Positions 1 to 64,000 of a stretch of 64,000 nucleotides of DNA are shown piece by piece. The stretch lies in the NCBI RefSeq assembly GCF_020164455.1, contig NZ_JAIQWW010000009.1:62001-126000 (forward strand), in the 5' to 3' direction. The notes beneath the pieces were generated by a model. The model was given only the letters and a program-made list of their open reading frames with translations. It had not been told where the DNA came from and made no database searches. The DNA comes from Phyllobacterium chamaecytisi. Lineage in GTDB: Bacteria; Pseudomonadota; Alphaproteobacteria; Rhizobiales; Rhizobiaceae. Position numbers and translations under genes: made by a program. How positions within the stretch are numbered: the stretch's first letter is position 1; every line of letters begins with the position of its first letter.

Positions 1-266
1 AGAGCACCCGATCGCACCTGGTTGAGCGTCTCGACCGGATTGCCCAGCGCACCGTTCGGGAATGCGCGGATCTTGAGACGGCCATCGGTTTCCTCCTCGA
101 TAGTGGCCACTGCCTCGAGCATTCGCGCAGGCAAAGGTTCGTCCTTGCGCAGCTCTAGCCCAAGCTTGAAGTTGTACTCGGCCGCGCTTGCCTTGCCGCA
201 AATAAATGGCATGGCAATCGTCGCGCTTGCCATCGCAAGGGCAGCTCGTCGCGTAATCACTGTCAT
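1..266 (-). CDS. TRAP transporter substrate-binding protein DctP family, 5' part only
   Basis: The first 88 codons of a periplasmic solute-binding protein of a tripartite (TRAP) importer; the rest lies beyond the window start. The N-terminus is a signal peptide (MTVITRRAALAMASAT... up to about CGKASA), followed by YNFKLGLELRKDEP and a stretch ending in GALGNPVETLNQVRSG, typical of DctP-family proteins. A strong ribosome-binding site (GGGAGGAG) precedes the ATG at 266. It is the furthest downstream gene of the minus-strand catabolic cluster and presumably imports that cluster's substrate, probably an organic acid. The membrane subunits are expected outside the window. Confidence 0.85.
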   Translation of the reverse strand, partial: MTVITRRAALAMASATIAMPFICGKASAAEYNFKLGLELRKDEPLPARMLEAVATIEEETDGRLKIRAFPNGALGNPVETLNQVRSGA

Positions 267-405
267 GATGTCTCCTCCCAGAGTCGGTCGGGAAGCCGCC
301 CTCCCCTTGCTTTTAAGAACGGACTGTCGACCCCGCCGAAATCGGCCCTTCCTTGGCGACGACCGTCTTGCGTCAGTTTTAAGTTAATTCCTCCGTCCCA
401 TATGT

Positions 406-420
406 CGGGACAATGACCCA
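406..420. promoter_or_regulatory. Candidate IclR operator upstream of the TRAP gene
   Basis: CGGGA-CAATG-ACCCA is a 5-5-5 imperfect palindrome about 140 bp upstream of the TRAP start. It resembles the perfect site at 2587-2601. An overlapping inverted pair, GTCCC...GGGAC, starts at 394. The rest of 267-557 shows no gene. Assignment to the local IclR regulator is inference. Confidence 0.4.
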
Positions 421-557
421 CATTACCGCCGCATGATCAATTAGTCAATATACTTCAGGGGCCAAATGCCGCTCGCAAAGTATTGGACGTGGCATTGTTC
501 GATCAAATGCAGCCTCGAAACGAAGTCTCCGGTTTGGCCGCGGTTGCATCGAGCTGA

Positions 558-1637
558 TCAGCGCGGCAGGATGCCCTGCTCCTGGAAACGACTAAGCCAG
601 TGGAGGATCGCGTCCTCTGTATCCAGGCAATCCTCGAACCCAGCCTGACGCAACTTTATTGGGCTCATCAACCTGTCGAAGGGGCGGTCCTTTCCATAGC
701 CCCAAGTCAGATCAGCCGTCTGCCAAGAGGCGCCTACCACCTGTTGCATCGAGAGCGCCTGCAGCCCCTCCCGGCGCACGATTTCTTCCCAGCGGCCAGA
801 AAACTTCGGCATCTCGTCGCTGAGCTTCATCTGGACGTCTGCACCCACCTCCATTCGGAAATGCGCGGCAAAAGCCGGCCAGATGTCCCGCCAGACTGTC
901 GCATCTCCGTTGACCACGTTAAAGGTCTCGCCAGCTGCATCTGGATGGGTGAAGCAGAATTCAGCCGCATGCGCGATTAGCCGGCTGTCGGCGCAAGCGG
1001 TCACGTAATTGCCCCCTCCGGGAAAGCACAGAGGTCGGCCAAGGTCGCGCATAACGCTGGCATAGACGCCGAGCGCCGCGCAGATATTCATCGGGCTGCC
1101 CAGCGCATCGCCAAGGATTAGCTGCGGTCGCAGGATAGAGAAGGACCAACCCTTCTCAGCCGAGTGTTGCCTCAGATAGTCCTCCTGCTGCCAGTAGAAG
1201 ATGTCATGCGACATCCGCGGCCAGCGCTCTTTCGCCGGGACTGGCACGCGGCCAAGATGCGAGCCATAGGCCTTGCCTCCCTGCAGGACGGTGAGATGTC
1301 TCAGATCCGCGGCTTCTTCGACCCCTTCCACAACATTGCGCAGCATCTTGAGATTGATCCCGGCCTGAGTATTGCTGCGCCATCCGGTCGCCAGATCCTC
1401 CTCTTCGTAAAGAGCGGCATAAAGTATGTGTGTCACTGGGGGCGCCTGCCGGAAGGCGGCGCGACAGTCTCCTTCATCGGTGAGATCCACCGATATGTGG
1501 TGCACGGGACGGCCATGACGCGGTGGGCGCCGCGACAACGTCACCACCTCCCAACCCGGAAGGTTCGAGAAATACTCCGATGCTGCTGCCCCAACCAGTC
1601 CGGTTGCCCCGACGATTAATATCCGATTCTCAGTCAT
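558..1637 (-). CDS. PRISE-like SDR (progesterone 5-beta-reductase/iridoid-synthase-like enone reductase)
   Basis: A 359-residue extended short-chain dehydrogenase. The nucleotide-binding glycine motif GATGLVG is at residues 10-16. The usual YxxxK motif is absent. Instead there is LQGGKAYG (Lys about 122) and DIFYWQQEDYL (Tyr about 148), the Lys/Tyr arrangement seen in the PRISE family (plant progesterone 5-beta-reductase and iridoid synthase), which reduces activated C=C bonds with NADPH. The length fits that family. It lies 31 bp downstream of the CMD-like gene in a minus-strand cluster with FAH and BKACE enzymes, so it probably reduces an enone or enal intermediate of that pathway. The real substrate cannot be read from sequence. 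A general NAD(P) epimerase is the alternative. Confidence 0.75.
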   Translation of the reverse strand: MTENRILIVGATGLVGAAASEYFSNLPGWEVVTLSRRPPRHGRPVHHISVDLTDEGDCRAAFRQAPPVTHILYAALYEEEDLATGWRSNTQAGINLKMLRNVVEGVEEAADLRHLTVLQGGKAYGSHLGRVPVPAKERWPRMSHDIFYWQQEDYLRQHSAEKGWSFSILRPQLILGDALGSPMNICAALGVYASVMRDLGRPLCFPGGGNYVTACADSRLIAHAAEFCFTHPDAAGETFNVVNGDATVWRDIWPAFAAHFRMEVGADVQMKLSDEMPKFSGRWEEIVRREGLQALSMQQVVGASWQTADLTWGYGKDRPFDRLMSPIKLRQAGFEDCLDTEDAILHWLSRFQEQGILPR

Positions 1638-1668
1638 CCTCTCTGCTCCCTGAAGCCTCTCATCCGGT

Positions 1669-2565
1669 TCAGAATGAGGCTCCGTCTTCAGTCTCGACGA
1701 TCTTGACGAGATCGCGGAACCGCTCAGGCACGATATTGGGATGTCCCACGGTGATCACCGACTGGAACAGCACCTCGAGTACTTCGCGCGGCGAAGCGCC
1801 TTGTTTAATGGCCGTGCGCATATGATGTCTGGTCTGTACGATCTCGCCAATCGCGAGGGTGTTGCCGACCATGCACAGAAGGCGGGTGCGGTTGTCGAGA
1901 ACTCGGCGACCATACATATCACTGTAGCCGAACTCGTAGAATGCCTTGGCGAAGTCCTCGTCAAGTGAACCGATGAAGGTCGCGTTGTCTAGCGTGTGCT
2001 GGGGCCGCAATGTCAGCGCCATGCTGATCCCATGCCATCCGTATTTCTCCATTAGCGTCTCGGCCCGGGGATCTGCGGAATCATCCGGGTGCCAAGTCTT
2101 GCGCTCCTCCTCGAGGTTGCGGACTCTGTCGCGTTGGCCAGGCTGCAACGCCTTGGCCGTGACGCTATCAAGCATGCCCCGCGCGCCGACCTCTTCAAGA
2201 AAAATCTCTAGCGGCTCATCCACGATCGACTCACCGCCATAGATCGAACATTGCAAAATGACCTCGAGGACCTCATTCAGGTCGAGGCCCAGATTGCAGG
2301 CCCCTATGATCGTTTCGCGCAGCCGAGCAGGGCGGCGGGCCATGGTGAACTGGCCAATCATCACGAGGACGCGACTCCGATCGTCCAGAACGGGCCGCCC
2401 GAAAAGCCGGGCAGCATACGTTAGTGCTGCCTCGGCGAAAGCCGGGTCAGCGCGACGGCGCTGTTCGAAGCGGGCACGTACGCCGGGCTGATATTTCTCC
2501 ACCACTGACAGCATCGAGTCGATAATCGCCTTGTCGGCCTTGATCTGCTTATCCTGCGCTATCAC
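1669..2565 (-). CDS. Tandem carboxymuconolactone-decarboxylase-family protein
   Basis: 298 residues with two copies of the CMD/AhpD-like helical fold: roughly 30-125 (RSRVLVMIGQFTMARRPARL...) and 195-290 (NRTRLLCMVGNTLAIGEIVQ...). Neither repeat has the CxxC of AhpD peroxidases, so a decarboxylase- or lactonase-type role is more likely than peroxide reduction. The start is GTG, preceded by AAGGAGA. It heads the CMD-SDR pair behind the palindrome at 2587-2601. Two-domain CMD proteins are common in aromatic and terpenoid acid catabolic operons. The reaction here is unknown. Confidence 0.8.
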   Translation of the reverse strand: MIAQDKQIKADKAIIDSMLSVVEKYQPGVRARFEQRRRADPAFAEAALTYAARLFGRPVLDDRSRVLVMIGQFTMARRPARLRETIIGACNLGLDLNEVLEVILQCSIYGGESIVDEPLEIFLEEVGARGMLDSVTAKALQPGQRDRVRNLEEERKTWHPDDSADPRAETLMEKYGWHGISMALTLRPQHTLDNATFIGSLDEDFAKAFYEFGYSDMYGRRVLDNRTRLLCMVGNTLAIGEIVQTRHHMRTAIKQGASPREVLEVLFQSVITVGHPNIVPERFRDLVKIVETEDGASF

Positions 2566-2586
2566 TGCGGTCTCCTTTCCTTATTT

Positions 2587-2601
2587 TGGGACTACGTCCC
2601 A
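2587..2601. promoter_or_regulatory. Perfect palindromic operator, probably IclR
   Basis: TGGGA-CTACG-TCCCA is a perfect 5-5-5 inverted repeat 21 bp upstream of the GTG of the CMD gene, placed to overlap its promoter. The 15-bp size suits IclR-family dimers. Related sites occur at 406 and 6854. Binding by the IclR protein at 5074-5868 is inference. Confidence 0.55.
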
Positions 2602-2685
2602 CCCGGAATTGATAACATAATGTCTCTGTGCGGCGCAAAGCCGATGGTTCTGTTTGATGTCTGCTAGACTGCCGCAACCTATCGG

Positions 2686-3525
2686 TTAGCGCGCATCCTC
2701 AACGGTGTTGCGCAACAGGCCGATCCGATCAATCTCAACCTCGACGGTATCGCCTGCCTTCATCCAAAGCTGCGGGTCGCGCTTCATCCCGACACCGCCG
2801 GGCGTGCCAGTCACGATCACGTCGCCCACCTCGAGCCGTGTGAAGGTAGAGCAATAGGAGATGATAGTGGGAATGTCGAAAATCATGTTTCCCAGCGTCG
2901 AACTTTGAACGATCTCCTCGTTGAGCCGCGTCACAATCCGAAGGTTTTCGAGCGGTCCGACCTCGTCCGGCGTGACCATCCAGGGGCCGAATCCTCCGGT
3001 AGCGGCAAAGTTCTTGCCAGGAGCGAATTGCGAAGTGTGACGCTGCCAATCGCGAATTGATCCGTCGTTAAAACAAACGTAGCCGGCGACGTAGTCAAAT
3101 GCGCGTTCCTTCCCGATGTGACGTCCCGGCTTGCCGACGACAAGCGCCAACTCGCCTTCGTAATCGAATTGTTCGGATTCCCGGGGGCGCAGAAGCGCCT
3201 GACCGTGACCAACCTGAGCGTTGGCAAAGCGGATGAAAAGTGTAGGGTGGCCAGTTACCTCGCGGCCCGTCTCCCGGCGGTGTTCTTCGTAATTGAGACC
3301 AACGCAGATGATCTTGTCGGGATCGGTGAGAACGGGAAGGAATGTTACCTCATCAAGCGGGAAGCGCGGCGCGCCATTCTTGAGCGCCGAAACATCCCTC
3401 CCAGCCTCGAGCGCCTCCTTCAGCGTTGCGGGGGCACCGCTTGTCAGGCCGAGGGCTAGGACGTTGTCTCCCTCAACAATGCCCCAGGTAGCCCGGGCAT
3501 GGGTTGAAAAGCTCATGTATCTCAT
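2686..3525 (-). CDS. Fumarylacetoacetate hydrolase (FAH) family protein
   Basis: A 279-residue FAH-fold enzyme. Seen: DKIICVGLNYEEHRRE, the metal-ligand region EQFDYEGELALVVG, FNDGSIRDWQ, and the C-terminal VGDVIVTGTPGGVGMKR. This fold covers C-C bond hydrolases of acylpyruvates, 2-keto-3-deoxy acid hydrolases/dehydratases and oxaloacetate decarboxylases. In this operon it probably cleaves or decarboxylates a ring-opened or chain-shortened diketo acid. The start ATG at 3525 follows GGAGAC; a second ATG three codons in is possible. It lies 47 bp downstream of the flavoprotein gene. Confidence 0.85.
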   Translation of the reverse strand: MRYMSFSTHARATWGIVEGDNVLALGLTSGAPATLKEALEAGRDVSALKNGAPRFPLDEVTFLPVLTDPDKIICVGLNYEEHRRETGREVTGHPTLFIRFANAQVGHGQALLRPRESEQFDYEGELALVVGKPGRHIGKERAFDYVAGYVCFNDGSIRDWQRHTSQFAPGKNFAATGGFGPWMVTPDEVGPLENLRIVTRLNEEIVQSSTLGNMIFDIPTIISYCSTFTRLEVGDVIVTGTPGGVGMKRDPQLWMKAGDTVEVEIDRIGLLRNTVEDAR

Positions 3526-3572
3526 AACGTCTCCATTCTCGCGCGGGCGGACAGCCGGGCACGACTCTCAGG

Positions 3573-4997
3573 TCAAATCAGTTTTCCCGGATTGAGGATA
3601 TTGCTATGGTCGAGTGCCGACTTGATGGCGCGGAACATGCTAAGCTCGTGTGGCGTCTTGTAGCGCAAAAGCTCGTGCCTTTTGAGCTGGCCTATTCCGT
3701 GTTCTGCGCTGATCGAGCCTCCACGACAATGTACGGCGTCGTGCACCATCTCATACAATCGATCATGCGAGGCCTGTATCTCGTCCTCTCCAAAGGCCTC
3801 GGAAGGCACGATGTTGTAGTGTAGGTTGCCGTCGCCCAGATGTCCGAAGGGCATGACACACACTCCGGGGAAAACGTGGGACAATTCCGCGCCCATCTCT
3901 GCCACGAACGCCGCAATGTCCGAGACTGGGAGAGCGATGTCGCATTTGATGCCCTTTCCCCGCTCCGACTGCGCCAGCGGTATGCTCTCACGCAGATGCC
4001 ACAACGCGCGTGCCTGCTCCACCGAGGAGGCGGGGACTGCATCGGTGATTTCCTCTGCTTCAAAAGCCTCGCTGAGCAACGTCTCAAGGCTATCTTGTGC
4101 GCGGTCCTGTTCCTCATTGCTGGACAGTTCAAAAAGCACGAACCAAGGTGCGTCGGCCGGGCCCGCTTCGAAGGGCAAACGCTGATTCGGAAAGCAGTTG
4201 GAGACAAGCCTGAGACAATCGCCAGACATCACTTCAAACGCGGTTAGACCGGACCCAAGCAGCGCCTGAGTGCGGCACAAAAGCACGACGGCCCGGGCAA
4301 GATCCGCCAAGGCAACGAGCGCTGTGATCTTGCTGCGGGGAAGCGGGAAGAGTTTCAACGTGGCCGCGGTGATTATGCCGAGCGTCCCCTCGCTGCCCAC
4401 AAAGAGTGACTTAAGGTCGTATCCGGTATTGTCCTTGCGCAGCCCCGACAGCCCGTCCCACACCTGCCCGTCTGCGGTGACAACTTCCAAGCCCAGTGTC
4501 AAGTCGCGGGCGTTGCCATATCTCAGCACCTGCGAACCGCCCGCATTGGTCGCCAAGTTGCCGCCGATGGTGCAGCTTCCCTCGGCGCCCAGCGAAAGGG
4601 GAAAGAGCCGCCCCCTCTCAAAACAATAATCCTGAAGTGTCTGAAGAATACATCCCGCCTCTACCGTCACCGTGTTGCTCTCGGGATCGAACTTGCGCAC
4701 CGTGGTCATGCGCGTTGTGGAAAGGACGACTGCCCTCTGCCCTTCCCCGGGGATAGCGCCGCCAACAAGACCTGTGTTGCCGCCCTGTGGCACGATGGCG
4801 ATGTCCTGATCGGCACAGAGACCAACGATCTTTGCTACCTCTTCAGTCGTAGCGGGGCGCAGGACACAAAGTGCCGAGCCGCAGTAAAGTCCTCGCCAAT
4901 CGGTCAGATACGGCGCGGCGTCGTTTCCGGTCAGTATATGTGCCGAACCCAGAAGCGCTCGAAATTCTGCAAGGACGTCCATATCTTCCTCATCCAT
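3573..4997 (-). CDS. FAD-linked oxidase, D-2-hydroxyglutarate/D-lactate dehydrogenase-like
   Basis: 474 residues with a PCMH-type FAD-binding half and an FAD-linked-oxidase C-terminal half. FAD motifs are PQGGNTGLVGG (about 72) and GNLATNAGGSQVLRYG. The C-terminal metal/substrate motifs HLGDGNLHYN and SAEHGIG are present. The sequence is closer to D-2-hydroxyglutarate dehydrogenase-like proteins than to GlcD in the other glc cluster of this window (35201-36655). The expected reaction is oxidation of a D-2-hydroxy acid to the 2-oxo acid, with electrons passed to an ETF or quinone. It sits between the IclR gene and the FAH gene. Confidence 0.85.
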   Translation of the reverse strand: MDEEDMDVLAEFRALLGSAHILTGNDAAPYLTDWRGLYCGSALCVLRPATTEEVAKIVGLCADQDIAIVPQGGNTGLVGGAIPGEGQRAVVLSTTRMTTVRKFDPESNTVTVEAGCILQTLQDYCFERGRLFPLSLGAEGSCTIGGNLATNAGGSQVLRYGNARDLTLGLEVVTADGQVWDGLSGLRKDNTGYDLKSLFVGSEGTLGIITAATLKLFPLPRSKITALVALADLARAVVLLCRTQALLGSGLTAFEVMSGDCLRLVSNCFPNQRLPFEAGPADAPWFVLFELSSNEEQDRAQDSLETLLSEAFEAEEITDAVPASSVEQARALWHLRESIPLAQSERGKGIKCDIALPVSDIAAFVAEMGAELSHVFPGVCVMPFGHLGDGNLHYNIVPSEAFGEDEIQASHDRLYEMVHDAVHCRGGSISAEHGIGQLKRHELLRYKTPHELSMFRAIKSALDHSNILNPGKLI

Positions 4998-5073
4998 TAT
5001 TCGAGCGAACGCCGTCGCGGGCCGCGCCCGCAGGGCCGCCTGTCACTTCGCCGGCTGGTGCTTGCAATATCGA

Positions 5074-5868
5074 CTAGATCCGTTCGGCGCCGATTGATGT
5101 CAGCATCGAGGAAAGCTCATTGGCATGTTCGCGAACTCTTTCGCCGATCGCGTCCATACCTTCCGGAGGGATCCGTGTCGTGGGCACGGACACCGTCAGC
5201 GCACCAATCACACGAGTTCCCGAGCGGACGGGCGCTGCCGCACCACCCACGCCGATCACCCGCTCTTCAACGCTGGTCGCGTAGCCTTTTTCGCGCGCCA
5301 AGGCGACGCTCGCCTTGAGCTCATCAACCGTCTTGGGCGTATTTGCCGTGTAGGGATCAAGCTTGATACGGCTGTAGTCGAAATCGGGTATTCCAGAGAG
5401 AATCGCCTTGCCCACCGCGCCAGCGTGCAGCGGGATAGTCGAACCCAGTGCTTGGATGTAACGCACCGGGTGATCGGTTTCGATCCGCTGAACATAGGTC
5501 GCAAAGCCTTCGTCTTTGGAGAAGGTGGCGAGGTAGCAGGTCTCTCCCACCTCCTCCACCAGGTTCCTCATCACTGCCTGAGCAATCTTAAGCACGGGCA
5601 CGACACCGAACACCCGGGCCGCGAGCATCAACATACGCGGTCCGACGACATAGCTGCCTCTCTCAGTCTGATGGACGAACTCGCTTCGGGAGAGAGCCTG
5701 AAGGATACGGTGCGTAGAACTGCGACTGTTATCCGTTTGCTGTGCGATAGACCTGATGCTCTGGCCTTCGGATTTTTCCGCCACAACATAAAGAGTATCG
5801 GCAACTAGATTGATCAGCCCACCGGCCTGCGATTCGGTATCGCTGGTCTTCGTATCCGCTCCGTCCAC
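5074..5868 (-). CDS. IclR-family transcriptional regulator of the 1-6.8 kb cluster
   Basis: About 264 residues: an N-terminal winged HTH (SIRSIAQQTDNSRSSTHRILQAL, about 35-60) followed by the IclR effector domain with GETCYLATF, LHAGAVGKAIL and the ending AAPVRSGTRVIGALTVSVP. No ATG is available: GTG at 5868 (or TTG at 5871) lies behind GGAAGGGG. It is embedded in the catabolic cluster between the BKACE and flavoprotein genes, so it is the likely local regulator. Candidate sites are the GGGA/TCCC palindromes at 406, 2587 and 6854. Confidence 0.9.
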   Translation of the reverse strand: MDGADTKTSDTESQAGGLINLVADTLYVVAEKSEGQSIRSIAQQTDNSRSSTHRILQALSRSEFVHQTERGSYVVGPRMLMLAARVFGVVPVLKIAQAVMRNLVEEVGETCYLATFSKDEGFATYVQRIETDHPVRYIQALGSTIPLHAGAVGKAILSGIPDFDYSRIKLDPYTANTPKTVDELKASVALAREKGYATSVEERVIGVGGAAAPVRSGTRVIGALTVSVPTTRIPPEGMDAIGERVREHANELSSMLTSIGAERI

Positions 5869-5897
5869 CAAAGTCCCCTTCCTTGTGACGCTGAAAA

Positions 5898-6782
5898 TCA
5901 GGCGGCCTTCAGCCCGATGATTCCACGCGCTTCATCCGGATTGGCCACCTCGCGTCCCAGTATATGGGCCATAGACACGGCCTTGTCTACCAGACGCGCA
6001 CAGCTGTCGGACAGTTCGCCCGGTTTCAAATAAGGGTTGTCCTCGAAGCCCACCCGGATGTGACCACCAAGGGAGATCGCTAGCGCGAGGATGTTCCAGG
6101 CGCGATCGGGGTCCATGCAACTAACGTTCCAGACGACGTCTTTGGGCAGGCAATCGACCATGTAGATCAAGGCGCGCTCTTCGCAAGGCGTCCAGGAGCC
6201 GCCGGCCCAGCCGATGAAAAGCGTGGTCCATATCCGTTCATCGAGAAGTCTTTCTTCCATCAGCTTGCGCATGTTCCACAGCGCACCCGTATGGAAACTC
6301 TCGAGCTCCATCTTCACGCCATGTTCCTTGGTTACGCGGGCGTAGTCGCGCAGCTCATCCAGCGGGTGGAGCGCATAGATTGCGTTCGGTGGATAGCTCT
6401 TGTCGGGCTGGAAATATTCGTCGTGAGCATTAAAGGCCACGGCCATCATGTCCGGCTTCAACTCCATCAGCGGGATACGATCTTCCAATCGCGCCCCAGC
6501 GATGCCGTATTGGATGATGCAGTCGGCCTTGCCCTTGATCGCATCGGTCATCTCGCGCCACCCGTCGACGTCGAGGCGGCTCAGCTTGCGACCGTCTGCC
6601 TGAATTTTGTCCTCGAGCTTCCGAACCCCGTGTAGGTGCGCGATGGCTGCACCGGCGTTGAGGCAACGCACATATTCCTCGGCAATCAGAGGCACGTTTT
6701 CTCGCGTGGACGGGATGCAATTGGGGTTCCCAGGGTACGAAACGCGGGAGTCGTAGGCCGCGGTAATAATGAGCTTCTCCAA
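5898..6782 (-). CDS. BKACE (3-keto-5-aminohexanoate cleavage enzyme family, DUF849)
   Basis: A 294-residue TIM-barrel enzyme of the beta-keto acid cleavage family, which condenses a beta-keto acid with acetyl-CoA and releases acetoacetate plus a new CoA ester. The zinc ligands are visible as HLH (His49, His51) and VGFEDN near the C-terminus. The N-terminal ITAAYDSRVSYPGNPNC replaces the more usual short family start, which suggests a non-canonical substrate. The start is TTG with GGAGGA upstream; no ATG fits. It is the first gene of the minus-strand cluster, with FAH, flavoprotein, SDR and CMD genes behind it. Confidence 0.85.
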   Translation of the reverse strand: MEKLIITAAYDSRVSYPGNPNCIPSTRENVPLIAEEYVRCLNAGAAIAHLHGVRKLEDKIQADGRKLSRLDVDGWREMTDAIKGKADCIIQYGIAGARLEDRIPLMELKPDMMAVAFNAHDEYFQPDKSYPPNAIYALHPLDELRDYARVTKEHGVKMELESFHTGALWNMRKLMEERLLDERIWTTLFIGWAGGSWTPCEERALIYMVDCLPKDVVWNVSCMDPDRAWNILALAISLGGHIRVGFEDNPYLKPGELSDSCARLVDKAVSMAHILGREVANPDEARGIIGLKAA

Positions 6783-6853
6783 GTCTGTCCTCCTTAACCA
6801 TCGGATGGGTTCGCAGAATTAGGCGCGAACAGATGATCGACTCACTCTATTCG

Positions 6854-6888
6854 CGGGACACTGTCTTGTCAACCGGGACATATATGGT
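6854..6888. promoter_or_regulatory. Two GGGACA half-sites upstream of the BKACE gene
   Basis: CGGGACACTG at 6854 and CGGGACATAT at 6874 repeat at a 20-bp spacing, about 75-105 bp upstream of the TTG. They match one arm of the palindromes at 406 and 2587; the second arms are degenerate. This suggests a weak or autoregulatory IclR site. Inference only. Confidence 0.3.
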
Positions 6889-6948
6889 GCAGCCAGATAA
6901 ATCGCGATGACCAGCTTCACCCGCGTTTCTGAAGAGTATCGGTTGTGT

Positions 6949-7077
6949 TCAAGGGGTAATTTGGTTCCATTTTCCTTGCTTTCTGAGACGTGCGTTGGCA
7001 AGGATTACGAGCTTTCTCATGACAGCGGCTATGGCGACTTTCGCAGGTTTTCCCGCCTTTCTCAGCGCGTCAACCAT
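6949..7077 (-). pseudogene. IS110-family transposase, C-terminal remnant
   Basis: The minus strand encodes the last 42 residues of an IS110-type recombinase, including VDALRKAGKPAKVAIAAVMR and ending KWNQITP-stop. Everything upstream is missing: homology stops abruptly at 7077, exactly where the repeat at 7075-7104 begins. This is a scar of an older insertion, distinct from the near-complete IS110 copy at 29.6 kb. Confidence 0.7.
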
Positions 7078-7104
7078 CACACGGATTGAGGGAGACCCCG
7101 TTAA
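7075..7104 (+). repeat. Dispersed ~30-bp repeat, copy A
   Basis: A 30-bp sequence (core GGATTGAGGGAGACCCC) that recurs with about 85% identity at 32374-32404 (same strand) and 32023-32052 (opposite strand). Weaker similarity extends some 15 bp further right. Copy A abuts the break of the IS110 remnant, as an IS end would. The family is not recognised. Confidence 0.5.
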
Positions 7105-7300
7105 ATGCAGCTGTGAAGCATGAACGCATTCGTACGACTAAATACAGTGCGACAGCCGACACCAGTCGCGCAGCGTTAAGGCGCCGCATTAGCAAATCGT
7201 TGGGTAATCGTTGCAAGACGACCGCCGTTCCTTCACCATCGGCCCGACGTCGTGTTATGTCTTCGGCCAAAGCAACCACAGAATTGAATTGGATAGCTCG

Positions 7301-7543
7301 ATGTCTTCACCAACGAAACTGGTTGTGGTCATGGCCTTTGACCTTGATGACAACGGAGAACTTGCTCCTGCTTTCGATGCTGTTCAATTCGACAGCGAGG
7401 AGCGTGCACTGCGCAGCGCACGCGACCTTTCCAGAAAACACCACGGGGTGATAGCGTGGTCCCGTGAAGCCGAGCCAAATATTGGTGAGTATGGACCACC
7501 CACGACCGTCTTTCAGTCAGGCGAAGTTCCGGATATGGACTGA
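7301..7543 (+). CDS. Small conserved-looking protein of unknown function (80 aa)
   Basis: An 80-residue soluble acidic protein starting MSSPTKLVVVMAFDLDD, with HHGVIAWSREAEPNIGEYG and a C-terminal VFQSGEVPDMD. I do not recognise a domain. Support for it being real comes from a decayed relative at 14107-14361 that preserves the protein sequence across frameshifts. It ends two bases before the next small gene, so the two are probably co-transcribed. No strong ribosome-binding site is visible. Confidence 0.65.
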   Translation: MSSPTKLVVVMAFDLDDNGELAPAFDAVQFDSEERALRSARDLSRKHHGVIAWSREAEPNIGEYGPPTTVFQSGEVPDMD

Positions 7544-7545
7544 CT

Positions 7546-7860
7546 TTGTCGCACGAGCCCGGAATTGTGCATCGGTTGTTGACCAGTGCACGGAGACTGG
7601 CAGCAACCTCGCGGCAAGAGCAGCAGACGCTGCTTCGTGAGGCTGCAAAACAAATCGAGGTATATCAAAGCCTGTTTGCTCTTTATGGATCCGCTGCCTA
7701 CGAAATCGATGAGGATATTTGTGACAGGCTGACGAACTATGCAGACCGGATCGATTTCAGCTATCTCGATGAAACGAGATTAGTCATGCTGGAGGCCGCT
7801 GCAGTGATCAGACGTCTGCGTTTGATGCTCGGCATCAAGCCCGAAAACTCATCGCCCTGA
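7546..7860 (+). CDS. Small helical protein of unknown function (104 aa)
   Basis: 104 residues, predicted almost entirely helical from composition (RQEQQTLLREAAKQIEVYQS; DETRLVMLEAAAVIRRLRLM). It starts with TTG two bases after the stop of the preceding small gene, so the pair forms one unit. I recognise no domain. Short proteins of this kind are typical of rhizobial accessory replicons. Confidence 0.55.
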   Translation: MSHEPGIVHRLLTSARRLAATSRQEQQTLLREAAKQIEVYQSLFALYGSAAYEIDEDICDRLTNYADRIDFSYLDETRLVMLEAAAVIRRLRLMLGIKPENSSP

Positions 7861-8173
7861 GTTATGGCAACGATCTCCGAGGGTTTGCTCGCGACAGGGC
7901 GCGAAACTCGGATCGAGTTGGACCGTAAAACCCAAGGCGGGATCGATGACTGCAACAAGTCCAACTTGGATTTACGATCGCGGCTTTTGGTAAAAAACCG
8001 TGAGGACTGGACTTGATGTGAAGCAAAGTTGGCGGGCCTTTCATGCCCATTAGTGGGTTCAAGCGGTTCTGTCCTTTATGAAGACTTCAACAGTGCTTTT
8101 TCGCTTTCGGCCAATTCGGCTCGCAAATTTCCGACCGCGCCTAGCACTCGATTTCTGTTGAATAAATGAGACT

Positions 8174-10971
<2,798 letters not shown>

Positions 10972-11509
10972 GCGGCGGATTCATGCTATTTTGTCTTTGC
11001 AGACGTATTTGGCCTGTGCCAGTTTTGCAATAAGCGACTTGGTTTAAGGGATGCAGCAATGGCTGGCGCATCTAGCTTGGGGTGATATTGGCCCTCGGTT
11101 TCGGTGGAGAAGTGTGCCACAAACGGAATTGCGATGCTCGACCGTGAAAGCACTTTAGTAGTCGAATGCTCGGTGACTGAATCCAAATGCACACTAGCAA
11201 TGCCCGTTGGCACTTAGCTTACGCACACCGCGGGATTTCGGCATTGCCAGCTGATCGCCTAAGGCACCACAGTGTGACCAACGGCGTAACTATACCACTG
11301 CCCCTTGCACAATGAACTTTACGGCTACTTCAGAGGGGAACACCGTCTCCCGACGCCCGTCGCAGCCCTTCGGTCCGCTATCAGATGATGTCCTGGTGGC
11401 TCACGCAAGCAAGCTGAACTGTGATATACAGATCGTCGCGGTATGGCTCTGGCAGACAATCCGAATAATTTTCTGCTTCAAACCCTGTCCGCCTTAAGGC
11501 GTCAATCCC
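10972..11509. other. Gene-poor stretch
   Basis: No convincing gene is seen. A 61-codon open frame at 11312-11497 lacks a ribosome-binding site and recognisable features. The region precedes the IS-disrupted DUF982 gene and presumably holds its promoter. Confidence 0.4.
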
Positions 11510-11628
11510 ATGCCGAGTGCTTCCTTTCTATCCGTGACGGTTAAAACAGCGCATGGAACCAGACCGCAGACCATAACGTCTGTCGAACAGGCCGCTGACT
11601 TCCTAGAGCGTTTACGGGATAAATCCGG

Positions 11629-12099
11629 TCAGGCATCGTAACCTGCGTGAGCGAAGAAGTTTTCGCATTCTTTGGGGTCGAAGCGATCGATGGCGAGGGA
11701 CACGGTGTCCCACAATTCTGGAATGGATCGGGCCGCGACCTTTCGCAAGAAGGCCTTGAGTTTGGCGAAGGCCATCTCGATCGGATTGAAGTCCGGCGAG
11801 TAAGGCGGAAGATAGCGAAGGCATGCACCAGCCGCCTCGATGATCTCGCGGACACCCGCCACCTTGTGAGCCGGTAGGTTGTCCATCACGACGACGTCGC
11901 CGGGCCGAAGCGTCGGCACGAGGACGCGGCGCAGATAGACCAGGAATGCTTCGCCATCCATCGCGCCGTCCAGGAGCCAGGGAGCGACGATCCCGTCAAG
12001 ACGCAAGCCCGCCGTGAAGGTCGTGGACTTCCAGTGGCCGTGAGGCACGGCTGCCCGGCAGCGCTCGCCGCGCGGAGCGCGACCACGAAGCCGTGCCAT
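11629..12099 (-). CDS. IS630 transposase, catalytic (DDE) part, OrfB
   Basis: The DDE catalytic half. The frame continues upstream of the first ATG to about 12190, where [14 protein letters not shown] supplies the first Asp. [13 protein letters not shown] gives the second Asp, and [19 protein letters not shown] the final Glu. It is read in a different frame from OrfA and is presumably made by programmed frameshifting between about 12130 and 12190, the known strategy of many IS630 members. Confidence 0.85.
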
Positions 12100-12131
12100 C
12101 TTGGTATTGAGGCCGCTTTCGTCGATAAAGA

Positions 12132-12575
12132 TCAGGCGGCTCGGGTCGAGATCGAGCTGTCCATCGAACCATTGTTCTCGCGCCGCCAGGACGTCCGGAC
12201 GCTGTTGTTCGGCCGCGTGCGCCGTCTTTTTTTGTACGTGATGCCGCGCTTTGCGAAGAACTCGTGCACCGTCGTCAGGCTGGCTTTGACGCCACGCTCG
12301 ACCGCAAGATGCTCGGCGATCTCGGCCAGGGTGATGTCCCGCTCATCGGTGTCCACCAAGGCGAGGATGAACGTCTCGTGCGCATCCAGCTTCGAAACCT
12401 TCGGCTTGCCCTGCCGGCCAGGCTCCAGCCTGCCGCTCGAACGCCAATCGCGATACCACGCACCAGACGTCGAAATCCCGATCGAAAACCGACGCGCCGC
12501 TTCCCGGGTCGACAGACCTTCGTCTATCGCCGCGACGACACGCTTTCGCAAATCCAGGCTGTAGGCTCGCGCCAT
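12132..12575 (-). CDS. IS630 transposase, DNA-binding part, OrfA
   Basis: The N-terminal HTH half: [40 protein letters not shown] and the linker [18 protein letters not shown] at 12575 matches the usual IS630 start; the open frame upstream of it is only extension. It ends out of frame with OrfB, as in two-frame IS630 elements. Confidence 0.85.
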
Positions 12576-12963
12576 GTTGCTGCTCCTTCCACAAATCACT
12601 TCGATCAGGGAATCAGAACAAGCCGTTCAACGCAAACCAGCGACTCCGATTAAGACTAAACCGCTCTAATCAATGATTGGCCGCCTGAGCGCGGCAGGTT
12701 GCATGGCCAGGCAAGGCAGGCATGCCTTGATGCGCTCGAAGGAAATCTCTCTGGCGCAGAGGCAAGAGCAGTCTTTATCGATGCGGCGAAAGCAGCAGGC
12801 ATTCTCGTGGACTACGGTGTTCGCAAGAGCAACTTTTGATTAATTGCGAAGCCTGTATACTCGCAACCGGACGATCATCGTTTTCCGTCCATGTCGCGAC
12901 GGCGACCGCCGACGTTGGATGCCGACCATCCCGCCGCTCCCCCGATATTAATCCAGAGAGCTC

Positions 12964-13134
12964 ATGAAACCCGCAAAATCATTTGTCGTTGAAATCAAAC
13001 GCAACGGTCGTCGGCGGGTCGTTCGGGATCAAGAGCCGCTATGGGATCCCAAGCAACTTAAATCGGCAGCGGATGCGATCGGAGAAGCTCAAAAACCCTC
13101 TGAAATCGACACCAAGCCGGCCAAAGGGAAATAG
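12964..13134 (+). CDS. Rhizobial small basic protein (56 aa), unknown function
   Basis: A 56-residue basic protein starting MKPAKSFVVEIKRNGRRR, with EPLWDPKQLKSAADAIG following. An N-terminal (K)SFVVE(I/V)KR pattern is one I associate with short rhizobial proteins of unknown role, so I call it real at moderate confidence. The upstream CCAGAGAGCTC is a plausible weak ribosome-binding site. A following open frame (13159-13368) shows no recognisable features. Confidence 0.5.
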   Translation: MKPAKSFVVEIKRNGRRRVVRDQEPLWDPKQLKSAADAIGEAQKPSEIDTKPAKGK

Positions 13135-13479
13135 ACCAGAGTTATCCAAAGCCGCCCAATGCTGTTCCATCACATGGGAAAGGTTGGAGCGCGTCGGATT
13201 TCTCGCCGTCCTACGGCAGGATCTCGCGCATCAGAGCATACTCAACTGATCAGCCGATGTCTTGCCGGACCTCTGGTCCTGCATCAGCTCGAAGCTAACT
13301 TTCTGACCATCATTGAGGCTGCGCAATCGATAGCGCGACAAGCGCACCGTCACAATGAGCATATTTAAATTGTCGAGCGCCTCGATGCATTATGCAGTTT
13401 GACGTTTGTGACAATCCTCACGGTCCACAGGCGGATTGACGGCGCGCATCGGCTCTGCGAATTTGTCGTGGGAGAGATC

Positions 13480-13800
13480 ATGGCCATCGATTGGATTTTT
13501 ACGCTGCAGGAGCAAGCGGACTTCGCGAAGCAGATCGCGGACGATGTTACACATACACTTGAGATCGCTGATTTGAGCGCTGCGCAGGCGGCCAGGCTTT
13601 ACCGTGTGGTCGAGCAAGGTGCCCAGGCCTTCGATCGCATCATCGAAGAAATGGAACAGCACGACATTGACAACGACCTCATCGAGGCGGCCGAGACGAT
13701 AGCCGACATATGGACCAATCTGTCCGTCACGACTGCGAACAAGCTTCGTGTCATGCAGGGTCTGGCACCCATTGAGTTTCCGCCAGTACTCACTGAATAG
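13480..13800 (+). CDS. Hypothetical helical protein (106 aa)
   Basis: 106 residues from ATG 13480, preceded by GGGAGAG. Acidic and helical (QEQADFAKQIADDVTHTLEI; EQGAQAFDRIIEEMEQHDI). No domain recognised. It is 63 bp upstream of another small gene on the same strand and probably in one unit with it. Confidence 0.55.
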   Translation: MAIDWIFTLQEQADFAKQIADDVTHTLEIADLSAAQAARLYRVVEQGAQAFDRIIEEMEQHDIDNDLIEAAETIADIWTNLSVTTANKLRVMQGLAPIEFPPVLTE

Positions 13801-13863
13801 GAACGAGCCGGCTGATACGAAGGTGTCCGATGAAATCGGATATCCTTTGAGGAGAAAGGGATC

Positions 13864-14106
13864 ATGCCAATTCCAAGACCACACTGTTCCAGATCCCATC
13901 CCGAGCGCTTTGATGCATGCCAGTTGGCGATTGAGGACAAGCTGATAGAACTGATCGGCCAAGCATCGGATGTAGGCTGGCACAGGGATGAGATACTCTC
14001 GGCGATCATCGAAATAGCCGACAACCTATCCTTGGCGCGGCGTGACGATATCGCGCTCGCGATAGAAACGCAGTTGTCGAAATTGATGAAGAAAAAGGAT
14101 GTGTGA
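13864..14106 (+). CDS. Hypothetical small protein (80 aa)
   Basis: 80 residues from ATG 13864 with a good ribosome-binding site (GAGGAGAAAGG). Mixed helical (CQLAIEDKLIELIGQASDVG; IIEIADNLSLARRDDIALAI) with a lysine-rich tail (KKKDV). No family recognised. It runs directly into the decayed small gene at 14107. Confidence 0.6.
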   Translation: MPIPRPHCSRSHPERFDACQLAIEDKLIELIGQASDVGWHRDEILSAIIEIADNLSLARRDDIALAIETQLSKLMKKKDV

Positions 14107-14361
14107 ATTGGCTGACGCCAAGCTCATCCCACGCGTCTTATCGTTGTTGCCGCATTCAGCCGAGTGGGCAAGGGCAACTCGTGCCTGCTTACGATCCGAT
14201 GCAGTTCGATAACCCGGAAGAGGCCACGCAAATGGCGCGGTATCTCGCGGTAAAATGCGTTGGCGTTTTGGCGTGGGTTCGCGATGCACAGCCTGAGGAA
14301 AGAGGCTACGGGGCATCCAACGATTCTGTTTCAATCTGGCGATGTACCCGAACTGGAGTAG
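14107..14361 (+). pseudogene. Frameshifted relative of the 7301-7543 small gene
   Basis: Three pieces in different frames line up in order with the 7301-7543 protein: AHPTRLIVVAAF, then GQLVPAYDPMQFDNPEEA...CVGVLAWVRDAQ, then HPTILFQSGDVPELE-stop at 14359-14361. The intact counterparts are SSPTKLVVVMAF, GELAPAFDAVQF, HGVIAWSREAE and VFQSGEVPDMD. Two single-base shifts (about 14170 and 14310) break it. It has no start codon at the equivalent position. Confidence 0.75.
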
Positions 14362-14377
14362 CCATCAAGCGATCAAG

Positions 14378-14812
14378 ATGACGTGGCAAGCAAACATTCA
14401 AAACCTCGTCAAAATTGGCGCGGTCAAAACCACCCGGCGCGATGAAGCGGTCATTCACCAGCGCTTTGCAGACGCCGAGGCATATTTAACGGGCGCTCAT
14501 ATTGTTTCGACTACTCAATCCCGCTTCCTGCTGGCGGTTGGAGGTATGCGCCAGGCAGCCGGGATCAAAGTTATTCCCACCGCCCAACACAAGATAGATG
14601 TGTCGCAGCTCGCTGCAATGATTACACAGCTTGAAACCGTCGTTCCGGGTGCTGCAAAGACCTTGGGCGGTTTCCGGAATATCCGCATACAACGCAAGAG
14701 CATGTCGCCCGCCCCACCAATTTCGTCGGAACAAGCCGCCGAAGCAGTGAATATCCTGGAGCGGCTTCTCGCCCGTGCGCGAATTCTAACAAGTGTCGAT
14801 AAAGATCCTTAG
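14378..14812 (+). CDS. Possible HEPN-like small protein (144 aa)
   Basis: ATG at 14378 gives 144 residues. The pattern RFADAEAYLTGAHIVSTTQS, RFLLAVGGMRQAAGIKV, then QHKIDVSQLAAMI and a helical tail (EQAAEAVNILERLLARAR) recalls HEPN-fold proteins of the short toxin-antitoxin-associated type. The catalytic R-x4-6-H motif is not evident, so nuclease activity is doubtful. No adjacent nucleotidyltransferase (MNT) partner exists. Fold assignment is tentative. Confidence 0.45.
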   Translation: MTWQANIQNLVKIGAVKTTRRDEAVIHQRFADAEAYLTGAHIVSTTQSRFLLAVGGMRQAAGIKVIPTAQHKIDVSQLAAMITQLETVVPGAAKTLGGFRNIRIQRKSMSPAPPISSEQAAEAVNILERLLARARILTSVDKDP

Positions 14813-14937
14813 GTGGCGTAAGTCTAAGGCATGGCGGCGCGCCTAACGTTATTGTCACTGGTATATATACTATTGACGCCAAGCTTAATTGAGTTTTTTA
14901 ATATTTAGGTTGCACTGGTCTGTCAACGGCGCACTAA

Positions 14938-15574
14938 CGATTGGGAGCCGTAATCCATAAACACAATGTCGTCGGCCACCTGGCGGGCAATCCCATCTCG
15001 TGTGTGACGCAGATCATCGTCATCCCCTCCTCCGCACTGGCAAATGCCGTCATATTGGTCGACTCGTCATCAAACCGGACGACCTCTATGCCCGGCACTT
15101 CGAGCTTCGAAAGCACAGTGTCTCCTGTTGTACCGCGGGTGACGCCGACCCGCTTTCTCTCAAGATCTTTCGTGTCGCGAAGTTCAACATTTTTGGGAGC
15201 CGCCACGTACTGAACAGCGCTGGCATAGGGTGTTGAAAAATCGATTGCCTTCTGCCGCTCGGGCGTGATCGAAAAGTTTGAGATAACGATATCGGCGCGA
15301 TTGCTGATAAGGAACCACGCGGTTCGGGCCCGTGACTTCTACGATATCGAGTTTGACGCCCACATCCCTGGCAAGCAGCGCTGCTGTCTCATAGTCGGAC
15401 CCAGACGGCTTCAATTCCTTGTCCTTGAAACCCCATGGTGGGCGGCCAAATTCTAGCGCGACGCGGATCTTTCCTGCGGATTTTGATAGCAGCCAGCGTA
15501 TCTTGCGCTAGCGCCGCGCCACTACCGATGAGTGGCGTCATCAACGCCGCCAAAAGTATTGCTCTACGTTTCAT
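14938..15574 (-). pseudogene. Collapsed polar amino-acid-type ABC transporter: binding protein fused to ATPase tail
   Basis: The first part is a periplasmic binding protein: MKRRAILLAALMTPLIGS signal peptide, then, across three frameshifts, KPSGSDYETAALLARDVG, TPYASAVQYVAAPKN and GVTRGTTGDTVLSKLEVPG. At about 15031 it passes without a stop into EEGMTMICVTHEMG and, after another shift, ARQVADDIVFMDYGSQS, the C-terminus of an ArtP/GlnQ-type ATPase. The intervening permeases and most of the ATPase are gone. The adjacent intact operon (15597-20397) has the ancestral order. Confidence 0.85.
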
Positions 15575-15596
15575 GGATGTCGTCCCCTATGAGTGA

Positions 15597-16331
15597 TCAG
15601 TGCTCTGCCGCTTCGGAAATGAAGGCGGCCAGTTCGGATGTGGACGGGGTACGAAGTATGTCCGAGGACCCCATTTCATGGACCTTCCCGTCCCGCATAT
15701 AGATGACGCGGTCAGCCACTTTGCGTGCAAAACCCATTTCGTGGGTAACCAGGATCATTGTCATTCCTTCGGTGGCCAGTTGCTCCATCACTTTCAACAC
15801 CTCGCCGGTAAGCTGCGGATCGAGAGCGGACGTCACTTCATCAAACAGCATCAATTTCGGCTCCATTGCCAGGCTTCGGGCGATGGCGACACGTTGCTGC
15901 TGACCGCCGGAAAGCTGTTCGGGGTACGCCTCGAGCTTTTCGTGGAGCCCGACCTTTGCAATTACGACTTCAGCGACGGTTCGCGCCTCAGCGCGCGACA
16001 CGGCCTTGACCAGGCGCGGCGCAAGCATGACATTTTCGGCGACGGTAAGATGCGGAAACAAATTGTAGCTCTGGAACACAATGCCGACATCGCGCCGCAA
16101 GGCTTTCAGATCGATCTTTGCATCCTCCAGCCTATGCCCGCAGATCACCATCGATCCCCCCTGGATAGTTTCGAGTCGGTCCATGCACCGAAGCGCCGTG
16201 CTTTTGCCCGATCCGCTCTGGCCGATGATGGCGGCGACTTCACCCCTGTTCACTTCGAACGACACACCTTTCAGGATTTCGAGATTGCCGAAGCTTTTAC
16301 GGACGTCCTTGAGTTTAACGATTGGCGACAT
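15597..16331 (-). CDS. Polar amino-acid-type ABC transporter ATP-binding protein
   Basis: A 244-residue ATPase of the PAAT family. Walker A is GQSGSGKST (about 38), Q-loop VFQSYNLFPH, signature LSGGQQQR, Walker B LMLFDEVTSALD (Val where Pro is usual in DEPTS) and H-switch VTHEMGFARKVAD. ATG at 16331 follows GGAAGC and overlaps the permease end by 17 bp. It powers the importer formed with the two permeases and the binding proteins upstream. Family members take up amino acids, opines and related charged small molecules; here sugar-acid-type enzymes surround it. Confidence 0.9.
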   Translation of the reverse strand: MSPIVKLKDVRKSFGNLEILKGVSFEVNRGEVAAIIGQSGSGKSTALRCMDRLETIQGGSMVICGHRLEDAKIDLKALRRDVGIVFQSYNLFPHLTVAENVMLAPRLVKAVSRAEARTVAEVVIAKVGLHEKLEAYPEQLSGGQQQRVAIARSLAMEPKLMLFDEVTSALDPQLTGEVLKVMEQLATEGMTMILVTHEMGFARKVADRVIYMRDGKVHEMGSSDILRTPSTSELAAFISEAAEH

Positions 16332-16962
16332 TGAGCTTCCTTTCGAGTACCCGGCTTTGAACGGCGAGCGGGTAGCAAATGGCGAAATACATCAGCGCGG
16401 CGATCCCGAAGTAGAGGAACGGCTGAAAAGTGGAGTTGTTGATGATCTTTGCGTTGTACGACAGTTCGGCGTAGCCGACGACGAGTGAGGCGATCGACGT
16501 ATTCTTGATGATCTGAACCATAAAACCCACCGTCGGCGGTGTCGCGATGCGCAGCGCCTGCGGCAGGATGACATAACGCATCCGGTGCCAACGACTAATG
16601 CCCAAGCATTCAGCGGCCTCCCATTGGGGCTTGGCCACGGACTGCAGGCAACCGCGCCAGATCTCGCCCAGATAGGCGCTGCTGTAGAGTGTGAGGGCAA
16701 AGGTCGCAGCCTGCAGCGGGCTCAGGGAATCGTACCCGAAAATACCAGGTCCATAGAAGCACAGGCCCATCATCACCAGCAGCGGCATACCCTGCAAAAT
16801 CTCGATATAAACGCCGGTCCCTTTTGCGATCACCGTAATCGGAGAGATTCGAGCTAAAGCGATGATGAACCCCAATATTCCGCCGAATATGAACGTCAGC
16901 GAACTGAGGATGACCGTACCCAAAAGGCCTTGCAGCAGAGAAATGATAAAAGCAGAATTCAT
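16315..16962 (-). CDS. Polar amino-acid-type ABC permease (inner-membrane subunit 1)
   Basis: 215 residues from the ATG at 16962 (MNSAFIISLLQGLLGT). Longer upstream extensions in frame lie inside the neighbouring permease and are not genuine. Hydrophobic spans start near 10, 50 and 185; the cytoplasmic EAA loop is EAAECLGISRWHRMRYVILP. It overlaps the ATPase start and lies 16 bp behind the second permease. Confidence 0.9.
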   Translation of the reverse strand: MNSAFIISLLQGLLGTVILSSLTFIFGGILGFIIALARISPITVIAKGTGVYIEILQGMPLLVMMGLCFYGPGIFGYDSLSPLQAATFALTLYSSAYLGEIWRGCLQSVAKPQWEAAECLGISRWHRMRYVILPQALRIATPPTVGFMVQIIKNTSIASLVVGYAELSYNAKIINNSTFQPFLYFGIAALMYFAICYPLAVQSRVLERKLNVANR

Positions 16963-16978
16963 TGCATTGTTTCCAATC

Positions 16979-17662
16979 TCACAGCGACGTGCCGAGCTTG
17001 CGTCGGCGCGGGAACAGGGCAAGACCCAGTAGCGAGAAGGCAGCTCGCACGACCACAGCGAGGATGAGATAAAGGACGCCGAGAACCACGAAGACCTCGA
17101 AATTGCGGAACGTGTCGCTTTGGATTCGGTTGGACATGCCAAAAAGCTCTTCCACCCCGACAGACGACAGAATGCTTGAGGCCAGCATCAGGAGGACATA
17201 CTGGCTGGCCAAAGCGGGATAGACCCGCTCCAGCGCAGGACGAATGATGATGTGAAGATACGTCTGGACCTTGGAAAGTCCGAGGCATTCGGCAGCTTCA
17301 AGCTGGCCGCGATGAATGGATTCGATCCCCGCACGAACGATCTCGGTCGTGTAGGCGCCGATATTGACCGTCAGGGCTATAGTTGCGCCAACGAGGATTG
17401 GGAGACGCAAACCCATACTGGCTGTGCCGAAAATCAGGAAATAGGACTGGATCAGCAGCGGTGTGTTGCGGATAAATTCCACATAGAGCCCGACGATTGC
17501 GCGCGCCCACCCCGGGCCACCAGTTCTGACCAAGGCACATAACGCTCCAATCAGAATTCCGAACACCGTCGAGAAGAGAGTTAGGCGAAGGGTGGTCCAT
17601 ATGCCTTGCAGAAACAAGGGCCAAAATTCCAATACAGCCGCAAAATCGAATTCATAGGTCAT
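16979..17662 (-). CDS. Polar amino-acid-type ABC permease (inner-membrane subunit 2)
   Basis: A 227-residue membrane protein. TLRLTLFSTVFGILIGALCA is the first family motif, EFIRNTPLLIQSYF follows, and EAAECLGLSKVQTYLHIIIR is the EAA loop that contacts the ATPase. It pairs with the 16315-16962 permease as the heterodimeric channel. It lies between the binding-protein gene and the first permease in a tight operon. Confidence 0.9.
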   Translation of the reverse strand: MTYEFDFAAVLEFWPLFLQGIWTTLRLTLFSTVFGILIGALCALVRTGGPGWARAIVGLYVEFIRNTPLLIQSYFLIFGTASMGLRLPILVGATIALTVNIGAYTTEIVRAGIESIHRGQLEAAECLGLSKVQTYLHIIIRPALERVYPALASQYVLLMLASSILSSVGVEELFGMSNRIQSDTFRNFEVFVVLGVLYLILAVVVRAAFSLLGLALFPRRRKLGTSL

Positions 17663-17692
17663 GGATAGCTCTCAGTCTCACTCTCTTCGGAG

Positions 17693-18490
17693 TCATTGCG
17701 ATCCGGCGAAGACTGCCTCGGGAAGGTTGGTGCCTTGGAATTTCTTGTAGATTGCCGGCAGCTTGCCGTTGGCAATGTTGGTTTTTACCCATTGGTCGAT
17801 CCAGGTTTTAAGCTCCACATCATCCTTGCGCATGCCAACGCCCATGGTCGCGGTACGCAGCGTCAGTTTCGGCTCAAGCTTCAGGCCGGGGTTTTTCTTG
17901 TTGATGATATCTACAAGCGACTGCGCGATCGCAACGATGTCTACCTGGTTTGAAACGACGGCGGTCATGGTAGTGGCCTCGTCTTCAAACCGGATAATTT
18001 CGGCATCAGACGGAGCCGATTTTGTAATATCACCGTCGTTGGTCGTTCCGCGGGTCACGGCGATGCGTTTACCGGACAAATCTGCGAAGGACTTGAGGGG
18101 CACATCTTTTGACGCGAAAACGGAGGTCGTATTGCCCGAGTAAGGCAGCGAAAACGCGATGGTCTTCTTTCGTTCATCCGTGATCGACAGCGCCGACATG
18201 ATTATATCGGCACGGTTCTGCATGAGATAGGGTAGACGGTTCGCACCATTGGTGCTGACGATCTCCATTTTCACGCCGAGATCCGACGCCAGCAGTTTGG
18301 CGGCCTCGACCTCTGATCCGGTGGGATTGAGACTGTCGTCTTTGAATGACCACGGCGGTACGCTGAGATCGATGGCGATCCGAATCGTGCCCGCGGATTT
18401 GATCTTGGCGAGCGTATCCTCCGCAAATGCGTGGCTTAAAGACGCGCCGATCATGGCTAGCGCCGCAAGTAGAGTTGTGACTTTGCGCAT
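17693..18490 (-). CDS. Periplasmic binding protein, PAAT family (SBP family 3)
   Basis: 265 residues from ATG 18490 (MRKVTTLLAALAMIGASLSH signal peptide). Family-3 features: AGTIRIAIDLSVPPWSFKDD, NRADIIMSALSITDERKK, GKRIAVTRGTTNDGDI and FEDEATTMTAVVSNQVD. The in-frame extension to 18718 runs into the dehydrogenase gene and is not used. It shares its core with the second binding protein at 19588-20397, so two receptors probably feed one channel. Confidence 0.9.
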   Translation of the reverse strand: MRKVTTLLAALAMIGASLSHAFAEDTLAKIKSAGTIRIAIDLSVPPWSFKDDSLNPTGSEVEAAKLLASDLGVKMEIVSTNGANRLPYLMQNRADIIMSALSITDERKKTIAFSLPYSGNTTSVFASKDVPLKSFADLSGKRIAVTRGTTNDGDITKSAPSDAEIIRFEDEATTMTAVVSNQVDIVAIAQSLVDIINKKNPGLKLEPKLTLRTATMGVGMRKDDVELKTWIDQWVKTNIANGKLPAIYKKFQGTNLPEAVFAGSQ

Positions 18491-18518
18491 TTTCAAACCT
18501 CCCGATTGATGTTGGCAA

Positions 18519-19598
18519 TTACATAGATGCAGGGAACTCTTCACCGATCCGCGCAAATAGTGGCGCAAGCCCGTCCACAATGCTCCCATCAAGGTGGACA
18601 CCGGATTCGCGTGCCTCCTGCACGCGTGCCCGTGCACGATCGCCAGGAACGCGCACAGCCTCGACCCCTGGCCTGGGCGGATTGGCGTGGCACGCGTTCG
18701 TGAGCCAGGTCGTTTCATCCAGAAAGTTGGTCGATCCGCCGAATGCGGCAGGATCGATAACCTGAAGGAAGGTATTCATAGCAATGCCGGAGAGATGGTC
18801 CTTGCGGCCGACTCCGCATAGGCCCTGGGTCAGGGCTTCAACCAATAGAGCCATGGCATAACCCTTGTGGCCGTGGTCCAGGCCGCCGACAGGCATCAGC
18901 GACCCGCCATGCGACAGGACTTGAGGATCGGTCGACGGTCTTCCCCCCGCATCGAGGGCCCATTCGCCCGGATACGGTCGCCCTGACTGAGCCAGCTGCC
19001 CAGACCGCTTGATCGTCGTGATCGAGCAGCTGATATCGAGAAGGATGGGATCGTCCTGCGTCGGAATTCCCGCAGAAAGCGGGTTGGGGGTGAATAGTCC
19101 GACGGTACCGCCATAGGGCGCAACACCGGTGGAGGCAGGGCCCGAACAGGCTAATATTACCATGAGCCCCCTTTCGGTCAGACGCGGCAGATAAGTCGCA
19201 AGCGCTCCAGTATGATGGCCCTCGGCAATCGTGATCGTCACGACACCGAATTGCGCAACTCGTTCCAGGACGCAGTCGATAGCGCGATTGACAAGCCATG
19301 CGCCGGGGAGCCGCCGGCCATTCCAGGCCACGCAGGCACCGCGGTCGGAGATCTGCTCGAAGCTTCCATCAAGACGCAGTCCGCCGCTTCGGATTTCATC
19401 CAGATACCAAGGGGCGATGACCAAACCATGCGTCGAGTGCCCCATCATGTCTGCCGTAAGCAGGCACTCGGTTACGTCGCGGGCTTTATCGCCATCCATG
19501 CCGGTTGAGAGAAATAGTCTCTCGATTGCTGCGCGTACCGCATCAACGTCATACCGACCCGACGTGTCGCTGTTATGTCTGTTGAGGTTATTTTGCAT
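18519..19598 (-). CDS. Ldh-family (malate/L-lactate/ureidoglycolate-type) NAD(P) dehydrogenase
   Basis: 359 residues of the Ldh2/MdhII family: TADMMGHSTHGLVIAPWYL near the N-terminus, APYGGTVGLFTPNPLSAGIP, DISCSITT, and GLDHGHKGYAMALLVEAL. The family reduces 2-oxo acids or oxidises 2-hydroxy acids, and includes sugar-acid and diketogulonate reductases. GGAGGTGACGG before ATG 19598 is an excellent ribosome-binding site and lies inside the end of the preceding binding-protein gene (11-bp overlap). Its place within the transporter operon suggests it acts on the imported 2-hydroxy or 2-oxo acid. Confidence 0.9.
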   Translation of the reverse strand: MQNNLNRHNSDTSGRYDVDAVRAAIERLFLSTGMDGDKARDVTECLLTADMMGHSTHGLVIAPWYLDEIRSGGLRLDGSFEQISDRGACVAWNGRRLPGAWLVNRAIDCVLERVAQFGVVTITIAEGHHTGALATYLPRLTERGLMVILACSGPASTGVAPYGGTVGLFTPNPLSAGIPTQDDPILLDISCSITTIKRSGQLAQSGRPYPGEWALDAGGRPSTDPQVLSHGGSLMPVGGLDHGHKGYAMALLVEALTQGLCGVGRKDHLSGIAMNTFLQVIDPAAFGGSTNFLDETTWLTNACHANPPRPGVEAVRVPGDRARARVQEARESGVHLDGSIVDGLAPLFARIGEEFPASM

Positions 19599-20397
19599 CC
19601 GTCACCTCCGGTGGGAGATCGATGCCGAAATGCTGCTTGTAAATGGTATTGAGGCTGCCATCCCCGATGCTGGTATTGATCCACTGGTTGAGCTTGTCCT
19701 GAAGCGCAGTTTCGCCCTTCTTGACTCCAATGCCCGTGACGTTCGTTTTCAAAACGATCTTCGGCTCGATTTCCGCGGACGGGTTCTTCTTATTGACCGT
19801 GGTCAGCAACGCCGGCGCCGTGACGTAGTAAGAGGCCTGGCCGCTCAAAAGTGCTGTAATTGAGGTCGCGTCATCTTCAAATCGGACAATGTTCGTTCCA
19901 GGGATTGCAAGCTTGGTGATCTCGGCATCGTTCGTGCTGCCACGCGTGACCGCGACCTGCTTCCCGACAAGATCCTCCAGCTTCGAGATGATGTCAGTCT
20001 TTGGCGCACCCACGACGATCTGGATCGCGCTGTAGGGTTTGGAAAAGTCGATGACCTTCTTGCGTTCGTCGGTGATCGAAAGCGTCGAAATCACAATGTC
20101 TGATCGATTGGTAACAAGGTAAGGGATCCGATTTGCAGGAGAGGTCGGGATCAGCTCCAGCTGAACGTTCCAGTCTTTGGCCAATTTCGCGGCAATCTCG
20201 ACTTCGGATCCGGCATATTTACCGGCCTCGTCCACCGAAGAGTATGGCTGCGCGGCCGGATCGATTGAGACCCGGATTTTGCCGTTCGAGGCAATGTTCG
20301 CCAAAGCATCCGCATGGGCTACCCCGGATGTCAGGCTGATCAACGCCAATACGGCACCGAGAAATACACGTTTTCCATTGTGAGATGAAATACCCAT
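19588..20397 (-). CDS. Second PAAT-family periplasmic binding protein
   Basis: 269 residues: signal peptide (GKRVFLGAVLALISLTSG), NGKIRVSIDPAAQPYSSVDE, NRSDIVISTLSITDERKK and GKQVAVTRGSTNDAEI. It is first in the operon, with GGGAGGACAAAAA before ATG 20397 and two TCTCA-N5-TGAGA palindromes at 20423 and 20494. It resembles the binding protein at 17693-18490 and the dead one at 15.0-15.6 kb, indicating duplication of the receptor within this locus. Confidence 0.9.
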   Translation of the reverse strand: MGISSHNGKRVFLGAVLALISLTSGVAHADALANIASNGKIRVSIDPAAQPYSSVDEAGKYAGSEVEIAAKLAKDWNVQLELIPTSPANRIPYLVTNRSDIVISTLSITDERKKVIDFSKPYSAIQIVVGAPKTDIISKLEDLVGKQVAVTRGSTNDAEITKLAIPGTNIVRFEDDATSITALLSGQASYYVTAPALLTTVNKKNPSAEIEPKIVLKTNVTGIGVKKGETALQDKLNQWINTSIGDGSLNTIYKQHFGIDLPPEVTDAK

Positions 20398-20422
20398 TTT
20401 TTGTCCTCCCAGATCGAACGGC

Positions 20423-20437
20423 TCTCATATTTTGAGA
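20423..20437. promoter_or_regulatory. IclR-type operator 1 of the transporter operon
   Basis: TCTCA-TATTT-TGAGA, a perfect 5-5-5 palindrome 26 bp upstream of the binding-protein ATG. The same pattern recurs at 20494, 25573, 28441 and 29468, always near a unit of the same catabolic region. Confidence 0.7.
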
Positions 20438-20493
20438 CGTTAAAATTTGTTGTGGTTGAACTAAAGCTTTATTATCGTCATCCCGAATTGGTG

Positions 20494-20508
20494 TCTCACT
20501 TTGTGAGA
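20494..20508. promoter_or_regulatory. IclR-type operator 2 of the transporter operon
   Basis: TCTCA-CTTTG-TGAGA, a perfect palindrome 71 bp upstream of the first site (centre to centre), which allows cooperative binding or looping. It also lies just downstream of the aroE-like operon end. Confidence 0.65.
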
Positions 20509-20571
20509 ATTACCCAGATGAGAGTAGGAGAAGACGCTGCGGCAACCCGATGACCAACGAAGTCGATCGGC

Positions 20572-21375
20572 TTACCGGGCGTTTTCGAGCATGAACTTAA
20601 ACAGCAACTCTATCTGACCATCGAGCATGTGCGTCCCATCGCGGGTAAAGCAGCCGATTTCTGCAGCTTGTTCCAGAAATCGTGTGGGCACGGGATCGGT
20701 TATGACATCAGCCGCAATCATGTTGGCAGAAAGCTGCGAGGTGTCGACTGGCAGGGGGTCAGTTGCTCCCATTCCTGCCGATGTGGCGTTTAGGACAATA
20801 TCGCAGTCCTTTGGGACTGTCGTCGATACCGATACCTTGCCGGGATAAACGCCATTCAGTTTTTCGAAAAGCGTTTGCTGGTTCGCTTGGTTGATATCAT
20901 GGAAAGTGAGGTGACGAGCACCTTCCTCAAGCATCGAGACCGCGATGGATGATCCAGCGCCGCCGGCTCCGACCATGAAAACACTCTTTCCCGTGATAGG
21001 ATACCCGGCTTTCAAAATGCCGGCGATCAGTCCTGCCCCATCAAAATTATCTCCAAACCAGCTGCCATCCTTTTCACGACGCATCGCGTTGATTGCGCCG
21101 AGAACCTTGGCGCGATCTGACAAGCGGTCGCAATGGGACGAAGCCTCGAATTTGTGCGGTAGCGTGATAAGAATGCTGTCGACGTTCGGCATGGTCTTTA
21201 GCACCGGCAATGCGCTGGCAAGATTGCCCTTTTCGATATGCAAGGGGACCAGCATGCCGTCGTAACTGGCCTTTCGCATTCGCTCGGTAAGCCAGCCAGG
21301 CGCGAGAACCTGGGCGATCGGCGAGCCAATCAGGAAGTGAACGCGGGTTTTCCCGGTGATCGTCGTCTCATCCAT
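20572..21375 (-). CDS. Shikimate dehydrogenase-family protein (AroE-like, probably catabolic)
   Basis: 267 residues from ATG 21375 (MDETTITGKTRVHFLIGSPI). Shikimate-binding and catalytic features: SILITLPHKFEA (the catalytic Lys), GAINAMRREKDG, GDNFDGAGL, and the dinucleotide motif VGAGGAGSSIAVSML. C-terminal GTHMLDGQIELLFKF replaces the usual GxxMLxxQ. The NSVN/substrate Ser region near the start reads GSPIAQVLAPG, where biosynthetic AroE has SxSP, so the substrate may be a related polyol acid and not shikimate. It is the last gene of the operon starting at 25410. Confidence 0.85.
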   Translation of the reverse strand: MDETTITGKTRVHFLIGSPIAQVLAPGWLTERMRKASYDGMLVPLHIEKGNLASALPVLKTMPNVDSILITLPHKFEASSHCDRLSDRAKVLGAINAMRREKDGSWFGDNFDGAGLIAGILKAGYPITGKSVFMVGAGGAGSSIAVSMLEEGARHLTFHDINQANQQTLFEKLNGVYPGKVSVSTTVPKDCDIVLNATSAGMGATDPLPVDTSQLSANMIAADVITDPVPTRFLEQAAEIGCFTRDGTHMLDGQIELLFKFMLENAR

Positions 21376-21388
21376 TGTAGCATTCTTT

Positions 21389-22822
21389 CTAGGCCAACGT
21401 GTAGGCCGTCTTGACGACGGTGAAGAACTCGCTCGCATACTTGCCCTGCTCAGGCGGACCGACGGAGGATGCCTTGCGACCGCCGAACGGCACGTGGAAA
21501 TCGACCCCGGCCGTTGGCAGGTTGACCATGACCATGCCGGCTTCCGAATTGCGTTTGAAGTGCGTTGCATGCTTCAGGCTTGTGGTGGCAATCCCCGATG
21601 ACAGGCCGAATGGCGTATCGTTGGCAACGGCGAGCGCTTCATCGTAGTCTTTGACGCGAATGACTGACGCGACGGGTCCGAAAATCTCTTCGCGGCTGAT
21701 GCGCATATCGTTTGTGGCTTCGGTAAACAGTGCTGGTTGGAGGTAAAAACCGGGCGTCTTGCGCTTCAACAGATTACCGCCGAAGGCGAGCTTTGCTCCC
21801 TCTCCTTTGCCGATCTCGATGTAATCGGTGTCCTGCTTAAGCTGTTTTTCGTCGACAACCGGCCCGATATGCGTTTCCTTGTGAAGCGCGTTATCGACAT
21901 TCACCTTGGACAGGCGCTCGGTCAGGGCAGCAACGAACTTGTCGTGAATGCCTTGGGTGACGATCATACGCGACGACGCGGTGCAACGCTGACCCGTGGA
22001 GAAGAAGCCGGAATTGGCTGCTGCTTCGACGGCAACACCGAGATCGGCGTCATCTAGGACGACAAACGGGTTCTTCCCGCCCATTTCCAACTGGAACTTG
22101 CGGTTGAACGGCAGCGAGGACGCAGCAACACGCTGGCCTGTGCCGGTCGAGCCGGTGAAGGTGATGCCCGCGAGATCCCGGCTGTCGAGCATGGCCTGAC
22201 CGACGACTGAACCGCGACCCATGACAAGATTGAGAACACCCTTGGGCAGACCTGCACGGTGCAGGATGTCGACGATGGCCCAGGCGCAAGCCGGTACGAG
22301 GTCGGCCGGTTTGAAAACAATGGTGTTGCCGTAGCACAGTGCAGGCGCGATCTTCCAGGCAGGAATAGCAATCGGGAAGTTCCATGGCGTGATAATTCCG
22401 ATGACGCCGAGCGGTTCACCGGTGATCTCGACGCCAATGTCCGGGCGGGCCGAGGGGAGCACTTCTCCAGCCAGGCGCAGCGCTTCACCGGCGAAGAAAT
22501 CGAAAATCTGCGCCGCCCTGATGGTTTCACCGATGGCTTCTGGCAGTACCTTGCCTTCTTCGCGAGCGAGAAGCGCACCGAGTTCATCTTTTCGAGCGAG
22601 GATCTCGTCAGAGGTCGTCCTCAAAATCGAATGCCGCTCCAGGATGCCGGAGCGCGACCATGCGGGAAACGCGGCCTCGGCGGCAGCGATCGCCTGCCCG
22701 GCATCCTCGGCGCTTCCTTGCCCATACATTCCTACGATGTCATTCGTGTCGGACGGGCTGACGTTCTTGGAAGCCTCCCTACCAACCCATTCGCCGGCGA
22801 TGAGATTCTGATGCGTGGTCAT
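21389..22822 (-). CDS. Aldehyde dehydrogenase (2-oxoglutarate semialdehyde/vanillin-type ALDH)
   Basis: A 477-residue NAD(P) aldehyde dehydrogenase: PWNFPIAIPAWKIAPALCYG, FTGSTGTGQRVA, catalytic Glu in LEMGGKNPFVVLDDAD, catalytic Cys in GFFSTGQRCTASSR, and EEIFGPVASVIRVKDYDEAL. Length and motifs fit 2-oxoglutarate-semialdehyde dehydrogenases of sugar-acid pathways and benzaldehyde dehydrogenases; sequence alone does not separate them. It lies 13 bp upstream of aroE-like and 17 bp downstream of the YciI gene. Confidence 0.85.
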   Translation of the reverse strand: MTTHQNLIAGEWVGREASKNVSPSDTNDIVGMYGQGSAEDAGQAIAAAEAAFPAWSRSGILERHSILRTTSDEILARKDELGALLAREEGKVLPEAIGETIRAAQIFDFFAGEALRLAGEVLPSARPDIGVEITGEPLGVIGIITPWNFPIAIPAWKIAPALCYGNTIVFKPADLVPACAWAIVDILHRAGLPKGVLNLVMGRGSVVGQAMLDSRDLAGITFTGSTGTGQRVAASSLPFNRKFQLEMGGKNPFVVLDDADLGVAVEAAANSGFFSTGQRCTASSRMIVTQGIHDKFVAALTERLSKVNVDNALHKETHIGPVVDEKQLKQDTDYIEIGKGEGAKLAFGGNLLKRKTPGFYLQPALFTEATNDMRISREEIFGPVASVIRVKDYDEALAVANDTPFGLSSGIATTSLKHATHFKRNSEAGMVMVNLPTAGVDFHVPFGGRKASSVGPPEQGKYASEFFTVVKTAYTLA

Positions 22823-22839
22823 TTCTCTTCAATCCCGTT

Positions 22840-23130
22840 CTATCGCCATTGAACACGGCGGAAAGGAAGGACTTCAATGTCCTTCCAAACGCCATCGACC
22901 TTGTAGATTTCGCTGTCGATATAAGCTTGAAGCGCAACGCGATCCGGAAACTCGCATAGCACAACCGAGCCAATCATCTTGCCGTCGTCATCGATAAGGG
23001 CGCCACCATCAATGATCGACCCTTCCGCCTTCATGGCATAAATCCGTTCCATGTGCCTCTCGCGTGCCGCAAGACGCTTCGCCAGCGTACCCGCAGCGGG
23101 ATCGTCGCGGGCGATCAGAGTGAACTGCAT
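22840..23130 (-). CDS. YciI-family protein (96 aa)
   Basis: A small ferredoxin-fold YciI-type protein: MQFTLIARDDPAAGTLAKRL, RHMERIYAMKAEGSIIDGGA and AYIDSEIYKVDGVWKDIEVL. Relatives include 5-chloromuconolactone dehalogenase (ClcF type), so a lactone or muconolactone reaction is conceivable. AGGAG lies at good spacing before ATG 23130. It sits between the ALDH and SnoaL-like genes with gaps under 20 bp. Confidence 0.85.
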   Translation of the reverse strand: MQFTLIARDDPAAGTLAKRLAARERHMERIYAMKAEGSIIDGGALIDDDGKMIGSVVLCEFPDRVALQAYIDSEIYKVDGVWKDIEVLPFRRVQWR

Positions 23131-23139
23131 CGCAAACTC

Positions 23140-23613
23140 CTATTCGACTTTGGGCGCAGCCGACGGTGGCGCAAGGGCATAACCCCGCGCCTCGTAGTCG
23201 AACTCGTGGAGCCTGTTGACCGGCTCGGCCTTGTTCACCGGCGATGCGTAATATGCGCGGATCTCGACGATCCGCGTAATGTCCTCGTTTAAGATGTACC
23301 ACTCGTCACCGCGCAGCACTTCGCCGATAGCGGTCTTCCAGTGGGTCCACTCGATCACGGCTTCGCGGCCATCCTGAGAGGTCAACACCTTTTCGATGGT
23401 CCAGCGCGACCCCATGTTCTTCACACACCAGACCCAACCATCAGCAATCGCCTTGGCGCCCCGCCAAGGCGCGCCGGGGAGACCTGGCGGAAAATAATGG
23501 ACGCCATCTTTCGTGAAGCTGTCGACCAGACCTTGATGATCAGCGTCGTTGCAAGCTTGGAAATACCGCCGAATAAGCGCTTCGGCCTTGGCCGCAGGTG
23601 TTAACTCCGACAT
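23140..23613 (-). CDS. SnoaL/NTF2-like protein (157 aa)
   Basis: 157 residues with the cone-shaped NTF2-like fold signature: ALIRRYFQACNDADHQGLVD, FTKDGVHYFPPG, AIADGWVWCVKN and the strand-rich IEKVLTSQDGREAVIEWTHW. The family includes isomerases, cyclases, dehydratases and non-enzymatic binders, so the function is open. GGAG precedes the ATG, and it is 3 bp downstream of the RraA-like gene, so it is certainly co-transcribed with it. Confidence 0.8.
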   Translation of the reverse strand: MSELTPAAKAEALIRRYFQACNDADHQGLVDSFTKDGVHYFPPGLPGAPWRGAKAIADGWVWCVKNMGSRWTIEKVLTSQDGREAVIEWTHWKTAIGEVLRGDEWYILNEDITRIVEIRAYYASPVNKAEPVNRLHEFDYEARGYALAPPSAAPKVE

Positions 23614-23616
23614 AGC

Positions 23617-24348
23617 TTACTCCGCTGCGTTCTGGCGAGCGCGCCAATCGGCATATTCTTTCAGGGTTTCTTCGTTCGGAGGATAAGTGCCCCAGAGCGG
23701 CGCACCGGCATCGATCTTGGTGAACAGGAATTTTTCCCGCATTTCCTGCTCATAGGAATCATTCGCCAGTTCCTCGGCAATCGAGCGAGGGATAACCACG
23801 ACACCATCGCTGTCTCCGACCACGATATCGCCTGGATAGACGGCGACCCCTGCGCAGCCGATCGGCAGTTGCATGTCGATGGCGCGGTGATAGGCGGGAC
23901 GTGTTGATGCGGTGTTTGCCGTGCAATAGGCCGGAAACGGCATTTTCGAGATTTCCGTACCGTCGCGGAAAGCACCATCGGTAATCGCGGCCGTAACGCC
24001 TTTTCGCATCATTCGCGTCATTAGCATGTTGCCAGCGGACGCAGCCCGAGGATCGTTGCGGCTGTCGATTACCAGCACCTGACCGGCTTCGATCATCTCG
24101 ACGGCCTCCCATTGCATGTTGTCCTCGCCGCGCTTCTTCAAGTCACCGAGGTCCCAGTCCTTGTCTTCCCGCGAGGGTATGAAACGCAAGGTAAACGCCT
24201 CACCGGCAAAGGAACCAGCATTGGGGTTGAGCGGCGATAGTCCGACGAGGAACTGCTGACGGTAGTTGCGTTTGAAGAGCTGTGTGGTGAGCGTTGCCGT
24301 AGAACATGCCTTCAGCTTGTCTAATGTCTCGGTGGAGATTTTGGTCAT
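23617..24348 (-). CDS. RraA-like/HMG-CHA aldolase-family protein
   Basis: 243 residues of the RraA/demethylmenaquinone-methyltransferase-like fold, whose true enzymes are class II pyruvate aldolases (4-hydroxy-4-methyl-2-oxoglutarate/4-carboxy-4-hydroxy-2-oxoadipate aldolase) or oxaloacetate decarboxylases. The Arg-Asp metal/pyruvate motif is GVTAAITDGAFRDGTEI, and VYPGDIVVGDSDGVVVIPRS is the family hallmark. It is longer than plain RraA (about 160). In this catabolic operon an aldol cleavage to pyruvate or oxaloacetate, or a decarboxylation, is plausible. Confidence 0.85.
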   Translation of the reverse strand: MTKISTETLDKLKACSTATLTTQLFKRNYRQQFLVGLSPLNPNAGSFAGEAFTLRFIPSREDKDWDLGDLKKRGEDNMQWEAVEMIEAGQVLVIDSRNDPRAASAGNMLMTRMMRKGVTAAITDGAFRDGTEISKMPFPAYCTANTASTRPAYHRAIDMQLPIGCAGVAVYPGDIVVGDSDGVVVIPRSIAEELANDSYEQEMREKFLFTKIDAGAPLWGTYPPNEETLKEYADWRARQNAAE

Positions 24349-24384
24349 AGAGGCGTCTTTCTAGGTGTTTTCAGAAAAGTGGTG

Positions 24385-25410
24385 TCAGGAGGCAGCCGCA
24401 ACTGCTTCGTCGACCATGTCGAACATCGAATATTTCGGCGCGAAGCCGAGGATCGAGCGGGCCTTCACACTGCTGCCATGCGTCTTGCCGAGTTCGACCG
24501 GTATCTTCGCCTCGACAAACCGGCGACCGGTCTTCTCCGCCAGATAGGGAATGAATTGGCCCAGGCTGACAGCAGAAACGGGCGCCAGGTTGAAAGTCTC
24601 TCCGATAGCTTCAGGCTTGTCGAAGATCAGCAGCAGGCCCTGCACGATGTCACGCACATCGACCAACTCCTGGGTATGCGCAATGCCATTGGCGTCGACC
24701 GGCAATAACAATGGTTCGTCTGGACTCACCAACGGCTCCAGGATCGACAGGATCCGCGTGAGTTCGGAGTTCGAGGTAGCGCCAGCATGATGCGTGCTGC
24801 TTGCTTTCAGGCTGCGCACGCGGCTGTTCACATAGAAAGCCGGGCCGGCATACTCGCCATTGGGATCGATGAGTTCACGGGCCGCCTCCGTGTGCGAGAA
24901 CACCGCGGTGCTGATATCAAGTTTCTTCTCGGACCGGTGGTAAAACCTCACCATATCCTCGCCGAGAACCTTGGTCATGCCATAGAATGTGTATGGTTCC
25001 TTCGGGTGGTTTTCATCGGTTGGACGGTAACGCGCAAACCGGGTCGGGTAGACCTGATCGCTTGAGGCGAAAACCATGCGAATATGCTGCTTTTGGGACT
25101 CCATCGCAGCAGCGCGCAGAACATTGTACGTCCCGACGACATTTACGTCCCAAAGGAGGTCCCTCGCAGTCGGCTGGAACGAGATGACCGCAGCCATGTG
25201 GAAAATGGCTTCTACACCCTCCAAGGCCTTAGCCACGTGGTCATAATCAGCAAGGCTACCTGTGTGGCAGACGACACCTGCCGCCTCGGTGGCTGCCTTA
25301 TTCGGATCGTTTGGAATGGCAATCGTTCGTACGTTGTGGCCACGCTCCTTCAGAGCAGCCGACAACACGCCCCCTACCCGACCGGTGGCGCCGGATACGA
25401 AAATTTCCAT
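24385..25410 (-). CDS. NAD-dependent epimerase/dehydratase-family protein (sugar or uronate dehydrogenase-like)
   Basis: A 341-residue extended SDR: SGATGRVGGVLSAAL (about 5-19), HMAAVISFQPT, the active-site Ser in VFASSDQVYP and YxxxK in YGMTKVLGE. It is the first gene of the minus-strand operon to 20572, behind the TCTCA/TGAGA operator at 25573. Bacterial uronate and aldose dehydrogenases share this fold, and an oxidation giving an aldono- or uronolactone would fit the lactonase-like sensor of the regulator. The substrate is not proven. Confidence 0.8.
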   Translation of the reverse strand: MEIFVSGATGRVGGVLSAALKERGHNVRTIAIPNDPNKAATEAAGVVCHTGSLADYDHVAKALEGVEAIFHMAAVISFQPTARDLLWDVNVVGTYNVLRAAAMESQKQHIRMVFASSDQVYPTRFARYRPTDENHPKEPYTFYGMTKVLGEDMVRFYHRSEKKLDISTAVFSHTEAARELIDPNGEYAGPAFYVNSRVRSLKASSTHHAGATSNSELTRILSILEPLVSPDEPLLLPVDANGIAHTQELVDVRDIVQGLLLIFDKPEAIGETFNLAPVSAVSLGQFIPYLAEKTGRRFVEAKIPVELGKTHGSSVKARSILGFAPKYSMFDMVDEAVAAAS

Positions 25411-25572
25411 GACTTTATCCCTGCAGTGGTGCCGCGCGGATCACATCGTGAGATCAACCCGGCGCGGATTACGATTCAAATCCTCGCTCCGAAAACTCTT
25501 GTTCCGGCAAGAATACTTTATCGCCAAACACAGTGGCAGTTAAAGTATTCTTTCCAAGCCACGCAAGTTTCG

Positions 25573-25587
25573 TCTCACATATTGAGA
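25573..25587. promoter_or_regulatory. IclR-type operator of the 25410-20572 operon
   Basis: TCTCA-CATAT-TGAGA, a perfect 5-5-5 palindrome 162 bp upstream of the epimerase ATG, immediately after the enolase-superfamily gene's stop codon. Same sequence family as the sites at 20423, 20494, 28441 and 29468. Confidence 0.65.
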
Positions 25588-25588
25588 C

Positions 25589-26704
25589 TTATAGACTGGC
25601 GGCGTATCTTGCCATAACATCCGGGTTCGGTGTGAAGCCGATGCCAAAATCATCGCCCGCGCTGAGCAACCCGTTGACTGGCTGCGGTGTATCCGCCAGC
25701 CAAGCCTCGGGCTCAACAAAAAGATACTCAACCAAGGTGCGCGGTGACGTCAGCGGTAGCATTGCCAGCGTCGCAAAATATCCAGGGCCAAAATAGGGTG
25801 TGTGCGGCATGGCGATCTTGCCTGCCTGCGCGCAGGATTTTAACACGCTGATGAATTCCGAAATTCCGCCCACCTTTGTCACGCTCGGCTGCGGATATGT
25901 TACAGACTGGATCACGCGCTCGAAGTCGAACACCGTTGAGGCATTCTCACCGGCTCCGGTCGCGATGCCCTGACCTTCGATCCTTGCAAGCCCTGTATAG
26001 TCATCTGGCGGGAATATCGGCTCTTCGACCCACAGAACATCACACTCCACAAAGATTTTGCGAAGAGCGATCGTCTCTTCGACCGACCATGTGCAATTCG
26101 CGTCAACCATCAAGGGCACATCCGGTCCGACGACTTCGCGAGCTCGGCGAATGACGTCTGGTGCGATCTCATGAAGCTTGACGTGCCTGTAGCCGAGATC
26201 CAACGCCTTCTGACATTGCACTGCGACAAGATCGGCGTTGCCGTATCGAACAAGGCTCGCGTAGGCCCGACGCTGGACGGCCACGTCGGCGCCCAACAGC
26301 ATCCAAAGTGGCTTTCGGGCGCGCCGCGCGGCCAGATCCCAAAGAGCGATATCAACACCCGAAAGCGCAAAAAGTGTGATGCCATAACGTCCAAAAAGGT
26401 GAAGCTTTTTCTGGATGTCGATGTTCCATGCGGGAATATCGCTGATACTTTGCCCCACGACAAATGGTGCTATCATTCGATCAACTGCAGACTTTACTGC
26501 TTCAAGGCAGAAGTAAGCGAACGCCTCGCCCCAACCGACGTTGCCTTCGTCGTCCTCCACACGGACCAGCACCATATCGAAGACATGCCATCGACTTGGC
26601 GTCCCACCGGTTCCAGCCCCCCCATCGACAAAGGGTATACGCACCGGAAGGGTCTGCAGCGATATGATTTTTGGCAGTTCGGCATGCGGATTTGCCTCGA
26701 GCAT
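25589..26704 (-). CDS. Mandelate racemase/muconate lactonizing enzyme-family protein (probable sugar-acid dehydratase)
   Basis: A 371-residue enolase-superfamily enzyme. Metal ligands are Asp201 (MVDANCTWS), Glu227 or 228 (WVEEPI) and Glu253 (GENAST). The base on the second-strand motif is KLH (Lys176-x-His178), where MLE/MR have KxK; His301 in MPHTPYFGPG is the likely second base. Such enzymes dehydrate acid sugars or epimerise 2-hydroxy acids via an enolate. It starts 9 bp downstream of the regulator gene and is translated with it. Confidence 0.9.
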   Translation of the reverse strand: MLEANPHAELPKIISLQTLPVRIPFVDGGAGTGGTPSRWHVFDMVLVRVEDDEGNVGWGEAFAYFCLEAVKSAVDRMIAPFVVGQSISDIPAWNIDIQKKLHLFGRYGITLFALSGVDIALWDLAARRARKPLWMLLGADVAVQRRAYASLVRYGNADLVAVQCQKALDLGYRHVKLHEIAPDVIRRAREVVGPDVPLMVDANCTWSVEETIALRKIFVECDVLWVEEPIFPPDDYTGLARIEGQGIATGAGENASTVFDFERVIQSVTYPQPSVTKVGGISEFISVLKSCAQAGKIAMPHTPYFGPGYFATLAMLPLTSPRTLVEYLFVEPEAWLADTPQPVNGLLSAGDDFGIGFTPNPDVMARYAASL

Positions 26705-26713
26705 CGGGACCTC

Positions 26714-28366
26714 TTAAAGTTTTCCAAGAGTATCAGGCAGTCCGCGCTCGCCAACATCGATCGACAGCAACTGCCCGGAAAGCGGCGCGTTAGTCAGGCT
26801 GTCGCGCGACAGACCGCTTCGCGCACTGGTGACAAAAACTTCAGAAAGGTTGGCTCCGCCGAATGCAATCCCCGTTGGATTTGCAACGGGAAGCGCGATG
26901 GTTCGCTCGATCTCGCCATTTTCATTGAGCTTGATGATGCTCCATCCGTCGGAGAGCCCAACCCAGGGATTGAGCTCTTCGTCGATCGCCAGCCCGCTGG
27001 GCGACCCTGCGACTTTTGGTATATCGGCAAACTTGCGTTTACGCCCGCTCGGGATCTCCACCAGATATATGCTCTGACGCACTGCCTGCGCAACCATCAG
27101 CCCCAATTCACCGGCAAAAGCAATGTCGCTGACATCACCCGCCAGATCGAAAACAGGCTCAAGACCGTTCTCCCGGGACCAGGGGCCAATCTTGCTGCTA
27201 TTTGCTTCGGCATCAAAACCCGCCGCCCAGATATGCCCATTGCGGTTGGCGCGCAGCGCTCGGATTGACAGGTTTGCCACTCCGGCGAACCGTTGACGAA
27301 GGCCATTGCGATCGCCGGCCAGGAGGTCACAGCCAGCCGCGCAGAGAAAGCCGCTCTCCGTCAGACAAAGCGAATTGATCCTCTCCGATAGGGCGTGCAA
27401 CGAGGCAAAATCCTCGATATTGCCCCCCACCCTGATCGAAGGCGCGAGAAGGTCCGCCCAGAAAATCGACTGCGTCCTCACATCCCACCGCGGTGCTGAT
27501 CCGATAAAGGCCGGGTTGCGGCTCCAGACCTTACAGTCACCAGAATACTGAGCCGATGTTCTTAGCGACGGTGCGAGCTGGCTCGAAATCCGCTTTGCGG
27601 CCTCTGCCAACTCCTTGCCCAACTGCTCCGCACGTTCCGGATGCATGCGGAACGTCGGTCCTGCGACACTGATCGCAGCAATCGGCTTGCCATCCGGATC
27701 AAGGATGGCGGCGCCGACACAACGTGTTCCAAGAACGATTTCCTCGTCGTCCATGGCATAACCTCGTGCCCGGACGATCGCCAGATGTGCTCTCAGCTGT
27801 TCGACGTCCGTGATCGTATTATCGGTAAAAGCGGTGAGTCCCGACGTCAGGACGTGCTCAAGCTGAGCTTCCGACAGATGTGAGAGAATTGCCTTGCCCT
27901 GGCTTGTGCAATGCATCGGCTTCAAGGCGCCGAGTTTTGCATTGGATCGTTTGTCATGCGCGCTTTCGAAACGTCCCAGCGCAAGTACATGGCTTCCTTC
28001 CTGTACGGCCAGGTAAGAAGTTTCGCCGGTCAGATCGCGCAGCCGCCTCAGTTCCACCGACGCAATGGAAGCCAGATCCGAAGAAGACCAAGCGTTTTGG
28101 GCAAGTTCCAGGAAGCTGAACCCGAGCGTGTAGTTTTGGCTAAGCAGGTCCTGCCTGAGCAGGCCGCGCGATATCAGGGCTGCAAGGATCCTATACAAAG
28201 TAGCCCGCGGGATTCCTGTTTTCTCTGCCAGCTGTGCCTGACCAAGAAGCCCCGGAGAGTGCCCGATGATTTCGAGTATATCGCATGCCTTGCCGATCAG
28301 GGCTGTTCCTGCGACATTTTTCGGCGATATCAAATCTGAAGACCACTGTAATTCATTCATCAGCAT
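26714..28366 (-). CDS. IclR regulator fused to a metal-less SMP-30/gluconolactonase-like domain
   Basis: 550 residues. About 20-85: IclR winged HTH (AQLAEKTGIPRATLYRILAA). About 95-265: IclR effector domain (DLTGETSYLAVQEGSHV, TSQGKAILSHL, GTRCVGAAILDPDGKPIAAI). About 285-550: SMP-30/gluconolactonase (SGL) beta-propeller (APRWDVRTQSIFWADLL, GSPSGLAIDEELNPWVGLSD, NPTGIAFGGANLSEVFVTSA). The propeller has lost the three metal ligands: EGP is SAP, PNG is VSD and PDG is PSG. It is therefore more likely a ligand-sensing domain than a lactonase. It leads the unit with the enolase-family gene; operators at 28380 and 28441 suggest autoregulation. Confidence 0.9.
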   Translation of the reverse strand: MLMNELQWSSDLISPKNVAGTALIGKACDILEIIGHSPGLLGQAQLAEKTGIPRATLYRILAALISRGLLRQDLLSQNYTLGFSFLELAQNAWSSSDLASIASVELRRLRDLTGETSYLAVQEGSHVLALGRFESAHDKRSNAKLGALKPMHCTSQGKAILSHLSEAQLEHVLTSGLTAFTDNTITDVEQLRAHLAIVRARGYAMDDEEIVLGTRCVGAAILDPDGKPIAAISVAGPTFRMHPERAEQLGKELAEAAKRISSQLAPSLRTSAQYSGDCKVWSRNPAFIGSAPRWDVRTQSIFWADLLAPSIRVGGNIEDFASLHALSERINSLCLTESGFLCAAGCDLLAGDRNGLRQRFAGVANLSIRALRANRNGHIWAAGFDAEANSSKIGPWSRENGLEPVFDLAGDVSDIAFAGELGLMVAQAVRQSIYLVEIPSGRKRKFADIPKVAGSPSGLAIDEELNPWVGLSDGWSIIKLNENGEIERTIALPVANPTGIAFGGANLSEVFVTSARSGLSRDSLTNAPLSGQLLSIDVGERGLPDTLGKL

Positions 28367-28379
28367 GCCTCGCTTTTAA

Positions 28380-28394
28380 GCTCAATATGTAAGT
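28380..28394. promoter_or_regulatory. Degenerate IclR-type operator before the fusion regulator
   Basis: GCTCA-ATATG-TAAGT keeps one arm and the spacer composition of the TCTCA-N5-TGAGA sites. It is 13 bp upstream of the regulator's ATG, consistent with autorepression. Confidence 0.35.
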
Positions 28395-28440
28395 CATTCC
28401 ACACGAGGGATCGCAAAAGCGCTCCGCTATCAAGCAGAAT

Positions 28441-28455
28441 GTCCACATATTGAGA
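28441..28455. promoter_or_regulatory. IclR-type operator before the fusion regulator
   Basis: GTCCA-CATAT-TGAGA shares the CATAT-TGAGA half with the perfect site at 25573 and has a mismatched left arm. It is about 75 bp upstream of the regulator start. Confidence 0.5.
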
Positions 28456-28498
28456 TTTTGCAAATGTGATGGCGTGAACGTGCCAATTGTATCGGGAC

Positions 28499-29368
28499 CT
28501 ACAGGGTCACAGTGATTTTGATTTCACCTGCCAGAGTATCTCCAGGCTGCAGGAAGCGAGCTCCGGTGCTGCTCTTATCGGCATCTAAGTTCCAGGCATT
28601 AGTGATGTGAGTCACCGGTTCCACGCAGATGTGGGCGATGTCTCCGCGATGCACTACAAGATAATCCAGGGGCGCCGACGCGGTCATGGTCACCCGAACG
28701 CCGTCGGCGCACCTAATGGTCGCCTGGGTCCAGCTGTCCAGATAGCTAGTTGGCTGCCGTTCCAGCGCCTCGCGTTCCGTGATCACATTACGGTTGCCAA
28801 CTGGTAGATAGTCATGCGCATGGGGCCAGTGAAACGCAGCATCCGTGTCAGCCGGGCGAGTGGAAGCAAAATACGGATGCCATCCGAAGCCTGCGGGCAT
28901 CGACTTGGTATCCCGGTTAGACAAAGATATTCGTAATGTAAGGACGTTGTCCTTAACCAAAAATTCTTGCGATGCGTGAAAGTGCCATGGCCAATCCGAA
29001 TCGGCATCATAATTTATCCCCATGGCAAACCTGTTTGTCTCGTGCCTTAGGACACGCCATGGTCGACTATGACTGGGCCCATGCAAGGTATTCGGTTTGG
29101 CCGCGGGATGCGCCTGAAGGGGTATGGCTCGTCCGTCGACGTTGATCGAGGCATCGGCGAGCCGGTTATGGTAGGGTATCAGTGGGTAGGCTCCGGCGCG
29201 TGGCCAATGCAAGACATCGAACCGGTGCGGATCCAAAGGCACAACGATATCGATGCTATCGCCGTACGTCAAACCGAGAAGCCGCCCTCCCATCTCTGGT
29301 GAGAAAGTCGATCGGAGATCATGCGACAATATAGAATAGGATTGTCCGCTGTCTAAGCACCGGGTCAT
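28499..29368 (-). CDS. Aldose 1-epimerase (mutarotase) family protein
   Basis: 289 residues if started at ATG 29368 (MTRCLDSGQSYSILSHD); an in-frame ATG at 29410 would add 14. Galactose-mutarotase fold features: MGGRLLGLTYG, PYHNRLADASINVDGRAIPL, HGPSHSRPW (catalytic His region), FGWHPYFAS and ICVEPVTHITNAWN (catalytic Glu). It interconverts anomers of an imported or intermediate sugar. Its upstream operator at 29468 places it in the regulon of the IclR-SGL fusion. Confidence 0.85.
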   Translation of the reverse strand: MTRCLDSGQSYSILSHDLRSTFSPEMGGRLLGLTYGDSIDIVVPLDPHRFDVLHWPRAGAYPLIPYHNRLADASINVDGRAIPLQAHPAAKPNTLHGPSHSRPWRVLRHETNRFAMGINYDADSDWPWHFHASQEFLVKDNVLTLRISLSNRDTKSMPAGFGWHPYFASTRPADTDAAFHWPHAHDYLPVGNRNVITEREALERQPTSYLDSWTQATIRCADGVRVTMTASAPLDYLVVHRGDIAHICVEPVTHITNAWNLDADKSSTGARFLQPGDTLAGEIKITVTL

Positions 29369-29467
29369 CTTCGTACCCCAAAATCGTACCACGCCAACCA
29401 ATTCGGGCATGAATCTGGTTCAAACTAGCGATGCAAAATTCCGGATCAATAAGATTGACAACGCGCT

Positions 29468-29482
29468 GCCCACTATGTGAGA
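29468..29482. promoter_or_regulatory. IclR-type operator upstream of the mutarotase gene
   Basis: GCCCA-CTATG-TGAGA has a perfect right arm and a degenerate left arm of TCTCA-N5-TGAGA, 100 bp upstream of ATG 29368. The IS110 copy begins just beyond it. Confidence 0.45.
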
Positions 29483-30880
29483 GGCGCGAGGCCGGCCACC
29501 CTAATAAGATGCTATGGGGCGAGCGGCGAAGGTGTGGCACCTTTGGCGCTGTCGAAACGACCACCGAAGGAGCGCCCCATGTCGCAATCTTTTGACGCAA
29601 GCAAATCCCTCGTCGCCCTTGATCAGGATAGCACGGTCATTGTCGTAATCGAGATGAGTCAATCCAATTGGCTCGTGGCCGCGGTTGTACCCGGCCTCGA
29701 ACGCCAGCCTCTGAAGAAGCTCACTGCCGACGCGGAGGCGCTGCTGAAGCTGTTGCATCGGTGGCGCGACGAAGCCGGCCAGGCCGGGCACACGATCAAG
29801 CGCATCGCCGTCGCCTACGAGGCCGGACGCGACGGCTTCTGGTTGGCGCGCTGGCTGCGGGCCCGCGATATCGAAGCCTACGTCATCCATCCGTCGAGCG
29901 TGGCCGTGTCGCGTGAACACCGGCGTGCGAAGACCGACCGCCTCGACACCGAGCTGCTGATGCGCGCTTTCCTTGGCTGGCTGCGCGGAGAAAAACGCCA
30001 CTGCAACATGGCGGCCATTCCAACCATCGAAGAAGAAGACGCCAAGCGGCCAAACCGCGAGCGGGAAAAGCTGGTGGGCGATCGCACGCGCATCGTCAAT
30101 CGCATGCGAGCGACGCTCGCGCCTGGGAATTCGCGGGTTCAATCCGACGTTACGCAAAGCAGAGCAGAAGCTTGCCGTACTGCGGACGGCGGAAGGAGCT
30201 CCTCTTCCTGAAAACACCCAGGCCGAGTTCCGCCGTGACATGGCGCGTCTGCGTCTGGTGCGTGAACAGATCAAGGCCATCGAGCAGGAACGGCTGGGCA
30301 AGCTGGAGGCGGCCGCAGCTGGTGAGAATGGACCTCACGCGATGGTTCGCCTGATCGCCAGTGTCATCGGCGTTGGCATCGAGACCGCGGACATGCTCGT
30401 CAACGAGATTCTGTCCCGCCAGCTTCGCGATCGAAAGGCGGTCGCGCGCTATGCCGGCCTCACCGGCTCTCCGGACGAGAGCGGGGCACGCCGGCGCGAG
30501 CGGGGTCTCTCACGAGCCGGCAATGCCCGGGTGCGGCGCGGCATGATCCAGCTGGCCTGGCGCTTTCTCCGCTTCCAGCAGGACAGCGCCCTGGCGCAAT
30601 GGTTCCAGAAGCGGACCGAGGATGGTCGCGGCGGCACACGCAAGACCATGATCGTGGCGCTGGCGCGCCGTCTGCTCATCGCGCTCTGGCGCATGGCCAC
30701 CATGGGCGAGATCCCGCAGGGCGTCGCATTGCGTGCGGCTGCATAGAAAAGAAGGAGAAGACCAACCTATCGGGGCCTGATGCGCCAACTGCGCCGGGCT
30801 CCCAACGATCCGAGGTGGTGGCGTACCGGCGCTGTACATGGGCTTTGCACCGTGATTAAGAATGGTCCCGCCGCCCCGGA
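29483..30880 (+). mobile_element. IS110-family element (approximate limits)
   Basis: One recombinase gene (29579-30746, broken) with non-coding flanks. IS110 elements lack terminal inverted repeats, so ends cannot be fixed from one copy. The left limit is set by the host operator at 29468-29482, and the right limit by the start of unrelated coding remnants. The flank after the stop (about 30747-30960) could hold the guide (bridge) RNA if this is an IS1111-type member; this is speculative. Confidence 0.5.
29579..30746 (+). pseudogene. IS110-family recombinase with an internal frameshift
   Basis: First frame from ATG 29579: MSQSFDASKSLVALDQDST, RIAVAYEAGRDGFWLARWLR, SREHRRAKTDRLDTELL (DEDD-type catalytic region). 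After RATLA at about 30120 the sequence continues in another frame as LGIRGFNPTLRKAEQ through VIGVGIETADMLVNEILS, ARYAGLTGSPDESG and the C-terminal Ser region RGMIQLAWRFLRFQQ. Restoring a two-base (GC) loss at the join would rebuild RATLARLGIRG. The enzyme is therefore probably inactive. Confidence 0.9.
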
Positions 30881-31130
30881 GCCTTGCTCGCGATGCGCAT
30901 TACTGCATCATGGCTGGGTCTGAGCACCCGCCGCATACAAGTACGCGAGAGCATTGTCTCGCCACTCGCAGGCTCCCCTCGGTATCATCGTGAATCGCCC
31001 AGCCCTCAAATCGAAAAGGATGAAACTAGATGCAAAAAGATCGTTGACAAACACACTCCCCATACAAGTACAGCCCGACGGTTCTTGCGATGCAACAAAT
31101 CCTGTCAAAACGTGCCCAGCACATTCTCCT
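30747..31130. other. Non-coding flank after the IS110 gene
   Basis: No gene recognised. It holds the presumed right end of the IS110 element and the start of the host remnant. Short inverted pairs are present, but no structure stands out by eye. Confidence 0.3.
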
Positions 31131-31830
31131 CGAATCCACGCTCCGATTCGATAATCGGTCCCAAAGGGCACATCGACATCCAATCCTTCTCTCAATTGGC
31201 GAGTCTTTTCAGCCACGGCCCGCTCACCTAGCAGCCGAACGCCGACTACCCTCGGCCACGCGACTTTCTTTGCACCACCGCACGAAATCCGTAGTTTCTT
31301 GAAGAAAAGCCCCCCGCCCCGAGAAGGACGACGGGTCGATAAACTGAAGAAAGACTCCCTGTGCACCGCGCTGCTTTGGTGTAAATCGACCGTGTCCCGA
31401 CAGCGCCAGTGCAAAAGCTTCCACCATGATGCCGAAACCGAAGCCCTTGTAGCCGAAGTCTTCGCCGCCAAGCGGCATGATCGTGCCCGGCGGACCCTCA
31501 GGCAGCGCCGCTGGATCGTTGGTCGGCCACCCCTTTTTAGCGACGATCCAATTACCGGGCCGCGGCTTCGATTTATCTGCCGATCGAACCTGTGCATTTG
31601 ACACGAGAGATGTGTGCTGATCGATCAGGATCGGATTGCCGAGTGTCGGGATACCGGCAGCGACTGGGTTTGATGCCAACATTGGGTCGCATCCCCCAAA
31701 GGGAGCAACCGAAGCGACGCCAGGATCCGTCACCATCATGAGCGTCAAGTAGCCACGCCTCGCCGCTGGCTTCGGCCATGAAAAGCGACCGGAGCTGCTG
31801 TAGCCTTGCGTCACGTTCTCGCCCGCCAGA
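31131..31830 (-). pseudogene. Ldh-family dehydrogenase remnant
   Basis: The minus strand encodes the central and C-terminal parts of an Ldh2-family enzyme: ARRGYLTLMMVTDPG, SVAPFGGCDPMLASNPVAAG, GGEDFGYKGFGFGIMVEAFA, and FLQFIDPSSFSGRGAFLQET. The C-terminus is out of frame (GVRLLGERAVAEKTRQLREG in the next frame after CKESRVAEG), and the N-terminal third is missing or unrecognisable. The intact paralogue is at 18519-19598. It lies beside the IS110 element and an IclR scrap, suggesting loss of a second such locus. Confidence 0.8.
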
Positions 31831-32022
31831 TTGTGGGCGATCTCGTTGCGGACCGAGGGTAGGGAGCAAACCTTACCGCTGCCCTGCTGCTCCTCTTGGC
31901 TATTGCTCACAGATCGGACGAAAGCGGAATTTCCAGGGTGAACTACAACGATTTGGAAAACGCGACTTCGAAGTCGGGCCAAAATATCAGCGGTATTAAA
32001 GTCCTCGTTCAACTTTCTATAA

Positions 32023-32052
32023 TTAAACGGGTCTTCCTCAATCTGTGTGGTG
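32023..32052 (-). repeat. Dispersed ~30-bp repeat, copy C (inverted)
   Basis: Inverted partner of 32374-32404 with about 90% identity, and related to 7075-7104. The two copies bracket about 320 bp with no recognisable gene, the layout of a miniature inverted-repeat element or the two ends of a deleted IS. Confidence 0.5.
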
Positions 32053-32373
32053 TTTGCGAACCAGCTGGCTCAGCCGGGATCTGGCAGCACATTAACAACC
32101 TTGGCCGTTCCAAATCCGCTACGATTGCCCTTAGCTAGAGCCCTTGGGCCAGTTCCGGTCATCTATAGCCCCCAACCCGAGTAGTCTCCTAGTACCGAGC
32201 GTGGTGACACGGCGCTTCAGCTATGCGGAATCGTGTGGTCGCTGACTGGAATGTTAGGACGCTTCATCAAGCGTTCTTCCACTGCGGTGAGCAAAAAGCT
32301 CAATGAATTCAGCAACCCCGACATGTCCGGCTTGCATGGGGAGAAATGATTTCGGGCAGTTGATCAGACCAAG

Positions 32374-32404
32374 CACCACACAGATTGAGGAAGACCCCAG
32401 TTAA
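32374..32404 (+). repeat. Dispersed ~30-bp repeat, copy B
   Basis: Same strand as copy A at 7075-7104 and inverted relative to 32023-32052. It begins CACCACACAGATTGAGG. Similarity to copy A continues for some 15 bp to its right. An IclR remnant follows at 32438. Confidence 0.5.
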
Positions 32405-32437
32405 GTGCAAATGCGACAGAGTTCTCAGCACCTATGA

Positions 32438-32689
32438 CGAAGACGGGCTCTCTTCAAGAAAAGAGACCCCGAGCGGTTCAGCGAGAACACTGTCCGCTCC
32501 TGCGAACGGTTGCGTGAGGAATTGCAGAGAACGCGGAAAAGAGGCCATGCGTTCGACGACGAGGAACGCACCTGGGGAATGCGATGTGTTGCGGCGCCGA
32601 TCCTCAATGCGCGCGGAGGGGCCGTGGCAGGCATCTCCGACGCTGACGTGCACCAGATCGGGGAACGTGTAAGCGCGTGGCAAGCATAG
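32438..32689 (+). pseudogene. IclR-family regulator remnant
   Basis: One frame reads RDPERFSENTVRSCERLREE, then RTRKRGHAFDDEERTWGMRC, VAAPILNARGGAVAGIS and HQIGERVSAWQA-stop at 32687-32689: the last part of an IclR effector domain. The HTH and most of the effector domain are gone, and stops interrupt the frame upstream of 32438. With the Ldh remnant it may be what is left of another catabolic locus. Confidence 0.7.
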
Positions 32690-32734
32690 TACCCCGCCGC
32701 ATTGGCGCCCCATGATATTCAAGCGGGCAGTTTT

Positions 32735-34042
32735 TCAAACCGACAATTCGGGCTTTTCAGCCAGAGGCTGTGGCATGGGCCCGCCTGTTGCCCAATCGAG
32801 AAGTTCCACTGTGTGAACCACCGGTATGCCGGTTGCCGATCCGATTTGCATCATACAGCCAATATTTCCGGCGCTGATCACCTGTGGCTGCGTCGCCTCA
32901 AGTGTCGCGACCTTGCGCGTCTTGAGCTCGGCCGATACTGCCGGCTGCAGCAGATTATAAGTGCCGGCCGATCCGCAGCAGATGTGGCTGTCACGGGGCT
33001 CAACCACCTGGAACCCGGCAGCTTTGAGCAGATCCTTTGGAGCCGAGCGGATCTGCTGGCCATGCTGCAAAGAACAAGCCGCATGATAGGCGACACGCAG
33101 CGGCTCGGCGTGCGAAGCGTCCCTCAACCCTATATCGGCGATCATCTCGGAAATGTCCTTCGCGAGAGCTGCAACGCGGCCGGCGTTGGCGGCCAGTGGG
33201 TCGTTGCGAAACATGTGAGCATAGTCTTTAACGGTTGTCCCGCAGCCAGAAGTATTGATGACTACTGCATCAAGCCCCTTGCCATCAAGCTCTGCGACGA
33301 TCGCACGGATGTTGGCAGCGGCCATCGCATGGCTGTCATCAGTCTTACCCATATGATGGGTCAGCGCGCCGCAGCAACCAATTCCCTCCGGAATGACTAC
33401 CTCGCAGCCATGCCGTCTTAACAATCTGATAGTCGCATCATTGATGTCGGTGTTGAGAGCGCGTTGTGCGCAGCCCGTGAGAAGAGCAACGCGTTTGATC
33501 CGCTGTCCCTCAGCAAGAAACCATTGCGGACGATCATTCCTGCTCGCGGGTGGTATGCGGTCCGGGACCATTTCCAGCATCGCCCGGAGCCGAGCATCCG
33601 GAACAAATTTCCTGAACGAGCGGACGAGCTTGGCCCCTAAGAGCGCAAAGCGAAACCGATCGGGATAGGGCAGAATCTTCGAGAGGAGCCACCTAAGTGC
33701 TCTTTCGTCCCATCGGCGCTTGTAGTTCCGCTCGATGTAGGCGCGAGCGTGATCGACAAGGTGCATGTAGTGAACGCCGGACGGACAGGTCGTCATGCAG
33801 CTGAGGCAACTCAGGCACCGGTCGATGTGCATCACCGTCTTTTCATCCGGTTTTCTGTTGTTCTCCAACATGTCCTTGATCAGGTAGATGCGTCCGCGGG
33901 GACTATCGAGTTCGTCGCCGAGCACTTTGTATGTCGGACATGTGGCCGTGCAGAAACCGCAGTGGACGCAGGATCGCAAGATCTCGTTAGATCGCTTGGT
34001 AGCTGGGTCGGCAAGTTGTGCTTCGCTAAACTTCGTCTGCAT
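32735..34042 (-). CDS. glcF: Glycolate oxidase iron-sulfur subunit GlcF
   Basis: 435 residues from ATG 34042 (MQTKFSEAQLADPATKR); the longer in-frame extension overlaps glcE and is discarded. Two 4Fe-4S motifs, CVHCGFCTATCP and CLSCLSCMTTCPSG, are followed by two CCG-type redox domains (GIGCCGALTHHMGK and HICCGSAGTYN). It passes electrons from the flavin subunits to the quinone pool. It is one base downstream of glcE in the order glcD-glcE-glcF. The substrate is glycolate or a similar D-2-hydroxy acid. Confidence 0.93.
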   Translation of the reverse strand: MQTKFSEAQLADPATKRSNEILRSCVHCGFCTATCPTYKVLGDELDSPRGRIYLIKDMLENNRKPDEKTVMHIDRCLSCLSCMTTCPSGVHYMHLVDHARAYIERNYKRRWDERALRWLLSKILPYPDRFRFALLGAKLVRSFRKFVPDARLRAMLEMVPDRIPPASRNDRPQWFLAEGQRIKRVALLTGCAQRALNTDINDATIRLLRRHGCEVVIPEGIGCCGALTHHMGKTDDSHAMAAANIRAIVAELDGKGLDAVVINTSGCGTTVKDYAHMFRNDPLAANAGRVAALAKDISEMIADIGLRDASHAEPLRVAYHAACSLQHGQQIRSAPKDLLKAAGFQVVEPRDSHICCGSAGTYNLLQPAVSAELKTRKVATLEATQPQVISAGNIGCMMQIGSATGIPVVHTVELLDWATGGPMPQPLAEKPELSV

Positions 34043-34043
34043 T

Positions 34044-35201
34044 TCAATTGCCCATAAGACCAGGATTGAAGATCCCGGCGGGATCGAATGTTTTGCGCAG
34101 TGCTGCCGATATCTGGGCCACAGCACTGTTTTCGGCTGGGAAGAGGTCAGCGGCAGGCAGCGAGCCACATCGCAACAGTATCGCCCGGCCCGCTCCCACC
34201 GCTCTACGAACGGCCACGCTTGGAGCCGCTCCAGAAAACCAGACCAGACCCCCGCCCCAGTCTACGGAAGCCTCTCCACCGAGTTGATCTAGCGCCTCCA
34301 TCACGTCCGGCGCGTCAGTCGGTTTGACCAATATCCGCCAGATTGCATGTTCCGAAGCTGCGAGATGCTTTACGTTGCGTAGGTCGCGCCACACGCTCCG
34401 GCTGGCGGCATGGGCGACGACATCGATTTCCCGATCAAAGAGCAGCTCCTTGAGCCGGCCCACGCGATAGTCGACCTGTGCCTCGAAACCTTCGACCCTC
34501 AACCATGCGGTGCCCGCGTGGAAGGCAGCTCCGGAGACTTCGAACGAAGTAGCAAGCGCGGCGACAAAGACTTCAAGCGCCTCACGAGGAGTGACGCCGG
34601 CGATTCTCAGGCTCTTTTCTGTTTCCGCTAGAGGCAGCGTCTTCAACGCCACCTCTGTCAGAACGCCCAGAGTGCCATAGCTGCCGCAAAGGAGCTTGCC
34701 GAGGTCGAGCCCAGTGACATTTTTCATCACGCGGCCGCCGTTCTTGATTGTTCGGCCACGACCATCGACGAATCTGACACCGAGAAGGTGATCCCTGCAC
34801 GCTCCGGCCTGGATCCGACGTGGCCCCGAGACATTGGCGGATACCATTCCGCCGACCGTCGGTGTTCCTATCGAACCGAGAATCTCCCTGTGGTCCATTG
34901 GTTCGAATGCCAGGGTCTGCCCTTCTTCCGCAAGGACATCTTCCACCTCCTGCAAGGGAGTGCCCGCGCGCGCGATCAGCGTCAACGCGCCCGGCTCATA
35001 GGTTACGATGCCGGACATATTGCGGGTCGTAACCATGTGCTCCGCTTCGACGGACCCCGGCTGAACCCGCGTCCCGCCCCCGGCAATGCACATCGGTGTT
35101 GCTCGTGCATGGCTTTCGCCAACGAAAGCTGCGAGCTCGGCTTCGTCTGCCGGACTCACGGGGTAAGGCAGGGCCTTGATTGCTGACTCGTCGATGCTCA
35201 T
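34044..35201 (-). CDS. glcE: Glycolate oxidase FAD-binding subunit GlcE
   Basis: 385 residues. A PCMH-type FAD domain: MCIAGGGTRVQPGS, LTLIARAGTPLQEVEDVLAE, IGSIGTPTVGGMVSANVSGP-like region near 110-130, and GRVMKNVTGLDLGKLLCGSY. It is shorter than GlcD and lacks its C-terminal metal motif, as expected. Its ATG overlaps the glcD stop by one base (TGATG), which indicates translational coupling. It forms the GlcDEF complex with its neighbours. Confidence 0.92.
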   Translation of the reverse strand: MSIDESAIKALPYPVSPADEAELAAFVGESHARATPMCIAGGGTRVQPGSVEAEHMVTTRNMSGIVTYEPGALTLIARAGTPLQEVEDVLAEEGQTLAFEPMDHREILGSIGTPTVGGMVSANVSGPRRIQAGACRDHLLGVRFVDGRGRTIKNGGRVMKNVTGLDLGKLLCGSYGTLGVLTEVALKTLPLAETEKSLRIAGVTPREALEVFVAALATSFEVSGAAFHAGTAWLRVEGFEAQVDYRVGRLKELLFDREIDVVAHAASRSVWRDLRNVKHLAASEHAIWRILVKPTDAPDVMEALDQLGGEASVDWGGGLVWFSGAAPSVAVRRAVGAGRAILLRCGSLPAADLFPAENSAVAQISAALRKTFDPAGIFNPGLMGN

Positions 35202-36655
35202 CAGCCCCTCACCGCCTTGTCCCTGTATGGCTTACTTGCTTCGAGGGGAAAAACCTTAGTCGAATTGAGCAGCCAGTCTGGATCAAAGACGCTCTTGATT
35301 TCCATTTGGATCGCCAGATCATCAGCTGAATATTGCTTGGTCATCAGATCGCGCTTCTCGATCCCCACTCCATGCTCTCCGGTGAGACATCCTCCAACGT
35401 CGACGCAGAGCCGGAGGATATCGGCTCCAAAGGCTTCGGCCCGCTCCAGTTCGCCGGGCGCATTGGCATTGAACAGAATCAGAGGATGCATATTGCCGTC
35501 GCCGGCGTGGAAGACATTGGCAACCTCCAGGCCGTAATCCTTGGAAAGCTCGCCGATGCGCTTCAGCGTGGAAGGAAGCTTCGAGACGGGAACGGTTCCA
35601 TCGAGGCACAGATAATCGCCGAGCCTTCCCATCGCGCCAAAGGCCGACTTGCGGCCTTTCCAGATGGCAAGGGATTCATCCGCGTTGCGGCTGGTGCGAA
35701 ACTCCACGGGTTTGAGCTCTTCGGCGACCTGGCGAATTCGCTCGATCTGGTAAAGGACTTCATCCTCGGAGCCCTCCACTTCGACAATCAGAACGGCTGC
35801 GCATTTTGGATATCCGGCGTTCGCAAAAGCGTCGACGGCGCGAAGACAGACGTCGTCCATGTATTCGATTGCGACTGGCAGCAGCCCGGACCGGATGATG
35901 CGCGCTACGCACTCGCCAGCCGTCTCGGCGCTGTCAAACCCAATTAGTATCGGACGCGCGCCTTCCGGTTTCGGAAGAATGCGCAAGGTCGCCTCGGTAA
36001 CGATTCCAAGCTGCCCCTCAGAACCGCACAGCACGCCAAGAATGTCGAGACCTCCGCTTCCTAACAAAGGGCCACCGAGATCGACGACCTCCCCACTGGC
36101 CATGACCATCCGGAGACCCATTAGGTTGTTTGTGGTCACACCATATTTGAGGCAGTGCGCGCCGCCGGAATTCATCGCGATATTCCCGGCGATGGTGCAC
36201 GCGAGCTGAGAGGAGGGATCCGGTGCATAGAAAAACCCTGATGCCTCCAGTTCCGCGCTTACCGACAGATTAGTGACGCCTGTCTGGACGCGAACAAAGC
36301 GGTTGGCTGTGTCGATCTCCAGAATGTCGCGCAAGCGCATAATGCCGATAACCACGCTGTCGGCCGTCGGCAATGCGCCGCCCGCAAGCGATGTGCCAGC
36401 GCCTCTCGGGATCACCGGCACACCCATTTCATGGCAAACCTTCATAGCCGCTGAGACCTCTTCCGTGTTCCGCGGCAACACCACGGCAAGCGGCGGACAA
36501 CGATACGCGGCCAATGCATCACACTCGTAAGCGCGTGTTTCCTGAGGGTCCGAGATGACGGCCTCGGCGGAGACCACAGCTGTTAGACGCTCGATAATTT
36601 GTGATGCTCTGGCAAGAATACCAAGGTCCGGCTCTGGCATGGCTATCGTCGGCAT
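35201..36655 (-). CDS. glcD: Glycolate oxidase catalytic subunit GlcD
   Basis: 484 residues: FAD motifs PRGAGTSLAGGALPT and CTIAGNIAMNSGGAHCLKYG, followed by NVFHAGDGNMHPLILFN and the C-terminal LTGEHGVGIEKRDLM. This is the dehydrogenase subunit of the membrane-associated glycolate oxidase, producing glyoxylate. GAGGAAGAG precedes ATG 36655. It leads the glcDEF operon, which lies between a dead permease and the demethylase region; C2 acid oxidation could serve that module or work independently. Confidence 0.93.
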   Translation of the reverse strand: MPTIAMPEPDLGILARASQIIERLTAVVSAEAVISDPQETRAYECDALAAYRCPPLAVVLPRNTEEVSAAMKVCHEMGVPVIPRGAGTSLAGGALPTADSVVIGIMRLRDILEIDTANRFVRVQTGVTNLSVSAELEASGFFYAPDPSSQLACTIAGNIAMNSGGAHCLKYGVTTNNLMGLRMVMASGEVVDLGGPLLGSGGLDILGVLCGSEGQLGIVTEATLRILPKPEGARPILIGFDSAETAGECVARIIRSGLLPVAIEYMDDVCLRAVDAFANAGYPKCAAVLIVEVEGSEDEVLYQIERIRQVAEELKPVEFRTSRNADESLAIWKGRKSAFGAMGRLGDYLCLDGTVPVSKLPSTLKRIGELSKDYGLEVANVFHAGDGNMHPLILFNANAPGELERAEAFGADILRLCVDVGGCLTGEHGVGIEKRDLMTKQYSADDLAIQMEIKSVFDPDWLLNSTKVFPLEASKPYRDKAVRG

Positions 36656-36722
36656 TGGAATCTCTTCCTCAAGGTAAATTCAACAATAAGGGGCGCCGCC
36701 GACCAATCGCTCCTCGACATCG

Positions 36723-37166
36723 TTAGACCCCTCTCGCTGATATGAGGCCTCGTGGGCGAAATTTGACGAACACAATAGCCAATACGAATACAAGGACGTC
36801 GGCAATCACTGGTGACATCACCCAGAGCAGTGCGGCGCTAAGCGTGCCAATCACGCTCGCGCCGGCAAGCGGGCCTGCGAACGATCCGACGCCGCCCACC
36901 GTGACGGCGACGAAGCCTTGAATGAGAAAACGGATGCCTAGATCCGAGAATAGCGAGAACACCGGCACGATCAGAGCGCCAGCGAGACCGGCCAGCGCAG
37001 CTCCAAATGCAAAGGTGATGCTGTAAATGGTATGGCTCGATATGCCTGAGGCACGCGCGAGTGATGGCTTCTCTAAAGAAGCGCATATGCGCAGTCCAAA
37101 CGAGGTGCGCGCGAGCAGAACATAGCAAGCAGCCATTACAAGCAAGTGACGATGACGATCCCGCAA
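36723..37166 (-). pseudogene. LivH-type branched-chain ABC permease, C-terminal remnant
   Basis: 147 codons matching only the C-terminal half of a LivH/HAAT permease: RTSFGLRICASLEKPSLARA, SITFAFGAALAGLAGALIVP, FLIQGFVAVTVGGVGSFAGP and a final FRPRGLI. The N-terminal membrane spans are missing, and the bases upstream (37167-37260) encode nothing related. It is a leftover of a deleted branched-chain/urea-type transporter. Confidence 0.75.
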
Positions 37167-37263
37167 CGCCAGACAGTTACTGCGGTCTCCGAAACATGAG
37201 GCGTCATTGAGATCTCCATCCAGGTGACGGAAGGCGACAGCAGCAAACTGCCGCCTTCTTCGC

Positions 37264-38649
37264 TCAGAGGCCGGCGCGGATTTCTTCAGCCAGCGCCTTC
37301 AGCGTGGTCTCCACGTCGGCGCCGTTGACCATCTTCTGCATGGCGACCGCCCAGGCATTCACCGCCTCGCTGAACCCTACGCGCGGGGTGAACTGTTGCT
37401 TTGCCCGGTCCTGGGTCGCCTTGAAGCTTTCGACATAATTGTTGAACTCGGGCTTGGCTGCATAAGCAAGCCAGGTTTTGTCATCCCACGTCGACCTGCG
37501 AGCTGGATTCCCAAGCTTTCCAGCGACGGCGCCATTTAGATCCACCTGCTTTGACGTCGCCCACTCTATAAACAGCCAGGCCGCGTCCTTCTTCTGGGAT
37601 GCCGCATTCATTGCCAGCGACCAAGTCCAAATGTTGGATTCGAAGTTCTTCGCGTTCGGAGCGTGGAGCGGCGGAGCAAAGGCGATCTTTCCGGATGCAG
37701 GCTTGCCAGCGACATCGCTCCAGAAGCCAAACATATTCGAATCGATCGCCATGGCCGTGCGGCCGGACGAAATGCCATCGACAACCTGGTACCAATTGTC
37801 GTTAGCAAAGGATGGCGCGGCGCACTTCTTGATCATGTCCACGTAGTCTTTGTGGAAAGTGATGGATTCTGGGGAATCAAGTCCAGTGTCGAGCTCGCCA
37901 TTTTTCACGAAGAAGTCTTGCACGCCGTAGGATTTCGCGATCGAAATGGGCGCGGTATGGATGCTGCTCCAAAAGCGGACCCCGCGGACGCCGAGCGGGG
38001 TGATCTTGGGATCGGCGGCCTTTAAGGTATCACACGCCTTGCCCATCTCTTGGGGCGTCGTCGGTACTGCGACATTGTACTTGTCAAGGATGTCCTTGCG
38101 GTAGAGAAGCTGGATATTCTCGAACGCGTTTGGAATTGCCCAAACCTGCCCGTTGTCATCAGGCTTGATCTGGCCATCCTGGATGCTCCATGTCAGAGCG
38201 TAACGGAGAGCGGGGAAGAAGTCGTCATAGTCGTAGTCGGACGCCGTAAGTTTCGGATCTTCCAGGTATTTGTTCAACGGCTCCAGAGCGCCGCCCGGCG
38301 CAAGATCCCATGCCGGCTGTATACCCGTGCCGACGACGTCCCACGCAGGCGATTTAGTCGTCAGCTGTATGGTCAGCTTGCTCCAATAGGTATCGTCGGG
38401 ATAGAGTTCCGGAACAACCTTGATGCCCGTCAACTTCTCAAATTCCGGTAGCTGAGCAGCAATCGCGTCAGCATATGGATGGATGTCATAGGCCCAGGTG
38501 ATTGACGTTCCTTCGAACTGACGCCAGTTCACGTTTTCAGCGGCGGCAGATGTTGCTATGCCTGTAGTTGCGAGCAATGCAGATCCTAGTACAATGCCCT
38601 TTGCAGTGCGCGCGGTGTTGCTGCAAAGGACGCTCAGTGAATTGTACAT
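37264..38649 (-). CDS. Extracellular solute-binding protein family 1 (sugar-type), orphan
   Basis: 461 residues from ATG 38649 (MYNSLSVLCSN), with GGGAGGAAAGA before it; the upstream ATG is not needed. It has a signal peptide to about ATSAAAENVNW, then TSITWAYDIHPYADAIAAQL, KLTGIKVVPELYPDD, GQVWAIPNAFENIQLLYRKD and WLFIEWATSKQ, typical of large sugar/polyol binding proteins of CUT1 importers. No permease or ATPase of that family is adjacent; the next gene downstream is a LivH scrap. Its promoter region duplicates that of the LacI gene next to it. Confidence 0.88.
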   Translation of the reverse strand: MYNSLSVLCSNTARTAKGIVLGSALLATTGIATSAAAENVNWRQFEGTSITWAYDIHPYADAIAAQLPEFEKLTGIKVVPELYPDDTYWSKLTIQLTTKSPAWDVVGTGIQPAWDLAPGGALEPLNKYLEDPKLTASDYDYDDFFPALRYALTWSIQDGQIKPDDNGQVWAIPNAFENIQLLYRKDILDKYNVAVPTTPQEMGKACDTLKAADPKITPLGVRGVRFWSSIHTAPISIAKSYGVQDFFVKNGELDTGLDSPESITFHKDYVDMIKKCAAPSFANDNWYQVVDGISSGRTAMAIDSNMFGFWSDVAGKPASGKIAFAPPLHAPNAKNFESNIWTWSLAMNAASQKKDAAWLFIEWATSKQVDLNGAVAGKLGNPARRSTWDDKTWLAYAAKPEFNNYVESFKATQDRAKQQFTPRVGFSEAVNAWAVAMQKMVNGADVETTLKALAEEIRAGL

Positions 38650-38713
38650 TCTTTCCTCCCTCGGCATTCAGCCAGATTGACATGGCTCACCTCTCCGTTC
38701 CCAGGTTTGCCAT

Positions 38714-38794
38714 CTGAAGGAATACGCAGGGAGAGCAGGAAATAGCTAAGAAAGCCTGGAGGAATTTGGGTAAAATTGAGTAAGCTTGCCGGCA
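38714..38794 (+). repeat. Direct repeat copy 1, promoter region of the binding-protein gene
   Basis: About 81 bp that recur at 40152-40232 in the same orientation with high but imperfect identity; a 21-bp core (38764-38784) is identical. It sits 65 bp upstream of the binding-protein start. The minus strand offers TTTACC then a TTAGCT-like -10. The rest of 38650-39105 shows no gene. Confidence 0.65.
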
Positions 38795-39105
38795 CGTCTC
38801 TACTTTTGCAGGGAACCCTTTGACGATATCCGGCAGAAAGCATCGGCGCATGGCAACAGCAATTAAACGATGTTAGCCACAATGGGCCGCTGCCGTACTC
38901 AGCAAACCCTAATCGCAGCCGAAATTAAAGTTCAATGACAGTGGACCTGCAACGATCTCAGAAGGAACAGTGACCCTGGTTGCGTGGTTGTGGGGATGCA
39001 GCAGACCCTTGACAGTACCCCGCAATTAATGGCCGAGTGAAATCACGAGAGCGAACTCTCTAGTCAGAATGGTCCTTCTATTGTTTCCCGATTAAAACCA
39101 AAAAT

Positions 39106-40101
39106 TTAGACAATCACGCTGTCCCGTACTTTAATTTGGAATGGCAATGTAGTGGCATCGGGTGCGTGTTCCTGCAGACCAAATCGGTGAAGTAGAACAT
39201 CGATCGCTCGGCGCGCCTGGATCTCCAAATTTTCCTCAATAGCAATGGTCATTGTCCCATCCCTGAGCATAGTGGAGGTTTCACCGATGAGATCGTGACC
39301 AACAAAAGCGATGTTGCTTCTTCCATTTAATGCTTCGACCACCAGGCTATTTGACGCTCCCGCATTATAAACAGCGGCGATGTGGTTGGTTTCAATCAAT
39401 CTGTGACGCAACGATATGCGTGCTCTCACCTCATCCTCGCCTGCTTCTATGACTTCCGTGAGTGAAGCGTCTGGCCGATACTCCATAAGAGCCTCCCTGA
39501 AACCGCCGATTCGCTCAGAGTCGCCTCGATACTTCAGACTGTGGCACAGAACGACGCAACAACCTGCTGGCGGAATCATATGAGATAACAGAAATGCTGC
39601 CGCCCTGCCCGCTCGGTGATGATTTATACCAACATATGCCAACCTTGGGGCGGTCGGAAGGTCTGACATAATGGCAACAACCGGAACACCGGCTGAGGTA
39701 ACTGTCGCTATCGCCTCAAGGATAGCATCGTCTTCCTGCCCACACACGATAATAGCATCGCTTCTAGTTGTCGCAATTGCCTTTGCCAGCCGATTAGGTT
39801 TGGCGTGGTCTACGAACGTTCTTTGGATGATTACACTGTGGTTGACCAAAGGAATTAATTTTTCGAAAAATTCGTTCAGTTTTGCGAACAGCGGAACTTC
39901 TCGACGTCCCAGCAGCACCTCAAATCTGAGGTTGGTACGATAAACACTAGGAAGGCTTCTCACCCACCCCAGCTGTCGAGCAGCATCAATGACCTTTTTG
40001 GCCGTTGCAGGTGCGACACCACCGCGCTCGTTGAGCACGCGATCAACCGTTGCAAGACCAACCCTCGCCAGGCTCGCGACTTCATCTAGCTTTACCTTCA
40101 T
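39106..40101 (-). CDS. LacI-family transcriptional regulator
   Basis: 331 residues from ATG 40101 (MKVKLDEVASLARVGLATVD); upstream in-frame codons lie inside the repeat and are not used. HTH LDEVASLARVGLATVDRVLN with hinge KKVIDAARQLGW, then a type-I periplasmic-binding effector domain (DAIIVCGQEDDAILEAIATV, YVGINHHRAGRAAAFLLSHM, IAFVGHDLIGETS). It shares its duplicated promoter with the downstream binding-protein gene and lies beside the demethylase module, so it may control either. The effector is likely a sugar or polyol. Confidence 0.88.
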   Translation of the reverse strand: MKVKLDEVASLARVGLATVDRVLNERGGVAPATAKKVIDAARQLGWVRSLPSVYRTNLRFEVLLGRREVPLFAKLNEFFEKLIPLVNHSVIIQRTFVDHAKPNRLAKAIATTRSDAIIVCGQEDDAILEAIATVTSAGVPVVAIMSDLPTAPRLAYVGINHHRAGRAAAFLLSHMIPPAGCCVVLCHSLKYRGDSERIGGFREALMEYRPDASLTEVIEAGEDEVRARISLRHRLIETNHIAAVYNAGASNSLVVEALNGRSNIAFVGHDLIGETSTMLRDGTMTIAIEENLEIQARRAIDVLLHRFGLQEHAPDATTLPFQIKVRDSVIV

Positions 40102-40151
40102 CCTGCAGGGCTGCCATGATATAGGCTCGTAGCGATCGACGGATCGCGAAC

Positions 40152-40232
40152 CTGAAGGAATACCGAGGGAACAGGTACTATTTAAGAAAAGCCTGGATGG
40201 ATTTGGGTAAAATTGAGTAAGACTTGCCTGCA
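40152..40232 (+). repeat. Direct repeat copy 2, promoter region of the LacI gene
   Basis: Partner of 38714-38794; the identical 21-bp core is at 40201-40221. It ends 51 bp upstream of the LacI start, nearly the same spacing as copy 1 has to its gene, so the two genes probably have the same promoter and operator. Confidence 0.65.
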
Positions 40233-40399
40233 TAAATCAGCTTTTACAGGACCCTATTTTGCGAGCCCAATGAATCCGGACTGGAATGGGCTTTTTATAG
40301 GAATGGCGTCCTGTAAATCATCGGCATCTATATAGTTGCATCGAATATCCAGACAGCATCATATAAGGTCAGGCGACAACGGCTTAAAACGAGACTCTT

Positions 40400-41626
40400 A
40401 TGAAAAAGAAAATTGTGATTGTCGGGGCCGGCCATGCAGGCGGACGCGTCGCGCAAATACTTGCTGCGTCTGATCATGATCTTGACATCACTCTCATCGG
40501 ACGAGAGTCCGTTCCACCGTACAACAGACCGCCCTTGTCAAAAGGTGTACTTCTCGGCAAAAGCCAACTCGAGGATTGCTTGCTTTGGAGACCGGAAGAC
40601 ACGGCTTGGGACAAAGTCAGATTTCTGTCCGGCACCGCTGCAAAATCCATTCAGATCGAGAGTAGAACGTTGCTCCTCGATGATGGGACAAAAATATCCT
40701 ATGATTCGCTGGTTCTCGCGACGGGATCTCGCGTTCGCCATTTGACGGTTCCGGGCTCGGAAGCTGAGGGCGTACATGTCCTGCGAACATTCAAAGATGC
40801 GGTCAAAATCTCAAGGTATTTCAAGACGAGCAAGCGACTGGTGATAGTTGGCGGTGGGTTCATCGGCCTAGAAATTGCCGCTGCCGCATCCAGCATTGGG
40901 TTAAAGACGGTTGTGGTTGAGGCAACGGAGAGACTCCTTTCCCGAATTGCGCCAAGAAAAATTGGTGATGCTCTTTTAAGCCGGCATCAGAGACAGGGTG
41001 TAGAATTCCGTTTCAGCTCTATGGTCGAACGATTCCTACTGAGTTCTTCCGGCAAGCTCAAAGGCGTTCTTCTTTCGTCCGGCGAATACATTCGGACCAA
41101 TCTCGCGGTCATGGGTGTCGGTGTTTCCGCAGAAGGCGCGTTGGCGAAGTCTGCGGGCCTCGAGGTCGACGTCGGCATACGCACGGGACAATCTTTGGAA
41201 ACCGCCGTGAACGGTATTTTTGCTTGCGGAGACTGTGCTTCCTTTTGGCATCCGCTATTCGAACGGCACATCCGAGTCGAAGCTTGGCAAAATGCTGAAG
41301 ATCACGCGCGCGTTGTCGCGAGCAACATCCTGGGGGAAGAAGCTGCATGCAACGCAGTTCCCTTCTTCTGGTCAGATCAATATGAGCTTTCGATGCAGAT
41401 TGTTGGCTTGCCCCACCTTGCATCATCGGCGATTGCAAAGCATCTTGGCGCCTCCACTCTTCTCTACCATGTTGATGCGCTTGGGAGACTTGTGGGAACG
41501 ACTGGCTTGGGCGATTCAGGTGATATCGGGAAGCATATTCGAGCAGCGCGACATGCAATCGCTGCTCGTGCCCACCCAAGATTTTCTGCACTTCAAGACG
41601 GCGTCGCTGAAGACATATTTCTTTAG
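40400..41626 (+). CDS. Ferredoxin reductase, NAD/FAD-dependent (second copy, convergent)
   Basis: A 408-residue reductase of the rubredoxin/putidaredoxin-reductase type. FAD motif IVIVGAGHAGGRVAQIL at 4-20, ESVPPYNRPPLSKGVLLG, NAD motif LVIVGGGFIGLEIAAAA near 147, FACGDCASFWHP near 275, and QNAEDHARVVASNILG. It would move electrons from NADH to the MocE ferredoxin encoded convergently 6 bp away. It is a clear paralogue of the reductase at 44073-45398. Its promoter lies in the 40233-40399 gap, apart from the main operon. Confidence 0.9.
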   Translation: MKKKIVIVGAGHAGGRVAQILAASDHDLDITLIGRESVPPYNRPPLSKGVLLGKSQLEDCLLWRPEDTAWDKVRFLSGTAAKSIQIESRTLLLDDGTKISYDSLVLATGSRVRHLTVPGSEAEGVHVLRTFKDAVKISRYFKTSKRLVIVGGGFIGLEIAAAASSIGLKTVVVEATERLLSRIAPRKIGDALLSRHQRQGVEFRFSSMVERFLLSSSGKLKGVLLSSGEYIRTNLAVMGVGVSAEGALAKSAGLEVDVGIRTGQSLETAVNGIFACGDCASFWHPLFERHIRVEAWQNAEDHARVVASNILGEEAACNAVPFFWSDQYELSMQIVGLPHLASSAIAKHLGASTLLYHVDALGRLVGTTGLGDSGDIGKHIRAARHAIAARAHPRFSALQDGVAEDIFL

Positions 41627-41632
41627 ATCGTT

Positions 41633-41962
41633 TCACCCAATTTGCACAAACACAGTTCCGTTCTCGACTTTAGCTGAGTAAGTTTTCAGTCGATTGCACG
41701 CAGGTGGATTCAGTGCTTCACCCGTGCGAAAGTCGAAGCAGCCGGCGTGGCGTGGACACTCCACCGTCGTCCCCATCACAAAGCCATCGGAAATATGGGC
41801 ATATTCATGTGTGCAAATATCGTCGGTAACGAAGACCCTATCGTCCGCCGTTCGAAATACGGCGAAGCTCTTTGAGCCATGATCCCAGCGCTTGACATCT
41901 TCCTTTGGTAGTTCGTTGAGTTTGCAGGCCGCTACCCATGTTGCTGTATCAGTCATTTCCAC
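41633..41962 (-). CDS. mocE: MocE-family Rieske-type [2Fe-2S] ferredoxin
   Basis: 109 residues (GTG start; ATG two codons in also possible). Rieske ligands are clear: CTHEYAHISDG (Cys-x-His) and CPRHAGCFDF (Cys-x2-His). The pattern ADDRVFVTDDICTHEYAH and TGEALNPPACNRLKTY matches MocE, the ferredoxin of the rhizopine 3-O-methyl-scyllo-inosamine catabolic genes. It is the last gene of the minus-strand operon 46434-41633 and would carry electrons from a ferredoxin reductase to the di-iron oxygenase encoded first in the operon. Confidence 0.85.
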   Translation of the reverse strand: MEMTDTATWVAACKLNELPKEDVKRWDHGSKSFAVFRTADDRVFVTDDICTHEYAHISDGFVMGTTVECPRHAGCFDFRTGEALNPPACNRLKTYSAKVENGTVFVQIG

Positions 41963-41997
41963 GCCTCATTTTGACAGTCCATAGTTGCTGTTCGGCC

Positions 41998-43125
<1,128 letters not shown>

Positions 43126-43188
43126 TTATTTTCCTATCTACTAATATTATCGCTCATTTCATAAAACGAATAATGCAACGATGTACGG

Positions 43189-44025
43189 CTATGGACCATT
43201 CAAACCGTCCCATCGATCCCGGACGAGGTCGCGCATCATCAAAGCCTCGGACCAACGATCGGTCGTGTCATTGCCGTCGCGCCCTGTAATGGCGTAGGGC
43301 TTCGGACCTAGTTCACACACGAATGCCAGAGTCGCATTTGGGTCTGCGCGCCCCATCCAACTCTTGAAGCCGTACTCCCACCAGCCCAGAAAAAGATCGA
43401 GCCAGGGCTTATGATGAGGAAAGGAAATTTCGATCTGGACCTGTTCTCGACTCGCGACGCGTCCATGAAACGCCCATGAATTGTCAAGTATTCGTTTGAT
43501 GTAACCGTCATCTGTCTCATTGATCGGCCAGGCGAATTCCCGACCGACCAGAAAGTGCGACACATCGCCGAGAAGTTTCAGGTCTGGGAAACAATCCAGT
43601 AAATCCAGCGTGAAGTAGAGGTCGGTGGTCATTCGGTCGCGATGGGTTTCTATATAGACAGGAAAGTCCACTTCCTCGGCCAGCCTGCGCCAACCCTCCA
43701 GCAAAGGAATACAGTCTTGAATCCGACGCGGTCTAACGTCGGGCTGGATGTCGAGATGGTGCAGTCCGCTCTCGACGGCATTTTCGAGCACCGGCTTCAA
43801 ATCATCAACGGTTTTGGGGAAGCACTGACCTTCGGCCCGTAAGCCGGACGCCCTGAGGAGAGCCGACATGCGTCTTACCTGCTGTGGATCTCTCCAGTCG
43901 GCGCTTATGCCGTCAAAGCCTGCGGCGTGTATTTTTTCGATTTTCTGCTCAACCGATGCCTCATAGCCATCGCTGTGTCGACGCTCCATCGCCCACATTG
44001 ATTGAAAAACTAAAAGCTTCTGCAT
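43189..44025 (-). CDS. Xylose-isomerase-like TIM-barrel protein (candidate MocC/IolE-type)
   Basis: 278 residues from ATG 44025 (MQKLLVFQSMWAMERRHSDG), preceded by GGGAGGACCT. AP-endonuclease-2/sugar-phosphate-isomerase fold: KIEKIHAAGFDGISADWRDP, VYIETHRDRMTTDLYFTLDL, and LKLLGDVSHFLVGREF supply the metal-binding Glu, Asp and His. Inositol and rhizopine catabolic loci contain such proteins (IolE, MocC), which dehydrate or isomerise inosose-type ketones. The neighbours support, but do not prove, the MocC comparison. Confidence 0.75.
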   Translation of the reverse strand: MQKLLVFQSMWAMERRHSDGYEASVEQKIEKIHAAGFDGISADWRDPQQVRRMSALLRASGLRAEGQCFPKTVDDLKPVLENAVESGLHHLDIQPDVRPRRIQDCIPLLEGWRRLAEEVDFPVYIETHRDRMTTDLYFTLDLLDCFPDLKLLGDVSHFLVGREFAWPINETDDGYIKRILDNSWAFHGRVASREQVQIEISFPHHKPWLDLFLGWWEYGFKSWMGRADPNATLAFVCELGPKPYAITGRDGNDTTDRWSEALMMRDLVRDRWDGLNGP

Positions 44026-44072
44026 AGGTCCTCCCAAAACGCCGTCCTCTGGCCACCTGATCCGATGGATCG

Positions 44073-45398
44073 TCAGGCCACCACCGCAGGAACAATCAGA
44101 CTTCTAAGGTCAACGGTGTAATCACAAAGATCACCAACGCCCGGAGTGAGCATTCGTTGAATCATAAGCTGGCCAAAACGAACGCCACGCCCGACCTCCC
44201 GGAGCGAGCCAAATCCACTAACCCCTGCTATGTGGCCAGTCTCTGTCATATGGAATAGCAATAATGAACCGTCCAGGCAGACGCGCTCGGTGATGAAAGG
44301 TCCCCTTGCTGGGAATCCAGCTATTTGGATAGTGCTTTCGTACTGATCGGACCACATCCATGGCGAAGTTGAGTAGATCTGTTCGCCGCCGAGCATGTTT
44401 TTGGCGACCACGTAGGCTTGATCCTCGGCGTTCTTCCAACATTCGAGCCGAATCCGTTCACCCGACGCCTCGTCCGCAAACGAGCAGGCGTCACCTGCCG
44501 AATAGATTGAGACATCACTGGTTCTCAGGTACTTGTCAACGGCAATCCCATTGTCAATATCCAAGCCTGCGGCTTGAGCTAGGGAAACCCTTGGCTCAAC
44601 GCCTACGCTAATCAGGACGACGTCGCACTCCAAAATCTCCCCGGTACTCAACCGCAAAGATGAGACATTATTGACACCATTAATTTCTTTAACAGCGCAA
44701 CCAAGTTTGAAGCACACGCCTTCTTTTTCGTGGCGAAGTTTCGCTGCCAGCGCGATCTTTTCCGGCACGGCCCGGTTCATCAAACGGTTTGCGAGCTCTA
44801 CTACGGTTACGTCACACTTCCTTGCGATAGCGCTTGCTGCAGCCTCGAGGCCAATAAGACCGCCGCCGACAATCACGACCTTTGCACTCTCCTGCAGCCA
44901 ACTCGCGAGTCTATTCGCGTCAGAAGCAGAGCGAAGGAAGGAAATCTTACCTAAATCACTTCCTATGACGTTGAGACGTCGAGGCTCAGCGCCAGGCGCC
45001 AAGAGCAGCCGATGGTAGGGAAGCTCCGCACCATTGGAAAGCTCAATCAGATGCGAATTCCGATCAATCGAAAGCGCAGTGGTATCGCGAATATGCTCGA
45101 TACCATTGGCAGCAAAGAAACCGTCGACAAGAATCGGATATTTTTCGAAGCTGTTGGTGCCGGACAGAACCGCCTTCGAAAGGGGCGGCCTTTCATAGGG
45201 CATAGCGTCTTCGCTTTCCACGATTGTCAGCTTTCCGCTCCATCCGTTCTTTCGCAAGGCCTCTGCGGCGCGAGCACCCGCGTGGCCTGCGCCGACTATG
45301 ACCATTCCATGTTCGGACAAGTTCTTCTCCACAGGTGCGTCGTTAAGAGTAAAGGTGGATGTCGGCCAATCTTCCGCCTGGCCGACATCAGACTTCAT
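44073..45398 (-). CDS. Ferredoxin reductase, NAD/FAD-dependent (operon copy)
   Basis: 441 residues from ATG 45398 (TTG one codon earlier). A 30-residue N-terminal extension precedes the FAD motif MVIVGAGHAGARAAEALRKN. AMPYERPPLSKAVLSG, VVIVGGGLIGLEAAASAIAR, YSAGDACSFADEASG and KNAEDQAYVVAKNMLGG follow. It belongs to the same family as 40400-41626. In the operon it lies between the oxygenase and the TIM-barrel genes, the position expected for the reductase (MocF role) of a three-component oxygenase. Confidence 0.9.
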   Translation of the reverse strand: MKSDVGQAEDWPTSTFTLNDAPVEKNLSEHGMVIVGAGHAGARAAEALRKNGWSGKLTIVESEDAMPYERPPLSKAVLSGTNSFEKYPILVDGFFAANGIEHIRDTTALSIDRNSHLIELSNGAELPYHRLLLAPGAEPRRLNVIGSDLGKISFLRSASDANRLASWLQESAKVVIVGGGLIGLEAAASAIARKCDVTVVELANRLMNRAVPEKIALAAKLRHEKEGVCFKLGCAVKEINGVNNVSSLRLSTGEILECDVVLISVGVEPRVSLAQAAGLDIDNGIAVDKYLRTSDVSIYSAGDACSFADEASGERIRLECWKNAEDQAYVVAKNMLGGEQIYSTSPWMWSDQYESTIQIAGFPARGPFITERVCLDGSLLLFHMTETGHIAGVSGFGSLREVGRGVRFGQLMIQRMLTPGVGDLCDYTVDLRSLIVPAVVA

Positions 45399-45435
45399 CA
45401 AATTCGAGAGTCTGCAGCCGTATGACCTGACTGCT

Positions 45436-46434
45436 TCATGAAGAAGGCGGGCGTTTTTTCTTGAAGCGCTCGTTCATTGCAGCGTGAGCTTCTGCTGTCC
45501 CATTATGCCAGGTACCAAACCAGCGATCAAAGGGAACCGAGCCATCACCGCCGTAGTTCACTTCAAAATAGCGGTGGTGCAGATAGTGCATATAGGTCGC
45601 CAAATCTATCTCGACCTTTCCGTTCACGACCATCCGACCGAAGGCACTGTGGTCAGGGGCAGGAGCGAAGTTGAGGTGCACAAGGTGATAAACCACCAGC
45701 AATGGGTTCGAGTAGATGACCCACTGGATGAGAACACTGGAATAGTAGATCACGTGTTCGATTGGGTGCATCGACAACCCCGACCAAGGAGTGGGGTTGG
45801 AATTTCGGTGATGCACGCTGTGGGCCAGCTTATATAGTAGCGAGGAGTGCATCAGGCGATGAACCACATAGAAGTGCGCTTCGCGCCAGAATGCGACCAA
45901 AAACATGCACATACCGAAATAGACCGGATGCGCCTCCATATCCAGATACGGTATGTAGCCATTTGCCATTGCCCAAAATGTGACCACCTCGTAGGCGGTC
46001 CAAATTGGAACCCCGCTGAACAACGTCCAAAACATGTTGTCAAAGAGCTGTTTGCCGAACAGGAACGTTTCGCTGTCCTTCGGCCAGCGTGCGTTGTACT
46101 TGAAATCAGTACCCTGCGACCGCCTTACGTAGAGTCGAATGTGCCAAAAACTGGTCCAAACCAGGAGAATAATAAAGTTCTGGATGAACAGATTGGATAT
46201 CCACCCGACCTCGAAATTTTTCATCTGCTGGAGATCAGGTATCAGGAACCACCAGATACCCACGGAAACGAGCATGTAAAAGGCATTATAAGGGAAAAGA
46301 TATCCCCCCCAGCCAAAAATAAATTTGAGAAAGGCGCCTGGTTTCGGCGGCCAAACAAACACAGGAGGCGTTTCGACAACAGGTGGTATCCACCCACCAG
46401 TATCGGGTCTATCAGCGTCACTTATATCTGCCAT
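45436..46434 (-). CDS. Fatty-acid-hydroxylase/sterol-desaturase-family di-iron oxygenase
   Basis: 332 residues from ATG 46434, with GGAGGAG upstream (an earlier in-frame start is not needed). Membrane spans lie near 45-65, 85-110 and 140-165. The histidine boxes of the superfamily are seen as HFYVVHRLMH, HSVHHRNSN and HYLHHRYFEV. Members hydroxylate sterols and lipids or cleave ethers (alkylglycerol monooxygenase). With a MocE ferredoxin, a reductase and formaldehyde dehydrogenase downstream, O- or N-demethylation of a methylated sugar, polyol or amine is the simplest reading. The substrate is unknown. Confidence 0.85.
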   Translation of the reverse strand: MADISDADRPDTGGWIPPVVETPPVFVWPPKPGAFLKFIFGWGGYLFPYNAFYMLVSVGIWWFLIPDLQQMKNFEVGWISNLFIQNFIILLVWTSFWHIRLYVRRSQGTDFKYNARWPKDSETFLFGKQLFDNMFWTLFSGVPIWTAYEVVTFWAMANGYIPYLDMEAHPVYFGMCMFLVAFWREAHFYVVHRLMHSSLLYKLAHSVHHRNSNPTPWSGLSMHPIEHVIYYSSVLIQWVIYSNPLLVVYHLVHLNFAPAPDHSAFGRMVVNGKVEIDLATYMHYLHHRYFEVNYGGDGSVPFDRWFGTWHNGTAEAHAAMNERFKKKRPPSS

Positions 46435-46858
46435 TTTTTCTCCTCCCATGGCGTTTGGTGCCCGCATAGTGAGCGGTATAACTCAAGTCGATGATTACTC
46501 TTGAAGAAATATACTGCCAGTCGGAATTTGAGGGTTTCCCCTCATTCTCAGCTTCACGCTGTTCGGGAAGCCCTCAAAACTTGCTCCATCCGAACTCAAA
46601 TGCTTGAACATCGTACATTTCCAAAGTTCGGGAACCGAGGCCTTATATAAGTTCCTGTTGTTGTCGTAGGTACACGTGCGCGCGCGAATCGGTCGCGCCA
46701 GATCTCGATTACCTCGGCGTCGTCCAGGTGTTCCCACGATCCACTGCATTTAGGGCTGCGGGGTACCATCCCACAATCCGTGCTTACGCAGTCGAAGGGC
46801 GTTTCCATCAGACTGTACCGGGCGGTAACGTCATCTCTTACTGCTACCCAATCGCCAG
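46435..46858. other. Promoter region of the oxygenase operon
   Basis: A 424-bp gap. TGAG-cggtataa-CTCA at about 46470 is a short imperfect palindrome that could be an operator. Open frames here (for example 46596-46862 on the minus strand) have no ribosome-binding site or recognisable features and overlap the next gene's end; I do not call them genes. Confidence 0.35.
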
Positions 46859-48370
46859 TCAAATGTCCGACAAATCCTCCGGCAGCATCTCATCCGGAAT
46901 GTTTTGATAGCAGACGGGGCGCAGAAAGCGGCGGATCGACAGTGTGCCGACGGAAGTTGCACCGAAATTTGTTGACGCAGGATACGGGCCGCCATGAACC
47001 ATCGCGTCGCATACTTCGACGCCGGTTGGATAGCCGTTTGCCAAAATGCGGCCTGCCTTTCGCTCGAGGATCGGCATCAGTTTTTTCGCTTGAGGACCGT
47101 CCGCATCGTCCATGTGGACCGTCGCGGTAAGCTGACCTTGGAAACTGCGGGCGATCTTTTCCATTTCGCCAAGATCCTCGACCATGACGACGAGACCGAG
47201 CGGACCAAAAATCTCCTCGCCGAGAACGTGGTTCGCAAGCCAATTCGCGCCGGAAGTCAGGAACAAATACGGCGTCGCGTTCCTCAGGTCGCACATCGAG
47301 GTCAGGACTTCCCGGACCCCACCTGTGGCACGAATGCTGTCGCGCCCGCTGCGATATGCAGCCGCAATGCCATCGGTCAGCATGGTCTGCGCACCGATGG
47401 GCTCAAGCGCTGCGACAGCGGCGTTGACGAATGCATCCGCGTCACCGCCCTTGACCATGACGACAACGCCGGGATTCGTGCAGAACTGCCCAGCACCCAG
47501 GGTGAGCGAACCGGCCCAGCCCTTGGCAATGGCCTCGCCGCGCGCTTTCCCTGCAGTGGGCATCACGAACATCGGATTGACGGAGCCGAGCTCGCCGAAG
47601 AAGGGAATGGGTTCGGGTCTGCCGGCGCACAGGTCGAACAGGGCCCGTCCGCCGCCCAACGATCCGGTGAAACCGACAGCCTTGATCAGCCGATGCTTGA
47701 CCAGGCTCGAGCCAAGCTCGCGGTTGTTCCCCTGAAGCAGCGAGAACGTGCCCGGGTGAATCCCGGTCGCCTTTATAGCCGCATCGATTGCCTGGGCAAC
47801 GATCTCGCCAGTGCCGGGATGGGCGGAGTGGCCCTTGACGACGACGGGACAGCCAGCGGCGAGCGCTGCGGCGGTATCGCCGCCCGCCGTCGAAAACGCC
47901 AGCGGAAAATTCGACGCGCCGAAGACTGCGACAGGGCCGACAGGCCGTTCCATCAGCCTGATATCCGGCCTCGCTAGAGGCTGCCCGTCGGGCAGAGCGG
48001 CGTCGCGCCGGCGGTCGAGATAGTCGCCCTTCTCGATATGGCTTGCGAACAGGCGCAGCTGGCCGGTGGTGCGGCCGCGCTCGCCTCGAAGCCTCGCGCC
48101 GGGCAGTCCCGTTTCGGCTGAGCCTATCTCAGTGATCGCTTCGCCGCGCGCCTCGATCTCGTCAGCGATGCGGTTGAGAAAAGCGGCGCGCTCCGCTCGT
48201 GTCGAATAGCCGTAGGACCAGAAGGCGTCTTCGGCTGCGGCTGCGGCTCGTTCGACTTCGGTAGGCCCGGCGACGGCATAGCTGCCTGCCGAACCCTCTG
48301 CCGGCTCGGAGGAAAACATCGTCTCTCCGCCAACCCATTCGCCTGCGATCAAGTGTTTGCCAGTCAGCAT
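46859..48370 (-). CDS. 2-Oxoglutarate semialdehyde dehydrogenase, NADP-type (KGSADH III)
   Basis: 503 residues from ATG 48370 (MLTGKHLIAGEWVGGETMF), with AAAGGAGCG upstream. It is the long ALDH subfamily with FGASNFPLAFSTAGGDTAAA, FTGSLGGGRALFDLCAGRP, catalytic Glu in FGELGSVNPMFVMP, Cys in GAGQFCTNPGVVVM, and HVLGEEIFGPLGLVV. This subfamily converts 2,5-dioxopentanoate to 2-oxoglutarate in pentose, aldarate and hydroxyproline pathways. Downstream of a 2-keto-3-deoxyarabonate dehydratase-like gene, it completes a non-phosphorylative route. Confidence 0.9.
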   Translation of the reverse strand: MLTGKHLIAGEWVGGETMFSSEPAEGSAGSYAVAGPTEVERAAAAAEDAFWSYGYSTRAERAAFLNRIADEIEARGEAITEIGSAETGLPGARLRGERGRTTGQLRLFASHIEKGDYLDRRRDAALPDGQPLARPDIRLMERPVGPVAVFGASNFPLAFSTAGGDTAAALAAGCPVVVKGHSAHPGTGEIVAQAIDAAIKATGIHPGTFSLLQGNNRELGSSLVKHRLIKAVGFTGSLGGGRALFDLCAGRPEPIPFFGELGSVNPMFVMPTAGKARGEAIAKGWAGSLTLGAGQFCTNPGVVVMVKGGDADAFVNAAVAALEPIGAQTMLTDGIAAAYRSGRDSIRATGGVREVLTSMCDLRNATPYLFLTSGANWLANHVLGEEIFGPLGLVVMVEDLGEMEKIARSFQGQLTATVHMDDADGPQAKKLMPILERKAGRILANGYPTGVEVCDAMVHGGPYPASTNFGATSVGTLSIRRFLRPVCYQNIPDEMLPEDLSDI

Positions 48371-48463
48371 GCGCGACGCTCCTTTCGGTCTGCAATTCAA
48401 GAATGCAGGATTTCGCTCCCGCCTCCCATCGGATTTACCGGCGAGCAATTCAAGTTGAATGTC

Positions 48464-49384
48464 TTATTTGCCCCATTTTAGCGCAAGCACGTCGAGTTCG
48501 CGGGCAAGAGACAAAAGCCGTGCCTTTGTGCGGTCGGACATAGGCTTCAGCGGATGGCGGACGTAGTCGCTTTTGATGACCCCGCCTTCCATCATCACCG
48601 TCTTGGCGGCGCGAAGGCCACACTGACGGTTCTCGTGATTGATCAGCGGCAGGCATGTCTCCCATTGCCTGAGCGCCGCATCGAGATTACCGGCGCGGTG
48701 CTCTAACACGATGGGACGGATCTTTTCAGGGAACATGGCCGACGTCATTGTACCGGTGCATCCCGCGTCCAAATCGGCAAGCAGCGTGACGGCTTCCTCG
48801 CCGTCGAACGGCCCAACGATGTCCCTGCCACCCTGTTCGATCAGTGCCGCCAGCTTGTCGGCGGCAAAGGGAGTTTCGATCTTGAAGTAGGATACATTCT
48901 CGATCTGCTTCGCCATGCGGGCGAGCAGCGGAACCGGCAGAACCACGCCCGAAAGCGGCGCATCTTGTACCATGATCGGGGTCGAGATGGCGTCAGAGAC
49001 GGCTTGGAAGTGTTCAATGATGCCCTGTTCGGCGGGCACGAGACCGACTCCATGATAGGGCGGCATCATCATCAGCATAGAGGCGCCGAGGCTTTCGGCG
49101 TATTTTGCGCGGTCCACTGCGATCTGTGTGGAGAAATGCGAGATTGTTACGATGACAGGCACGCGACCGGCGATGTGTTCGAGGGAGATACGAGTGAGTT
49201 TCGCACGCTCCTCGTCCGACAGCACGAACTGCTCGGAATAGTTAGCGAGAATACATATGCCGTCGACACTTTGATCGATCATGCAGTCGAGGACTCGGCG
49301 CATCCCCTCTTCGTCCACGGTGCCATTGACGTTAAAGGGTGTTGGGGCAACCGGGAGGATCCCGGTTAACGGAGCCTGGATCAT
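48464..49384 (-). CDS. DHDPS-family dehydratase, L-2-keto-3-deoxyarabonate dehydratase-like
   Basis: A 306-residue class I aldolase-fold enzyme. GICILANYSEQFVLSDEERA, HIAGRVPVIVTISHFSTQIA, MMMPPYHGVGL, the Schiff-base Lys in VSYFKIETPFAADKL, GPFDGEEAVTLLADLDAGCT and LINHENRQCGLRAAK match L-2-keto-3-deoxyarabonate dehydratases of non-phosphorylative L-arabinose breakdown, which give 2-oxoglutarate semialdehyde. The next gene product oxidises that semialdehyde. No arabinose dehydrogenase or arabonate dehydratase is nearby, so the true precursor may differ. Confidence 0.85.
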   Translation of the reverse strand: MIQAPLTGILPVAPTPFNVNGTVDEEGMRRVLDCMIDQSVDGICILANYSEQFVLSDEERAKLTRISLEHIAGRVPVIVTISHFSTQIAVDRAKYAESLGASMLMMMPPYHGVGLVPAEQGIIEHFQAVSDAISTPIMVQDAPLSGVVLPVPLLARMAKQIENVSYFKIETPFAADKLAALIEQGGRDIVGPFDGEEAVTLLADLDAGCTGTMTSAMFPEKIRPIVLEHRAGNLDAALRQWETCLPLINHENRQCGLRAAKTVMMEGGVIKSDYVRHPLKPMSDRTKARLLSLARELDVLALKWGK

Positions 49385-49407
49385 TTAGGTTCTCTTTCGT
49401 GGTTGCG

Positions 49408-51123
49408 TCACAGTGTTTCCAGCCGGGCAAAGAAACTACCCGTTGGGTCGTTCCTGTCGATGATCTGGCTGAGCGCCAATTTGGTCTCCGACGCGGGGGC
49501 GTCTTTTCGATAATGGCTTCCACGACTTTCCTTCCGGTTCAGCGCGGCGCGTGCCATCATCCGTCCGCATTCGATTAGATTGTCGGTTTCGATCAAATGC
49601 ACGAACGCGTCGCGCGTGGGTGCGTCAGTGTCTGTCTTGAGGATGTCTTGCAGGTTATCAAGCTCATTCAGCAGAGCCCGCAATCCGGCTTCGTCGCGTA
49701 TGACAAGGAGGTTGCGATTCGCTGTCATCTGTAGCCGTGCGCGAACTTCGGCGCCCGTATGCGCGCCAGTGCGCCGGAAGCCTGCAAGATACTCCTCCTG
49801 TTCGGCAATCGCCTTCGGCACTTCTGCTAGAGAGATCTTCTTTGCCCTTGCCGCCGCAGCTTTGCCTGCGCGCGCTCCGAACACTTGGCAGGTCATCGCC
49901 ATGTTGCCGCCAAGACGATCCGCTCCATGCGGGCCTGCCGCCGTCTCGCCGGCCGCGAAAAGCCCCTGGAGCGAGCAGTCCCCGTCGAGCCCGATGCGCA
50001 GTCCCCCGTTGATCGCATGAGCGGAACAGGTGACCTGGACGGCATCCTTGTAAAGGTCGGCCCCCCGCTCCTTGTACCAGTCATATGTTAGGGGCCACAT
50101 ACGTGAAATCGAATGGCTCTTGTCATTCAGGACGGTCTCGAAATCGGTTCCGAGGAAATCGAGGTACACGCCCCCTTTGTCCGTCGCACGGCCCTCATTC
50201 ACGGCATTCTGGATCGAAACCTCGACAAAACGGGAGATATCGGAAGACGAGAAAGGAAAATGTCGTTCTTTTTCCGCGTATACTTCTCCGACAGAAAGGC
50301 CCGACGGCATGTAATCCGTCAAGAATGGCTGACCGTCCCTGTCGGTCAGTGATGGCGATGCGGCCCAGAGATAATTTCCGAATAAGTTGATGAACGGATC
50401 GATGATGCTGACGCCAGCCTGCATGAATTCCATGTTCGCAAGCTGCGCGCCGGCACGCCAGGCCATTGCGTAGCCGTCACCGGTGATGTCGGACGGGTAA
50501 AGGTTAGTAGCGAACAACTGACTAGCGCCGCCGGTCGTCATGATGACAGATTTTGCGCGAACGATAACTGGCTCCCCTTTTTCGTCCAACGCGAACACTC
50601 CGTGACAGGTGTTCTCCAAGGTCAAGAGTCCAACGACCATCGTTTTGTCGATGACTTTGATTCCCCGGCGACTGGCCTCCTGGCCAAGTGCTTTGACGAT
50701 CGGCTTGAAATGATCTTTGATCACGTGCGACCGCGGCTTCGACGAGAAACAGGCTCGGAATGCCAGGTAGTTGTCGTCTTGACGTTCAAAGTGCACGCCA
50801 TACTTCTCGAGGAAATGCAGCGCGGATTCGGCCTCGTTGACCAGAACGTCGACCAACCGGCTGTCGGCCACACCCTGTGCTGCGGACAAGATATCGCCAC
50901 GAAATACCTCTGGGTTGTCGGTCGAGTCTCCAGCCCCGTCAGGCACGTTGAAGGCTCCGACCTCGGCGACGCTGTGAAAGGTGGCGCCGCTCTTGCTAAA
51001 GGCGCTCTTCACCAGGACCAGCACGTCGGCGCCCGCGTCGCTTGCGGCCAGAATTGCCCGAAGTGCAGCCCCGCCGCTGCCAACGACCAGAACATCCGTT
51101 TCAATGGTCCGATGGTTTTTCAT
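49408..51123 (-). CDS. FAD-dependent oxidoreductase, succinate dehydrogenase/fumarate reductase flavoprotein-like
   Basis: 571 residues from ATG 51123, with GAGGAG upstream. N-terminal FAD motif TDVLVVGSGGAALRAILAAS, flavin-contact SAFSKSGATFHSVAEVG, capping-domain DWYKERGADLYKD, and C-terminal FAD stretch LQGLFAAGETAAGPHGADR then LGGNMAMTCQVFGARAGKAA. It resembles SdhA/L-aspartate-oxidase-type flavoproteins, but no iron-sulfur or membrane partner is present. It may oxidise or reduce an alpha,beta bond of an acyl intermediate, matching the CoA-transferase and enoyl-CoA hydratase in the same locus. Confidence 0.85.
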   Translation of the reverse strand: MKNHRTIETDVLVVGSGGAALRAILAASDAGADVLVLVKSAFSKSGATFHSVAEVGAFNVPDGAGDSTDNPEVFRGDILSAAQGVADSRLVDVLVNEAESALHFLEKYGVHFERQDDNYLAFRACFSSKPRSHVIKDHFKPIVKALGQEASRRGIKVIDKTMVVGLLTLENTCHGVFALDEKGEPVIVRAKSVIMTTGGASQLFATNLYPSDITGDGYAMAWRAGAQLANMEFMQAGVSIIDPFINLFGNYLWAASPSLTDRDGQPFLTDYMPSGLSVGEVYAEKERHFPFSSSDISRFVEVSIQNAVNEGRATDKGGVYLDFLGTDFETVLNDKSHSISRMWPLTYDWYKERGADLYKDAVQVTCSAHAINGGLRIGLDGDCSLQGLFAAGETAAGPHGADRLGGNMAMTCQVFGARAGKAAAARAKKISLAEVPKAIAEQEEYLAGFRRTGAHTGAEVRARLQMTANRNLLVIRDEAGLRALLNELDNLQDILKTDTDAPTRDAFVHLIETDNLIECGRMMARAALNRKESRGSHYRKDAPASETKLALSQIIDRNDPTGSFFARLETL

Positions 51124-51133
51124 GGTACGCTCC

Positions 51134-52660
51134 TCACTGGAAATGACGTCTCGCCATTTCAGCAAGCTGATCTGAAACGGTGACTTCAAACGGGATTTGC
51201 TCGAGTACGTCGCGACGGACGTCTATTCCGGGCGCTACTTCAAAGAGTTCGAGACCTCCGCCGATTAGTCGGAAAACCGCGCGTTCAGTTATATATTTGA
51301 CCGTCTGACCCTTGCCAGTGGCAACCTGGGCGTTAAACGTGATCTGTTCGACATCGGGCACGAACTTGGAGAAGCGGCCCTCAGAGTGGATGTTCAGCCT
51401 TCCTGACTCTGTCGAGATATCCAGACCACCGGCATTGAACGACCCACAGAACGTCACGCGGGGCGTCCGACTTACGATATCGATGAAACCCCCGCATCCG
51501 GGGATGATGCCGTTGAACTTGCTGACATTCACGTTGCCGTAGGCGTCGATCTGACCACAGCCCAGAAATGTCGCATCAAGCGCCCCGCCCTGGAAAGAAT
51601 CGAATACGCTGGTGCTGTCGATGATCGCGTCGGGATTTATGTTGGTTCCGAAAATGGCGCGTTCGCCTGGAACTCCTCCGATAGAGCCATGCTCCGGGAA
51701 AAAGGTTGTGTGAGGGCATGTGGCGTATTCATGCAGGATAGCGGGAATCTCGATCGGCATCCCGACCCCAAGATTGACAGTTTCTCCATCGCTTATTTCC
51801 TCGGTGGCTCTGCTTGCAATAATCCTGGCGACGCCCTTCCCGACCAATCGCATACTGTTCAAGGGCAGGCGGTATTGTCCGGTCAGAAAGGGATTCATAG
51901 CGCCACCGGAAATGGCTTGATCCGGAACAACGACAATCGCGTCAACGAAAATCCCGGGAATTTCGACCATCCGGGGATGTATCGTTCCCGCGCGGGTCAC
52001 CCGCCGGACCTGAACGATGACCCTTCCCCCAGACGCCTTGGTTGCCTGTGCGATGGCACGGGCCCCGAGAGATACGGGTTCGTCCTCGAAACTGATATTC
52101 CCGTTTTCGTCGGCGCAAGTTCCACGAATGAAGGCGACATCGATTGGAAGCGCCTCGTAAGCCAAATGGGTTTCGCCCTCGATCTCAATCCGGCGCGCAA
52201 GTGACGTCTTGGCTGCTCCGTTTACACGGCCGCCTTCGATCTCAGGATCGACAAACGTGCCCAGCCCGACCGAGGTAATGGTGCGCGATCTCCCGGCAGC
52301 ACGATCGCGGAGCATCTGGAAAATGGTACCCATCGGTAGGATATGCGCTTCAAAGGCGTCTTCTTTCAGAAGAGCAGTATATTTCGATGTTTTCAGAAAA
52401 CTAAAACTGCTGCCTATCGCCCGAGCGACAAGTCCTCTGTGCGCCAGAGATTCAAGGCCGCGTCCTTCGCCCATGCCGACGACAACAGGGTGCAATTCCG
52501 TCAAATTTCGCGGAGACCCGGTGTCGACGAAGCGTTGGCCGAGGGCAGACAGCAAAGCCTCGGGTGCGAGGACATTTTCGCAGCCGCCAATGGCCAGGAC
52601 GTTGCTGTCCGAAACAAGCTCGGCTGCCTCACCGGCCGTCAGTATTTTTACAATTTTCAT
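51134..52660 (-). CDS. Acyl-CoA:carboxylate CoA-transferase, fused alpha and beta subunits
   Basis: A 508-residue family I CoA-transferase with both subunit domains in one chain: N-terminal alpha part (SDSNVLAIGGCENVLAPEAL) and C-terminal beta part (DGETVNLGVGMPIEIPAIL) with the catalytic Glu in FFPEHGSIGGVPGE. It activates a carboxylate by taking CoA from another acyl-CoA. AGGAGAAAAA precedes ATG 52660. It is 10 bp upstream of the flavoprotein gene and divergent in function from the sugar-acid genes behind it. Confidence 0.9.
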   Translation of the reverse strand: MKIVKILTAGEAAELVSDSNVLAIGGCENVLAPEALLSALGQRFVDTGSPRNLTELHPVVVGMGEGRGLESLAHRGLVARAIGSSFSFLKTSKYTALLKEDAFEAHILPMGTIFQMLRDRAAGRSRTITSVGLGTFVDPEIEGGRVNGAAKTSLARRIEIEGETHLAYEALPIDVAFIRGTCADENGNISFEDEPVSLGARAIAQATKASGGRVIVQVRRVTRAGTIHPRMVEIPGIFVDAIVVVPDQAISGGAMNPFLTGQYRLPLNSMRLVGKGVARIIASRATEEISDGETVNLGVGMPIEIPAILHEYATCPHTTFFPEHGSIGGVPGERAIFGTNINPDAIIDSTSVFDSFQGGALDATFLGCGQIDAYGNVNVSKFNGIIPGCGGFIDIVSRTPRVTFCGSFNAGGLDISTESGRLNIHSEGRFSKFVPDVEQITFNAQVATGKGQTVKYITERAVFRLIGGGLELFEVAPGIDVRRDVLEQIPFEVTVSDQLAEMARRHFQ

Positions 52661-52868
52661 TTTTTCTCCTGAGTCACAAGCACTACGGCTCGATCAAGCC
52701 CATTGGACGTTGTTGAGGTTTGCCAAGCGATCTTGCTAAGGGGGCAGGGAGTTGCGCGGTACCTCGTCGATCGAGCGGCGTGCGAACTTTTGATCCCGCG
52801 TTTCTTTTCCATTTTGTCCTGTTTCCCCGCAAAAAATACACGGCTCTCTGGATTCGACGCTTAGTTCC

Positions 52869-53645
52869 TCAAACTTCCACGCCAACGTGGCGTAGGAATT
52901 CCTTCGTTCTGCCCTCGGTCGGGTGTTTGAAAATATTGTCTGGTCGGCCTTCCTCGATGACCCGTCCTTTGTCGAAAACCATGATCCAGTCACTGACGCG
53001 GCGCGCAAAACTCATCTCATGGGTCACGACAATCATGGTCATTCCCTCGCCAGCGAGATCAGACATGACGCTCAAGACTTCGCCCACGGTTTCCGGATCC
53101 AATGCCGACGTCGGTTCGTCAAACAGCATCACTTCGGGGCCCATTGCCAAAGCTCGCGCGATCGCAATCCTTTGCTGTTGCCCGCCGCTCAGCATCGAGG
53201 GATAGCTGTGCGCTTTTTCGACAAGTCCGACTTTCTTCAGAAGCGAGTAGGACAATTCTTCGGCCTCGCGTTTCGGCATGCCGAGAACCGTGACCGGGGC
53301 ACAATTGATGTTTTCGATGGCGGTCATGTGCGGGAATAGTTCAAAACTCTGAAAAACCATTCCCATCCGTCGTCGCACCAGCCTGACGTTATTTTCACCT
53401 TTGGGTAGCGGCGCGCCATCGAAGATTATTTCACCGCCGTTGATCTGCTCAAGTGCATTGGTACACCGAAGCAGAGTCGACTTCCCGGAGCCCGACGGAC
53501 CGATCAAGCAGACAACCTCGCCTCTGTTGACTTCGGCCGTCACTCCATTCAGTGCCGTGAAGTCGCCGTAGCACTTTTCCACATTGTTGTAGGTGACTAT
53601 TGGCGGCTTGCCGATTGCGTTTCTTTGATGATCCATACGGCTCAT
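52869..53645 (-). CDS. Polar amino-acid-type ABC transporter ATP-binding protein
   Basis: 258 residues: Walker [14 protein letters not shown]-loop [14 protein letters not shown], signature [18 protein letters not shown], Walker [13 protein letters not shown]-loop [14 protein letters not shown]. Its ATG overlaps the permease stop (ATGA). It completes the importer encoded by 52869-55918. Confidence 0.92.
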
Positions 53646-54298
53646 TCCTTCACCTCATATTTCCTATTCAGCCAATCGACCAACTTTGCCTGCGGATATC
53701 CGAGGCACCAGTAAATCGCAGCCATCGCCGTCAGAATTTCGAATATGCGGAAGCTTTCTGCCCTGGCCTGAAGCGACACATAGGACAATTCGCTCACCGC
53801 GATCACAGAGACGAGGGACGTGTCCTTGAAAAGCGAGACCCAAGTGTTGCTGAATGCTGGCAGGACCCGACGGAGCGCTTGTGGCAGGATAACTTTTACT
53901 TGCAATTGCCATTTGCTCATACCTAAGGCCAGTCCAGCGTCGCTCTGGCCTTTCCGGATTGAATTGACGCCGGCGCGAAATGTCTCAGAATTGTAGGCCG
54001 AGACAATGAGCGAGAGGGCCACCACGCCGGTGAGAAACGGCGGCAGATGGACGCCGAATCGCGGCATAACGTAGAAAATCCAATAGACGAGCAAGATGAG
54101 TGGCGTCGCTCTGAAGGTCTCTACGTAAACTGTGGCAATTCCCCGCAAAGCCCGCACCGGAGAATTTCGCATGAGCATGATCACGATTCCTCCGGGGATC
54201 GCGACCAACATCGTAACCACAGCCAGCAAAACGGTGTTCATCACGCCGAAAAGGAAAGCCCACCGGTATTCCCAGACTATCGACCAATCGAGATTCAT
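53642..54298 (-). CDS. Polar amino-acid-type ABC permease
   Basis: A 218-residue membrane subunit: [40 protein letters not shown] and the EAA-type loop [20 protein letters not shown]. Start and stop overlap both neighbours by four bases (ATGA), so the three genes are translationally coupled. Confidence 0.92.
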
Positions 54299-54960
54299 GA
54301 CCGCCCCAGATGTGAGAGCCGTGAATAAAGCCAGTCCGTTGATCGCGTCAGAGGCAAGATCATCGCTATGTAGACGATGAGAGCCACCGTGTAGATTTCT
54401 AACGGCCTATAGGTCTGAGCTGCAACAATTCCAGAATTCTGAAGATAGTCTGGAACTGCAATCACCGAGCATATGGCAGAGTTCTTCACAGTGATCGAAA
54501 GCATATTGCCGTATTGGGGCAGTATTCTTACTACTGCTTGCGGCAGAATGATCTTCAAGATTGTTTGGTTTTGGCTCATACCCAAGGCTTTTGCGGCTCG
54601 GGTTTGCCCGGATCGAATGGACAGTACGCCGCCACGCACGATTTCCGAGATATAAGCCGCAATATAGGCGCTGAGGGCGATGAAAGCAGCCCAGAACGGG
54701 GGAAGCGAAATTCCGACCATCAAGGGAAAGGCGAAGTACATCCAAATCAGCACTACAAGCGCTGGGATTGACCGTGCACTGTCGACATAGAAAGCTAGAA
54801 CTCCAGCTAACCAGCGTGGTCCGTAGACCCTTGCCAGACCGATCGCACCGCCCAAGATACTGGCCGCGATGATCGACAGAACGGATAGTGAAATTGTGAT
54901 CAGGAGCCCATCTCGCAGATATCTCCAGTTCTCAAAAATGGGAGAAAAATCGAATTCCAT
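54295..54960 (-). CDS. Polar amino-acid-type ABC permease
   Basis: 221 residues from ATG 54960 (MEFDFSPIFENWRYLRDGLL), behind GGAGGATGAA; in-frame codons further upstream are not used. SIIAASILGGAIGLARVYGP, YVDSARSIPALVVLIWMYFA and the loop RAAKALGMSQNQTILKIILP identify the second half of the heterodimeric channel. It overlaps 53642-54298 by ATGA. Confidence 0.92.
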   Translation of the reverse strand: MEFDFSPIFENWRYLRDGLLITISLSVLSIIAASILGGAIGLARVYGPRWLAGVLAFYVDSARSIPALVVLIWMYFAFPLMVGISLPPFWAAFIALSAYIAAYISEIVRGGVLSIRSGQTRAAKALGMSQNQTILKIILPQAVVRILPQYGNMLSITVKNSAICSVIAVPDYLQNSGIVAAQTYRPLEIYTVALIVYIAMILPLTRSTDWLYSRLSHLGRS

Positions 54961-55090
54961 TTCATCCTCCATATGCAAACAACGCGGTCGCGAGAGGCCA
55001 TCTCGGGCATACAGCAGCCTGCCCGAGATAATCACGACTGATTTTGTCCAAGACAGACCGCCGTGCGCGACCTCAAGCGCAGTTCGAAAC

Positions 55091-55918
55091 CTAGAGCCGC
55101 TCGGCGATCACTCTTTTTTCTTCTTCCTGCACTTTCGGCATGACTTCGGCGGTCGTGGCCCTTAGCCACTGAAGAAACACGTCCTGACCCTTGTCGATTG
55201 CCATGCCGATGGACTGAGCTTTTTCTTTACTGTCCTGGCAATTGTTCTCGGATGGCAGGATGCCGAGCGCGGGAAGTTTTGCCTGCAAGGCCGGCCACTG
55301 CACCCGGTTAATTGGTGCCGAGTCCGCGCGACCTGACATGATGTCGTCGATTGGAACGACCGACGATGTGATGATGCCCCGATGCTGCGCCTTGTCGAAC
55401 CGCTTCTTAACCCAGGTTTCCTCGACAGCACCTAGGAGGAAGGCAATCGTCAGATCCGGCTTGTTGAGATCATCCACGGATTTAGCCTCCGAGAATTTCG
55501 GATTGTTCTTCAGACCGAACATGCAGACACTGGTGGTCGAATATTGCACGAAGTCGACGACTTTCAATCGCTCGGGTGACTCTCCTAAAGGCGTGATCGT
55601 AATGTCGACCTGATTGGCCGCAAGGGCGGGAATTTTGGTTTCGTGGCTGACCGGGATAGCTTCGAGGCGGACACCAAGTTGCGAAGCAAATTCATTTGCG
55701 AGCAACCATGCGGGGCCACTCCACCTTTCGCCCTCGCCACTGGTATTCTCCACTAGCCAGGGCATGTTGTGCAACACGCCGACGCGAATTACGCCGGCAT
55801 CCTTAATCGCATCGATCCGAGGGCTCTGCCCGGGAGCAGGAAGGTCTGCTGCCCAGCAGATCGTTGCCGCCACAGTATAAAAGGCGACCGTAAGGCCGCT
55901 GACAAATTTCATTCTCAT
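55091..55918 (-). CDS. Periplasmic binding protein, SBP family 3
   Basis: 275 residues: signal peptide (MRMKFVSGLTVAFYTVAATI to WA), IKDAGVIRVGVLHNMPWLVE, ALAANQVDITITPLGESPER and LKVVDFVQYSTTSVCMFGLK. GAGGAGAGA precedes the ATG. It is the receptor of the importer downstream. The ligand is unknown; the operon's CoA-transferase and hydratase favour a carboxylate. Confidence 0.9.
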   Translation of the reverse strand: MRMKFVSGLTVAFYTVAATICWAADLPAPGQSPRIDAIKDAGVIRVGVLHNMPWLVENTSGEGERWSGPAWLLANEFASQLGVRLEAIPVSHETKIPALAANQVDITITPLGESPERLKVVDFVQYSTTSVCMFGLKNNPKFSEAKSVDDLNKPDLTIAFLLGAVEETWVKKRFDKAQHRGIITSSVVPIDDIMSGRADSAPINRVQWPALQAKLPALGILPSENNCQDSKEKAQSIGMAIDKGQDVFLQWLRATTAEVMPKVQEEEKRVIAERL

Positions 55919-56009
55919 TTTGGTCTCTCCTCCTCATTTCGCCGAATTGGTCGGCCGAATTTCCATTTGACTGGCGTTCGCTACTCCCCGATCGCCGCGA
56001 AACTTAGCT

Positions 56010-56774
56010 TTACGCTTGGGCCTGCTTTCCGCGCCGGAAGCGATTCATGTTTGCTTGCGCCGTCTCGTGCTGCACGTCCTGCGCAAAACTGCGGTTGGCC
56101 AAGCTGTCCATGACTTCGGACCCCGACGAGATCAGTGGCGCGAAATACTGTTTGGTTGTTCGCACCGCGTGAGGCGGCAGATCCGCGAGAACAGCGGCAT
56201 ATCGCAACGCCGCGTCGCGTGCAGTCTCATCAGGGTCCGCGACAATATCTGCGAGGCCAAGGCGAAACGCCTCTTCGCCTTGGATGGCCGACGCATTCCA
56301 GGTTAGGAATCGGGCCGCGACGGGGCCAACACGCATCGCCAAGGCGTTGAGACCGAAACCCGGAAGCCAGCCAAGCGAGACCTCTGGCAGGTGCCAGCGA
56401 GCCGCCGATGAGGTCACGACAACGTCGCAGGCCGCGGCCAGCATGAAGCCAGCGCCCATTGCGAACCCTTCCACTGCGCTGACAACCGGCTTCTCGATAA
56501 GAGCTAGAGAACGGACAAACGCGCCGAGGCGGCGATCTAAGACTGCACGCTCCTGTGAAGTCCTTGCCGCATAGTCCTTGAGATCGGCGCCCGCGGAAAA
56601 GCCCGGACCATTCCCGGCCAGGACGATGACGTTCACCGCCCGATCCGCAGCCGCGTTTTCAATCGCGGACTCAAGATCCTCAAGGAGGTCTTCGCCGAGC
56701 GCATTGCGCCGCTCGGGCCGGTTTAAAGCCAGAACCTCGATGGCTTTGGTGCGCTCTCGTACCACAAATCTCAT
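56010..56774 (-). CDS. Enoyl-CoA hydratase/isomerase family protein
   Basis: A 254-residue crotonase: NRPERRNALGEDLLEDLESA, oxyanion-hole GFSAGADLKDYA and VEGFAMGAGFMLAAACD, catalytic-Glu region WHLPEVSLGWLPGFG. It would hydrate or isomerise the CoA ester made by the CoA-transferase of the same locus. It is first in the minus-strand gene set after the LacI gene, with a candidate operator at 56830-56845. Confidence 0.9.
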   Translation of the reverse strand: MRFVVRERTKAIEVLALNRPERRNALGEDLLEDLESAIENAAADRAVNVIVLAGNGPGFSAGADLKDYAARTSQERAVLDRRLGAFVRSLALIEKPVVSAVEGFAMGAGFMLAAACDVVVTSSAARWHLPEVSLGWLPGFGLNALAMRVGPVAARFLTWNASAIQGEEAFRLGLADIVADPDETARDAALRYAAVLADLPPHAVRTTKQYFAPLISSGSEVMDSLANRSFAQDVQHETAQANMNRFRRGKQAQA

Positions 56775-56829
56775 TTCTTCCTCTCCACAAATTTGAAGCC
56801 GAAACCCCGAAAGGCCGCGTCTGAATTTT

Positions 56830-56845
56830 GAGAATACGTTTACTC
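56830..56845. promoter_or_regulatory. Candidate LacI operator upstream of the enoyl-CoA hydratase gene
   Basis: GAGAATACGTTTACTC is a near-palindrome with a central CG, the LacI-family hallmark, 56 bp upstream of the hydratase ATG. The divergent LacI-family gene at 57549-58592 is the likely binder. The rest of the 705-bp gap to the LacI gene shows no gene. Confidence 0.5.
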
Positions 56846-57548
56846 CAATTCTGATCTAATGCAAGAGTTAGATCGGCGCGCTAGATGCTTTAACTCAAAA
56901 GCGATTCGGAAAATTTTCCATAAGCGATTGATATTCATTATCATTTATCTGTTCTTTGTAGAGTCGCCCTTGGCTTGTCTAAAGTCGACGTTTGTGCGAA
57001 GTACGGTCGAGGTAGGCATCGATCTTATAGGGTCCACCGGATCAGTTTCGACCCGATCTAGACCCGATAGCCCGGACGGAAGTTTCATGGTCGACCTGCT
57101 GGTCTGAGCCACCTTAGATCGCCAATTTAGGTGTGCTGATGAGACTTGGCGCTGGCTCGAGTTTTAGCAGCATGCCAGCCTCAAGCCACAATGAGCCGAC
57201 GAGGCGATGATTAGAATGTGGAAGAATATTCAGTTATATCCGTTAGTTATAAGGCCTGCCAAAAAAATGCATCCTATCGATCCTATTCATCCTTCCGATG
57301 CAGCGGGGCGGGTGGCAGTCTTCCGACATCTCAAACGGCTCTTCGAACTCACAAAGCAGAACCCATTTGGTTCGGGTGGGTGAACCTACAAAATGAGCGG
57401 GTTCTGCCCGTGCCCAAGTGGCCTGGTTGCGCAGTGAAACCCGAGATCGATGTCCATTTGAACCGAGCTCTTCCGTTTCATGACGCGCCGTGGTAAACGT
57501 ATTCTTGAAATTGACGTAGCAGATTTTACAAGGCAGCATCGAACGCAC

Positions 57549-58592
57549 ATGTCTAAGGCGAAGAAGATAATAACCAACGTAAACCAATCGCCCAGGGTAT
57601 TCGAAGTCGCGAAGCGCGCAGGGTGTTCCATTGCAACCGTCTCGCGAGTGATAAACGAACAGGAAAGCGTCGGTAAGGATCTACGTGAGCGCATTCTCAA
57701 GGTCATGGGCGAACTTGGCTATGTTCCGAATGGCTCAGCTCGCGCGCTGAGGTCGTCGCGGTCGCGTCTAATCGGCTCGATCTTTCCTACGTTGGACAAC
57801 GCGATTTTCACGCGAATGCTGGCGGGACTGGAGAGTCGTTTGGCGCCGGCCGGCGCGTCGCTTATTCAATGTGCGACCGGGTACGATCTCGACCGCGAAT
57901 TCCAGCTCGTCCGCAACCTGATCGAGAAGGGCGTCGACGGTGTCGTTCTGGTGGGCACCATACATCGCCCTGAAACGCTGGGTCTTCTGCGGGAACGTAA
58001 GGTCCGCTTCGCGGTCTCCTATGCCCTATCCGACGATCCAACCATTCCTTGCATGGGTTTCGACAACAAGAAAGGCGGCGCGCTGGCGGCCTCCTATTTC
58101 GCCGACTTGGGACACAGGAACATTGCGGTCATCTCGGGAATTACCCACGACAACGATCGTGCGTCGGCGCGCCGCGACGGATTCCTCGAAACTGCTCTGG
58201 CCCGCGGCATAGATCGGTCGAGCATTGCCCTTGTCGAGGCGCCCTACGAATTCAGCCGGGCGCGTGCCGCTGTTAGAATCATCATCGAGAAAAGCCCGGA
58301 TGTGACGGCTATCTTCTGTACCAGCGACGTCCTAGCGATCGGTGCGATGCGGGGATGCCGGGATGCCGGGCTGAGAGTTCCGGAAGATATCTCGATGATC
58401 GGATTCGATAACCTGGACATTGCAGATTATCTCATACCGGCCCTTACCACGATCGACGTCCCGGCGCGATTGATGGGCGAACAGGTCGGAGACTTTTTCC
58501 TAGCCGACCAGGAAAACCTTAACATCCATTCAAGGGTCGAACTGGAGACCAATCTGATCGTGCGCGGCACATGCGGCCCAGCCCGTGCATGA
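57549..58592 (+). CDS. LacI-family transcriptional regulator of the 46.9-56.8 kb locus
   Basis: 347 residues from ATG 57549 (MSKAKKIITNVNQSPRVFEV); an ATG at 57480 is in frame but adds 23 unlikely residues. HTH VFEVAKRAGCSIATVSRVIN, hinge GYVPNGSARALRSSRS, then the sugar-binding-like effector domain (SRLIGSIFPTLDNAIFTRML, MGFDNKKGGALAASYFADLG, ISMIGFDNLDIADYLIPALT). It is divergent from the hydratase operon. Confidence 0.88.
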   Translation: MSKAKKIITNVNQSPRVFEVAKRAGCSIATVSRVINEQESVGKDLRERILKVMGELGYVPNGSARALRSSRSRLIGSIFPTLDNAIFTRMLAGLESRLAPAGASLIQCATGYDLDREFQLVRNLIEKGVDGVVLVGTIHRPETLGLLRERKVRFAVSYALSDDPTIPCMGFDNKKGGALAASYFADLGHRNIAVISGITHDNDRASARRDGFLETALARGIDRSSIALVEAPYEFSRARAAVRIIIEKSPDVTAIFCTSDVLAIGAMRGCRDAGLRVPEDISMIGFDNLDIADYLIPALTTIDVPARLMGEQVGDFFLADQENLNIHSRVELETNLIVRGTCGPARA

Positions 58593-58795
58593 AGGATCAT
58601 CCATGGCAGGATAATGGAACGAGTAACGGACCAGCAAGAAACGGGACTTTTGGATACGCTGTCAAGAGATGTTCCGGCCGATGGACATGTCATCGCGTTG
58701 ACTACAGCTTTCAAACCTTGCGCTGTTATCTAGACTGCTTGATGGAAGCGGAGCGACCACGTCGCCCTCCCTCTGAATTCTGCCGTTGATCGCCA

Positions 58796-60110
58796 TCATG
58801 CTCGACCCGAGCACAACCTGCCGCCGGGTTCAAAGAGCTTAGGCCACACGACGACATTGGCAGGTGCTGTCTCGTCTTCAATTGTCAGGAATATGACTCC
58901 CTTCGCAGATCCAGGTTTCTGACGGACGAGAACGAGCCCTCCCGTCATCAGCCATGGGCCGTCGCGAGCGGCCATGGCTTCCTCGCAGGTCACGATCTGG
59001 CGTGCTGACAGATCCTTGCGAAGAAACGCGATCGGATGCTGGCGGAGGGTCAGCTCGGTGTGGCTGTAATGCTGGATAACGTTGTGCCCGTCGGTCATCT
59101 GCTGAAGAGTGACGGTCGGCTCCTGCTGCTCCGCGATCGTGGTCCTCTCCCGCTCCGCCGCGACGGCGAACAAGGGCCGTCTCTGAGCGCCTTGATTGCC
59201 CAGAGTGCATCAGGTCTTTCGAGATCTAGTGACGGCAGGAAGGCATCGGCCGCAGCGAGGCCCACCAATGATGCCGTCGGCACGCCAGAGCGGTGCTACA
59301 TGTCGTCAACACTGTCGAACGGCTGATCGACTTGTGCGGCAGCAATTCGATTCGCATCGGCGGCGCGAAACAGCGGACGAGCCTCATGCCCAGTCGAACG
59401 GCACTACGATCAGAATTCTCGATGGGCTCCAGTGTGCAATCCCATCGCGAGCGATTAACGCACACTAGCCGGATCTCAACACCATTTTTTCTAGCGTCGC
59501 CGACGATCTGGGCAACGACATGAAATCACATGGAGTGCTGTTGATCAGGGGCGCACAGAATGCGTCGGGGTAATGGCATTTCATATAGCTCGAGGAATAG
59601 GCGATGAGCGCAAAATTCGCGGCATGACTTTCCGGAAACCCGCAAGACCCGAAGCCTCGAGCTGCGAGAATGTCTTTTCGGCAAACTCGGGTAAATAGCC
59701 GTTCGGACCATGCCGACCAAACGCTGCATGAACGTGCAGCCGCTCTATCATGCTGACGACACCCGAACTGGAGCTGCTGTTGCCTGAAATCAAAAGAGCG
59801 AAAAATTCTGGACACTACCCCTCGCCACCAGTGAAACCGGTGCAGACCATCGCAACCCTCATCGCGGATTACTACAACGTGGCACGCCAAGGTCTTGCCG
59901 AGGACCGCTTCCAGCTCGGGGGTCGGATAGACAACTACCTCCTTGCCCTCGCGGCGGCATAGATAGGGCACCCATGTCGCCCTGAATCGGGCTAGGTCGA
60001 ACGATGGCCACCTGGATCACGAGATCTAAAATGTCCGAGACTTCATGCGCGGCAGCATCGCTATTGTACCCGGCTTTCGACCTGGAAGGTGCTTCCCCTG
60101 TTCAAGCCCA
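58796..60110 (-). pseudogene. dnaE2: Error-prone DNA polymerase DnaE2, decayed C-terminal two-thirds
   Basis: Read 5' to 3' on the minus strand: QVESRVQ / AMLPRMKSRTF / DLVIQVAIVRPSPIQGDM / RREGKEVVVYPTPELEAVLG / ESHAANFALIAYSSSYMKCH / NRSRWDCTLEPIENSDRSAV / TASLVGLAAADAFLPSLDLE / MTDGHNVIQHYSHTELTLRQ / EDETAPANVVVWPKLFEPG. These are consecutive DnaE2 segments separated by several frameshifts and a deletion after RDEG. The N-terminal PHP and palm regions are gone. imuA and imuB, its usual partners, are not in the window. Confidence 0.85.
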
Positions 60111-60210
60111 AACCGCCACTCCTCCGCCCTGCCTGACCCCAGAGAAATTACGGGTCTACGCCGAGGCTCCATTCGCCGCTGGATGAAGATTCAGTGGAAG
60201 ATCAAGTCCA

Positions 60211-60609
60211 CTACCTGTCAGCCAGTGCTTCTCCGCCAAAGGCAAATGGCATGAGGTCTGTCATTGTCACTGTTTTGACAATACCATTTCGATCGCATAG
60301 GTGGACCGGTGTATCGTGATCGGCAAACTCCGCCAGGCGCTGCCGGCATCCGCCGCAAGGTGTAAAATCGTCCGTTCTTTCGGCGATGACAGCCACCTCA
60401 AGAATTTTTCGAGCCCCCCCAACAATCATGCAGCCAATAGCAGTAGTCTCCGCGCACCAACCCTCTGGATAGGAAGCAACCTCGATGTTGCAGCCAGCAT
60501 ATATTTTGCCGTCTTCGCCACGAATGGCAGCACCCGATGGAAAATCGGAGTAAGGAGAATAATGATTCTTCATCGCATTGCGAGCCGCTTCAAACAAATC
60601 CTGAGACAC
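60211..60609 (-). CDS. cdd: Cytidine deaminase (copy 1)
   Basis: 132 residues (GTG start behind GGGAGGAAATC). The zinc motif is GWCAETTAIGCMIVGG (Cys ligand plus catalytic Glu) and PCGGCRQRL (two Cys ligands), as in homotetrameric cytidine deaminases. It converts cytidine or deoxycytidine to uridine forms. It is the last gene of the LacI-cdd-cdd operon. Confidence 0.92.
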   Translation of the reverse strand: MSQDLFEAARNAMKNHYSPYSDFPSGAAIRGEDGKIYAGCNIEVASYPEGWCAETTAIGCMIVGGARKILEVAVIAERTDDFTPCGGCRQRLAEFADHDTPVHLCDRNGIVKTVTMTDLMPFAFGGEALADR

Positions 60610-60664
60610 TACGATTTCCTCCCTTATCTGTATCTGAATAAGACTGAGAAAAAGTTGAACAATA

Positions 60665-61084
60665 TCAGCATATTGCTTTCCTAAATGGGATTAGGTCGAA
60701 CAGAGGCCGAGACATGATACGCCCGTCGTGCAAGCACGTGTGGATAAGCGTATTTTTATCGGAAAAGCCCAAGAGCCGCTGCCGACAACCGCCACAAGGC
60801 ATACAGAACCGCTCCATGCCCGACACACCCGCGATAACAAGCACATGGCTCAGCCTGTCTTCTCCTGCCGCGATCATCGACCCCAGTGCCACCGATTCTG
60901 CACAAATGGTCTGCCCCGGCACTTTGTTGTCGATATTAACGCCGACGTACAGTGAGGAACCCTTGCCCGTGACACAGGCGCTCACTGGAAATTTGCAGTA
61001 CGGAACGACGGCATTCTTGTGCGCAGTTACTGCTGCCTCAAACATATTTTGAATTAGAGAATCACGATTTTTGATTTGGTTCAT
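60665..61084 (-). CDS. Cytidine deaminase (copy 2, divergent)
   Basis: 139 residues from ATG 61084, which overlaps the LacI stop (ATGA). Zinc motif TICAESVALGSMIAAG and MPCGGCRQRL. It is clearly related to copy 1 but quite different in the substrate-side region (VPYCKFPVSACVTGKGSSLY versus SPYSDFPSGAAIRGEDGKIY), suggesting different nucleoside preferences, for example modified cytidines. Translationally coupled to the regulator. Confidence 0.88.
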   Translation of the reverse strand: MNQIKNRDSLIQNMFEAAVTAHKNAVVPYCKFPVSACVTGKGSSLYVGVNIDNKVPGQTICAESVALGSMIAAGEDRLSHVLVIAGVSGMERFCMPCGGCRQRLLGFSDKNTLIHTCLHDGRIMSRPLFDLIPFRKAIC

Positions 61085-62088
61085 GCTGTACCTCGCCAGG
61101 TTATTGTGTATCCGACATCGATAGATACGTGCCCATCTCGCTTGCCAGAGAGACATTCGAAAACTATTCGCGCGGCTTCCCGTCCCATTTCAGCACCGTG
61201 AATAGTCACAGTGGTCAACGGTGGATCAATGATCAAAGCTGCTTCCACATTGCCAAACCCGACGATTGCAATGTCGTCCGGAATGCGCATGCCGGCGCGC
61301 CGACATTGCACGGTGGCGCCGATTGCGATCAGTTCATTTGTACAGAACAGGCAATCGACATCCGAGGTGTCCGTCACGAATTTCAGAAGGGTTTCACCGC
61401 TTGAAAGCATGCCCATAAAGTGTGGGATTACGATCGAGCCGAATGAGGAGAGCCCTTTTTCAGCAAGCGCCTCGCAATGGCCCACGGCACGCTGCTGTGC
61501 ACGATTCCGGTGCTCCATTGGCCCGGAAGCAATCGCGAATTTCCTGTAACCCTTTTCGATCAGTGCCAGTGTAAACTGATAGGCTGCGCCTCGATTGGAG
61601 AACCCTACAACGGAATCTACGGGATCATCGGTCATGTCCCAGATTTCGACTACTGGAACATTCATCAAAGCCAGAAGTTCACGCGAAGTACGGGTGTGGT
61701 TCACTCCCGCGATAATCACGCCGTCCGGCCGGCGCTGGACCAGAGCCTCGAGCACGGCCTGCTCCTGGTCAATATCGTAGGAGGATTCCCCGATGATGAT
61801 CTGGTAACCGGCCTTGCCGAGTTCATTCGAAATGCTGTTCACCGTATCCGAAAAAATTGACCCCGCCACCGTCGGCACGATTACGGCGATAAGACCGGTT
61901 TTCCGTGAGCGCAAGCTGCTGGCCACTTGGTTTGGAACATAGCCGAGACGGTTGGCGATTTCGGTTATCTGCTTGCGCGTGTCTGGCTTCACAAGGGGCA
62001 GACCCCGCAAGGCACGCGAAACCGTAATCGTCGAAACACCGGCTGCTTCGGCAATGTCCTTCAGGCTGACGGGTAACTTTGATGCCAT
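61081..62088 (-). CDS. LacI-family regulator of the nucleoside locus
   Basis: 335 residues: HTH SLKDIAEAAGVSTITVSRAL, hinge YVPNQVASSLRSRKTGLIAV, effector domain with IIIGESSYDIDQEQAVLEAL, AGVNHTRTSRELLALMNVPV and IAIVGFGNVEAALIIDPPLT. It lies between the cytidine deaminases and the divergent nucleoside importer, with paired operators at 62122 and 62153. It is probably a CytR-like repressor responding to a nucleoside. Confidence 0.9.
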   Translation of the reverse strand: MASKLPVSLKDIAEAAGVSTITVSRALRGLPLVKPDTRKQITEIANRLGYVPNQVASSLRSRKTGLIAVIVPTVAGSIFSDTVNSISNELGKAGYQIIIGESSYDIDQEQAVLEALVQRRPDGVIIAGVNHTRTSRELLALMNVPVVEIWDMTDDPVDSVVGFSNRGAAYQFTLALIEKGYRKFAIASGPMEHRNRAQQRAVGHCEALAEKGLSSFGSIVIPHFMGMLSSGETLLKFVTDTSDVDCLFCTNELIAIGATVQCRRAGMRIPDDIAIVGFGNVEAALIIDPPLTTVTIHGAEMGREAARIVFECLSGKRDGHVSIDVGYTITWRGTA

Positions 62089-62121
62089 GTACCGCTACTC
62101 CAAAGTGCTCATAACACCTAT

Positions 62122-62135
62122 TGACATCGATATCA
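62122..62135. promoter_or_regulatory. LacI operator, left half of an inverted pair
   Basis: TGACATCGATATCA, with a central CG and 13 of 14 bases matching the reverse complement of the site at 62153. It is 34 bp upstream of the LacI start, consistent with autoregulation. Confidence 0.65.
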
Positions 62136-62152
62136 TGCGTCAATAGCATTTA

Positions 62153-62166
62153 TGGTATCGATGTCA
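62153..62166. promoter_or_regulatory. LacI operator, right half of an inverted pair
   Basis: TGGTATCGATGTCA; its reverse complement TGACATCGATACCA differs from the 62122 site by one base. It lies 35 bp upstream of the importer's first gene, so one regulator can control both divergent units. Confidence 0.65.
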
Positions 62167-62200
62167 TTCGGATCTCCATTTCACGTCAAAGGAGCGCAGC

Positions 62201-63199
62201 ATGCACAGCCTGACCAAGCACATATACACTTCAGTGATCCTTGGAGCGGCCTTAATGACGGGATTGGGCGACGCAAATGCGGACAGTCCCAAGGTCGGCA
62301 TTTTCGTCGCCGACTCCTTCGGCGACCGGGCTTTCCTAGATATCGCACTCGGCGGCAAGGAACTGGTCGAGAAGCAGTACGGCGCGACGGTGCAGACCTA
62401 CGAAGGCCGCCAGCAGGCCGACAAGTTCTTCCGCCAGCTCTCCGACGCCGGCCGCGCCAACGACTTCGTCTTCGTGCTCGGCTTCGAGGCGATCGACGCG
62501 ATGATGCAAGCCGCTGAGGCCAATGAGAGGGCACACTACATCTTCATTGACGCAGCACTCGACAGCCCGGAGGTGAGCTCGGTCGGCTACCGCGATTCTG
62601 AAGGCTGCTACCTGGTCGGCGCACTGGCGGCGCGGCTCACCGTCTCCGGCCTGCCGCTCGCCAATCCGCAGAAGGTCATCGGCTTCGTCGGCGGCGTCGA
62701 CTCGCCGGTCATCCGCGACTGCGAAGCGGGCTACAAGCAAGGTGCCGCCGTTATCGATGCTGAAACGGTGGTAAAGAGCGCCTGGGTCGGATCCTGGACC
62801 GATCCGGCAAAGGGCAAGATCGTGAACCAGTCGCTCAACCAGGACGGCTCGGACATCAATTACCAGTATGCCGGCCTGTCGGGCGAAGGCGGCTTCGACA
62901 ATGTGCGCGGCGGCAGCGCAGGCTACGCGCTCGGCGCCGGCTTCGACCAGTCGTCGCTGGCGCCAGGGTTCGTGCCGGGCAGCATGTTGAAGCGCGTCGA
63001 CCAGACGATCCTGCGTGTCACCTCCGGCATTATCGACGGCAAGCTTCAGAAAGGTTTTACCGAGACCGAAGGCGTCGCCGAGGGTAGCCTGACCATGGTC
63101 TACAACGACAAGCTCGTCTCCGCCGACATCCGCGAGCAGGTGGAGACGCTTGCCAAGAGGATCGCCAGCGGCGAGATCAAGGTGACGTCCGCACGATAG
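62201..63199 (+). CDS. BMP-family (PnrA-like) nucleoside-binding protein of an ABC importer
   Basis: 332 residues: signal peptide (IYTSVILGAALMTGLGDANA), SPKVGIFVADSFGDRAFLDI, NDFVFVLGFEAIDAMMQAAE, VSSVGYRDSEGCYLVGALAA and VIGFVGGVDSPVIRDCEAGY, all BMP-family. Such lipoprotein-like receptors bind purine and pyrimidine nucleosides. AAAGGAGCGCAGC precedes the ATG. The cytidine deaminases across the promoter support cytidine or related nucleosides as ligand. Confidence 0.92.
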   Translation: MHSLTKHIYTSVILGAALMTGLGDANADSPKVGIFVADSFGDRAFLDIALGGKELVEKQYGATVQTYEGRQQADKFFRQLSDAGRANDFVFVLGFEAIDAMMQAAEANERAHYIFIDAALDSPEVSSVGYRDSEGCYLVGALAARLTVSGLPLANPQKVIGFVGGVDSPVIRDCEAGYKQGAAVIDAETVVKSAWVGSWTDPAKGKIVNQSLNQDGSDINYQYAGLSGEGGFDNVRGGSAGYALGAGFDQSSLAPGFVPGSMLKRVDQTILRVTSGIIDGKLQKGFTETEGVAEGSLTMVYNDKLVSADIREQVETLAKRIASGEIKVTSAR

Positions 63200-63230
63200 G
63201 CTGGAAGACGCGAGGGAGGCTGCGACGAAC

Positions 63231-64000
63231 ATGGCTGCTGCTCCGGCACCACAGGTTTGCGTGATGCTTCGCGGCATCACCAAGACGTTCGGGCCGATCG
63301 TCGCCGTGGACGGCGTCGATCTTGAGCTCCGGACTGGTGAGATACATGCGGTCGTCGGCGAGAACGGTGCCGGCAAGTCGACGCTAATGGGCGTGCTGCA
63401 CGGGTTGCACGCGGCGGACGCGGGCGAAATCGTCGTGGATGGCGTCACGCGCAGCTTCCGATCACCTCGTGAGGCGATCGCGCTCGGCATCGGCATGGTC
63501 CACCAGCATTTTATGCTCGCAGCCTCCCTTACCGCCGCCGAGAACATCGTGCTGGGCTTCGAACCTGGCACGGCAACGCGCTCGTCGCTGAGCGAGGCCG
63601 TGTCGCTTGGCCGCACGGTCGCCGAGCGCTTCGACCTGCGAGTAGCGCTCGACAGGCCGGTCCGGGATCTCGCTATCGGTGCCCAGCAACGCGTTGAGGT
63701 TCTCAAGGCTCTCTATCGCGGCGCACGCATCCTCATACTGGACGAGCCGACTGCAGTATTGTCGCCGGACGAGGTGGAAAGCCTGTTTGACCGCCTGCGC
63801 ATCCTACGCGCGGGCGGCATCACCATCGTCTTCATCTCCCACAAGCTGCGTGAAGTCATGGCGCTTTCCGATCGTGTGACGGTGATGCGACGCGGCCGCA
63901 CGGTCGCAACGCTCGCGACCACCGAGACAACGCGCGAGCAGCTCGCTGGACTGATGGTCGGCTCGGACGCGTCGACAAACAAGCCATCCGTCCCGAAAGG
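63231..64000 (+). CDS. Nucleoside ABC importer ATPase (NupO/YufO-type), 3' end beyond window
   Basis: The first 256 codons of a two-domain ATPase: Walker A GENGAGKSTLMGVLHG (about 44), Q-loop GMVHQHFMLAASLTAAENIV, signature LAIGAQQRVEVLKALYRG (degenerate, as usual in the first domain of this type), Walker B ILILDEPTAVLSP and H-loop FISHKLREVMALSD. GAGGGAGG lies upstream of ATG 63231. The second nucleotide-binding domain and the permeases should follow outside the window. Confidence 0.92.
   Translation, partial: MAAAPAPQVCVMLRGITKTFGPIVAVDGVDLELRTGEIHAVVGENGAGKSTLMGVLHGLHAADAGEIVVDGVTRSFRSPREAIALGIGMVHQHFMLAASLTAAENIVLGFEPGTATRSSLSEAVSLGRTVAERFDLRVALDRPVRDLAIGAQQRVEVLKALYRGARILILDEPTAVLSPDEVESLFDRLRILRAGGITIVFISHKLREVMALSDRVTVMRRGRTVATLATTETTREQLAGLMVGSDASTNKPSVPK

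Follow-up and report, generated by a model that had tools for sequence, protein, structure and literature searches.

The window, a 64,000-nucleotide stretch of Phyllobacterium chamaecytisi DNA, carries on its minus strand an operon of five tightly packed genes (46434-41633), coding for an oxygenase (DES), a ferredoxin reductase, a TIM-barrel protein (TIM), a class III dehydrogenase (FDH) and a ferredoxin (MocE), with gaps of 34-63 bases between neighbouring frames as calculated from the coordinates. As presented in Table 1, all the operon genes named in the initial annotation were recovered, by profile matches or, for TIM, by a structure model, and the adjoining LacI regulator and sugar-type (CUT1) binding protein were also present. 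The annotation had described the stretch from 40400 as one minus-strand operon; this holds for the five genes but not for the second reductase, which lies on the opposite strand, convergent and 6 bases off, and is thus outside the operon.

Table 1. Genes of the operon and its surroundings (positions in the window)
Feature	Position	Strand	Evidence
DES: PF04116 di-iron oxygenase, proposed O-demethylase	45436..46434 (longest frame start 46467)	-	PF04116, 70.4 bits
NAD(P)H:ferredoxin reductase, HcaD/AndAa-like, proposed electron source of MocE	44073..45401	-	Pyr_redox_2 + Reductase_C
TIM: TIM-barrel protein, xylose-isomerase/epimerase fold class; constant partner of interchangeable oxygenases	43189..44037	-	predicted structure
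FDH: S-(hydroxymethyl)glutathione (class III) dehydrogenase, formaldehyde oxidation	41998..43125	-	TIGR02818, 589.2 bits (cut-off 543.95)
MocE-type Rieske [2Fe-2S] ferredoxin	41633..41962	-	TIGR02377, 164.7 bits (cut-off 136.15)
Second ferredoxin reductase, convergent with the operon	40400..41626	+	profile matches
LacI-type regulator with Peripla_BP_4 sensor domain	39106..40233	-	PF00356 + PF13407
CUT1-type sugar-binding protein; module membership uncertain	37264..38667	-	PF01547

The DES score exceeded the curated family cut-off of 31 bits. Its longest frame covers 45436-46467, and the start at 46434 agrees in an alignment with that of the S. medicae relative. Over 32 aligned sequences, the histidine-rich motifs HRxxH, HxxHH, MHPxEH and HxxHH were invariant; the invariant columns include H203, H207, H216, H219, H220, H234, H238, H294, H297 and H298, and we take the conserved histidines to be the iron ligands of a di-iron site. 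The predicted structure (pLDDT 86) was largely helical, with long helices, and a sequence search found no solved homologue. MocE passed the MocE-family model, and the operon reductase scored 326 bits with the HcaD model, under its cut-off of 450, and has the same domains as the reductase located beside MocD in the same genome.

The TIM protein had initially been described as inosose-dehydratase-like. NCBIfam includes an IolE model, but no family of either NCBIfam or Pfam matched at E <= 0.001. The predicted structure contains the eight alternating strands and helices of a xylose-isomerase-like TIM barrel and was equally near to D-tagatose 3-epimerase, UlaE, IolE, Art22 and DgpC. Since the family models gave no match and the fold is equally near to these five different proteins, TIM cannot be called an inosose dehydratase.

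We then compared the operon with related loci. The same combination of LacI, DES, reductase, MocE and TIM genes was found in S. medicae (L003) and Mesorhizobium amorphae (L036, there with FDH), so that chance does not account for the grouping. In the family sample, comparison of coordinates put a DES no further than about 5 kb from each of the 22 close TIM places, and the DES-TIM module of P. phymatum is on pBPHY01. A LacI homologue (at least 25% identity) adjoins 46 of the 62 DES loci with MocE and none of the 40 controls. Homologues of the second reductase were found near DES in S. medicae (L003), S. meliloti Ak57 (L071), M. amorphae (L052), B. guangzhouense (L057) and L130. The CUT1-type binding protein is 83% identical to one located beside the DES/TIM module of Bradyrhizobium guangzhouense (L057), and ribose-type binding proteins gave a weak signal (9/62 loci with MocE versus 1/40 controls). 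A common LacI operator was considered and dropped after comparison of the promoters of DES (46435-46859), of LacI and the second reductase (40234-40399) and of the binding protein: the search returned one weak pair between the DES and binding-protein promoters, with 4 differences, and none involving the LacI/second-reductase promoter.

The oxygenase is the part of the module that changes. Among 45 deduplicated loci with a close TIM, 34 carried DES, 8 MocD, 1 both and 2 neither; in the 8 loci, MocD (PF00487) takes the place of DES, and the accompanying TIM, MocE, reductase and LacI genes are the same. The phylum sample, which was selected by TIM, had 13 close TIM places: 5 with DES, 7 with MocD and 1 with neither. 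At a 27% cut-off, a distant MocD was present in seven of ten distant TIM loci, an eighth reaching 26.8% (L225 and L232 were inspected). DES and the MocD of the same genome, which is a PF00487 protein like that of L213, did not align (E 0.60). One of the two close TIM loci with neither DES nor MocD, a single record, carries a P450 with its own ferredoxins and reductase. The idea that this P450 is a known sugar demethylase was rejected, because the solved proteins closest to it are of the CYP125 and CYP124 types; the locus thus attests another oxygenase beside TIM and not O-demethylation. The presence of unrelated oxygenases in closely related operons makes the operon resemble a modular demethylation kit.

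One-carbon genes were enriched around DES when MocE was present. At least one FDH, PurU, FolD or PanB-like gene was detected within 8 kb in 32 of the 62 MocE-containing loci (FDH 11, PurU 6, FolD 2, PanB-like 20) versus 1 of the 40 control windows (p 5e-8, with thresholds fixed after a first look and loci related by descent). The window and L053, themselves among the 62 loci, supplied the reference proteins; leaving both out gives 30/60. The 80 MocE-free DES loci had almost no one-carbon genes (2 FolD and 8 PanB-like). FDH occurred solely with TIM (11 of the 32-33 TIM-containing loci of the MocE set) and PurU/FolD solely without it (7/30 loci lacking TIM): these are two separate one-carbon routes. 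Six of the seven PurU/FolD loci also contained a PanB-like (ketopantoate hydroxymethyltransferase-like) gene, and over the 62 loci we counted 31 with TIM alone, 19 with the PanB-like gene alone, 1 with both and 11 with neither. Overall, the PF04116/PF00487 difference, the mutual replacement and the one-carbon enrichment bear out the initial proposal of a MocE-linked oxidative demethylase from an oxygenase family other than MocD, and the comparative data support a demethylase that resembles MocDEF but uses another oxygenase.

A second copy of FDH, 72% identical and also over the TIGR02818 cut-off, is present at C56. Several loci share 87-95% identity in FDH, which had suggested a module-specific type; this idea was weakened, because the same type (about 88% in DNA) occurs on other plasmids in other clusters and other TIM loci are at 59-61%. 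A close FDH relative was also observed in a further plasmid cluster, where gfa and fghA accompany it. The genome of the window also encodes MocD twice and carries another DES operon, which includes FolD and PurU.

We consider it fairly probable that the operon oxidatively demethylates a polar substrate, the likeliest being an O-methyl sugar or an O-methyl cyclitol. Electrons from NAD(P)H would pass through the reductase and MocE to DES, which would hydroxylate the methoxy carbon; the resulting hemiformal would break into the free alcohol and formaldehyde, and FDH would oxidise the adduct of formaldehyde with glutathione. The demethylated sugar or cyclitol may then be isomerised, epimerised or otherwise processed by TIM, and LacI presumably senses the substrate. 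The genomic evidence on the substrate is thin. Two or more sugar-cluster genes (from a set of transporter, aldo/keto reductase, D-lyxose/D-mannose isomerase, polyol dehydrogenase, ROK kinase and Gig2-like) were found at 12 of the 80 MocE-free DES loci, versus 0/40 controls, and at 0/62 loci with MocE. A general claim that marine relatives lie in sugar clusters was thus reduced to these 12 loci, which lowered our confidence in the O-methyl sugar or cyclitol reading. Inositol as the specific substrate was rejected, iolD and iolE adjoining just 1 of the 142 DES loci.

PF04116 members of known activity act mostly on lipids, and the long helices of the DES model fit a membrane enzyme, as expected if DES were the lipid or sterol hydroxylase of its family name with FDH as a bystander. 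The profile search (Pfam/NCBIfam) recognised no lipid gene in the operon, and this explanation, at odds with the MocD exchange beside a constant TIM and with the one-carbon enrichment, appears improbable. A rather better, though still unlikely, candidate is an N-demethylase acting on betaine or another N-methyl compound, with the same electron chain and formaldehyde clean-up but the methyl group on nitrogen. PurU neighbours mark sarcosine oxidase operons, and FolD and PurU mark N-demethylation operons (PMC3691474); a close FDH relative adjoins a betaine-type ABC gene, ETF and DMSP-lyase-family genes, and GbcA/GbcB-like genes (under cut-offs) adjoin one true mocDEF set of the same genome. The LacI homologues at 46/62 loci, the sugar-isomerase fold of TIM and the sugar clusters of some MocE-free relatives (12/80) argue against it, and a GbcA-like gene at 30% or more was beside 0/62 MocE-containing loci, L140 having one at 29.9%.

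It is also unlikely, slightly more so than N-demethylation, that the operon is a general demethylation cassette with a replaceable oxygenase (the membrane hydroxylase of PF04116, the desaturase-like MocD of PF00487 or, at one locus, a P450) in which TIM, alternating with the PanB-like protein, would be a dedicated demethylation part, for hemiformal splitting or C1 transfer, instead of a downstream sugar isomerase. As about half of the MocE-containing loci (30/62) lack both one-carbon and PanB-like genes within 8 kb, DES may catalyse another oxidation in sugar or cyclitol catabolism, such as ring or chain hydroxylation, with the methyl group kept; the other half carries unrelated one-carbon gene types versus 1/40 controls, and we regard this as improbable. 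The MocE score, the mocDEF design visible in the same genome and the R. leguminosarum Vaf-108 locus, where a MocD-like gene, iolE and iolD adjoin DES, are consistent with a true rhizopine (3-O-methyl-scyllo-inosamine) demethylase in the place of MocDEF. This seems improbable: around the window DES no Gfo/Idh/MocA (mocA-type) gene matched out to 8 kb, the adjoining regulator is LacI and not MocR, a MocD-MocE-reductase set already exists in the genome, and the module is far more widespread than rhizopine strains are reported to be, producers being called "a select few" (PMC10107442). We retain the O-methyl sugar or O-methyl cyclitol demethylase as our preferred reading.

Sugars and inositols commonly occur as methyl ethers in plants (e.g. 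ononitol) and in algal polymers. Pinitol occurs in Lotus nodules (PMC8730688). The enzymes removing such methyl groups that we met in the literature were P450s and the little-tested MocDEF, and the open-licence titles and abstract openings listed by our searches, several of which were loosely worded, contained no description of a PF04116, MocE and TIM module or of a PF04116 O-demethylase. If our reading is correct, many "sterol desaturase family" genes in rhizobia and their relatives would be sugar or cyclitol demethylases, and the oxygenase exchange beside one TIM-barrel gene offers a direct, testable handle on the function of TIM.

MocDEF has been proposed to demethylate 3-O-methyl-scyllo-inosamine. 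Papers that cite Bahar et al. (1998) describe it as a complex, a ferredoxin oxygenase, that serves the catabolism of rhizopine by S. meliloti and R. leguminosarum (PMC10107442, PMC5132102 and PMC5789663). Both systems combine a MocE ferredoxin, a ferredoxin reductase and a membrane-type di-iron oxygenase, but the oxygenase is PF00487 MocD there and PF04116 DES here, the regulator is MocR there and LacI here, and the window operon adds TIM and FDH and is without a mocA-type gene within 8 kb. Alkylglycerol monooxygenase, of PF04116 type, cleaves an ether via hydroxylation of the carbon beside the oxygen; as generally described, it differs in being eukaryotic, pterin-dependent and active on a lipid ether. 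A root-exudate-induced "fatty acid hydroxylase" of Mimosa symbionts, on the symbiotic plasmids of P. phymatum, C. taiwanensis and R. mesoamericanum, belongs to the same sterol desaturase/fatty acid hydroxylase superfamily, but is reported with less than 40% identity to other bacterial proteins and an endoglucanase neighbour in P. phymatum (PMC5789663). In the mocDEF-xylA2 genes of Pseudomonas syringae, a gene called xylose isomerase, its function called unclear there, follows MocDEF (PMC5132102). This order resembles the MocD-MocE-reductase-TIM order of L219-L224, which suggests that xylA2 may belong to the TIM family, by gene order and not by sequence match; it differs from the window in having MocD instead of DES, and L219-L224 have no FDH beside them. 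Finally, in marine Flavobacteriia a P450 with a ferredoxin and a reductase converts 6-O-methyl-D-galactose to galactose and formaldehyde (Reisky et al., 2018, via PMC10033563). That oxygenase is a haem P450 and not a non-haem di-iron enzyme, and its neighbouring ADH is described as having no detected formaldehyde activity (PMC10033563), but in both cases an ADH gene lies nearby, and an oxygenase, a ferredoxin and a reductase free formaldehyde from a methoxy sugar there, as we propose for the operon.

The window belongs to contig 89 in an assembly of 93 contigs totalling 6.36 Mb. Its putative O-demethylase (DES, a sterol-desaturase-type di-iron oxygenase) is encoded in an operon with a reductase, a TIM-barrel protein (TIM), class III formaldehyde dehydrogenase (FDH) and the Rieske ferredoxin MocE, with intergenic gaps of 34-63 bases. 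DES possesses the invariant histidine clusters expected for its family, and profile searches of Pfam and NCBIfam returned no family match for TIM. Past the operon, no CUT1 permease genes adjoin the CUT1-type binding protein; the adjoining 147-aa frame covers only positions 139-268 of the 269 of the BPD_transp_2 profile, and sugar ABC permeases adjoin the B. guangzhouense relative (83%) of the binding protein. The region 36723-38667 looks like a deletion or rearrangement. Upstream of the operon lies a catabolic cluster apart from it.

Features of the window and of the comparison loci
Feature	Coordinates	Strand	Remarks
DES	46434-45436	minus	matches PF04116
Reductase	45401-44073	minus	second gene of operon
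TIM	44037-43189	minus	third gene of operon
FDH	43125-41998	minus	above curated cut-off
MocE	41962-41633	minus	above curated cut-off
Second ferredoxin reductase	40400-41626	plus	convergent with operon
LacI	40233-39106	minus	next on minus strand past operon
CUT1-type binding protein	38667-37264	minus	after LacI
147-aa frame	36723-37166		adjoins binding protein
Upstream cluster	46859-56774	minus	aldehyde dehydrogenase, DHDPS-like lyase, fumarate-reductase-like flavoprotein, CoA-transferase, amino-acid-type ABC transporter, enoyl-CoA hydratase
Contig 78 operon	L053:6609-13667		PfkB kinase, PanB-like, DES, MocE, reductase, PurU, FolD at these coordinates; operon also has AraC-type regulator
Contig 16 set	L055:8355-14186		MocD-MocE-reductase, PanB-like, GbcA/GbcB-like at these coordinates; set also has LacI and TIM-barrel gene matching AP_endonuc_2
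Contig 1 set			MocD adjoining MocE
P450 set, R. leguminosarum BT01	L215:6910-10855		P450, two small ferredoxins, reductase, TIM
Gig2-like gene (PF07350)	L032:7294-8583		in marine DES sugar cluster
DES, S. meliloti Ak57 pSymB	L071:14001-15008		on two frames

Different oxygenases were found beside TIM. In Caballeronia SBC2 (L213), MocD (PF00487, the oxygenase of MocDEF), MocE, the reductase, a TIM 68% identical to that of the window, LacI and ribose-type ABC genes follow one another, and MocD, MocE, reductase, TIM and LacI are grouped in seven other genomes (L217, L219-L224), with the ribose-type ABC genes again in L217. Among 45 deduplicated close TIM loci, 34 carried DES, 8 MocD, one both (Jiella, L060) and two neither, a DES:MocD ratio that is biased because most loci were fetched via DES. 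When a phylum sample was picked by TIM, DES was present at 5 of the 13 close places, MocD at 7 and neither at 1, and a distant MocD at 6 of the 7 distant places. In L215, which has neither oxygenase, the genes directly before TIM encode a cytochrome P450, a pair of small ferredoxins and a reductase; the nearest plasmid relative of this P450 outside its own record (52% identical) is from Rhodococcus ruber. For L218, also with TIM and neither oxygenase, no oxygenase was detected among the proteins scanned (sugar transporter, LacI regulator and acetamidase-type enzyme).

Identity to the window proteins was 50-72% for TIM (median 62, 45 loci) and 36-68% for DES (median 41, the 35 DES-bearing loci). 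On the DES tree, where the window DES clusters with L003, L130 and L052 (support 100), the TIM label has to change 8 times, and starred branches force 5 or more of these changes; several DES lineages are therefore accompanied by TIM. DES and MocD share a locus in L020, L022, L056, L060 and L109, lying next to each other in R. leguminosarum Vaf-108 (L056, with iolE and iolD near), L109 and the marine loci L020 and L022. Such co-occurrence would be consistent with a substrate that bears two methyl groups, or with a pair of related substrates. Among L225-L234, several genomes pair a distant TIM (37-41%) with a distant MocD (27-34%) without MocE, and polyamine-type ABC genes adjoin this pair in L232. 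Relatives of a Gig2-like gene from a marine cluster were found near 5 of 80 MocE-free DES loci.

The window genome itself contains further oxygenase sets. Its second PF04116 operon, on contig 78, is a folate-route version of the same proposed scheme. Both MocD proteins of this genome belong to PF00487, and DES and MocD gave no alignment (E 0.60); with PF04116 and PF00487 sets each carrying MocE, two oxygenase families thus occur with the same ferredoxin type in one genome. On contig 16, the PanB-like (ketopantoate hydroxymethyltransferase-like) gene of the MocD set immediately precedes the GbcB/GbcA-like (glycine betaine monooxygenase) genes, which lie on the opposite strand and score below their cut-offs.

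One-carbon genes were searched by tblastn 8 kb either side of 153 DES loci, merged at 97% DES identity to 142, with 40 windows of 17 kb at round coordinates in the same genome set as controls. The reference proteins came from the window and L053, both among the 62 MocE-bearing loci, and the cut-offs were set after a first look at the data. In these 62 loci, we observed FDH (at least 55%) in 11, PurU in 6, FolD in 2 and a PanB-like gene in 20, compared to 0, 0, 2 and 8 in the 80 loci without MocE; the controls yielded a single FolD (1/40) and no FDH, PurU or PanB-like gene. At least one of the four was present in 32/62 MocE-bearing loci versus 1/40 controls (Fisher p 5e-8, for loci that share descent), or in 30/60 without the window and L053, and none in 30/62. 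Within the 62 MocE-bearing loci, FDH occurred solely in those with TIM (11/32) and PurU or FolD solely in loci without it (7/30, six of these seven with a PanB-like gene), suggesting two distinct routes for formaldehyde-level carbon with the same oxygenase kind. In the same 62 loci, TIM and the PanB-like gene were nearly mutually exclusive (31 TIM only, 19 PanB-like only, 1 both, 11 neither). PurU next to a demethylating enzyme is described for sarcosine oxidase operons in the excerpt of PMC3691474. Another plasmid cluster contains a close relative of the window FDH together with genes for S-(hydroxymethyl)glutathione synthase and S-formylglutathione hydrolase, adjoined by ETF and betaine-transport genes.

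DES relatives (E <= 1e-40) were present in 41/397 sampled genomes of the order and 62/394 of the family, and TIM, close and distant forms pooled (E <= 1e-60), in 26/394 family and 19/398 phylum genomes. The 26 family places comprised 22 close and 4 distant forms, and by coordinate comparison each of the 22 close ones had a DES place no more than about 5 kb away. The module is patchy, since neither DES nor TIM was found at these cut-offs in the 7 congeneric genomes of the family sample. Carriers of both include S. medicae, M. amorphae, S. meliloti Ak57, S. fredii NGR234, R. tropici CIAT 899, Shinella, B. guangzhouense and P. phymatum. Loci without TIM were labelled in S. meliloti ml56 pSymA (L065: LacI, DES, MocE, binding protein, reductase) and S. 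meliloti 1021 (L072: LacI, DES, MocE), the latter matching only 52% of the ml56 stretch. The DES labelled on pSymB of Ak57 has no annotated feature and is possibly a broken gene.

From this gene content, we propose that electrons would pass from NAD(P)H through the reductase and MocE to DES, which would hydroxylate the methoxy carbon of a methylated sugar or cyclitol to a hemiformal that releases formaldehyde. FDH would act next, on the formaldehyde step, and TIM may then act on the product. Alkylglycerol monooxygenase, a PF04116 enzyme, cleaves an ether. The closest tested precedent for the chemistry, in the excerpt of PMC10033563, is a P450 converting 6-O-methyl-D-galactose to galactose and formaldehyde.

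Excerpts of PMC10107442, PMC5132102 and PMC5789663, citing Bahar 1998, describe MocDEF as the ferredoxin oxygenase complex that serves rhizopine catabolism. In P. syringae, mocDEF adjoins a gene named xylose isomerase, whose function is called unclear in the excerpt of PMC5132102; this arrangement fits the MocD-TIM loci described here, and the gene is probably TIM. Our literature searches of open-licence papers listed none on a PF04116 version of a MocDEF-like module. Overall, the individual parts of the module are ordinary; what is new is the variant, which resembles MocDEF but has another oxygenase and is joined to an unassigned TIM barrel that is kept while the oxygenases change.
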